Shown here piece by piece: positions 1 through 33,515 of a DNA stretch of 33,515 bases. The notes beneath the pieces were generated by a model. That model was given only the letters and a program-made list of their open reading frames with translations. It was not told the DNA's origin and did no database searches. The position numbers and the translations under genes were made by a program. The stretch spans positions 1 through 33,515 of the IMG/VR virus record IMGVR_UViG_3300043570_002292; one strand, 5' to 3'. This DNA comes from a virus. Numbering within the stretch: the stretch's first letter is position 1; each line of letters opens with the position of its first letter.

Positions 1-153
1 TAGACGGTCGTTCTCAGCAGAGTCTTTCGCATCACTGCGATTCATCGAGACAACGCCACCTGTGCGGTAACTGCCAGCGTAGGGCATTTTCCCGTCACTC
101 CCGGACATCTTCGGGTTGGTGGATTTAACGTCGTAAGCCTTACCGCATTTCAT
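1..153 (-). CDS. Hypothetical protein, N-terminal part only (runs off window)
   Basis: The first 51 codons of a minus-strand gene are present and the reading frame is still open at the window edge. The start ATG at 153-151 follows GGGAG at a good spacing; an in-frame ATG at 168 would add five residues but has a poorer SD. The visible sequence is small, polar and rich in Gly/Ser/Asp (it begins MKCGKAYDVKS) with no motif I recognise. It lies downstream of the large terminase, separated from it by a hairpin terminator. This is where late structural genes usually sit, so a small virion or morphogenesis protein is plausible, but this is only positional inference. Confidence 0.6.
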   Translation of the reverse strand, partial: MKCGKAYDVKSTNPKMSGSDGKMPYAGSYRTGGVVSMNRSDAKDSAENDRL

Positions 154-210
154 AATCGACTCCCGCATCCTGCACGCAGGGATACGCTATACCATCTGCG
201 ATGGAAATGC

Positions 211-243
211 AAAAGCCCCTGCTGGGGGTGAATCCAGCAGGGG
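211..243 (-). terminator. Rho-independent terminator after large terminase gene
   Basis: A perfect 10-bp stem (216-225 CCCCTGCTGG with 234-243 CCAGCAGGGG) encloses an 8-nt loop. Read on the minus strand it is followed by a short U-run (211-214 AAAA on the plus strand). It lies between the terminase stop at 298 and the next gene start at 153, so it would end or attenuate terminase transcription. Confidence 0.75.
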
Positions 244-297
244 TAGGCAGATGGGGGAAAAGGCACTAACCCCCAAGAGGCGACGGGGGAGAGCATA

Positions 298-1683
298 TCA
301 AGTCCACCCGGAGGCAGCAACCTGCTTGATCTCTTTCCGTCTGGCCACATACGCCCCCTCCCCTGCACTGTGCAGGTGGAGCATCAGGTACTGCAGGGCC
401 TCGGCAACGTGTGAGTGCTTGTTCTTCTCAATGCCGCCGTTCTTGGGATGGTAGCGATACCCGCCCATCATGGCCGCTTTGAGCCGCGTACAGCGGGGGT
501 CCACGATCAACCCCGGGTCGCCATCCACCTGCCGCATGAGAAACTCATCCACGGCGTTCACCCGCGCCGAGATGGTATTGGTCTTGGCAGGCATCACCCG
601 CATCCCCTCGGCCTTGATGATGTCCACCGCACTGCGCTCGTCGGTCTGCGCCCGCTGCACACCTGCAGGGTCTGTGATAACAAGTATGGGTGCGTTGGGA
701 AACCGCTCGTAGATGAGCGGCTTGAGCACCGTGCGGACAAACCGCTGGATGCCCATGTCAAAACTGACAGCTTCGTCAAGTATTAGTGACCGACCACGCG
801 GATCCTGCTGCCCAATGACTGCCGCAGGCGTAAGCCCGAGATCCATCCCGATAACGATGGGCCGTACGCCGTTGAGTATGGGCCGTATGGGCTGCTTGGC
901 CATGTGGTAATCGGGCCTGAAGTACTTGTACACCGGCATACCTGCCGTTGAAAGTCCGTACTCGCCGTCGATGTACACACGGATGTACTCGTCGCTACGG
1001 CCCTGTACCGAGTAATAGTCGGGCGGCAGGTTCTCGATATTTTCGGCAAATGCGCTGCGTCCGGAGGGCTGTCTGAATACCGCCCATCCATTGTTGTTGG
1101 GCGAGACACCATCCTTGATGTCCAGCCCTTCCATCTGGTAGTACCACCATGTATCCATCGTCGGTGGGTTGGTATCACCCCACATGCCGTGCCATGTGGG
1201 ACCGCCGTCTTTCTTCGACGGGTATCGGCCTACGCGCTTGGACATCGCATCTATGATGTCGGGGTGGATGTCGCGGCACTCGTTGAACCACGCGCCAGTC
1301 AACTCCAGCGAGTTGAGGTTGGCTACGTCATCAGAGTCATCCAGTGCGCGGAACATGATCTCGGACTCTACATCCCCAAGCTTGAAGAAGTAGGTCTTGG
1401 TAGTGCGCATGTAGTCCCCACACTGCCCCGGCGGGAACCAGTCGAGGAACGTCTTGATGGTGGTGTCCTGCAACTGACGCACGGTTTCACGGACCACAGC
1501 GAAGCGGGTCTTGCGTATACCCTGCGCGTTGGGTGCCTGCATGGAGGCACGACGGATCACCTCAAACGAACACGCCACGCTCTTGCCGCTGCCAACTGGA
1601 CCCATGATGACGCGCATCTTGGCATCCGAGCGCATGAACTCCTTGAGAGTCAGGCTGGGGGTGTAGTTGATTACAAGCGACAT
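298..1683 (-). CDS. terL: Terminase large subunit (packaging ATPase-nuclease)
   Basis: This is the packaging motor, which translocates DNA into the prohead by ATP hydrolysis and cuts it with an RNase H-fold nuclease. The 461-aa length is normal. Residues 28-35 (GPVGSGKS) form a clear Walker A. The segment GAWFNECRD holds the Walker B/catalytic Glu region with Asn in place of the usual Asp, as in other terminases with a W-[IF]-N-E motif. The nuclease half has IGMDLG (D281), VITDPAG (D338) and a C-terminal HSHVAEAL (E428) pattern, giving the expected acidic triad. The start is one base after the stop of the preceding 70-aa ORF and has no good SD, so translational coupling is likely. The order small terminase - ORF - large terminase supports the call. 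Confidence 0.95.
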   Translation of the reverse strand: MSLVINYTPSLTLKEFMRSDAKMRVIMGPVGSGKSVACSFEVIRRASMQAPNAQGIRKTRFAVVRETVRQLQDTTIKTFLDWFPPGQCGDYMRTTKTYFFKLGDVESEIMFRALDDSDDVANLNSLELTGAWFNECRDIHPDIIDAMSKRVGRYPSKKDGGPTWHGMWGDTNPPTMDTWWYYQMEGLDIKDGVSPNNNGWAVFRQPSGRSAFAENIENLPPDYYSVQGRSDEYIRVYIDGEYGLSTAGMPVYKYFRPDYHMAKQPIRPILNGVRPIVIGMDLGLTPAAVIGQQDPRGRSLILDEAVSFDMGIQRFVRTVLKPLIYERFPNAPILVITDPAGVQRAQTDERSAVDIIKAEGMRVMPAKTNTISARVNAVDEFLMRQVDGDPGLIVDPRCTRLKAAMMGGYRYHPKNGGIEKNKHSHVAEALQYLMLHLHSAGEGAYVARRKEIKQVAASGWT

Positions 1684-1684
1684 G

Positions 1685-1897
1685 TCAGGACAAGTCGCCG
1701 TGTGACGGCGTCAGTAGAAGTACCACGAACTCACGCGGCGCACGCTTGCGCTTGACGATCTTGGTCTTGTAGGACATCTGGTTCAGCCTGAGCGCAGTCT
1801 CGACGTTATGCGCTTCGGAAGCGCTCTTGAACCGCGCAGCAGGAAAACCATCGCGGATTTCCGTAAAGAGACTAAGCAGGCTCGAAGGCAGGGGCAT
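1685..1897 (-). CDS. Hypothetical 70-aa protein between terminase genes
   Basis: This small basic ORF begins 26 nt inside the end of the putative small terminase gene and stops one base before the large terminase start, so all three are probably translated as a coupled set. The SD in front of the ATG is weak. Residues 15-55 contain a pattern (FPAARFKSASEAHNVETALR) that could fold as an alpha-beta unit, followed by a Lys/Arg patch (KIVKRKRAPREF) that could bind nucleic acid. I do not recognise the family. The tight spacing, absence of a competing frame and conserved late-gene orientation support it as real. A packaging accessory role is only a guess from position. Confidence 0.65.
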   Translation of the reverse strand: MPLPSSLLSLFTEIRDGFPAARFKSASEAHNVETALRLNQMSYKTKIVKRKRAPREFVVLLLTPSHGDLS

Positions 1898-2354
1898 CCA
1901 AGTAATCCGGTTCAGGGGTGGCGTCGATCACACGGGCGTCGGCGGGCGAGTTACCAAGGTTGATGGTGATCTTGACACCACCGCCGCCATCAGTCTGCAC
2001 ATTTTCCTTGGGCTCCAGTCCAGCCCACTTCACTGTGGACTTGATCAGGTCAGCCTTGACCGCTGGTGAGACCGCAGGGTCATGGATCAGCAAGTAGGAC
2101 GTAGTGAGTAGCTCCTCGGCCTGAGCGCGTGCCTTGAGGCGGAACGTGAGTCCCTTGTCGCGCACCTCGGTGCGGTAGTGCTCCACACGCCTGAGGAAGA
2201 CGGGATCTGCGTTGAAGCCGAGAAGCTCTGAGGTGGAGATCCTGTGCCGGGCGATGACTTCGTTAAGCGGCTCTCCACTGCCTTCAAGGGTGAGGGCAAC
2301 GTCGAACGCCAGTCTGTCCGACCACTTGGTATGCCACAACGAGGATGAGTCCAT
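1872..2354 (-). CDS. terS: Putative terminase small subunit
   Basis: This 160-aa protein lies directly upstream of the large terminase in the same transcription direction, the standard place for the DNA-recognition subunit of the packaging motor. Its N-terminal half is helical and includes a helix-turn-helix-like stretch (LNEVIARHRISTSELLGF, about residues 30-48), as in small terminases that use an HTH to bind the packaging site. The middle (residues 60-115) is a long helical segment, suitable for oligomerisation. The tail is acidic and Pro-rich (DATPEPDYLDAPAFEPA), which could contact the large subunit. No strong SD precedes the ATG. The assignment rests on position, size and HTH-like content rather than a decisive motif. 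Confidence 0.7.
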   Translation of the reverse strand: MDSSSLWHTKWSDRLAFDVALTLEGSGEPLNEVIARHRISTSELLGFNADPVFLRRVEHYRTEVRDKGLTFRLKARAQAEELLTTSYLLIHDPAVSPAVKADLIKSTVKWAGLEPKENVQTDGGGGVKITINLGNSPADARVIDATPEPDYLDAPAFEPA

Positions 2355-2378
2355 GCTGCGAAGGTAGCAGATCAGAAG

Positions 2379-3047
2379 TTAGCGGGGCAACAGCAAATAT
2401 TTGGCCGCTTCGACTAGTCTCCGGGGATCATCGCCGAACTGCCCCAGTGAAACATTACATGGGCTACACAACAGCCCACGTACTTTTCCGGTGGTATGGC
2501 AGTGATCTACTGCCAGTCGTCTAGCAGATGGGGGCCGCTTGCATATTGCGCAGGTTCCGCCTTGCCGTGCCAGCAATGCGGCATAGTGGTCGGTGGTAAT
2601 CCCGTACCGCTTTACCTTCGCCCGGTGGGCGTAATCGGGCCGCTCTGCGTGCCGTTCCGCAGTGCATGGCTTGCAATACGCCGAGTACCGTTGCAGCCCA
2701 GTCTTGGAGACTCCACGGGAGTAGAACTCAGAGATCGGTCTGAACCGGTCACACCTAGCGCAATGCGACTCGGCACCGTGCGCGTACAAGTTGGACCATC
2801 GCAGATCCCGGTGATCCCCATTACGGACTCGGATATACCCGGGCGTTGCAGGGGGCCACTCACCATTAACCAGCGCCCACACGACCCGTCTGGCTGAATA
2901 CCGCCTCCCTCCAAGCTCGACCGACGCACCGGAAATCCCGTTGGCTCGGATGTTAACCGGCTTCCAATGCGGGGCTCTGGTAATGATCCCGGTCTCCGGG
3001 TTGTAGCGGAGCGCCGAACGTAACTGCTCAATCAAAAGCTGGTCCAC
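2379..3047 (-). CDS. HNH-type endonuclease with endonuclease VII-like C-terminus
   Basis: This 222-aa nuclease starts at GTG (3047-3045) preceded by GGGG. Residues 1-90 resemble the N-terminal part of phage homing HNH enzymes (YNPETGIITR, then NGEWPP...NGDHRDLRWSNL), but the expected His and Asn of HxxGDxxDN are replaced, so this copy may only bind DNA. Residues 96-128 contain two CxxC pairs, probably a zinc site. Residues 150-222 match recombination endonuclease VII: C166xxC169, DHCHTTGKVRGLLC with D181-H184, then C194xxCN198. This half looks catalytically intact. The gene begins the minus-strand block next to the terminases. It could be a free-standing homing nuclease or a packaging/debranching nuclease, because HNH proteins next to terminases can assist DNA cutting. 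Confidence 0.9.
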   Translation of the reverse strand: MDQLLIEQLRSALRYNPETGIITRAPHWKPVNIRANGISGASVELGGRRYSARRVVWALVNGEWPPATPGYIRVRNGDHRDLRWSNLYAHGAESHCARCDRFRPISEFYSRGVSKTGLQRYSAYCKPCTAERHAERPDYAHRAKVKRYGITTDHYAALLARQGGTCAICKRPPSARRLAVDHCHTTGKVRGLLCSPCNVSLGQFGDDPRRLVEAAKYLLLPR

Positions 3048-3180
3048 ACTTAGTCCCCGTAAACGTAAGTTTTAAGTAGCTTATCAATAGGGGGAGTTAG
3101 TTTCAAGCCCTGTGGTGAAACAGCTTTACTTACATAGGCGGGGGGCGTGCGGCTGCCGATCCATGTGCCCCCCCCCGCAC

Positions 3181-3224
3181 GCGCACCCGCGCACCCGCGC
3201 ATGATGCGCGCACATGATGCGCGC
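3181..3224. repeat. GC-rich short tandem repeats in divergent intergenic region
   Basis: GCGCACCC occurs twice head to tail (3181-3196). It is followed by CATGATGCGCGC at 3200-3211 and again at 3213-3224, a 13-nt period. The block alternates G and C and contains several self-complementary GCGC words, so it could form hairpins. No protein-coding signal is convincing here. Confidence 0.8.
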
Positions 3225-3245
3225 TTCCTTCTCACCGCCGCAAAC

Positions 3246-3261
3246 TTGACACCCGTGTCAA
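3246..3261. promoter_or_regulatory. Perfect dyad TTGACAC-CC-GTGTCAA, operator candidate
   Basis: Two 7-bp arms separated by CC form an inverted repeat about 90 nt upstream of the first plus-strand gene. The left arm belongs to a 10-bp word, ACTTGACACC (3244-3253), that recurs at 4434-4443 (inverted) and 4771-4780. Size and symmetry suit a dimeric repressor or activator. Whether TTGACA also acts as a -35 box is uncertain because no matching -10 is visible. Confidence 0.6.
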
Positions 3262-3351
3262 CTCGTGGGAAGGTTGAATCGTCGGCAAGGGAAACCCCTG
3301 CGATGCGGGAAGCCCAGCGCTTTCTGGGTTGTTTAACAAGAGGAACTGCCT

Positions 3352-3660
3352 ATGTACAAGTCAAGCGAGAAGCTGACTTGGATCCCGGCTGATCTTGCCG
3401 GGTTGTCGAAGGAACTGAAGGCTCTGCATGAGCGCCATTTGGCGCAGTGTGCAGAGGCGCTCGAAACGCAGAAGCGGTTCGAGGAAGCCTTCAGGGCGTC
3501 GAAGGCGTCGAAGATTCCGGAGGGCAAGAAGTTGGTATTCAGCTACAAGCTGAAGGTCAAATTCGACCGCATCCAGCAGCATCTGGTCTCGGTCGCTCTG
3601 GCGACCGGCGACGGATCGAAGGAATCGAAGGCGGCCACGGTGCCCAAAGTGACCTTCTAA
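3352..3660 (+). CDS. Hypothetical early protein, 102 aa, coiled-coil
   Basis: This is the first gene of the rightward block, with a good SD (AAGAGGA) ahead of the ATG. Residues 18-52 are strongly helical and charged (KELKALHERHLAQCAEALETQ), probably a coiled coil. The remainder is Lys-rich and basic (KIPEGKKLVFSYKLKVKFDR), which may allow nucleic acid or acidic-protein binding. No family was recognised. The codons for the repeated ASKASK and ESKAA stretches use similar GTCGAAG or TCGAAGG words, so there is some internal repetition. The gene is followed immediately by a hairpin that also occurs after the next gene. Early position suggests a host-takeover or regulatory protein, but nothing in the sequence proves it. 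Confidence 0.75.
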   Translation: MYKSSEKLTWIPADLAGLSKELKALHERHLAQCAEALETQKRFEEAFRASKASKIPEGKKLVFSYKLKVKFDRIQQHLVSVALATGDGSKESKAATVPKVTF

Positions 3661-3666
3661 CCAACC

Positions 3667-3696
3667 GGGCGGGGACTGCAAACCCGCCCTCTTTTT
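3667..3696 (+). terminator. Hairpin with T-run after first early gene (copy 1)
   Basis: The 7-bp stem GGGCGGG (3667-3673) / CCCGCCC (3683-3689) has loop GACTGCAAA and is followed by TCTTTTT. It has the form of an intrinsic terminator or attenuator. The same cassette recurs at 3969-3997 after the next gene. Confidence 0.7.
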
Positions 3697-3707
3697 GAGG
3701 GACTGAT

Positions 3708-3962
3708 ATGGATACGGATGACGCTAAAGAGGCGCTAGGGCGAGCGCTGGCCGCGTACTTTAAAGAGGCGCGGGCCTGGGAACGGGCCTACAGGGCCGTG
3801 GAAACGGCAAGAGCGTGGCTAGAGGAGAACCCCGACGACAGGGAACTCTGGGCAACCTACAACGTGGCAAGGGACAGCTGGCTCAAGGCCCGCGCTGCCG
3901 CCGACGCGGCAGCTGACAGATACCGCGCTGCCGAGGCCGCCCTCGACGCGGTGAAAAAGTAA
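3708..3962 (+). CDS. Hypothetical early protein, 84 aa, Ala-rich helical
   Basis: This short ORF follows the first hairpin; GAGGGA sits upstream of the ATG. The protein is almost entirely alpha-helical by composition, rich in Ala, Glu, Arg and Trp/Tyr (KEARAWERAYRAVETARAWL, then ARAAADAAADRYRAAEAAL). It probably forms one helical hairpin or coiled coil. No catalytic or metal-binding motif is visible and I do not recognise the family. It is flanked on both sides by nearly identical hairpin cassettes, as if gene plus terminator were a unit that has been duplicated or exchanged. It is probably an early accessory protein; function unknown. Confidence 0.7.
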   Translation: MDTDDAKEALGRALAAYFKEARAWERAYRAVETARAWLEENPDDRELWATYNVARDSWLKARAAADAAADRYRAAEAALDAVKK

Positions 3963-3968
3963 CCAACT

Positions 3969-3997
3969 GGGTGGGGACTGCAAACCCGCCCTCTTTT
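3969..3997 (+). terminator. Hairpin with T-run after second early gene (copy 2)
   Basis: Stem GGGTGGG (3969-3975) / CCCGCCC (3985-3991) contains one G-U pair where copy 1 has G-C. The loop GACTGCAAA is identical to copy 1, and TCTTTT follows. The surrounding words (CCAAC before, GACTGCAAACCCGCCCTCTTTT across) match copy 1 closely, and the one stem change keeps the RNA pairing. Confidence 0.7.
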
Positions 3998-4011
3998 CAA
4001 GAGGTGACGAT

Positions 4012-4197
4012 ATGTTGACGATGACGGAGATCCTCCAAGTCGGAGAGGATATCGAGCGCTACGGACTCTGGGCCACCTACGCAGTTATGCGTGGGGATTG
4101 GCAAGATCCACGGTACGGGAAGGGCAGGGCGCAAGCGCTCTGGCTCCTCTGGGTCGCGACGCGAACGAACGTTTACCGACTCAAGTTCCGAATGTAA
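4012..4197 (+). CDS. Hypothetical early protein, 61 aa
   Basis: This small ORF follows the second hairpin cassette with AAGAGGTGA as SD; a second ATG three codons later is also possible. The protein is rich in aromatic and charged residues (EDIERYGLWATYAVMRGDW, ALWLLWVATRTNVYRLKF) and probably folds as short helices. The word LWATY also occurs in the preceding 84-aa protein (ELWATYN), a faint hint of shared ancestry. There is no known motif. A strong intrinsic terminator follows 6 nt after the stop, closing this three-gene cluster before the long AT-rich region. Confidence 0.65.
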   Translation: MLTMTEILQVGEDIERYGLWATYAVMRGDWQDPRYGKGRAQALWLLWVATRTNVYRLKFRM

Positions 4198-4202
4198 CCA
4201 CT

Positions 4203-4236
4203 GGCCCGAGGCTAACCCCCTCGGGCCTTTTCTTTT
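4203..4236 (+). terminator. Strong intrinsic terminator closing first early cluster
   Basis: The 9-bp stem GGCCCGAGG (4203-4211) / CCTCGGGCC (4219-4227), with a 7-nt loop, is followed by TTTTCTTTT. It sits 6 nt after the stop of the 61-aa gene and before the AT-rich intergenic region. Confidence 0.85.
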
Positions 4237-4359
4237 GCGTGCGCGGTAGCGCTGTGCCGTTCCTATAGTAACCATACGTCGGGGGTTCAAGGCTCAGGCA
4301 ACTAGACGCGTAATGTGTATGGTATAGGGCTATAACCTGACACAATCTAAACAATCTAT

Positions 4360-4442
4360 ACTTGACACTTTTAACTAAGCACGGTTTTTTTCGGGCTATA
4401 GTTTACACCTTACAAAAGGCATGTAAGGTGTAAGGTGTCAAG
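4360..4442. promoter_or_regulatory. Inverted pair of CTTGACAC boxes around a hairpin
   Basis: CTTGACAC at 4361-4368 faces GTGTCAAG at 4435-4442. Between them is a perfect 11-bp inverted repeat, TTACACCTTAC (4403-4413) / GTAAGGTGTAA (4423-4433), with a 9-nt loop. Part of that arm is repeated directly (TAAGGTG at 4424 and 4431). The arrangement looks like paired protein-binding sites with a central cruciform or RNA hairpin. There is no T-run after it, so it is probably not a terminator. Confidence 0.5.
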
Positions 4443-4509
4443 TTTAGGTAAAAGTCCAAGCAAATCAAGGGGTTACCACAATCCAGTCACCGTGAGTCCC
4501 TATATATAA

Positions 4510-4676
4510 GTGATCTAAATAATCTATATAATATAGGGTTTTCAAAGTAATGTCTTACTACAGTTTTGAAAATCATCCATAAACATACTGCGCTATGATT
4601 CCTAACTCTCTCTCCCCCAACTCCGTAGCGCCACATTACTTCAAAAAACGTAGATTATTTAGATTATTTAGATCAC
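4510..4676. repeat. Large imperfect inverted repeat, 44-nt arms
   Basis: Outer arms GTGATCTAAATAATCTA (4510-4526) and TAGATTATTTAGATCAC (4660-4676) are perfectly complementary over 17 bp. Inner arms AAGTAATGT (4545-4553) and ACATTACTT (4633-4641) are perfect over 9 bp. The 18-nt spacers between inner and outer arms have equal length and are complementary at 12 of 18 positions. Overall 38 of 44 positions pair across a 79-nt centre. This could extrude as a cruciform or provide symmetrical protein sites. Confidence 0.8.
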
Positions 4677-4751
4677 GCCTTATGAATCAAGCACTTACAA
4701 CGTCAAGTTATCTAACCTTACTAGATTATTGTCCCTCTCCCGTAGATTATT
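4651..4751 (+). repeat. Iteron-like TAGATTATT repeats
   Basis: Exact copies start at 4651, 4660, 4722 and 4743; the first two are head to tail with a 9-nt period and are followed by a partial third (TAGATCACG, 4669). The reverse complement AATAATCTA is at 4518-4526, and a one-mismatch version AACAATCTA is at 4350-4358. Such short AT-rich iterons are typical of initiator-binding or duplex-opening elements; function here is inferred. Confidence 0.7.
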
Positions 4752-4770
4752 TGCCTTTTGGCCGGGCCGA

Positions 4771-4780
4771 ACTTGACACC
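4771..4780 (+). promoter_or_regulatory. ACTTGACACC motif upstream of the 132-aa gene
   Basis: This copy is identical to those at 3244-3253 and (inverted) 4434-4443, and differs at the last base from 4360-4369. It lies about 90 nt upstream of the start of the next gene, the same distance as the copy at 3244 from the gene at 3352. TTGACA resembles a -35 box, but no -10 consensus follows at 16-18 nt, so an operator or non-sigma70 promoter element is as likely. Confidence 0.5.
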
Positions 4781-4866
4781 GGCGGCGAGCCGTGGCAGGG
4801 TGGCTGGGCTCGGGGCAACCCCCCGACAAGTGAAGTGTACAGTTAAACAATACATGGAGATATGAC

Positions 4867-5265
4867 ATGCGTAGCTTTACCGGTTCATTTGCGATCCGTC
4901 ACAAGGTCACCAAGGATGCCGATCACGGTATCATGATTACCATTGCCCCGAACTTTGTCGAAGCAGCCAAGAATGCTGGCAAGTCCTGTGACGAGAATGC
5001 CAACCTCAGCGAGGTGTTGCAGCGGCTCATTGCTGCTGCTGCCTCCCAGAAGACGGGCATCAACAAGTGGTCGCTTTACATCCCCGGTGTGAACGAGACC
5101 ATCCCCAAGGGCAACCACATCCTGCCTCTGTCCAAGGTGATGGCGTTCCTCAAGTCCAACGAGGCCGACAAGTGCACCTTGACCCTCGGTATGGGCAAGT
5201 TTGAACCCCAGCTGCTTCTGGTCGGTACTGTGACTGGTACCAAGAGCGGCCCGACGCTGTTCTAA
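4867..5265 (+). CDS. Hypothetical early protein, 132 aa
   Basis: This is the first gene after the AT-rich region. Its ATG at 4867 follows GGAGA at 7 nt; the nearby ATG at 4862 is out of frame. The protein has a regular alternation of beta and helical segments: RSFTGSFAIRHKV, then a helical NLSEVLQRLIAAAASQ (about residues 46-61), then LSLYIPG-like strands and a C-terminal strand pair (CTLTLGMG, LLLVGTVTG). It could be a small compact alpha-beta fold or single-domain binding protein. I do not recognise it. Codon use is biased to common GC-ending codons, in line with good expression. It is followed by a perfect hairpin without a T-run. Function unknown. Confidence 0.8.
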   Translation: MRSFTGSFAIRHKVTKDADHGIMITIAPNFVEAAKNAGKSCDENANLSEVLQRLIAAAASQKTGINKWSLYIPGVNETIPKGNHILPLSKVMAFLKSNEADKCTLTLGMGKFEPQLLLVGTVTGTKSGPTLF

Positions 5266-5276
5266 AGCAGGGCGAA

Positions 5277-5303
5277 ACCACAGGGGCTAATCACCCCTGT
5301 GGT
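5277..5303 (+). other. Perfect 10-bp hairpin without T-run
   Basis: ACCACAGGGG (5277-5286) pairs with CCCCTGTGGT (5294-5303) around a 7-nt loop, 11 nt after the stop of the 132-aa gene. CGCAGTG follows rather than a T-run, so this is more likely an mRNA stability or processing hairpin, or a Rho-assisted terminator, than an intrinsic terminator. Confidence 0.6.
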
Positions 5304-5363
5304 CGCAGTGTGATGCACTGCCTGATGAGCCCAACAACCTACAACTTGCTGAGGATTATACCT

Positions 5364-5564
5364 ATGACGCATCCCGACCCCAACAACCGCACTGCCTACC
5401 TGCGCCACTTGGCTCAGGTTTATGGCATCCACTACTCGTATGTGGTGGCTATGGCCGAGGGTCTCGGCCCTCGTGCTCTCAGCACGACGTTCCTCAAGGA
5501 GTTGCAGGACTTCAACTGCTTCCTGACGGACAGCACCGACACCGACGACAACAAGGAGGACTAG
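5364..5564 (+). CDS. Hypothetical protein, 66 aa
   Basis: The start was placed at 5364 because TGAGGA lies just upstream; an upstream in-frame ATG at 5310 would add 18 residues across the region behind the hairpin and has no SD. The protein has a helical core (YLRHLAQVYGIHYSYVVAMA, about residues 10-29), a second helix (LSTTFLKELQDFNCFL) and a very acidic tail (TDSTDTDDNKED). The acidic end could mimic nucleic acid or help solubility. No family was recognised. The stop is 2 nt before the next ATG, so the two are probably translated together. Confidence 0.75.
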   Translation: MTHPDPNNRTAYLRHLAQVYGIHYSYVVAMAEGLGPRALSTTFLKELQDFNCFLTDSTDTDDNKED

Positions 5565-5566
5565 CA

Positions 5567-5917
5567 ATGTGCAAGTTTGAATCCATCCACACCTTTGAGG
5601 TGCACCGGACGAACTATGAGGGAGACAAGGTGACCGACAACTACCAGATCGGCTACCCCATGATCGTGGCGTTGTACGCCATGTCGTATCTCAAGGACGA
5701 GGAGGGATATCACACCCACAAGGTGACGGCCATCAAGTACCTGCGTCACGAGATGTGCATCAACCTGCGGGAGGCCAAGTACATCGTTGAACTGATCTGG
5801 GAGAAGTTCGCCGTGGACTCCACTGGGTACGTGGCATACCGGGAGGAGCCGTTCTACGTCACCTACAAGGGTGTAGAGGGTGGCACGAAAGACCTTGGCC
5901 CCTTCGTCAACGAGTAG
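5567..5917 (+). CDS. 116-aa protein with ribosomal L7/L12 C-terminal-like segment
   Basis: The SD AGGAGG precedes the ATG. Residues 51-77 (HKVTAIKYLRHEM then INLREAKYIVELI) follow the pattern of the C-terminal domain of ribosomal protein L7/L12: K-[IV]-x-x-I-K-x-[IVL]-R, a turn, then L-[KR]-E-A-K-x-[IL]-V-E. The conserved G-L-G-L turn is not kept (MCINL), so the match is partial. In L7/L12 this surface binds translation GTPases; whether that applies here is unknown. The flanks (residues 1-45 and 85-116) are strand-rich and polar. A strong terminator follows the stop. I regard the helix pair as a real similarity and its function as open. Confidence 0.8.
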   Translation: MCKFESIHTFEVHRTNYEGDKVTDNYQIGYPMIVALYAMSYLKDEEGYHTHKVTAIKYLRHEMCINLREAKYIVELIWEKFAVDSTGYVAYREEPFYVTYKGVEGGTKDLGPFVNE

Positions 5918-5923
5918 CAAGTT

Positions 5924-5954
5924 AGGCCAGCAGCATCGTGCTGCTGGCCTTTTT
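5924..5954 (+). terminator. Intrinsic terminator after the L7/L12-like gene
   Basis: A perfect 12-bp stem (5924-5935 AGGCCAGCAGCA / 5939-5950 TGCTGCTGGCCT) with a 3-nt loop leads into TTTTT and a further CCTTTT. It is the strongest terminator in this part of the window. Confidence 0.9.
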
Positions 5955-5975
5955 CCTTTTCAAGGGGTACTTCAT

Positions 5976-6230
5976 ATGAACGACCGACGAGACATACAGT
6001 TGCTCATGTCCTCTGAGGACATGCTCCAGATCGCAGAATCCGTAGGTTCTTGGGACAAGATGTGGACAGCCATTGGCTACATGGCCACATGGAATACCAC
6101 ATACCCCACCGTCAAGATCATGCGGGACGGTGGCTCCGACATGGTCGCCATCTACTACCGCCACAACGGTGACCGGGGGTATGTGATTGGTGCCGTGTGG
6201 CACGAGGATCACTACGGGTTCCACTCATGA
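5976..6230 (+). CDS. Hypothetical protein, 84 aa
   Basis: The start is at ATG 5976 (CAAGGGG upstream); the longer open frame beginning at 5880 would overlap the previous gene and read through the terminator, so it was rejected. The protein is aromatic-rich with a helical N-terminus (DIQLLMSSEDMLQIAESV) and a strand-rich end (MVAIYYRHNGDRGYVIGAVW). No motif was recognised. Its stop TGA overlaps the ATG of the next gene (ATGA), indicating coupled translation. It begins a run of four small tightly linked genes leading into the MoxR module, and may be an accessory of it, but only position suggests this. Confidence 0.75.
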   Translation: MNDRRDIQLLMSSEDMLQIAESVGSWDKMWTAIGYMATWNTTYPTVKIMRDGGSDMVAIYYRHNGDRGYVIGAVWHEDHYGFHS

Positions 6231-6463
6231 GGGTTAATCAACGCCGCTACTCATGGCTCTGTGTGGGTACCAACTCCGACGCTGGGGAAGTTGTGCCAAC
6301 ATGGTTCTACACTTTTCGCACCAGTGAACAGGCAGCCCACTTCATCAAGGCGACGGGGGAGGTGGCACCAGAGATCACTTGGTTGGTGTACCAGTGCGAG
6401 CTTGCAGACTGGGAAGACCAGCTGGTCTGGTTCCGCTTGGCATACCTGAACAACCAATCATGA
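6227..6463 (+). CDS. Hypothetical protein, 78 aa
   Basis: The start is ATG 6227 overlapping the previous stop (ATGA), with no independent SD, so reinitiation is likely. The 78 residues contain strand-like RRYSWLCVGTNS and WFYTFRTSEQAAHFIK segments and a Trp-rich C-terminus (WLVYQCELADWEDQLVWF). No known domain was recognised. It ends by overlapping the next ATG in the same manner. Its length, clean codon use and double overlap support it as a real gene. Function unknown. Confidence 0.75.
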   Translation: MRVNQRRYSWLCVGTNSDAGEVVPTWFYTFRTSEQAAHFIKATGEVAPEITWLVYQCELADWEDQLVWFRLAYLNNQS

Positions 6464-6660
6464 CACCCATCTGCCAGCGTTGTGGCAGTGCCTATGACCA
6501 CCGCCGTGAGGCAGCAGGATACATCCTGTGCCTGCCCTGTGGCGACTGGTATGCCAAGCAGGTCAAGTTCGCAGTGGTTCCCTTGCACAAGGGAGCCTAC
6601 ACAGTGGCTCCGGATGCTCAGTTCATCCGCGAACTCAACCCCAAGTTTACCCACCGATGA
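6460..6660 (+). CDS. Small zinc-ribbon-like protein, 66 aa
   Basis: The start ATG 6460 overlaps the upstream stop. Residues 5-8 (CQRC) and 24-27 (CLPC) form two CxxC knuckles 15 residues apart, the layout of a small zinc ribbon. The rest is basic and short. Zinc-ribbon miniproteins in phages often bind nucleic acid or host transcription factors, but nothing here specifies the target. The stop at 6658-6660 lies before a strong SD of the next gene. A longer frame starting at 6379 was rejected because it overlaps a better-supported gene and lacks an SD. Confidence 0.75.
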   Translation: MTPICQRCGSAYDHRREAAGYILCLPCGDWYAKQVKFAVVPLHKGAYTVAPDAQFIRELNPKFTHR

Positions 6661-6677
6661 ATCCTCAGGAGGAAATG

Positions 6678-6905
6678 ATGAATAAGAGTCTGTTCGTACT
6701 GCGCCACGGCAAGGGTGGTGCATTTGTGAAGGGGCCAGATGGCAAGTTGCTGTACTTCAGCGACAAGCCTTCGGCCAAGAAGGTTCGCGATGAAATGGGT
6801 GGGGACACAGTCGTGTCCTATGGCCCGATGCACAAGAAGTTCAGTGACACAAGCCATGTGCAGATCCTCTACACACTGGCTGGTCGCAACAACGGAGGTA
6901 ATTGA
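6678..6905 (+). CDS. Hypothetical protein, 75 aa
   Basis: AGGAGG at 6667-6672 sits 5 nt before ATG 6678, which fixes the start; ATGs at 6657 and 6675 are worse placed. The protein begins with a strand pattern (SLFVLRHGKGGAFVKGPDGKLLYF), typical of a small beta-hairpin fold, followed by a short helix (KPSAKKVRDEMG) and a further strand. It is basic. No family was recognised. Its stop lies 1 nt before the MoxR ATPase start, with the MoxR SD (GGAGGT) embedded in its last codons, so the two are cotranslated. It could be a small partner of the ATPase. Confidence 0.75.
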   Translation: MNKSLFVLRHGKGGAFVKGPDGKLLYFSDKPSAKKVRDEMGGDTVVSYGPMHKKFSDTSHVQILYTLAGRNNGGN

Positions 6906-6906
6906 T

Positions 6907-7917
6907 ATGCGTCCTACACTGCTCAAAGAAACTCTCAAGGCTCTCTACCTCGTCCAGCGTACGGTGGCCATCGAAGGCCCTCCGGGTGGTGGCAAGACGA
7001 CGGTAGTGAGGGAAGTTGCGGCAAGTCTGCATGTGCCGTACATCGAGAAACATCTTCCCACGATGTTGGTCGAGGACTGCGGCGTGCCAAACATGATGAC
7101 CAATGGCGACTCGTTCGGCTACAAGCTGCCCGACTGGTTCCCGTACAAGGGCAAGCCGGGTACTGATGGCGGCGGCATCCTGTGCTTCGATGACCGCAAT
7201 CAGGCCAGCGATGATCTGCAGAAGATCCTTGCCAACATCTGCCAAGCCCGCAATCTGCACAACGTCCCGATGGCTGACGGCTGGATGGTGGTCAGCACTG
7301 GTAATCGCCAGAAGGATCGTGCTGGTGCCAACCGGGTGCTGTCCCATCTGCGAGGCCGAGAGACGGTCTACAGTTACGAGACGCATCTCGATGACTGGAC
7401 TACATGGGCCATCGACAACGATGTCAAGCCCGAGGTGATCTCGTTCATCCGCTTCAAGCCCAACCTGCTGCATGACTTCGACCCGCAGCGTGACCAGAAC
7501 CCCACTCCACGGTCATGGGTGGAAGGTGTCAGCAACGTGTTGGGTGTTGTGCCTGCCGAGAGTGAGTACGAGTCGTTCACTGGTGCTATCGGTGAGGGTG
7601 CTGCGGCTGAGTTCGTAGGCTTCATGCGGATCTACCGCAAGCTGCCTAACCCCGATGTCGTGCTGATGAACCCCAAGCATGGCGATATCCCCACTGACCC
7701 GGCGACGCTGTATGCACTGAGTGGCGCACTGGCTCACCGTGTGACCGAGGCCAGCATGGATCGCTTTGTGACCTACCTTGAGCGTATCCGTACCGAGTCC
7801 AACAGGGCTGAGTTCACTGCTCTTGCCATGAGCATGGCACTTCGGCGGGACTCTGACCTTGCCCAGACCGGTGCGTTCACCAAGTGGGCTGTCAACAACC
7901 AGAACATCCTGTTTTGA
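6907..7917 (+). CDS. MoxR-like AAA+ ATPase
   Basis: This 336-aa AAA+ protein starts at ATG 6907 behind GGAGGT; earlier in-frame ATGs overlap the upstream gene. Walker A is GPPGGGKT (residues 24-31) and Walker B is ILCFDDRNQA (D95-D96, where many relatives have DE). A sensor-1 region VVSTGNRQKDRAGAN follows, as in MoxR/RavA ATPases. The C-terminal helical lid contains PTPRSWVEGVSNVLG. MoxR ATPases usually act as chaperone-like remodelling machines and are paired with a VWA protein, and such a protein is encoded three genes downstream (8987-10189). The substrate in a phage is unknown; candidates are virion assembly, metal insertion or disruption of a host complex. Confidence 0.9.
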   Translation: MRPTLLKETLKALYLVQRTVAIEGPPGGGKTTVVREVAASLHVPYIEKHLPTMLVEDCGVPNMMTNGDSFGYKLPDWFPYKGKPGTDGGGILCFDDRNQASDDLQKILANICQARNLHNVPMADGWMVVSTGNRQKDRAGANRVLSHLRGRETVYSYETHLDDWTTWAIDNDVKPEVISFIRFKPNLLHDFDPQRDQNPTPRSWVEGVSNVLGVVPAESEYESFTGAIGEGAAAEFVGFMRIYRKLPNPDVVLMNPKHGDIPTDPATLYALSGALAHRVTEASMDRFVTYLERIRTESNRAEFTALAMSMALRRDSDLAQTGAFTKWAVNNQNILF

Positions 7918-7938
7918 ACCAACGAGAGGAGACCTGAT

Positions 7939-8793
7939 ATGAATCTCAATGATCGAGCGATGATGGTGCAGCTGAACATCAGCCAGTGGACTGCACGGCG
8001 CTATGACCGCAAGGCCAGTGCCGAGATTACCGATGCCAACAATGCGACCCGTGATGCAGCACGGGTCAACAAGCTGCTGCTTCCCGGAGCAGACAGCCTC
8101 AAGGTCGTGCATCAGTACTCCACATGTGTTCGCCAGTTGGTCTACGACAACACGGCATCCTGTGGGATCGACGGGATGCAGATACTGGCTAACGCCAACT
8201 ACCTGTCATTCTCGGCCCAGTACCGCAAGGACAAGGCCGTGTGGGAACAGGCCGTGAACGAGTTCTGCGCTGAGTATCCGGCCCTTCGTGCTGCGGCACC
8301 GCGCAAGTTGCAGGGGCTGTACAACTCCAATGACTACCCCGAGGAGCATGAGATCCGCAACCTGTTCCGCATGGAGTTGGTCTTCTTCCCCATCCCCGAG
8401 GGCAAGAACATCAGGATCCCCGTCAGCAACGATGAACTGACCAAGATCCAGCAGCAAGTTGAGGATCGTGTGGACACGGCGGCCAAGGCTGCGATGCGTG
8501 ACGTATGGCAGCGACTGTTTGACAAGGTGCAGCACATTGCTGCCAAGTGCTCTGACCCGAGTGCCATCTTCCGGGACACCATGATCGAGAATGCCCGTGA
8601 GATTTGCGAGGTGTTACCAAGGCTCAACTTCATGGATGACCCGCAGTTGGAAGCGCTGCGGCTTGAGGTGGAGTCGCAGTTGCTGGTGCATCCTGACCGG
8701 CTCAGGACTGACCCTGTGCTGCGCAGTGACACGGCAGCCAAGGCACGAGAGATCATGGACAAGATGAACTCCATCATGGGAGGTGGGGCGTGA
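7939..8793 (+). CDS. MoxR-module middle protein, possibly DUF3150-like
   Basis: This 284-aa protein with SD GAGGAGA lies 21 nt after the ATPase. It is mostly alpha-helical. The first 45 residues carry a basic segment (ISQWTARRYDRKASAEITD) followed by KLLLPGADSLKVVHQYST. A coiled-coil-like region lies near residues 165-215 (TKIQQQVEDRVDTAAKAAM), and another near the C-terminus. Proteins of this size and type, annotated as DUF3150, occur between MoxR ATPases and VWA-metallopeptidase proteins in phages; I assign this from context and general resemblance, not from a diagnostic motif. It is probably the adaptor or scaffold of the module. The stop overlaps the GTG start of the next gene. Confidence 0.75.
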   Translation: MNLNDRAMMVQLNISQWTARRYDRKASAEITDANNATRDAARVNKLLLPGADSLKVVHQYSTCVRQLVYDNTASCGIDGMQILANANYLSFSAQYRKDKAVWEQAVNEFCAEYPALRAAAPRKLQGLYNSNDYPEEHEIRNLFRMELVFFPIPEGKNIRIPVSNDELTKIQQQVEDRVDTAAKAAMRDVWQRLFDKVQHIAAKCSDPSAIFRDTMIENAREICEVLPRLNFMDDPQLEALRLEVESQLLVHPDRLRTDPVLRSDTAAKAREIMDKMNSIMGGGA

Positions 8794-8984
8794 GCCCCCC
8801 TCTCTTGTCCGGTGATCCGACGCAGTACCACAAGTTCATCAGGTCGATGAGCGAGGATGCGTTCTTCAACTACATGCACATGTTGACGCTTGGTATGTAT
8901 TACCAAGGCAGGAACAGGGGATTCGTTTATGGATCTCTGTCCACTCTGACCGGCTCCCTTATCTTCTTCTACTTCTGGAGGTGA
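8790..8984 (+). CDS. Small putative membrane protein, 64 aa, GTG start
   Basis: The start GTG (8790) overlaps the upstream TGA (GTGA) and follows GGGAGGTGG, so the unusual start is well supported. The N-terminal half is polar with a short helix (YHKFIRSMSEDAFFNYMHML). The C-terminal 18 residues (YGSLSTLTGSLIFFYFW) are hydrophobic enough for one membrane span, ending in a single Arg. It sits inside the MoxR module. A membrane anchor or recruiter for the complex is possible; a holin is less likely because there is only one span and no lysis cluster nearby. The stop overlaps the SD region of the next gene (GGAGGTGA). Confidence 0.7.
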   Translation: MSPPLLSGDPTQYHKFIRSMSEDAFFNYMHMLTLGMYYQGRNRGFVYGSLSTLTGSLIFFYFWR

Positions 8985-8986
8985 CT

Positions 8987-10189
8987 ATGACCAGCCCAGC
9001 ACGCAAGCCCAAGGTGACCAAGCCTGTCGATGAGAAGGCCCTGATGACCCGCATCAGCAAAGCCAAGACGGGACTGGTTCTCAGCTATCCGTTCTTCGGC
9101 AGCATTGCCCTGAACATGGAGCACGGCCTGTCCCGTGCGTTCCCCACTGCTGCGACCAATGGCAAGTGGTGCATGTACAACCCGGAGTTCATCAACGAGT
9201 TGACCGACGAGGAGTTGCTGTTCCTTGTGACCCATGAGGTATGCCACCCCATGCTGGAGCATCCGTTCCGGCGCAATGGGCGTGACCCCAAGAAGTGGAA
9301 CAAGGCAGGCGACTACGTCATCAATCAGCTGCTCAAGGACGAGGGCATTGGCAAGATGCCTGACGGTGGCCTGCAGGACAAGGCCGTCTACGATTCAGGT
9401 GGCGGCACGACAGACGGTATCTACAACGTCTTGCAGGATGAGCCGAATGACGACGGCGATGAGCCGGGTGATGATGACGGCAACGGCAAGGGCAAGGGCA
9501 AGGGCAAGGGCAACGGTACGGCACTGGATGAGTGTCTGGATGCCGAGGGTAGCCCTGCCGAGGTGGCACAACAGGATGCCGAGTGGCGCATCCGTGTGGC
9601 TCAGGCAGCACAGGCTGCCAAGATGCAGGGCAAGTTGTCCGAGAGGCTCAAGACCTTTATTGATCAGGTGCTCAGTCCCAAGGTGGACTGGCGCAACGTG
9701 CTGCAACGCTTCATGCAGCGGGTCAAGACCAATGAGCGAACGTTCGCAAGGCCCAACCGTCGCTTCATCCAGCAGGGACTATACCTGCCATCCATTACCG
9801 GCGAGATGCTGGGAGAGCTTGTCGTGTTCATCGACTGTTCAGGTTCGGTAGGTGACGAGGACGTAGCCCAGTTCTCTGCCGAGCTTCACGTAATCAAGGA
9901 CGACATGAAGCCCAAGATTCTGCACGTTATCTACTTCACCAGTGAAGTGACGCACCATGACAAGTTCGGCCCCAATGACGACCTGACTGTGGCCCGCATG
10001 GGCAATGGCGGCACGGCGTTCAGCCCGTTGTTCAGGTATATCGACAAGGAGGACATCAGGCCCGTGGCCTGTGTTGTGTTGACTGACCTCGTCTGCGATG
10101 ACTTCGGCCCTGCACCGGACTACCCGGTGCTGTGGGTATCTACCCACGCAGACAAGGCTCCGTTCGGCGAAATCGTGATGATCAAGTGA
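8987..10189 (+). CDS. Metallopeptidase-VWA fusion protein (DUF2201-like)
   Basis: The start is ATG 8987 behind TGGAGGTG; a GTG at 8981 lies inside that SD. Residues 75-115 match the zincin-like N-terminal domain of DUF2201 proteins: THEVCH (HEXXH at 83-87), then MLEHPFRR, and W104-N-K-A-G-D109 with D109 as possible third ligand. A low-complexity linker (Asp-rich, then repeated Gly-Lys from GGCAAG repeats around 9484-9515) follows. The C-terminal half is a von Willebrand A domain: VVFIDCSGSV supplies the MIDAS DxSxS (D283, S285, S287), and GNGGTAF gives the MIDAS Thr. Length about 400 aa. With the MoxR ATPase and helical protein it forms a typical ATPase-adaptor-VWA set. Proteolytic activity is possible but unproven. 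Confidence 0.9.
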   Translation: MTSPARKPKVTKPVDEKALMTRISKAKTGLVLSYPFFGSIALNMEHGLSRAFPTAATNGKWCMYNPEFINELTDEELLFLVTHEVCHPMLEHPFRRNGRDPKKWNKAGDYVINQLLKDEGIGKMPDGGLQDKAVYDSGGGTTDGIYNVLQDEPNDDGDEPGDDDGNGKGKGKGKGNGTALDECLDAEGSPAEVAQQDAEWRIRVAQAAQAAKMQGKLSERLKTFIDQVLSPKVDWRNVLQRFMQRVKTNERTFARPNRRFIQQGLYLPSITGEMLGELVVFIDCSGSVGDEDVAQFSAELHVIKDDMKPKILHVIYFTSEVTHHDKFGPNDDLTVARMGNGGTAFSPLFRYIDKEDIRPVACVVLTDLVCDDFGPAPDYPVLWVSTHADKAPFGEIVMIK

Positions 10190-10197
10190 GGTGACCT

Positions 10198-10887
10198 ATG
10201 ACAGTTGTACGTATCAGTGATGACCTTATTTCAAACGTAAAGGCTAGCGCCCGCAATTCCCTTGCAGGCGTGAGGAACACTGCGCTGCAGCAGCTTCCTA
10301 CGTCTGTCATGGACGGTGTTTATGACAGGTCAATAGGTTTGCATGAAGCTGACATGAAGCGTCTTCCTAGCTGGATGTTCCAAACTTGGAACGGCATGGA
10401 CTTGGAAATCTTAGTTACCCCTCATGCAATCTCCGGCACAGGGCTTCCGTACCTCGCCGTAAAAAACTCCCAGACGGTTATGTTCTCCACTCCCCGGATC
10501 ATGCCGTCTCCTGAAGCATTATCAGGATCCAAGGGCAAGCTGTTGCGCAATGGCAACTATGGATCCGGGGTGAAGTACGTCCTGACAGCGGGCGATCCGT
10601 TTGACGAGGAGTTGCTTGCCTTGGCGAAGAACCGCAATGAGGGTATAGAGCGGGCAGACAAGATGATGAATGATCTGGCGGAGGGCCTTGGGTCTGTACT
10701 CAAGCAGTTCACTACTCTGGCTCCGGCACTGAAGGCTTGCCCTGCATTGTGGGATTTCCTGCCCGAGGAGATCAAGGCGAGGCACAAGACCATCAAGGAG
10801 AGACCCGCTGGCAACAAACCTGACCTGTCTGAAGTAGACACCAACCGCATCGTATCGCTCGCTGCGATTGCCAAGATGGTGAAATGA
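10198..10887 (+). CDS. Hypothetical protein, 229 aa
   Basis: SD GAGGTGA precedes ATG 10198, 8 nt after the VWA gene. The first 100 residues are mixed alpha-beta (VRISDDLISNVKASARNSL; GLPYLAVKNSQTVMFS). The middle is helical (EELLALAKNRNEGIERADK; LAEGLGSVLKQFTTLA), then a Pro/Lys-rich segment precedes a short C-terminal helix. No catalytic or metal motif was seen. The first 350 nt use more A/T-ending and rarer codons than the neighbouring MoxR genes. The protein could be an extra member of the module or an unrelated insertion. The stop overlaps the next ATG (ATGA). Confidence 0.8.
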   Translation: MTVVRISDDLISNVKASARNSLAGVRNTALQQLPTSVMDGVYDRSIGLHEADMKRLPSWMFQTWNGMDLEILVTPHAISGTGLPYLAVKNSQTVMFSTPRIMPSPEALSGSKGKLLRNGNYGSGVKYVLTAGDPFDEELLALAKNRNEGIERADKMMNDLAEGLGSVLKQFTTLAPALKACPALWDFLPEEIKARHKTIKERPAGNKPDLSEVDTNRIVSLAAIAKMVK

Positions 10888-11681
10888 TGTTAGCCAGTAA
10901 CTACACACCGTCGATTCCACAGTCAACTTCAAAGGTAGTATTGACCAGCTACAAGGCGGCCCGGGAGTTCATCTCCCGTGGCCGTCTGCCCTACTCTAGT
11001 AGCGACCCAAGGATTTGTAGGCCGGTTCGTTCATGGGGACTTCTCAGAGAATCAGATAACGACACTCTGACACTTAGCATCAGAGCGCATGATGATATCT
11101 TGCGGTTCCGTCCTGATAACACCATCGAGTTCATCATGCCAGAGCGCACTCTCTCATACTGTGCCATGACGATTGGCGACCCGTTCTACAAAGTATGTCG
11201 CGTTACATTTACCAACCGTGGTACTCACAAATATTCGGTAACTAGCAAGACTAAAGAGGTGCAGTACTATGAAGGTCTGGTCATGGACTGCGAGACTCGC
11301 GAGTTCACCAACGCAATAGTCGAGGTGGTCAACGAAGAGAAGCGTAAGGCGTATCTCAAGGCGATAAAAGACTATCGTTACATGCTGGCAGTGCGGGCAA
11401 AAATGGGTGTATACAACAGCACATGGCGAGACCCCGCCATATACAGTGTAGATTTGCCATACATGGTCAAGACAGTATTGACTAAAGACCTTACCAAGAT
11501 GCAATATCCGCCAGTACTGATCTCGTTCTTCCTGCATCACGGCGGGAGACATAAATCAAAAGATGTTGTCACAGGCTTTGACAAGATAATCAAAGCAGAA
11601 GACCGTACACTTAGGAGGGCATATGGAGTCTACGAACACAGAGCAGCAGATTCTTCGGGCACTGGAGTTGCTGCACCGTGA
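10884..11681 (+). CDS. Hypothetical protein, 265 aa
   Basis: The gene starts at ATG 10884 overlapping the previous stop; no clear SD, so coupling is likely. The protein is polar and basic with strand-rich segments (DTLTLSIRAHDDILRFRP; VCRVTFTNRGTHKYSVTS), a helical middle (EEKRKAYLKAIKDYRYMLAV) and a region with HHGGRHKS near residue 220. I find no known active site. Like the preceding gene it has a lower GC content and more ATA, AGA, AGG and CTA codons than the replication genes. Its last 59 nt are overlapped by the next small gene, which has its own strong SD. Function unknown. Confidence 0.8.
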   Translation: MMLASNYTPSIPQSTSKVVLTSYKAAREFISRGRLPYSSSDPRICRPVRSWGLLRESDNDTLTLSIRAHDDILRFRPDNTIEFIMPERTLSYCAMTIGDPFYKVCRVTFTNRGTHKYSVTSKTKEVQYYEGLVMDCETREFTNAIVEVVNEEKRKAYLKAIKDYRYMLAVRAKMGVYNSTWRDPAIYSVDLPYMVKTVLTKDLTKMQYPPVLISFFLHHGGRHKSKDVVTGFDKIIKAEDRTLRRAYGVYEHRAADSSGTGVAAP

Positions 11682-11805
11682 TGCTGTAGTTGCCGTGGGG
11701 GAGGAGTATCTCCCCCTTGGGCGTATCGCCCATGAAGCAGCAGCACATATCAGGTTCCTGCGGGAACGCATCAACGAGTTAGAGTCGTGGCGGTATGGCA
11801 GTTAA
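11623..11805 (+). CDS. Hypothetical protein, 60 aa, helical
   Basis: AGGAGG sits 5 nt before the ATG at 11623, inside the end of the previous gene; this perfect SD is the main argument that the overlap is real. The protein is a likely two-helix coiled coil (TEQQILRALELLHRDAVVAV and AAHIRFLRERINELESW). No known motif. It overlaps the following gene by 11 nt. Small helical proteins of this kind in phage early regions are often regulators or inhibitors, but the sequence does not show a target. Confidence 0.7.
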   Translation: MESTNTEQQILRALELLHRDAVVAVGEEYLPLGRIAHEAAAHIRFLRERINELESWRYGS

Positions 11806-11986
11806 GCCTGTACGCAAGCGACGATGCCACACTTGCAAGCAGGTGTTTGTTAACCCTGCTTCATGGATGAAACACTTTGGGGGTGGTGGTTCGTGCCACC
11901 CCGTCTCCAGCTTTGGCTTCTATGGTCTCGTCGTAAACAAAGCTGGTATTTGGAAAGTCATTACTAACAAGAGGAAAGATGTATGA
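11795..11986 (+). CDS. Small zinc-finger-like protein, 63 aa
   Basis: The start ATG 11795 lies within the end of the previous gene, after GGCGGT. The N-terminus is basic (KPVRKRRCHTCKQVF). C11 and C14 form a CxxC, followed by H27 and by C34-H35 in GGGGSCH, a possible C2H2/C2HC zinc site. Basic residues flank the finger and the tail is KVITNKRKD, suggesting nucleic acid binding. No established family was recognised. The TGA stop overlaps the ATG of the DUF3310 gene. Confidence 0.7.
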   Translation: MAVKPVRKRRCHTCKQVFVNPASWMKHFGGGGSCHPVSSFGFYGLVVNKAGIWKVITNKRKDV

Positions 11987-12363
11987 CCAAGAGAGAACAG
12001 ATCGAAAGAATGATCCGGGGGGGCCGCGATACTCAGATGATCATGAAGGCGGCCAAGGTATCTGCAGCGTATGTCTATGTCATCCGCAGCAACATGAAGA
12101 AGGCCATCTCGGTCAAGCTGCCCAAGGCATCGAGCATGACGTTGGAGAAAGTCGTTGAACGGCTGAACCCGGACACGGTCAACCATCCGCCGCACTACAC
12201 GGCTGGGAAGATCGAAGTCATCGACTTCATCGAAGACCAGAAGCTCTCGTACCATCTCGGCAACGTGGTGAAGTATGTCTGTCGTGCAGACCACAAGGGT
12301 TCGCGGCTTGAGGATCTCAAGAAGGCAGCGTGGTACCTGAACCGCGAGATTGCCAAGGGTTAA
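11983..12363 (+). CDS. DUF3310 (SaV-like) protein with N-terminal HTH
   Basis: Residues 67-126 carry the DUF3310 signature: NHPPHYTAGKIEVIDFIED, then HLGNVVKYVCRADHKG and LEDLKKAAWYLNREI. These proteins are common in phages and have been called nucleotide kinases, but the basis is weak and they lack a P-loop. The N-terminal 45 residues (REQIERMIRGGRDTQMIMKA then AAYVYVIRSNM) look like a helix-turn-helix, so the protein may bind DNA. Length 126 aa, usual for HTH-DUF3310 fusions. The start overlaps the upstream stop (ATGA). I am sure of the family but not its reaction. Confidence 0.85.
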   Translation: MTKREQIERMIRGGRDTQMIMKAAKVSAAYVYVIRSNMKKAISVKLPKASSMTLEKVVERLNPDTVNHPPHYTAGKIEVIDFIEDQKLSYHLGNVVKYVCRADHKGSRLEDLKKAAWYLNREIAKG

Positions 12364-12368
12364 CTCCC

Positions 12369-12716
12369 ATGAATGACCTAACGTCTCTGTCGCACAGAGA
12401 GATCCACGCTCGGATGCGGGACTTGGTGCGGATGATTGACGAGTTAGAGAAAGAGAACGACAGGCTTGAGCAGCAAGTCGAAATACTTCAAGCCAACATC
12501 CGCAACGGCATACCGGCTATGAAAGGTCTGATTGTCGATGCGCTGATGGCCCGCAAGCACAGTGTGGAATCCATCTCGGAGTTCACGGGCATCCGCAAGC
12601 ATACCGTGCGGCGCAGGTTGTTTGAACTCTGGAAGTTGGGCGTGATACGTAGGCGTGGCCCGTACCATATTGGTAGAGCTAACGCGATGTACTTTTACGG
12701 GAGGAAATTGCGATGA
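12369..12716 (+). CDS. Coiled-coil/winged-HTH regulator-like protein, 115 aa
   Basis: The start was taken at ATG 12369, 5 nt after the DUF3310 stop; a longer frame from 12330 would overlap it. Residues 8-45 form a charged coiled coil (RMRDLVRMIDELEKENDRLE). Residues 52-100 resemble a winged helix: VDALMARKHSVESISEFTG, RKHTVRRRLFELWKLG, then a basic wing (IRRRGPYHIG). A dimeric DNA-binding regulator is the most likely role; targets could include the symmetric motifs in the two large intergenic regions, which is inference. The stop overlaps the next ATG. Confidence 0.8.
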   Translation: MNDLTSLSHREIHARMRDLVRMIDELEKENDRLEQQVEILQANIRNGIPAMKGLIVDALMARKHSVESISEFTGIRKHTVRRRLFELWKLGVIRRRGPYHIGRANAMYFYGRKLR

Positions 12717-13012
12717 ACACACTCGACGAGATGTGGACGGTGCTGGAGGCGCATGAGCCTGCGCCTAAGTACGCCGAGGCGTGGGCGACCATGCTCCGCG
12801 AGCGGACAGCGTGGGCAGCGCGGGAAGCGGAGGATGCAGCAGACGCGGCGTGGGCAGCGGCAGAGGTAGCGCGGGCAGCGGCGGAGGCAGCGGAGGCGTG
12901 GGCAGCGGAGGAAGCGAGGCGGGAAGCGAGGCGGGAAGCAGCGCGGGCAGTGGCAGCGCGGGAAGTGGCAGCGCAGCGAGCCATCGACGCGATTCGGGAG
13001 GTGCAGCCATGA
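12713..13012 (+). CDS. Ala/Glu/Arg-rich repetitive helical protein, 99 aa
   Basis: The SD GAGGAAA precedes ATG 12713. After a short normal N-terminus (LDEMWTVLEAHEPAPKYAEA), residues 28-92 are built almost entirely of Ala, Glu, Arg and Trp (EARREARREAARAVAAREVA). They form a long amphipathic helix encoded by imperfect GCGGGAAGCG/GCAGCGG repeats. Slippage-prone repeats suggest variable length between strains. An alternative frame through the same DNA is open and encodes Gly/Ser repeats, a by-product of the composition. The stop overlaps the next start. Phage genes of this type are usually called hypothetical; a structural or binding helix is likely. Confidence 0.75.
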   Translation: MNTLDEMWTVLEAHEPAPKYAEAWATMLRERTAWAAREAEDAADAAWAAAEVARAAAEAAEAWAAEEARREARREAARAVAAREVAAQRAIDAIREVQP

Positions 13013-13407
13013 CACGCGACGAGATCGACACGCTTTGGAATCAGATGTTGCACCTGCCGGACGAACAGTTTACCCGCTACCGCTTCGCCGAACTGGTCGC
13101 CGCCGCCGAGCGTGAGGAGATTAAGCAGTTGCGAGCCGAGCGGAATACGGCGCAGGCTAGTTTGGCTAGCATCCAGATTGGATGGGAGAACTGGAGGGTT
13201 ACACATTCCACCGCGTTTAAGGATACTGAGATTCAGCGGCTGAGAGAGGAGATTGAGGCAGAGCGGGAGGCGTGCGCCACGGCTCGCGTTGCGATCGGCC
13301 ATCTGAAAGCCGTCTTGGCTGAGTGCGTCTATGACCACGTGCGCGCTGACACGGAGGCGCGGGACTGGCTGGTGAGCATCGGTGACGATGTGGAGGAAAA
13401 GAAATGA
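13009..13407 (+). CDS. MTRDEI-family hypothetical protein A, 132 aa
   Basis: The start is ATG 13009 overlapping the previous TGA, giving MTRDEIDTLWNQM. The open frame continues upstream to 12781 but only as Gly/Ser repeats in the shadow of the Ala-rich gene. Residues 24-35 (YRFAELVAAAER) are a module also present in the next gene. Downstream the protein is a coiled coil (IKQLRAERNTAQASL; IQRLREEIEAEREACATARV) and ends acidic and Lys-rich. The shared modules are nearly identical at the DNA level (13009-13026 and 13081-13103), evidence of recent duplication or recombination. Function unknown. Confidence 0.75.
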   Translation: MTRDEIDTLWNQMLHLPDEQFTRYRFAELVAAAEREEIKQLRAERNTAQASLASIQIGWENWRVTHSTAFKDTEIQRLREEIEAEREACATARVAIGHLKAVLAECVYDHVRADTEARDWLVSIGDDVEEKK

Positions 13408-13504
13408 CACGCGACGAGATCATCCGCATGGCGCGGGAGGCGGGGCTTGACGATTTCTTCTGCCGCGATTTAATGCTGGAACGCTTCGCCGAACTGGTCG
13501 CCGC
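13009..13504 (+). repeat. Direct repeats shared by the two MTRDEI genes
   Basis: Two blocks are duplicated exactly: ATGACACGCGACGAGATC at 13009-13026 and 13404-13421, and a 23-bp block beginning CGCTTCGCCGAACTGG at 13081-13103 and 13482-13504. The sequence between and beyond them differs. They mark a gene-module duplication and could serve as recombination points. Confidence 0.85.
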
Positions 13505-13601
13505 TGCCCAGTGTGAGAAGGACGCACAGGTATGCGAGGCAATCACATGGTCAAGCGAGGCGAGGTTTTTTGCCAAAGCTATTCGTGAGAGGAGTGAGTA
13601 A
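13404..13601 (+). CDS. MTRDEI-family hypothetical protein B, 65 aa
   Basis: GGAGG precedes ATG 13404, which overlaps the previous stop. The protein begins MTRDEIIRMAREAGLDDFF and contains LERFAELVAAAQCEKDAQVC, the compact form of the module found in the upstream gene. This form occurs widely as a small phage protein of unknown role. An 18-bp block (13404-13421) and a 23-bp block (13482-13504) are identical to the upstream paralogue. The TAATG junction with the polymerase gene suggests coupling. Confidence 0.75.
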   Translation: MTRDEIIRMAREAGLDDFFCRDLMLERFAELVAAAQCEKDAQVCEAITWSSEARFFAKAIRERSE

Positions 13602-15499
13602 TGGATCTGATCACCATAGATTTCGAGACGGCGTACGACAAGGAGTATTCACTCAGCAAGATGACGACTGAGGCATACATCCGTGACCGTAGGTTTGAGG
13701 TCATTGGTGTCGGGGTCAAGATCAACGATGGCCCCACTGACTGGTACAGTGGAAACAATCCCGGCAAGTTCCTAGGTTCACTGGACTACAGCAAGTATGC
13801 CGTGCTGTGTCACCACGCAGCGTTCGATGGTGCCATCCTGTCGTGGAAGTACGGCATCAAGCCCAAGCTATGGCTCGACACCCTGAGCATGGCAAGGCCG
13901 CTTCATTCGCAAGTCATGAGTTGCTCGCTCGCATCGCTGTCCAGCTTCTACGGGCTGGGTGAGAAGGGCACTGAAGTCATCAACGCATTGGGCAAATGGC
14001 GCAAGGACTTCACGCCACAGGAACTTGCCAAGTACGGAGAGTACTGCTGCAACGACGTCGAACTGACCTATGCCCTGTTCCAGAAGCTCAAGGGTAAGCT
14101 GGCAGTGAAAGAACTACTGGCCATCGACACTGTGCTGCGGATGTTCACTGAGCCAATGATCGTGCTGGATCAGTCATTGCTGGCCGATCATCTGGCCGAC
14201 GTACTGGAGCGCAAGGATGACCACCTGTCCCGCGTAGCCGCTGAGTTAGGTGTGGACAAGGCCAACGTACAGACGGCCCTGATGAGCACTGGCAAGTTTG
14301 CTGATCTACTGTACCGCTACGACGTAATCCCACCGGTCAAACTGAACTCTTCGGGGGAGCAGACTTACGCGTTTGCCAAAACAGATCAGGGTTTGCTCGA
14401 CTTGCTGGAACATCCTGAGGAGCGTGTGTCCTCACTGGTGGCTGCCCGTTTGGGAGTCAAGTCCACTATCGAAGAGACCCGGACGCGCAACCTGATCAAC
14501 GCATCAGAGCGCGGTGCCATGCCCGTCATGCTCAACAACTACGGAGCGCACACGACCCGCCTTACTGGCGGCGACGGGATGAACTTCCAGAACCTGCCAT
14601 CACGTGGCAACAACACCATACGACGTTCACTTACTGCGCCGGCTGGGCATACCATCATCGCTTGCGACTCCAGCCAGATCGAAGCCCGCACACTGGCGTG
14701 GCTTGCTGGGCAAGAGGATCTGGTCGATGCGTTCCGTGAAGGGCGGGATGTCTACTCGGAGTTTGCCACTGAGGTGTACGGCAAGACGATCACCAAGGCA
14801 GACAAGATCGAACGCTTTGTAGGCAAGACCTGCGTTCTCGGATTGGGGTACGGTCTCGGAGCAATCAAGTTGCAGAAGACCCTGAAGCTAGGCGCTGGTG
14901 GCGTAAGCGTGGATGTCACCATCGACGAGGCCAAGCGCATCGTGCAGATTTACCGTCGCAAGTACTGGAAGATCCCGCAACTGTGGAACGTGCTGTCCAA
15001 CACGATCAACCAGATGCTAGCAGATGGCGAGGGCAGTGTCGCTGGCGTGCTGAAGTACAAGGGCAAGACCATCGGGTTGTCCGGGTATCCATACATGACC
15101 TACCCGCTGCTGCGCCAGCCGTCCAACGCACTTAGTTCACTGCTCAACAACGTGCAGTATGTTTCAAAGCCCCGCGATTACAAGAAAGCCACCGCCGAAA
15201 AAGTATCTGGTGTGGTAGACCCGACGATCAACTGGGAAGTACTGTACGGTGGCAAGTTCACGGAGAACTGCATCCAGTATCTTGCTGCCATCATCAACCG
15301 CGAGTTCATGGTGGCCATCGCCCGCAAGTACAGGGTGATCTTGCAAGTCCACGACGAACTGGTTGTCTGCGTACCGGACGAGCAGGCCGACGAGGCCGAG
15401 CGGTACATGATCTCCGTCATGAACACGCCGCCTGTGTGGGCGAGCACGCTACCTGTGGCATGTGAATCAGGAAGGGGGAACAACTATGGAGACTGCTGA
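13601..15499 (+). CDS. polA: DNA polymerase family A with 3'-5' exonuclease
   Basis: This is the replicative phage DNA polymerase, 632 aa, with SD GGAG and ATG 13601. The N-terminal exonuclease has IDFETAY (D7, E9), HHAAFDGA and YCCNDVELT. The polymerase domain carries motif A DSSQIEAR (356-363), motif B RFVGKTCVLGLGYG (R405, K409, Y417) and motif C QVHDELVV (H584, D585, E586). There is no 5'-3' exonuclease domain. The residue matching E. coli Pol I Phe762 is Leu413; in phages the residue at this site has been linked to replication style, and it affects nucleotide discrimination. The motif A Glu is present. It heads the replication cluster of nucleases, helicase and primase. Confidence 0.97.
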   Translation: MDLITIDFETAYDKEYSLSKMTTEAYIRDRRFEVIGVGVKINDGPTDWYSGNNPGKFLGSLDYSKYAVLCHHAAFDGAILSWKYGIKPKLWLDTLSMARPLHSQVMSCSLASLSSFYGLGEKGTEVINALGKWRKDFTPQELAKYGEYCCNDVELTYALFQKLKGKLAVKELLAIDTVLRMFTEPMIVLDQSLLADHLADVLERKDDHLSRVAAELGVDKANVQTALMSTGKFADLLYRYDVIPPVKLNSSGEQTYAFAKTDQGLLDLLEHPEERVSSLVAARLGVKSTIEETRTRNLINASERGAMPVMLNNYGAHTTRLTGGDGMNFQNLPSRGNNTIRRSLTAPAGHTIIACDSSQIEARTLAWLAGQEDLVDAFREGRDVYSEFATEVYGKTITKADKIERFVGKTCVLGLGYGLGAIKLQKTLKLGAGGVSVDVTIDEAKRIVQIYRRKYWKIPQLWNVLSNTINQMLADGEGSVAGVLKYKGKTIGLSGYPYMTYPLLRQPSNALSSLLNNVQYVSKPRDYKKATAEKVSGVVDPTINWEVLYGGKFTENCIQYLAAIINREFMVAIARKYRVILQVHDELVVCVPDEQADEAERYMISVMNTPPVWASTLPVACESGRGNNYGDC

Positions 15500-15683
15500 A
15501 GGGTTCACCTACGTCTATTTTGGCGGCATGCTGGGCGTATACTGGGTGGACTACCCGCAAGACCATGACAACCGCTTCATGCGTAAGTGGTATCTCGGAG
15601 CGCGGAACCTGAACACTGTGCTCCGCAACTTGCAGCGCGTGTACCCCGAAGTTGTGCTCGTAGACCGTAGGCTATTCAGATGA
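15486..15683 (+). CDS. Hypothetical protein, 65 aa
   Basis: ATG 15486 lies inside the end of the polymerase gene behind GGAAGGGGGAA, a suitable SD; an upstream in-frame GTG is less favoured. The product is aromatic and basic (FTYVYFGGMLGVYWVDYP; KWYLGARNLNTVLRNLQRVY; LVDRRLF). It may be a small beta-strand/helix protein. No family was recognised. Overlap with the polymerase and with the next nuclease gene (ATGA at 15680) points to a cotranslated replication accessory, but this is inferred from position only. Confidence 0.75.
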   Translation: METAEGFTYVYFGGMLGVYWVDYPQDHDNRFMRKWYLGARNLNTVLRNLQRVYPEVVLVDRRLFR

Positions 15684-16339
15684 AACTTTCCCACTCGTAC
15701 TCCTCCATCAGTCAGTTTGAGAACTGCGCCTACCGGTACTACCGACAGCGCATCCTGAAAGATGTAGTGGATCAAGGAGGGGAAGCGTCGAAGTATGGCG
15801 AGCGCATCCACAAGATGCTGGAAGAGCGGCTCATGGGAACTGATCTGCCGCAAGAAGTGGCGAACTACGAACCCTTGTGCCGGTCGTTCCTGAATCTTGC
15901 TGCTCCAGACGGGGAGTTGCTGGTAGAGCATGAACTTGTTTTGACTGACACACTCACGCCAACAGGTTGGTGGGAACCTGACGCATGGCTTCGCTCGAAG
16001 CTGGATGTCCTTGTTCTGCGTGGTAACACGGCAGTGGTCGGGGACTGGAAGACTGGCAAGCGCAAGCCAGACTTCTTTCAGATGCAGATTTTTGCAGCGC
16101 AAGTATTCAAGCACTACCCAGACATAGAACGTTGCGTGACGTCGCTGGTCTGGCTTCGTGACATGAAGATGGACACCGAGCAGTACGTCCGTGCTGACAG
16201 CAACAGGTTGTGGGCAGACATCATGACCCGCATACGCAGGATCTATGACGCACAGGAAGCAGGCGTATGGCCCGCCCGTCCTAGCGGTCTGTGCAGGTTT
16301 TGCCCTGCACGGCACGACTGCGATTCGGCTGCATTGTAG
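15680..16339 (+). CDS. Cas4/RecB-like PD-(D/E)XK nuclease with likely Fe-S cluster
   Basis: This 219-aa nuclease contains the PD-(D/E)XK core: H44 in GERIHKMLEE, D109 in SKLDVL, D122-W-K124 in VVGDWKTGK, and Q135 in FFQMQIFAA. Four cysteines (C16, C205, C208, C214) follow the Cas4/AddB pattern of one distant Cys and a C-x2-C-x5-C end, so a 4Fe-4S cluster is likely. Phage proteins of this type act as exonucleases in recombination or DNA end processing. No CRISPR array or other cas gene is present, so this is a phage recombination nuclease rather than a CRISPR adaptation factor. It lies between polymerase and the VRR-NUC gene. Confidence 0.9.
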   Translation: MKLSHSYSSISQFENCAYRYYRQRILKDVVDQGGEASKYGERIHKMLEERLMGTDLPQEVANYEPLCRSFLNLAAPDGELLVEHELVLTDTLTPTGWWEPDAWLRSKLDVLVLRGNTAVVGDWKTGKRKPDFFQMQIFAAQVFKHYPDIERCVTSLVWLRDMKMDTEQYVRADSNRLWADIMTRIRRIYDAQEAGVWPARPSGLCRFCPARHDCDSAAL

Positions 16340-16356
16340 TTGACAGGGGAAATCTT

Positions 16357-16659
16357 ATGGCGCAGACTCCAGAATCCAAGGTTAAGCGCAAGGTCACGGA
16401 GATGCTCCGTGCCTGCAACGTCTGGTACTTCTTCCCTGCCAACAACGGGTTTGGCAAAGGTGGCATACCGGACATCGTCGCGTGTATAGACGGTCGCTTT
16501 CTGGGCATTGAGTGTAAAGCTAACGCCACGCTCAAGCCCACGGCTTTACAACTTTCGTGTAAAGCAGAGATCGAACGTGCTGGTGGTAAGTGGTTCTTGG
16601 TTCGTGACGATGCGTCCTTGGCAGAGTTGACGGCTTATATAACAAACAAGCTATGGTGA
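16357..16659 (+). CDS. VRR-NUC domain nuclease
   Basis: This 100-aa protein starts at ATG 16357 behind CAGGGGAAA; the open frame from 16291 overlaps the previous gene. It matches the stand-alone VRR-NUC fold, a PD-(D/E)XK relative: E6 in PESKVKRKV, then GKGGIPDIVA (D39), FLGIECKA (E52, K54) and Q65. Stand-alone VRR-NUC proteins in phages are thought to be structure-specific (Holliday junction-type) nucleases and are often next to an SNF2 helicase, as here. The helicase gene begins 3 nt after the stop. Confidence 0.92.
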   Translation: MAQTPESKVKRKVTEMLRACNVWYFFPANNGFGKGGIPDIVACIDGRFLGIECKANATLKPTALQLSCKAEIERAGGKWFLVRDDASLAELTAYITNKLW

Positions 16660-16662
16660 CAC

Positions 16663-18228
16663 ATGTTGGTAGTCGAGAAGGTCAGGACACTTGCGCTAAA
16701 ACTTAACAACCCGGCGCGAGTTCTTGAATGCATACCCACAGCCAGAGCCTGTGAGATTCGCGGCATACCACTGGTACTGACACCACATGGGTTGGATGAG
16801 GTGAAGATCCTCAACAACCTCGGGATCAAGGCTCCGTCCCCGATCAAGCACTACTACGATTGGCCCGGTAAGTTCACCCCGTACAAACACCAGATGGAAA
16901 CTGCAGCGTTCCTTACGTTGCACAAGCGGGCGTTGGTGCTTAACGATATCGGCACAGGCAAGACGCAGTCCACGCTCTGGGCTGCGGATTACATACTGAG
17001 GAACAAGCCCGGTGCCAAGGTGCTGGTCATCTCACCACTATCCACACTGGAGCGTGTGTGGGCGGACGGCATCTTCACCAGCTTTATACACCGCAACTTC
17101 GTGGTACTTCATGGCACTGCCGAGCGCAGGCTCAAGCTGCTCAAGCAAGATGTCAGCTTCTACATCATCAACCATGACGGGTTCCCCATCATCGCCCCGC
17201 ACTGCCACGACATGTTCGACATCGTCATCATCGACGAGGCAGCTGTGTACCGCAACCCATCCACCAACAGGTATAGAATCTTCAAGAAGTGGATTGACGC
17301 TAACCCGACAACACACTTGTGGATGCTGACTGGCACGCCGACCCCCAACGCACCGACTGACGCATGGACGTTAGCCAAGCTGGTCAACTCACCGCACTGT
17401 ACCAAGACCTACACTGCGTTTCGCGAACAGGTGATGATGAAGATTAGCCAGTGGAAGTTTGTGCCTCGACCAGAATCAGCGGACATCGTCAAGCACATCC
17501 TCCAACCTGCTGTTAGATATACCCGCGAAGAATGCTTTGACCTCCCGGATACCATCATCCAGACACGCAGTGCAGAACTCTCTCCGATGCAGAAGAAGTA
17601 CTACACGCAGATGCTCAAGCACTTCATAACTGAGATCATTACAGGCAAGCAGAACAACGCTGCGATTACGGCAGTCAACGAAGCAGTAAAGATACAGAAG
17701 CTAATACAAATAGCTTGCGGTGTGGCTTACGGCCCCGAAGGAGAAAATGTTGAGCTTGACTGTAGTCCACGCATCAACCTCGTCAAGGAACTGATCGAAG
17801 AAGCTGGCGAGAAAGTCATCGTGTTTGTGCCACTGACTGGAACGCTAAACATGCTGCAGCGTGAGTTGTCCAAAGATTGGTCTGTTGCGGTAATCAACGG
17901 TGCCGTGCCAACTTCGCAGCGCAATAAGATTTTCCACGACTTCCAACATCAGAAAGATCCGCGTGTACTCGTCGCCCACCCCGGCACGATGGCTCATGGC
18001 TTGACACTGACGTCAGCTTCCACCATCATATGGTATGGCCCGATCAACGAGCCAGAGCGATACACTCAGGCCAACGGGCGCATTGAGAGAATAGGCAAGC
18101 GACACGTTTCAAACCTCATACATATAGAAGCGACCGACTTAGAGCGCCGGATGTATGAGAGGTTGAAGAACAAGCAGAACCTGCAAGGGTTACTGCTCGA
18201 CATGATCGAAGAGCAGACAAAGAGGTGA
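16663..18228 (+). CDS. SNF2/superfamily 2 helicase
   Basis: This 521-aa SF2 motor shows a Q-like PYKHQ (73-77), Walker A NDIGTGKT (94-101), VLVISPLSTLERVW (motif Ia), Walker B IIDEAA (D191-E192), LTGTPTPN (motif III) and motif VI QANGRIERIGKR (469-480). The second RecA-like lobe contains KVIVFVPLTGTLNMLQREL. The short size lacks accessory domains, as usual for phage SNF2 proteins. The first about 65 residues (LKLNNPARVLECIPTAR) are an N-terminal extension of unknown role. With the adjacent VRR-NUC nuclease it probably remodels and resolves replication or recombination intermediates. Confidence 0.93.
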   Translation: MLVVEKVRTLALKLNNPARVLECIPTARACEIRGIPLVLTPHGLDEVKILNNLGIKAPSPIKHYYDWPGKFTPYKHQMETAAFLTLHKRALVLNDIGTGKTQSTLWAADYILRNKPGAKVLVISPLSTLERVWADGIFTSFIHRNFVVLHGTAERRLKLLKQDVSFYIINHDGFPIIAPHCHDMFDIVIIDEAAVYRNPSTNRYRIFKKWIDANPTTHLWMLTGTPTPNAPTDAWTLAKLVNSPHCTKTYTAFREQVMMKISQWKFVPRPESADIVKHILQPAVRYTREECFDLPDTIIQTRSAELSPMQKKYYTQMLKHFITEIITGKQNNAAITAVNEAVKIQKLIQIACGVAYGPEGENVELDCSPRINLVKELIEEAGEKVIVFVPLTGTLNMLQRELSKDWSVAVINGAVPTSQRNKIFHDFQHQKDPRVLVAHPGTMAHGLTLTSASTIIWYGPINEPERYTQANGRIERIGKRHVSNLIHIEATDLERRMYERLKNKQNLQGLLLDMIEEQTKR

Positions 18229-18230
18229 CC

Positions 18231-18626
18231 ATGACAATCAACGTAGACAACGTCGTGGCAACTTACATGAAGTTGCGCGACAAGAAAGCCGCTATCGAAG
18301 CCGAGACCAAGGAGCGTGTCTCCGAGATCAAGGCCAACATGGAAAAGCTGGAAGCGTGGATCAAAGTGCAGGCCGACACGCAAGGTGTCACCAGCTTCAA
18401 GACCGCGCACGGCACTGCGTTCCTGACCACTACCGACTATGCAACGGTCGCGGACTGGGACGCTATGCTTGGCTTCATCCGTGAGAACGATGCGTACGAT
18501 ATGCTAGAGAAGCGCGTCAGCAAGATTGCTGTGCGTGGATACATTGAGTCGAACAAGGCTGTCCCGCCCGGTGTCACCTATGGCACCAAGCTGGAGGTCA
18601 ATATCCGCAAGCCCGGTGCGGCTTGA
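18231..18626 (+). CDS. Coiled-coil phage protein, 131 aa
   Basis: ATG 18231 follows AGAGGTGACC; a GTG at 18225 is part of that SD. Residues 8-48 form a coiled coil (LRDKKAAIEAETKERVSEIK; MEKLEAWIKVQAD). Then comes a strand-rich region (GVTSFKTAHGTAFLTTTDY), a helical stretch with ADWDAMLGFIRENDAYDMLE and RVSKIAVRGYIE, and a final VNIRK. This helix-then-strands design resembles small phage proteins such as Gp157- or Gam-type nuclease modulators, but the match is by layout only. It sits between the helicase and the four-Cys protein, suggesting a replication or recombination role. Confidence 0.75.
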   Translation: MTINVDNVVATYMKLRDKKAAIEAETKERVSEIKANMEKLEAWIKVQADTQGVTSFKTAHGTAFLTTTDYATVADWDAMLGFIRENDAYDMLEKRVSKIAVRGYIESNKAVPPGVTYGTKLEVNIRKPGAA

Positions 18627-18652
18627 ATATTCAACCCAGAAGGAACTACCAC

Positions 18653-19648
18653 ATGACTACGAATCTGATCCCCGCCAACGTCTCCATTCCCTCCCACCTC
18701 GCCAAGTACGTTGGCAGGACCTCGGCCCTCGGCCTGTCCATGAGCGGTGGGATGACCAGCAACTCCGGTTTCCCCCGCATCAGCATCAAGGCCAGCCGCT
18801 TCCGCATCGTGGATGGTGACACCGAGACCGTGCTGCCCGACACCACACTGCAGGTTGTTATCGTGGGTGCCAACCCGCGCTTGTCCAAGACTTGGTACGC
18901 CAAGGCGTGGACGAAGGACTCCGAGCCGCAGGCTCCTGACTGTTTCTCCCTCGATGGCATGTCGCCCGATGCAGAGTCCACCTCGCCACAGAATGACCTG
19001 TGTGCGTCCTGCCCGCAGAACGCGTGGGGCTCCAAGGTCACTGACGCTGGACAGCAGATCAAGGCGTGCTCTGATACCAAGCGACTGGCTGTCGTGGCCG
19101 CTGACGATCCGTCTGGCCCCATCTACCTGCTGACCGTGACCCCGGCTGCGCTCAAGGGACTGAACCAGTACCAGAAGGAACTGTCGATGCGCGGCATCCC
19201 CGCCGAGATCGTCAAGACCGCCATCTCGTTCGACACGGACGCCAGCTTCCCGAAGCTGAAGTTCGGGTTCGGTGGCTTCATCGAAGAGGATACCCAGCAG
19301 CTTGTTGATGGCCTGTTCGGTTCCGAGTCCGTCCGTGAGATCACGGGTGAGATCGTGAAGCGCCCGGTTGAAGTTCCCAAGGTGGCTGCCCCCGCTGCCG
19401 TTCATGTCTCTGCGCCGAAGCCCGCTGTACGGGTAGCCCCTGCCCCCGTGGTCGAAGCAGCACCTGCCCCCGCTGCCCCTGCTGCGGAACCTGCTACCCC
19501 GAAGCGCGGCTTCGGCGCGGCCAAGAAGACGGCCAAGCCTGCCGCCCCCGTTAGGTCACCTGAACCGACTGCCACACAGCAACCTGCTGCTGCGTCTTTG
19601 GCAGACGAGATCGCGGCACTTGTGGGCGAAATGAGCGACGATGTCTAA
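18653..19648 (+). CDS. Four-Cys phage protein with SSB-like acidic tail
   Basis: The start is ATG 18653 behind AGAAGGA. The 331-aa product has a strand-rich N-terminal domain (residues 1-160) with four cysteines, C97, C117, C120 and C139, in PDC, CASCPQNAWG and KACSDTKRLAV, probably a zinc site. A second globular part (160-235) is followed by a long Ala/Pro/Lys linker (240-310) and a final acidic helix ending DEIAALVGEMSDDV. A globular domain, flexible linker and acidic end are the design of single-stranded DNA-binding proteins whose tail recruits partners. I therefore suggest an ssDNA-binding role; no OB fold was verified. The last codons overlap the next gene. Confidence 0.75.
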   Translation: MTTNLIPANVSIPSHLAKYVGRTSALGLSMSGGMTSNSGFPRISIKASRFRIVDGDTETVLPDTTLQVVIVGANPRLSKTWYAKAWTKDSEPQAPDCFSLDGMSPDAESTSPQNDLCASCPQNAWGSKVTDAGQQIKACSDTKRLAVVAADDPSGPIYLLTVTPAALKGLNQYQKELSMRGIPAEIVKTAISFDTDASFPKLKFGFGGFIEEDTQQLVDGLFGSESVREITGEIVKRPVEVPKVAAPAAVHVSAPKPAVRVAPAPVVEAAPAPAAPAAEPATPKRGFGAAKKTAKPAAPVRSPEPTATQQPAAASLADEIAALVGEMSDDV

Positions 19649-19916
19649 ATTCCCGCTTGATTTCTCCAAAGTTGAGGCATTGCGTAGGCACATGTTGCTG
19701 ACTACCAGCGACATGGCCGGAGTGCTTGGCGTATCCCGGATGACGTACTATGGCTGGGTGAAGGGGAAGCCCCTTCGCAAGTCCAATGAGGCGAACGTAC
19801 GGGTGGTGCTGAAGCGACTTCTGGCAGTCATGACGGAGCACGGATGGCCGATGCCCAGCGTGATTGCAGCAGGACAGAAGGAGCGCAAGGCCAAACTTCT
19901 GGAACTCCTGAACTAA
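19641..19916 (+). CDS. HTH DNA-binding protein, 91 aa
   Basis: ATG 19641 overlaps the upstream gene by 8 nt. Residues 12-50 form a classical helix-turn-helix: VEALRRHMLLTTSDMAGVLG, then VSRMTYYGWVKGKPLRK, where the second helix is the recognition helix. The C-terminal part is helical and basic (RVVLKRLLAVMTEHGWPMP; KERKAKLLELL). It is of Cro/XRE type in general design. It probably regulates phage transcription. An intrinsic terminator follows within 10 nt, isolating it from the primase gene. Confidence 0.88.
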   Translation: MSKFPLDFSKVEALRRHMLLTTSDMAGVLGVSRMTYYGWVKGKPLRKSNEANVRVVLKRLLAVMTEHGWPMPSVIAAGQKERKAKLLELLN

Positions 19917-19924
19917 CAGGGGGC

Positions 19925-19948
19925 GGGGGAGGGCAACCTCCCCCTTTT
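19925..19948 (+). terminator. Intrinsic terminator between HTH and primase genes
   Basis: The 8-bp stem GGGGGAGG (19925-19932) / CCTCCCCC (19937-19944) with a GNRA-type GCAA loop is followed by TTTT. The primase gene starts 18 nt later, so this may attenuate rather than fully stop transcription. Confidence 0.75.
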
Positions 19949-19965
19949 CAATATTGGGGGCACGC

Positions 19966-22797
19966 ATGGATACGCTGACATTTCTGCAGCGCGTACTCCC
20001 GTCCGATGGATTCTACGTCACGACGGTCATCAACAACGACCAACCGCCACGGCAGGGATTTTTCGGTACGGTAGACGAGCTTGCTAAAGCAATCACGGGG
20101 CTGGATAAAAGGGGTGACAACACATATTACGCAGTCTCGACCTTTGCCCAAAAGGGCAAGCGACGACAGGACAACGTCCTGCTTACCAAGGTTCTATTCC
20201 TCGACGTAGATTGCGGAGAGACCAAGCCCTACCCGGACTGGAAGGCAGGGCTCAAGGCGCTGGCCACGTTCGTGCAGACCACAGGGCTCCCCAAGCCCGT
20301 GGTGGTGTTCTCCGGTAACGGACTGCATGTGTACTGGGTGCTGGCCGAGGCGCTGCCTCCTGAGGATTGGCGGCCACTGGCCGAGGGGCTGAAGGCCAAG
20401 GCCAAGGAGCATGACTTTCGTGTGGATTTTGCGATCACCACGGACAGCGCTCGCATCCTGCGCCCAATCGGGACGCACAATCCCAAGAACGGCAACGAGG
20501 TCAAGCTGCTGATCAATGGCCCAGATGTACCCGCTGAGGCGATGCGTGAGCGGTTGATAACAAAGACAAACAAGACAAGCTCAACACCCGTCAGCAAGTT
20601 GTCACAAGCTCTCGCTGTACCGAGCACGCTCCCGGCGGCAAATGCCACGGTCGTAGCTACCCGCTGCCAGCAGATTGCATGGGCCACACAACACCAGTCA
20701 GAAGTTTCCGAGCCGCTCTGGTATGACCTGATCGGCGTGGCCGCGTACTGCGAAGACCCGGATCAGACGGCCATCTCGTGGAGCGAGGGCCACCCACAGT
20801 TTGATGCCAGCCAGACGTTACAGAAGCTCTCGCGCTGGAAGGCTGCAACCACAGGGCCAACAACCTGTGCCAAGTTTGAGACCGACAGGCCGAACGGCTG
20901 CAAGGGTTGCAAGTTCAAGGACAAGATCGGAACCCCAGCCAGACTCGGCATCCAGTACCAGACAGTTGCTGCAGCACAAGACGCTCCGGACAAGACAGCA
21001 TACGAGATCGACATCCCCGCTCCGTTCAAGCGGACAGCAGACGGGATCAAGATGACCATAGATGAATCGGACATCGACATCTGCAAGTTCGACATCTACC
21101 CCGTGTCGTACGGCAAGGATGAGACACTGGGTTACGAGACAGTGCGATACCACTGGAAGCGGCCACATGTCGGGTGGAAAGAACTTGTCCTGCGTCAAGC
21201 CTACCTCGCTGATGGCAGCCGAGAGTTTGCCGCAGCACTTGGAGATCAGGGCATAGTCCTTAACAGCAAGACGCAAACAGGATACTTTCAGTACATGCTC
21301 AGAGCCTACATGGAAGAACTGCGCCAGAAGCGCACAATGACCAACCTGTACGCCACGATGGGTTGGAAGGAAAATTTTACCCAATTTGTTATCGGGGACA
21401 AAATTCTGCGGCGCGAACTCGACGGCACCGTAACCGAAGAGACCATCACGTTGGCGGCAGGTAGCCAAAAACTCGGCAATGAATTGTACGGTGTTGCTGG
21501 TGATGCTTCCGAGTGGAGTGAGTTCACTTCCATCCTTGAGAGGGCGAATCTTCCAGCGCATATGTTCGCTGTTTGCGTGAGCCTGTCATCCCCGCTCTAC
21601 GCATTCACCGGGCTCAAGGGACTGACCATCTCTCTTTACGGGCCAACAGGTGGTGGTAAGACGCTGGCTCAGTTGTTCATGCAGAGCGTTTGGGGAAACC
21701 CAGAACGCCTGCACTTTGCAGCCAAGTTCACACAGGCATCGTTGTTCAGTCGCATGGGCCTGTATGCCAACATGCCAATGACCATTGACGAAGCCACGAT
21801 GATGGCCGACAAGGACGTAGGTGATTTCCTGTACTGGGTCAGTCAGGGGCGGGACAAGGCCCGCCTTAACCGCAACTCGGAGGAACGTGATGCCAAGACT
21901 TTCGCAATGCCGGTCACGGTTTCGACCAACAAGTCCATGCAGTCCAAACTTATTGCCTCGGGGCTGGATACTGATGCCCAGCTGGCTCGCCTGCTTGAAG
22001 TTAGTGTGGCCCCGAATCCCTTGTTTCTCAAGGACAGTTACGCTGGTCGTAAAATATACGGTTTTGTCAATACGCACTACGGGCACGCGGGACCTGAACT
22101 GATCAAGTATTTCTTGGCGCTTGGCCCAGATGGCGTCAAGGCCATGCTTGCCGAAGCAGAGGAAACATTCAGGAAGAAGTACCGCTGCAAGTTCTCAGGT
22201 GATGAACGCTACATGGAGCAAGCTATTGTGCTAGCTGATCTTGTCGGCAGAATAGCTACAGAACTTGGGCTGATAAAATTCGACTACACCAAGGGCATCG
22301 AGTGGGTGCTGGCTCAGATCGGTTCAATACGTCGCAGCATTGCCGAGCAGAAGACTGACTCGTTCGACATCCTGTCGGAGTACCTGAACGAGTTCACTGA
22401 CAAGTCAGTGGTGGTGATGTTCAACGGGGAGAAGGCCCCGGTCGTAGACAACAGCCGCCTGCCCCGTGGCAGCGTGTTCATCCGGTACGAACTGTTCCGC
22501 AAGAACGTCGGCCAGTACTTCGACCACGGCTCCGTGATGCTGGATCGCACACACTTCAGGCGTTGGCTCTCCAGTCGTGGAGGTGACTACAAGACCTTCA
22601 CGGATGATCTTACTGCCGAGAGTGCAGACGCCACGCCCAAGTCCAAGAAGGCGTACCTGACCAAGGACACGCCCATCAAAACCGGCCAGTCGTACGTCAT
22701 AGGGATCAACCTCAACCACCCGCGAGTGCAGGGTATCCTCGACAAGGCCAACGACGATACCGACAACCTTGCCTACGGGAAGTTGAAGTTGCTCTGA
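19966..22797 (+). CDS. AEP primase - DUF927-type helicase fusion
   Basis: The start is ATG 19966 behind TTGGGGGC. The 943-aa protein primes and unwinds DNA at the fork. Residues 1-190 are an archaeo-eukaryotic primase-type domain: VLFLDVDCG (D80, D82), FSGNGLHVYW (116-125) and TTDSARILRPIGTHNPKN (158-175, with the nucleotide-binding HN). A Cys-containing linker (CAKFETDRPNGCKGCKF) may hold zinc. Residues 370-720 resemble DUF927 superfamily 3/AAA+ helicases, with Walker A GPTGGGKT (559-566) and Walker B MTIDEA (D608-E609). The C-terminal about 200 residues (FRKNVGQYFDHG, HFRRWLSSRGG) look like a winged DNA-binding domain. Its stop abuts the stop of the giant minus-strand gene. Confidence 0.92.
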   Translation: MDTLTFLQRVLPSDGFYVTTVINNDQPPRQGFFGTVDELAKAITGLDKRGDNTYYAVSTFAQKGKRRQDNVLLTKVLFLDVDCGETKPYPDWKAGLKALATFVQTTGLPKPVVVFSGNGLHVYWVLAEALPPEDWRPLAEGLKAKAKEHDFRVDFAITTDSARILRPIGTHNPKNGNEVKLLINGPDVPAEAMRERLITKTNKTSSTPVSKLSQALAVPSTLPAANATVVATRCQQIAWATQHQSEVSEPLWYDLIGVAAYCEDPDQTAISWSEGHPQFDASQTLQKLSRWKAATTGPTTCAKFETDRPNGCKGCKFKDKIGTPARLGIQYQTVAAAQDAPDKTAYEIDIPAPFKRTADGIKMTIDESDIDICKFDIYPVSYGKDETLGYETVRYHWKRPHVGWKELVLRQAYLADGSREFAAALGDQGIVLNSKTQTGYFQYMLRAYMEELRQKRTMTNLYATMGWKENFTQFVIGDKILRRELDGTVTEETITLAAGSQKLGNELYGVAGDASEWSEFTSILERANLPAHMFAVCVSLSSPLYAFTGLKGLTISLYGPTGGGKTLAQLFMQSVWGNPERLHFAAKFTQASLFSRMGLYANMPMTIDEATMMADKDVGDFLYWVSQGRDKARLNRNSEERDAKTFAMPVTVSTNKSMQSKLIASGLDTDAQLARLLEVSVAPNPLFLKDSYAGRKIYGFVNTHYGHAGPELIKYFLALGPDGVKAMLAEAEETFRKKYRCKFSGDERYMEQAIVLADLVGRIATELGLIKFDYTKGIEWVLAQIGSIRRSIAEQKTDSFDILSEYLNEFTDKSVVVMFNGEKAPVVDNSRLPRGSVFIRYELFRKNVGQYFDHGSVMLDRTHFRRWLSSRGGDYKTFTDDLTAESADATPKSKKAYLTKDTPIKTGQSYVIGINLNHPRVQGILDKANDDTDNLAYGKLKLL

Positions 22798-25700
22798 CTA
22801 CTCCCCTTCCATTCCGTCCGGAGCGAGGATGTCCAAGGTACGTTGTGCCTCGGCTCTGGCGGATATCGGGAGGGTACGCAGGAACCTATCTCCAGCAGGA
22901 CGACGGGCTTCGCGAAGCGCACGTTGTGCGTTCTTGGTGAAGTTGGAAATCTCCAGCCCAGTGCCCTCAGTGTCTTCGTTCCACTGCTCAACCAATTCCC
23001 GGACCTCCTGAACTTTCTCGGAGTCCTGAGCCAGCGAAGCAGCAACGTACTTTCCGTAGAACTCAGCAGCAATGTCCTTGCGGTAGTTCGACACGCGGGT
23101 CAACACGGCAATACCCGCGTTTGCGCTGGACGCCGCTTCCGGATAGAAGCCCAGTGCCCGGGCCAGATACGTCCCGGCGTGCAAGTTCTTGCTGACAACG
23201 TAACCCTTCTGGTTGACGATGGTTCCGGTGTCGTAGTACGTCGCGATGTCCGCGCCAGCGCGCAGCATGGTGACCGGTGACGTACGCAGGATCGACGTCA
23301 GCGAAGTCTTGTCCTCGACAACTCCGACAGTCTCCAGACCGTAGCGAGCGACGTCGAACCCCGTGGCAAGAGATTGCTGGATGAACGAACCGACTGGACC
23401 AGTGACCTCCATCAACTCCCGGAAGCCAGAAGTGTTACCGACGAGACCGATGCCGCTACCCGGGACGATATTGCCCAGACCCACGCGATCCGCCACGTTT
23501 CCGGGTGTCAGGTAGTTGAGTGCGCCGCGCAACAAGATGGGCGACAGGCCGGGAACCAGTGCATCGACGGTCTCCGCAATGGTCTTCTCCATGCTGCCAC
23601 GCCAGAGTGCTGACGGCCCCAACCCGAGTCGTTGCGCGATGGTGTCGATGAGGTCGAAGATGTCCTCTGCGAATGGCAAGTTCTTGAGACCGGCAAACAA
23701 AACAAGCAGGCCAAGTGCCAGCAACTTCTGGTCACGAGGCAGTGCCTTGAGCAACTGCACCGTGTTCACCACAAACATCTTGTACATGAAGGCGAACTGG
23801 GCAACGCCACCACGGAAAAGCGCAGGGCGGTTGAACATGGCGTACTCACCGAGCGTGTTCTCGATCATATCGACCGCGAACTTGTCCGCTTCGATGAATG
23901 CCTGCTCGTCGCTTTTGTTAGCGCCCTTGGCCCGGTCGTATGCCATGCGGAACGCAGCCAGACCCGTCGCACGCCTAGCAGCCTGTTCTGTGTAGTTGAA
24001 CATGCCCATGATGGCTCTGGCTCCAGTCTGCGCATAGCCAGAAGTCATGCGACCACGGGCAGATCCAAGCATGGAGTTGGTCAGTGCTGCCTGCATGGTC
24101 CCTTCGGAAACTTCTTTGCGCAGGAAGTCAGCTTCCGCCCGGGTGAGCCCGAGGGCTGCAAGGTTCTGAGCAATGGCCTCCGGCGAGCGCTTGTTTTCCT
24201 CTGTACCCAGCAGCTTGTCCCAGTAAGCCAGATCACTCTGGTTAATCCCTGACGTCTGGCGCAGCGCACGCGTCATTTCGCGGGCTGTACGACCGAGACC
24301 GAACCCGCCACCAAACCCGTTCTTGGGGTTGTACCCGGCCAGTGCCGGGAGCACGTTAAGAGGTAGCGAGAAGTAGTTGAGTATTGCTGTAGCTGGTGAG
24401 AGACCCATGAACGCATAGGTCGTGAAGAGCCGCAGCTTAGAGCCGAGTTCGCCTGAACCGAAATCCGTGAACTCCACACTGCGCTGGGCGTTGAGGAACT
24501 CGATCATCCGCTGGCCGCGATCCTTGTAGAGGTTGGCCTTCTTGGCTGACTCATTTACCACGAATGTAAAGTGGTAGGCTTCAAACTCCTTCCTCGCAGC
24601 ACTACGTTGTGGATCATTGAGCATCGGGTTCTTGATCGCTGCATCTCGCGCAGCCTTGAGCCGGTCGTACTCGGCCTGACTACCAGACCAAAGTTCGTTG
24701 GACTCTTCCGACTTGTCGTAGAGACGGTCGATGAAGTGCTGGTTCTCTTTGCGTGCCACCACGCTGGCCACTGACTCAAGGTGGCCAGAGACATACTTGA
24801 TGGTGTTGGGATCTTCACCCGGGTTGCCGCTGCGCTGCAGCCGCTTGCGGGCACTAGCATCCTGCTGGGTCAAACCAACGACGAGACGTTCACGCTCTGA
24901 AGGATGCAGGGCAATGCTGAACTTGTTGAGCACACGGACAACATCATTCAGGTTGATGGGGCCTGCGTTGTCGTCGGTCTGGCGTGCAGTCTCAGCCACT
25001 ACCTTGAACTTGACCTTCATGACCCCGAACTTGCGGTCGTCCCCCAGCACCTCGGCATCGAACGTGGTATCACCGAAGAGCGTTTCTATTTCCCCAGCAT
25101 AGGCTTCGGCCTCAGACCGGAGTTCCGTCTGGATGAAGATCATCTGGTTGCGATACTGCTGGGAGAGTTCCCGGATATCGCCGGTATTGGGATCCGTTGC
25201 CACGATGCGAACCTGCCACTTGCCGTCTCGGCCCAGCGGGACGTACCCACCAGCAATGCTGTTTGCAGCATAAAGCTCGGCGTTGCGACGGCTAAGTTCA
25301 AACAGCGCCAAGTTCTGGATTGCCTGCTGCATGGAGAACTTTTCCCCCTCGTCGCGACGAATGCGGGAACCAGCCTTCAAGGCTTCAATCCCGTCCACCA
25401 CTGACTTCTGGTCATCAGCCTCAAAGAACGCTTTGGCAAACGGATCGTTGAGATCCGTGTCCAGACCCAGCACCGCTTGGTTGAACTGCGCCATGAACTT
25501 GTTGGCTTCGATCAGGCTCTCGCTACTCTGAATAGTGGTGCCGTCTTCCCGAACTATGGGATTCTCATCACGGATCGTGAGGTAACGGTCTTCGATGCGC
25601 TCAAGGAAAGTCCGGTTCTCGTTGGTCAAGGGACGCCCAAGGAAGCGTGCAGCAATCTGCAAAATGTTGTCACGCTCTGCGCGTGCAGCCGCGTAGTTGG

Positions 25701-28700
25701 CCAGCAGCATGTCAATGGCCGACCGGTCCATGGTGTCACGGACTTCGTTGTACATCTGCCATTCTTTGCTGTTTTCCGTCAAGCCCGGCATTGTCTGCTC
25801 AGAGTAGGTCTTCTCGGCCAGATACGTCGGCGCTTCGATACGCGCCTTGTAGCCTTTAGCCTTGGCCTTCTTCTTGTCCTTGACCTTGGCAAGGTACCGC
25901 TCTGCACGAGTCTTCTCATCACCAGTGGTTCCGAGCACGGCATTCTCGGCTTGGAAGATTTCAGCATCCATCGCAGCCAGTTCAGTATCGCGCTCGCCTT
26001 CAAGACGCGTGCGCTCCTGAGCCGTCATTGTTGCGGGCTCACGCACTGTGTACTTGATGCCACGGCGGAAGTCTTCGATGGTGAACCTGCCCATGGCCTT
26101 GAGGCGGGCAAACACTTCCGGACTGAGTATGGCGCGTCCATCTACGATGCGGATGAGATTCCCGATCTCGCGCAGCTGGTCGTCGGTTAGCGCCCCATGC
26201 TTGGCCCGGGTCGTGGTTCGCAGCATCCGCGAAGTCGTGGCAGTCTGCTCTTCGGTTGCACCACCGCCAAAAGTCCTACCAAGCATTTCGGTAGCCGGAG
26301 TCAGCACCGTTTCCATCATCGCGTTGTATTCGGCACGCAGCTTGGCAGCCCGGTGATTGGTATCACGGACGATCTCGTACAACCGGCGGAAACCACGGTT
26401 TTCACGGGAAGCAAAGTTTATGGTCTGCAGGTTCTCGACAACCGTGTTGTAGAGTTCCTTGAAGTCAATGCCTGCAGCTTTTGCTTTTCGCGTGAACTCC
26501 GAGTAGTTCAAGTCCCGGCGGGGAGCGTTGAGCACGGCATCAGCCACGGACCCATTGAACTGTCCGAACGATTCGCTGTTGATAGCGTAGCGGCCCGAAC
26601 CCATCGGATCCTGCATGCCTTCGTAGTCGCTCATCTCCATAGCCATCTTGGCAGGATCGAAGAACGAGCCGGATGTTCCCCCGTTCTTGACGTACCGGCG
26701 GGCCTGCGCCACGACGTACCGGGCCATGTCGTCATCGAACCGGACACCGATCTTGTTGAGCGCATCCTTGATGCGGCTCCACAGGCGTGCCAGCAGGTTG
26801 TTGTCCAGCGTACCAGCCAGATCCGCGAGGTACTCTTCTGTGGCCACCGTCCTGCTGATGGATTCACCGAGGCTCTTGCGGACAGCCATGGTCATGTCCA
26901 CCCCGGCGCGAACCTTGGCGCTGGAGTTGTAGACCATGTTCATCACGTTGGCTAGCTCACGCTCGCTCATGATTCCCCGGAAGCCGAAGTGGCCGAGGGT
27001 TTCATGGGCAAGGACGAACTTCAGCTGGCGCTCTGTTGCCACGCGATCAGTGAAGATGATGACCTGTCCATCACCGAACGAGTAGCCCACTGCCGATACC
27101 GTGTCGAAGTCGCCCTGCGGACGCGCAGCAACGGCCTGCTCGTAAAGACGGGGGTTCTTGGCTTTGAGGTCTGCGACGTTGGCGTACAGGTGGACGGTCG
27201 GCTTATTGACAAGCTTGCGCAGGAAGTTGGCTACGGCAATACGGATCTTGCCCACTGCCATGGGACCAGTCAGCGGACGCCCATCGTCAAGGAAATTCTT
27301 GCCGAAAGTGTTCCAGCCTTCCAGCGTGCTGCGCAATCTGGGTGGATCCCCCGGACCCGGTTTCCTTTGCTTGTCCCTGATGAGGTTAGCTTCAGCAATA
27401 TTTTCCTGTGTTTTAGCACGGCGAGCCCGATCTTCGGTGTCCGTAGAAGTTTCAGTAGACACGCGCAGGATCTTGTCAATGACCTGAATCTTCGGCTCGC
27501 CTTTGTCGTTGAAGAAGTCCGAGAGTTCCGTTTTTTTATTGACAGCATAGTCCCGCTGGTTCTTTGGAACCTTCGCGTAAAGGTCACGGAGCTTGACAAT
27601 GACTTGCTGGATCTGGTTTGTCGAACTCTCTCCCGTGTTGCCGTTGATGACGCGGATCTGGTTAACCAGTCGCTCGGCTTCACTAGCCCTAGCTTCAATG
27701 ATCTCTGTACGCGCTGGTGCTGCAACGGTTACACCTGCCGCCTGCAGTTCATCACGCAACTGCTTCTGCAGTGTGGGCGCAAGGTTGCTGACCGACAACA
27801 TCCCAGCCTTGACGTACTGAACCGCGCTTTCTGCCGGGAGGCCGATGAGCACCGACCGAATATTCGGTAGCTGCCCCCGTGCTTCTAGGTAAGTAAACCA
27901 CGCTTGCGGACGCTTGTTGGAGTACACCTCCAACCTGCCCAGCGCGTTGACCTCTTCGATCAACCTTTGATCTATGACCTCACGCTGCTGCTCGGTGAAC
28001 GCCGTGTCTTCTACGTATCTACGGGCTTCAAGAACCAGAGGTTTGTTGCCCTTGGACTCGTCGGTCAGGTACGCAAGGTTGACCAGCATCTCTGCATAGT
28101 CAGAGAACGCATCGAGAGTCCCACTTGTTCGCTTGGCCTCGGCACCAGCCACTGCAAACTCAAGCATTTCGACGTTGTCCATCTCCAACGCACCGTCATT
28201 TACGGCGTCGATGATGTTGTCGAGTTCAGGAGCAGTCTTGTTGGACTCAGCCCATGCGGCCTTGGCGGAAGCAGGCAGACTGGCATAACGGACATCATCG
28301 TCCGCAGCTATGTTGTTCCACTTGGTTTCGTCAGACTCCTGCGTCAGATCCTCCTTGGCTTTTTCGGCTTCAGCGGCAAGCTGTTCTTTGGACTTGGCAC
28401 GCGCCAACGCCACAATGCGATCAAACGCTTTTATGGACTTGTCGGACTGCTCCCACCTGTCCTTAAGATCCTGTGACAGGTCTGCATACTGAGGGTCCGT
28501 AGCTTCGGCGTTGTCAGCCCACACTTCCTCGGCGGCTACCGCCGCCTCACCTTTTGGGGCGGGGGGCGCTCCACGCTTTGCTGGTGCAATTTCCAGCGTG
28601 TCAGCAACCGAGGGGCCACGTTCACTGAAGACGGCTACACGCCACGCTTCTTGCTGGGTGTCAGTCAGATCCCCCCACTTACCTTGTTCGCCGGTATTCG

Positions 28701-31584
28701 CGTATGTGCTCCACTGATTACCGGCTTGTTTCAACTGTCCACGGCGAACCAGTTCATTTACCGAAACAGGCGCTTGCTTTTGAACAGTCGGCTTGGGCGC
28801 TTGCTCTTGGCCTTTGCGGAGGGCTTCGCCCTTTCGGGCAGTGGCTGGCTGGGCGGGTACTTCTGTTCCCACTTCTTCGCTAGCTCGGGCTGGTTTGCGT
28901 GCAGGTACTTTCTCTGCGCTTCGCTTTTGAACGGCACGAGCTTCTCCTTTCCTGAGTTTCTCGGCTGCCTTGGCAGCCCTCTCTGCAGTCTTGCGTGCTT
29001 CTTCCGCAGCTTTGGCATCTGCCTCGGCCTGAGCCCGGGCTTCTTCCGCAGCCTTGGCGTCGGCCTGCGCCTTCCTCTGCAGCTTGGCAATGTTCTGCCG
29101 CATTTTATCGGCAGAAACAGACGGAGCCTGCCGTACAGTGAGGTCTTCGACTGGAGCGCCGACAGGCTGGCGCGTACCCGCACCCCTGAGAGCGGCCATC
29201 GTCGCATTACCAGCGCTGGTAAAAAATCCCGTCTGGCCAACGTCTGGAGGGGATTCTGGCGGAAGCTGCTTGAGACGAGCGTCGATCTCGCGCAGTCGCA
29301 CCCGTGCATCACGGACGTTCTTGGACATCCGCCTCCTGCCCTTGGCCTGATCAATGGCGCGGATCAACCCGGCGCGTTCATCGACCAGAGCAACACGCTC
29401 GGCAACCTGTTCCTCCATGGTCTCCGGAAGAGGAGCAGCACCACGGCGCAGCGGTCCTACGTACGGGGGAGGCGGGCCGAACATCTCGGCCTGCTGTGGA
29501 CCAGCAAAGAAATCACTCTGCGAGATGGGCGTCTGCGGCGTAACTGGAGCCGCAGCGGTTTGAGGAGGCCGGATACTCGATGACGATGTCAACGGCAACG
29601 GCCTGATCAACGGCAACTCGCCTTGTACCTGCGGTAGAGGACGCAGCCCAAACGGAAGCTCGCCCTGCCCTTCAGGGACTACCTGCGGAGCAGGAGCAGG
29701 CGCGACCGGCGCAGCCGGGGGCTGCATACGCTGACCGATTTCGCCCGTAGTGACAGGCTGCCCACCGAAGATGTTTAGCACACCCTGTTGCCCCGGATAG
29801 GTCGGGGGGATGTCTTCCATCACATCAACGACAACGTCATCCGTAGTGGCAGGCCGCGTGTTGCCAGCCGAGTCAACCACAAAACCGGGGCGATTGCGGA
29901 TTGCCATGACCCCACCCGGAGGCGGGAGCATGGGCGGGCCAGAAGGGATAGCAGGCCCTACGAACTCGCCGGTAAAGAAATCTCCCTGTTGCGGACGCGG
30001 CCCCAAAGGGCTAGGGCTAGTCGGGGTGGGGGGTCCAACCTGTATTGGAGCAGGAGGTCCGACGAAAGGCGGCGGTCCGCCAAACAAATCCCCCTGAGTA
30101 CCCGGTGCAGCACCAGAGGGGACCCTTGGGGGAGCGCTGGGGGGAAGGTCAAACATCCCCGGGGTCATGGGCGTCGGCTCAGTAGTCTGGGCGGGATTGA
30201 GCAAGTTGGCAGGATCGCGACCACGCGAGGCAAGGCCACCGAGACCGCCCAACGGACCACCGACACCAAAGCCTGCGGCAAACGAGTTGACGAGGCGGTT
30301 GATGCCCTCAGGGGAATCCCAGTCAACCTGTTGGTTGACGCCCAGCAGGATGCCTTCCTGCCCAGCTTCGGTGGCACCTTCGGTCACACCACCAATGGCA
30401 ATGCCCGCGACAACGCGACGGGTCAGTGGACCAGCACCAGCTGCCCTGAGAGGCAGCCCCCGTCCGCTTGCAGCCTTGATGACCTGACTGGCAACGCCAA
30501 ACTCGAAGAGATTCTCCAGCGCGGCGTATGGAATGCCCAGTACGGCAGCAGTAGCGCGATCCGGATCACCCCCTTCGATGGTCTCGCCGTAGATATCAGC
30601 AACACCAGTGGCGTAGCCTTGAGCAGCAAGACCGACACCCGCACCACGCGTGCGGGCAGCACCCAGAGATGCCTGCAAAGCCGTCTGGGCAGCGCCGATG
30701 TTCTGGGTACCGAGCGCCAGAGTATTCTGGATCTGGGCAGCAGCCGTGACGCCAGATGCTTCGTGCAGGATCTTGATCTCAGCCGGATTCAGCTTCTCAC
30801 CAGCGGCATACTTCTTGGCCGCGCTCATGATGGACTGCTGGGTAGCCGGAGTAGTCATCCGATTACTGAGCGTGCGGAACGCCGCAGACCGGGCAAGCGC
30901 ACCACCAGCAGCCGCACCGGCACCGCCAGACAACGCGGAAAGCAGGAGATTCGGACCCTGCTGCGCAAGGTTGCCGACGAACCAGTCGAGCACGCCCCGG
31001 TTGGGCTCACCGATATCGGTGAACGCACGCTCGTAGGGGGAGGTCTTGCGGAGATCCTCCTCCTGCGCTGCAACAACTCCTGCGCCCGTCTCTTCGGCAC
31101 CGAGGAACTGAAGCCCCCGCCCTGCGAGCATTTGCGTAACGTCAACGCCACGCCCGAAATTCTTGGACGCAAGTCTCCCCATCGACGGATTGCGGATGGC
31201 AGCCGTGTACTGCCCGTAGGCATTTGCGTCAAGCGGCTCCCAGTCTCCACCAGTGGGGAGTCCGACACCCGGCTGATTAAGGAGGGACTCAGCATCAAGC
31301 GCCTGCTGGTCATCGTCAGCGTCAAACGTAATGCCCTGCACATACATCTGATTGCGCGATTTGCTGAACGCAACGCTAGGCGGCTTGACCATCTTTGGCA
31401 TCGTGAACTGGGAGCCAGAGGTAAGGCTCTCACCAAGCGCCACCATGTCGGCTGACGACCCACGCAAGTTGTCGATGCCCATGCCAGATGTAGGACTGTA
31501 GGGCGCGTAGGGATTTGGCCTGTCACCCAGATCCATCTTTTCAAGAGTGGTGCTGGCGAACGGGTTGGGGGTAAGACCGGCCAT
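22798..31584 (-). CDS. Giant 2928-aa virion/ejection (polyvalent-type) protein with HEXXH domain
   Basis: The reading frame is uninterrupted for 8.8 kb. In order: Gly/Ala-rich hydrophobic stretches that could touch membranes (about 208-230, 392-418, 433-456); a Pro/Gly-rich linker (470-675); an Ala/Glu/Lys coiled coil (831-890); a zincin-like domain with VLAHETLGHFG (H1527, E1528, H1531) and E1583-E1584 in ATEEYLADLAG, a gluzincin-type third ligand; long helical regions; then a C-terminal part with NRPALFRGGVAQF (near 2581) resembling the PLxRFG region of large phage polyvalent proteins and a hydrophobic helix LLALGLLVLFAGL (near 2616). Such proteins are usually packaged and injected with DNA. 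It is next to the transglycosylase protein, as the T7 internal virion proteins are. Specific substrate unknown. Confidence 0.85.
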   Translation of the reverse strand: MAGLTPNPFASTTLEKMDLGDRPNPYAPYSPTSGMGIDNLRGSSADMVALGESLTSGSQFTMPKMVKPPSVAFSKSRNQMYVQGITFDADDDQQALDAESLLNQPGVGLPTGGDWEPLDANAYGQYTAAIRNPSMGRLASKNFGRGVDVTQMLAGRGLQFLGAEETGAGVVAAQEEDLRKTSPYERAFTDIGEPNRGVLDWFVGNLAQQGPNLLLSALSGGAGAAAGGALARSAAFRTLSNRMTTPATQQSIMSAAKKYAAGEKLNPAEIKILHEASGVTAAAQIQNTLALGTQNIGAAQTALQASLGAARTRGAGVGLAAQGYATGVADIYGETIEGGDPDRATAAVLGIPYAALENLFEFGVASQVIKAASGRGLPLRAAGAGPLTRRVVAGIAIGGVTEGATEAGQEGILLGVNQQVDWDSPEGINRLVNSFAAGFGVGGPLGGLGGLASRGRDPANLLNPAQTTEPTPMTPGMFDLPPSAPPRVPSGAAPGTQGDLFGGPPPFVGPPAPIQVGPPTPTSPSPLGPRPQQGDFFTGEFVGPAIPSGPPMLPPPGGVMAIRNRPGFVVDSAGNTRPATTDDVVVDVMEDIPPTYPGQQGVLNIFGGQPVTTGEIGQRMQPPAAPVAPAPAPQVVPEGQGELPFGLRPLPQVQGELPLIRPLPLTSSSSIRPPQTAAAPVTPQTPISQSDFFAGPQQAEMFGPPPPYVGPLRRGAAPLPETMEEQVAERVALVDERAGLIRAIDQAKGRRRMSKNVRDARVRLREIDARLKQLPPESPPDVGQTGFFTSAGNATMAALRGAGTRQPVGAPVEDLTVRQAPSVSADKMRQNIAKLQRKAQADAKAAEEARAQAEADAKAAEEARKTAERAAKAAEKLRKGEARAVQKRSAEKVPARKPARASEEVGTEVPAQPATARKGEALRKGQEQAPKPTVQKQAPVSVNELVRRGQLKQAGNQWSTYANTGEQGKWGDLTDTQQEAWRVAVFSERGPSVADTLEIAPAKRGAPPAPKGEAAVAAEEVWADNAEATDPQYADLSQDLKDRWEQSDKSIKAFDRIVALARAKSKEQLAAEAEKAKEDLTQESDETKWNNIAADDDVRYASLPASAKAAWAESNKTAPELDNIIDAVNDGALEMDNVEMLEFAVAGAEAKRTSGTLDAFSDYAEMLVNLAYLTDESKGNKPLVLEARRYVEDTAFTEQQREVIDQRLIEEVNALGRLEVYSNKRPQAWFTYLEARGQLPNIRSVLIGLPAESAVQYVKAGMLSVSNLAPTLQKQLRDELQAAGVTVAAPARTEIIEARASEAERLVNQIRVINGNTGESSTNQIQQVIVKLRDLYAKVPKNQRDYAVNKKTELSDFFNDKGEPKIQVIDKILRVSTETSTDTEDRARRAKTQENIAEANLIRDKQRKPGPGDPPRLRSTLEGWNTFGKNFLDDGRPLTGPMAVGKIRIAVANFLRKLVNKPTVHLYANVADLKAKNPRLYEQAVAARPQGDFDTVSAVGYSFGDGQVIIFTDRVATERQLKFVLAHETLGHFGFRGIMSERELANVMNMVYNSSAKVRAGVDMTMAVRKSLGESISRTVATEEYLADLAGTLDNNLLARLWSRIKDALNKIGVRFDDDMARYVVAQARRYVKNGGTSGSFFDPAKMAMEMSDYEGMQDPMGSGRYAINSESFGQFNGSVADAVLNAPRRDLNYSEFTRKAKAAGIDFKELYNTVVENLQTINFASRENRGFRRLYEIVRDTNHRAAKLRAEYNAMMETVLTPATEMLGRTFGGGATEEQTATTSRMLRTTTRAKHGALTDDQLREIGNLIRIVDGRAILSPEVFARLKAMGRFTIEDFRRGIKYTVREPATMTAQERTRLEGERDTELAAMDAEIFQAENAVLGTTGDEKTRAERYLAKVKDKKKAKAKGYKARIEAPTYLAEKTYSEQTMPGLTENSKEWQMYNEVRDTMDRSAIDMLLANYAAARAERDNILQIAARFLGRPLTNENRTFLERIEDRYLTIRDENPIVREDGTTIQSSESLIEANKFMAQFNQAVLGLDTDLNDPFAKAFFEADDQKSVVDGIEALKAGSRIRRDEGEKFSMQQAIQNLALFELSRRNAELYAANSIAGGYVPLGRDGKWQVRIVATDPNTGDIRELSQQYRNQMIFIQTELRSEAEAYAGEIETLFGDTTFDAEVLGDDRKFGVMKVKFKVVAETARQTDDNAGPINLNDVVRVLNKFSIALHPSERERLVVGLTQQDASARKRLQRSGNPGEDPNTIKYVSGHLESVASVVARKENQHFIDRLYDKSEESNELWSGSQAEYDRLKAARDAAIKNPMLNDPQRSAARKEFEAYHFTFVVNESAKKANLYKDRGQRMIEFLNAQRSVEFTDFGSGELGSKLRLFTTYAFMGLSPATAILNYFSLPLNVLPALAGYNPKNGFGGGFGLGRTAREMTRALRQTSGINQSDLAYWDKLLGTEENKRSPEAIAQNLAALGLTRAEADFLRKEVSEGTMQAALTNSMLGSARGRMTSGYAQTGARAIMGMFNYTEQAARRATGLAAFRMAYDRAKGANKSDEQAFIEADKFAVDMIENTLGEYAMFNRPALFRGGVAQFAFMYKMFVVNTVQLLKALPRDQKLLALGLLVLFAGLKNLPFAEDIFDLIDTIAQRLGLGPSALWRGSMEKTIAETVDALVPGLSPILLRGALNYLTPGNVADRVGLGNIVPGSGIGLVGNTSGFRELMEVTGPVGSFIQQSLATGFDVARYGLETVGVVEDKTSLTSILRTSPVTMLRAGADIATYYDTGTIVNQKGYVVSKNLHAGTYLARALGFYPEAASSANAGIAVLTRVSNYRKDIAAEFYGKYVAASLAQDSEKVQEVRELVEQWNEDTEGTGLEISNFTKNAQRALREARRPAGDRFLRTLPISARAEAQRTLDILAPDGMEGE

Positions 31585-31585
31585 A

Positions 31586-33514
31586 CTATTGTTCCTGCTG
31601 AACGGTGGGGAGTCCTGCCATCGGGACTGCAGACATGGATGTTACCTTGATCCCGTTAATTACTTGCTCTTTACCACTGGTGTTAAACAGATACGGGGTT
31701 GCACCCGGACCGGGAGGCGTAATAATTAGAATTCCATCATCGCCCTTTATAACTTTGTATCCGCTTGCATCAAACATTGCGCGAGCCATGTCGATGTTTC
31801 CCTTTGCTTTTTCAACAAAGATTTCCCGAATCATCTGCCGGTACTGTTTATCCTGCTCCTCTGCGATTTTACGGTCGCTCTCAAACGCTTTCTCTCTCAT
31901 AGTGCGCTGAGACTTACTCTCCTCCGCTGCCTCGCTTGCCGACAGTGTGGCAAGCTGATCCTGATAGCCCTTGTCAAACGAAAGGCGAGCCTGCTGGGCA
32001 AGCTGATATGCCGATACGCCTTCAGCAGTTCGCTCACCGTTGACGAACAAGTTGTATGTACCATCGCTGCGGCGCTGGATACCAACCGGTTGATTGGCGT
32101 AGTAGCTCCACACAGAAGCGAGCCGCCTCGGATCGTTGGCCGTCTCCAGATCGCTGAGTCCTTGCATGCCCAGTGCGAAGGGGATGGAGGCTTCGGCCTG
32201 CAGAATCTGGGAGCGCAATGCAGCATACTGCTGGATCGACTCCGGAGTCCGCATGTTCAAATACATGTTGGCCAGTCGAACCATCTCCTCCCTCTGCGCC
32301 AAGGCTTGCTGTACAGCCACAGGCTGCTCCGCAGACATCTCCCCCAGAGTAGTAAGCCGACGCTGCGCAGCGGCAGCGGCGGGAGTCGGAGCAGCGGCAG
32401 CGGCGGGAGTCGGAGCAGCAGCAGCGGCTGGAGCAGCAGCTTGCGCGGACGGAACCATTGCTTCTATGACACCACCCAAAATCCCCCGAATTTTCTGGAC
32501 ATAGTTCCGGGTTTCAGCAGGCAACTGCGCAAAGTTAGCGCCACGCTCAACCCAGTTTTTGGTCGCACCCGGACCCCAGTTATATGCTGCAAGCGCATGT
32601 TCAAGATTGCCACCAAACTCACGGATCATGGCAGCAAGGTAATCTTTTCCAACGCGCTCACGTTCCTGCGGGCTGTCATCTCTTGCAGGGAAAACACCGA
32701 ACCCGGGATCTCTAAGCGTTTCCGGCATCGTCTGCATGGTGCCAACAGCACCTTTTGGACTTATGGCACTTGGGTCTCCACCGCTCTCAACCTGCATAAC
32801 AGCAGCAGCAATCTTGTCAAATTCTGGGATAGCAGCACCACCAGTGCCCGGAACCGTAACACCTGCAACAGGAGCGGCAGCGGGAGCGGCGGCGCGATCT
32901 TTATTGTACTGATCCAACCTCGCCTGCTGTTCAGCAGGAGGCAGAGACATGAACTGTTCCCGGGAGAGTTGTGCTGTCGGAATTCTAGACAGACTAGCTT
33001 GTACTTGCGGGGAAGTAAGCGGTGGAACTGGAGTAGGCTTTTGAACCGGAATACGAGAGGGAACGAGCGGACCCATGGCCGCACTTGCACCCAGCGCAAA
33101 CGTCGCCTTTAAATCTTCGGCGGAAGTACGGAGAGCGGGATTTCGACCACGACCACGAGTAGTTGGTCCGGAACCGGTAGACGCTTTCAAAGACGCAGCA
33201 AGTTCCGGAATAGTCAGGGACGCTGGGGCAGGCGCAGCAACGGGCGCAGCCGCAGGCGCAGCCGCAGGCGCAGGCGCAGCAACAGGCGGCGGGACTTCAA
33301 CGTCTCCGTACGTTTGCGCAGTAGGAAGTTTAACTCCTGCATACGGAGGGCTCGCCTTAGCCTGCTGCTCGTACTGCTTAGATGATCGCTCTGCCCGGTT
33401 TCGCGCTTCGATAGCAAGCTGGTTCTGACGAGCAAGACGTTCCAGTTCTTCAGCTTGGCGCATTCCACCAGCGACGACACCGGCCCCACCAAGCAACTGT
33501 CCGATGCTGGCCAT
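31586..33514 (-). CDS. Virion-associated lytic transglycosylase-like protein, 642 aa
   Basis: ATG lies at 33514-33512, so the coding sequence is complete, but its upstream signals lie outside the window. The first about 220 residues are a charged helix (EELERLARQNQLAIEARNRA) followed by Ala/Pro-rich tracts. Residues 230-345 form an SLT (soluble lytic transglycosylase) domain: AAVMQVESGGD with catalytic E243, ISPKGAVGTMQTMPETL, and HALAAYNWGPGATKNWV. An Ala/Pro tandem repeat follows (near 370-390), then a helical C-terminal half. It would cleave peptidoglycan for DNA entry, as the T7 gp16 N-terminal domain does. It overlaps no gene: the giant gene starts 1 nt after its stop, so the two form one unit. 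Confidence 0.9.
   Translation of the reverse strand: MASIGQLLGGAGVVAGGMRQAEELERLARQNQLAIEARNRAERSSKQYEQQAKASPPYAGVKLPTAQTYGDVEVPPPVAAPAPAAAPAAAPVAAPAPASLTIPELAASLKASTGSGPTTRGRGRNPALRTSAEDLKATFALGASAAMGPLVPSRIPVQKPTPVPPLTSPQVQASLSRIPTAQLSREQFMSLPPAEQQARLDQYNKDRAAAPAAAPVAGVTVPGTGGAAIPEFDKIAAAVMQVESGGDPSAISPKGAVGTMQTMPETLRDPGFGVFPARDDSPQERERVGKDYLAAMIREFGGNLEHALAAYNWGPGATKNWVERGANFAQLPAETRNYVQKIRGILGGVIEAMVPSAQAAAPAAAAAPTPAAAAAPTPAAAAAQRRLTTLGEMSAEQPVAVQQALAQREEMVRLANMYLNMRTPESIQQYAALRSQILQAEASIPFALGMQGLSDLETANDPRRLASVWSYYANQPVGIQRRSDGTYNLFVNGERTAEGVSAYQLAQQARLSFDKGYQDQLATLSASEAAEESKSQRTMREKAFESDRKIAEEQDKQYRQMIREIFVEKAKGNIDMARAMFDASGYKVIKGDDGILIITPPGPGATPYLFNTSGKEQVINGIKVTSMSAVPMAGLPTVQQEQ
32371..32418 (-). 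repeat. 24-bp perfect tandem repeat in the transglycosylase gene
   Basis: A 24-nt unit beginning CGGCAGCGGCGGGAGTCGG is present twice head to tail (32371-32394 and 32395-32418), with a diverged third copy after it. It encodes APTPAAAA-type units in a linker just after the SLT domain. Copy number may vary between relatives by slippage. Confidence 0.85.
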
Positions 33515-33515
33515 T

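Follow-up and report, generated by a model that had tools for sequence, protein, structure and literature searches.

A giant, probably ejection-type viral protein with a conserved HEXXXH metallopeptidase-like domain and putative clamp-binding motifs in its linker

The giant gene and its neighbours

The stretch of DNA that we analysed (hereafter the window) is a viral sequence record, 33,515 bases long, that carries no completeness estimate. A giant open reading frame of 2928 aa (22798..31584) lies on its minus strand, with its ATG at 31584, one base past the stop codon of its upstream neighbour (..CAATAGTATGGCC..). The original prediction had described this frame without giving its strand, and the extent is borne out: there is a single ATG-started frame. 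Taken as a whole, that prediction was right about the frame and about its composition, while its spelling of the peptidase motif (HEXXH) and its PLxRFG end had to be revised (see below). The Gly-rich hydrophobic and Pro-rich stretches that it mentioned are visible in the composition, together with Ala/Lys/Arg-rich ones; the coiled coil that it proposed is plausible at residues 831-900, on the grounds of composition only. The features of the two genes are collected in Table 1.

Table 1. Features of the giant gene and of its upstream partner (positions in the window)
Feature	Position	Strand	Remarks
Upstream partner gene, 642 aa	31586..33514	-	SLT transglycosylase domain, residues 235-325
N-terminal block, residues 1-450	30235..31584	-	Gly/Ala-rich; moderate conservation (33% mean pairwise identity)
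Pro-rich linker, residues 451-830	29095..30234	-	Hypervariable; bears clamp-binding-like motifs
QGDLF, residues 497-501	30082..30096	-	Clamp-binding-like
QGDFF, residues 533-537	29974..29988	-	Weaker variant
QSDFF, residues 689-693	29506..29520	-	Weaker variant
QAEMF, residues 698-702	29479..29493	-	Best clamp-binding-like motif of the window
QTGFF, residues 784-788	29221..29235	-	Apparent orthologue of the relatives' Q-Phi-x-[LM]-F-T site
MPTase-like domain, residues 1445-1640	26665..27252	-	From conservation and the AlphaFold2 model
HETLGH (HEXXXH), residues 1527-1532	26989..27006	-	Predicted zinc ligands H1527 and H1532; predicted base E1528
E1583-E1584	26833..26838	-	E1584 invariant, predicted third zinc ligand
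PLGRDG, residues 2116-2121	25222..25239	-	Degenerate PLxRFG motif
NF032893 tail-700 (PLxRFG) domain, residues 2353-2887	22924..24528	-	147.6 bits (curated cut-off 100)
Hydrophobic TM-like segment, residues 2621-2639	23668..23724	-	9 of 15 other scanned full-length relatives have a counterpart

Conservation is very uneven along the protein. Pairwise comparison of 16 full-length proteins gives a mean identity of 53% over residues 1445-1640, which form the best-conserved part, and of 18-41% elsewhere: 41% in the C-terminal block, 35% at residues 2091-2330, 33% at the N-terminus, 24% at residues 1650-2090, and 18-29% in the regions between those blocks, where 43-59% of the positions are unpaired. 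The Gly/Ala-rich N-terminal block is possibly a membrane-active region. One of these full-length relatives (alignment A3) has a MORN-repeat match (E 1.6e-10), which suggests the gain of a module.

Of the 54 viral relatives whose sequence extends upstream of the giant gene, 48 have an SLT transglycosylase gene directly before it, and 2 further ones have it before split or frameshifted copies. In one locus (L037, 6247-14133) the giant gene is seemingly broken into several frames, by frameshifts or sequencing errors. In a relative whose TerL is 82% identical, matches to head-tail adaptor/portal, tail-fibre and internal virion proteins precede the SLT and giant genes in the late stretch. By analogy with T7 (PMC8954989), these two genes would fill the place of the ejection proteins in a podovirus-like genome; with T7 gp16 itself no homology was detected. 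That the giant protein is of the ejection type appears to us very likely, and it is probably injected with the viral DNA, with which its gene slot and its SLT neighbour are consistent. Elsewhere in the window (8981-10189 and 6739-7917, both on the plus strand) lie a DUF2201 metallopeptidase/VWA protein, whose HEXXH (THEVCHP) is a true one, and, near it, a MoxR-like AAA ATPase with a clamp-binding-like motif, QNILF, at its very C-terminus.

The PLxRFG-like end announced by the original prediction needs correction. A domain homologous to the NCBIfam tail-700 family is indeed present near the C-terminus and scores above the curated cut-off (Table 1), but the giant protein lacks the literal PLxRFG motif; its aligned counterpart, PLGRDG, which resembles the context of PLSRFG in phage F116, is degenerate and does not stand at the end. 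In a profile comparison (hhalign 99.7%, E 6e-26) the C-terminus aligns with those of prophage proteins, and part of it matches the LPD38 region, the prophage homologues bearing LPD38, ddrB-ParB, ART-PolyVal, MuF_C and PBECR1. An AlphaFold2 model of residues 1700-2890 (pLDDT 81.5) is mostly helical, and a fold search against the PDB with this model gave no significant match. The further toxin, peptidase or anti-defence domains that had been suggested in the long unrecognised stretches found no support: residues 450-1430 are a hypervariable linker, and no second enzyme appeared in Pfam (E up to 1), PHROG, PADLOC, PDB sequence or fold searches, so that hidden domains of these kinds were dropped. 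The window protein has one enzyme-like domain and its homologues have more. Because this MPTase is the only enzyme domain recognised, the protein is "polyvalent" by homology rather than by content, as far as its sequence can be read.

The HEXXXH domain

The original prediction read a HEXXH signature with H1527, E1528 and H1531. There is no HEXXH anywhere in the protein, and the sole related motif is HETLGH: the first two residues stand as proposed, residue 1531 is a Gly and the second His is residue 1532, which led us to drop the HEXXH reading. The proposed downstream glutamates are both present; among 64 sequences E1584 never varies, and E1583 is kept in at least 90%. In the alignment of these 64 sequences six residues are invariant, namely H1527, E1528, G1531, H1532, G1534 and E1584 (A2 positions 93, 94, 97, 98, 100 and 150). 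Relatives were collected with a domain query (12 viral loci) and with an alignment query, which gave at least 80 viral loci (80 out of a total of 114) and 21 genome loci, of which a good number lie in Betaproteobacteria; a pattern search with the whole protein returned none. HEXXXH reappears, along with its surroundings, in 84 of 85 listed loci, and hence, on this comparison of sequences, the motif of the giant protein is not due to chance. The sole locus without it, L115, was set aside, as it encodes an unrelated secreted-type protein with HEXXH. The Pfam M48 profile reaches 25 of the 64 members (best E 0.0028) and stays below the cut-off for the window member.

We modelled residues 1435-1645 with AlphaFold2 and the 64 sequences (pLDDT 92.3, pTM 0.87). 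In the model HEXXXH lies within helix 84-104 and the two glutamates within helix 144-161; the predicted order (helix, strands, HEXXXH helix, Glu helix) agrees with a minimal zincin. A fold search against the PDB with this model gave no match at E 0.001, and anthrax lethal factor, MATCAP and PepO appeared only at noise level (E 2.5-3, best 50 matches). Among viral models (BFVD) there were 13 matches at E<=0.001, mainly polyvalent proteins. The region may have the zincin fold that the original prediction called for: the order of its elements and the mainly polyvalent viral matches agree with it, while no PDB zincin is significant among the best 50 matches. HEXXXH MPTases in phage polyvalent proteins were already described in 2017 (Iyer, Burroughs, Aravind; PMC5512222), and the class of the protease is therefore a known one. 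A conserved metallopeptidase-like domain in a giant protein of the genome-delivered type is well supported, which is what the original prediction had in mind, although its motif is of the HEXXXH kind known from that work. From sequence and model together, we predict that the domain is likely to be a working zinc peptidase.

Motifs of the linker

Bacterial clamp-binding sequences follow the consensus QPhi-x-[L/M]-[F/L] (PMC11139829; see also PMC4549789). This type of motif was first noticed in the linker of the window protein and then tested in relatives, the expected counts being taken from locally shuffled linker sequence. When three-residue gapped patterns were scanned without bias in 40 non-redundant linkers, Q..LF came out on top (47 against 2.8 expected). 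In the same linkers Q..[LM]F occurs 65 times against 4.2 expected, the maximum of 200 shuffles being 11, the canonical QPhi-x-[LM]-F 39 times against 1.4, and QLxLF 18 times against about 0.2 (0.22). Controls (reversed motif, E for Q, N or K for Q, A for F) were at or below expectation; the control with Q one place further off was raised (10 against 1.3), in part owing to the QQ that stands before many sites. The counts are not independent and are partly inflated by shared ancestry, since the sequences are related; the occurrences span 25 distinct sequence contexts. At two orthologous sites Q, [LM] and F are constant and P, S, D, E or A stands at position 3, where the clamp motif tolerates variation (PMC11139829).

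In the other open reading frames of these loci, 92,949 residues in all, there are 7 matches, 4 of which fall in the split-off N-terminal half of the giant gene of L082 (see below), and the motif is at chance level in prophage polyvalent proteins, Rollin, F116, 8P and N4 gp50. Most relatives have several such motifs in their flexible linker. Strict Q..[LM]F is missing from 18 of 53 linkers, and L042, L048, L083 and L084 are among the relatives without it. For this reason, a role of the motifs as MPTase cleavage sites or as packaging signals is disfavoured. No phage-encoded clamp (DnaN domain) was found in the 9 records searched.

In the window itself, the linker holds five Q..[LMIF]F against 0.21 expected, a number reached by none of 5,000 shuffles, and only two of the strict form Q..[LM]F (p 0.007). 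These copies are weaker than those of the relatives, with G or A at position 2 and, in three of them, F at position 4. Hexameric forms of the motif (2 against 0.39, p about 0.06) are not claimed as enriched. QAEMF follows the pattern QPhi-x-[LM]-[FL] in flexible sequence and can be compared with QADMF of Pol III alpha (PMC11139829). At the level of the family, it is a serious possibility, somewhat short of probable, that the linker binds the beta clamp; for the window protein's own weaker motifs we put the same possibility slightly lower.

Proposed mechanism and comparison with known systems

The open reading frame, the conservation of motif and family, the predicted fold, the gene order and the enrichment of motifs were computed here, and from them we propose the following. 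A podovirus-like phage would make a giant ejection-type (polyvalent) protein late, package it and inject it with its DNA, alongside a separate peptidoglycan-cutting protein, the neighbouring transglycosylase, which would open the wall. The Gly/Ala-rich N-terminus and the hydrophobic C-terminal segment would aid membrane crossing. In the HEXXXH domain, H1527, H1532 and E1584 would bind zinc and E1528 would serve as base; the domain would be a processing protease, whose most likely substrate is the protein's own long linker or a phage partner. Once in the cell, the linker motifs are predicted to capture the host beta clamp, either recruiting it to phage DNA or withholding it from the host. We lean towards this proposal as a whole (an injected giant ejection-type protein with a zinc processing protease and a clamp-capturing linker). 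Its boldest form, in which a virion-delivered array of motifs would seize the host DnaN clamp at the first moments of infection and the built-in HEXXXH protease may free the array after entry, is put forward more tentatively.

Whether the protease processes phage proteins, itself included, rather than cleaving host ones seems to us evenly balanced. In favour of processing we counted two points: no other part of the protein is as well conserved as the MPTase, and L082 has a two-gene form (2894-14266). There the giant gene appears as two open reading frames of 863 aa and 1897 aa (stop to stop), about 3.1 kb apart, and the break falls in the linker upstream of the MPTase, separating an N-terminal part from the MPTase and C-terminal part; the gap holds at least 2 other frames, one of which (542 aa) resembles a Synechococcus phage protein (69%), and the second piece has its own ATG behind an AAGGGG sequence. 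This may be a natural two-polypeptide form or a misassembly, as it comes from a single metagenome contig. Against processing counts the fact that the N4 vRNAP, which also bears an MPTase, is packaged unprocessed (PMC5512222). A host-directed effector, cutting a bacterial protein (of defence or replication, for example) after injection, is one of the options given for polyvalent MPTases in PMC5512222. We consider it rather improbable here: host-facing effectors are often expected to be variable, whereas this domain is the most conserved region, and it stands at a fixed place between the linker and the C-terminal block. Still less probable is a catalytically dead structural module. The lack of a significant match to a solved zincin fold speaks for it, but HEXXXH and the second Glu are kept across divergent viral and prophage proteins, which is unexpected for a dead site, and the relative Rollin keeps the site as HEXXH.

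The protein could also be an ordinary polyvalent or ejection protein, processed by its MPTase, in which the linker motifs serve as packaging or partner-docking signals in the virion and have nothing to do with the host clamp. This would agree with Iyer et al. 2017, who describe HEXXXH MPTases and propose self-processing (PMC5512222), and with the fact that the protein bearing the Q..[LM]F sites is of a phage structural type, some of these sites lying in long shared contexts (such as Q-Phi-x-[LM]-F-T-x-x-G-x-P). On the other hand, the 18 relatives without the motif keep the MPTase, which makes a general packaging or cleavage role unlikely, and the residue preferences agree with the clamp consensus at each position. 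We therefore regard this explanation as unlikely. The protease is a further member of a described class, and what would be new is the array of linker motifs; PMC5512222 makes no mention of clamp-like motifs, and in the open-access literature we found no paper tying virion proteins to clamp motifs, though such work could still exist. If the array binds, an injected structural protein would thereby reach the host replication clamp at the stage of entry, which differs from the way of Twort gp168, the one phage clamp inhibitor named in the review PMC11139829, which targets the DNA channel.

Among known systems, the polyvalent-protein MPTases (PMC5512222) share the HEXXXH, the following Glu helix, the setting in a giant phage protein and the homologues with LPD38, ddrB-ParB, ART, MuF_C and PBECR1; the window protein differs in having no second recognisable enzyme domain. 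The NF032893 tail-700 proteins (for example Pseudomonas phage F116 gp60 and the giant protein of phage 8P) have in common with it the C-terminal 540-aa domain above the curated cut-off, but F116 and 8P carry HEXXH sites of their own and no clamp-like motifs, and the PLxRFG motif of the window protein is degenerate; F116 gp60 (L015) has two HEXXH sites (HELQH and HEMIH, residues 183 and 379) and an intact PLSRFG. The 2184-aa protein of Pseudomonas phage Rollin (TerL 46% identical) occupies the same late slot and has a homologous MPTase (hhalign 97.9%, E 3.4e-13). Its motif is HEMGH, a HEXXH with one residue fewer between the histidines, where hhalign places a one-residue gap; a search confirmed no HEXXH relatives of Rollin, and the tree puts it on a long, unreliable branch. 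The two proteins form a natural pair for the question of how an extra residue between zinc ligands is tolerated. The annotation of the Rollin protein (L116, OR577172, 15452-22006) as oligopeptide ABC transporter (OppA) is probably wrong.

The N4 virion RNA polymerase gp50 is also a giant injected MPTase protein at the end of the late genes, while the window protein has no T7-like RNAP module (no such Pfam or PHROG match); kinship was dropped as the profile comparison was not significant (E 0.046 for the MPTase, E 0.15 for the C-terminus). T7 gp16 and other podovirus ejection proteins are alike in their late slot, in a nearby transglycosylase and in a mostly helical C-terminus with a hydrophobic segment; the difference is that the transglycosylase of the window is a separate gene, and no homology to these proteins was detected. 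The M49 family (DPP III) is defined by HEXXGH and a second motif EEXR(K)AE(D) (PMC5667867). HETLGH agrees with HEXXGH, its Gly is invariant, and the two glutamates lie about 51 residues downstream; membership was dropped, as EEYLAD lacks the R/K of the second motif and no M49 structure is among the listed sequence or fold matches, and the resemblance is probably convergent. Finally, the ligands of the beta clamp (QL[S/D]LF; transposases, Pol III alpha, Hda) share QPhi-x-[LM]-F in flexible sequence with the linkers described here, which differ from them by the presence of several putative copies in one virion-type protein.
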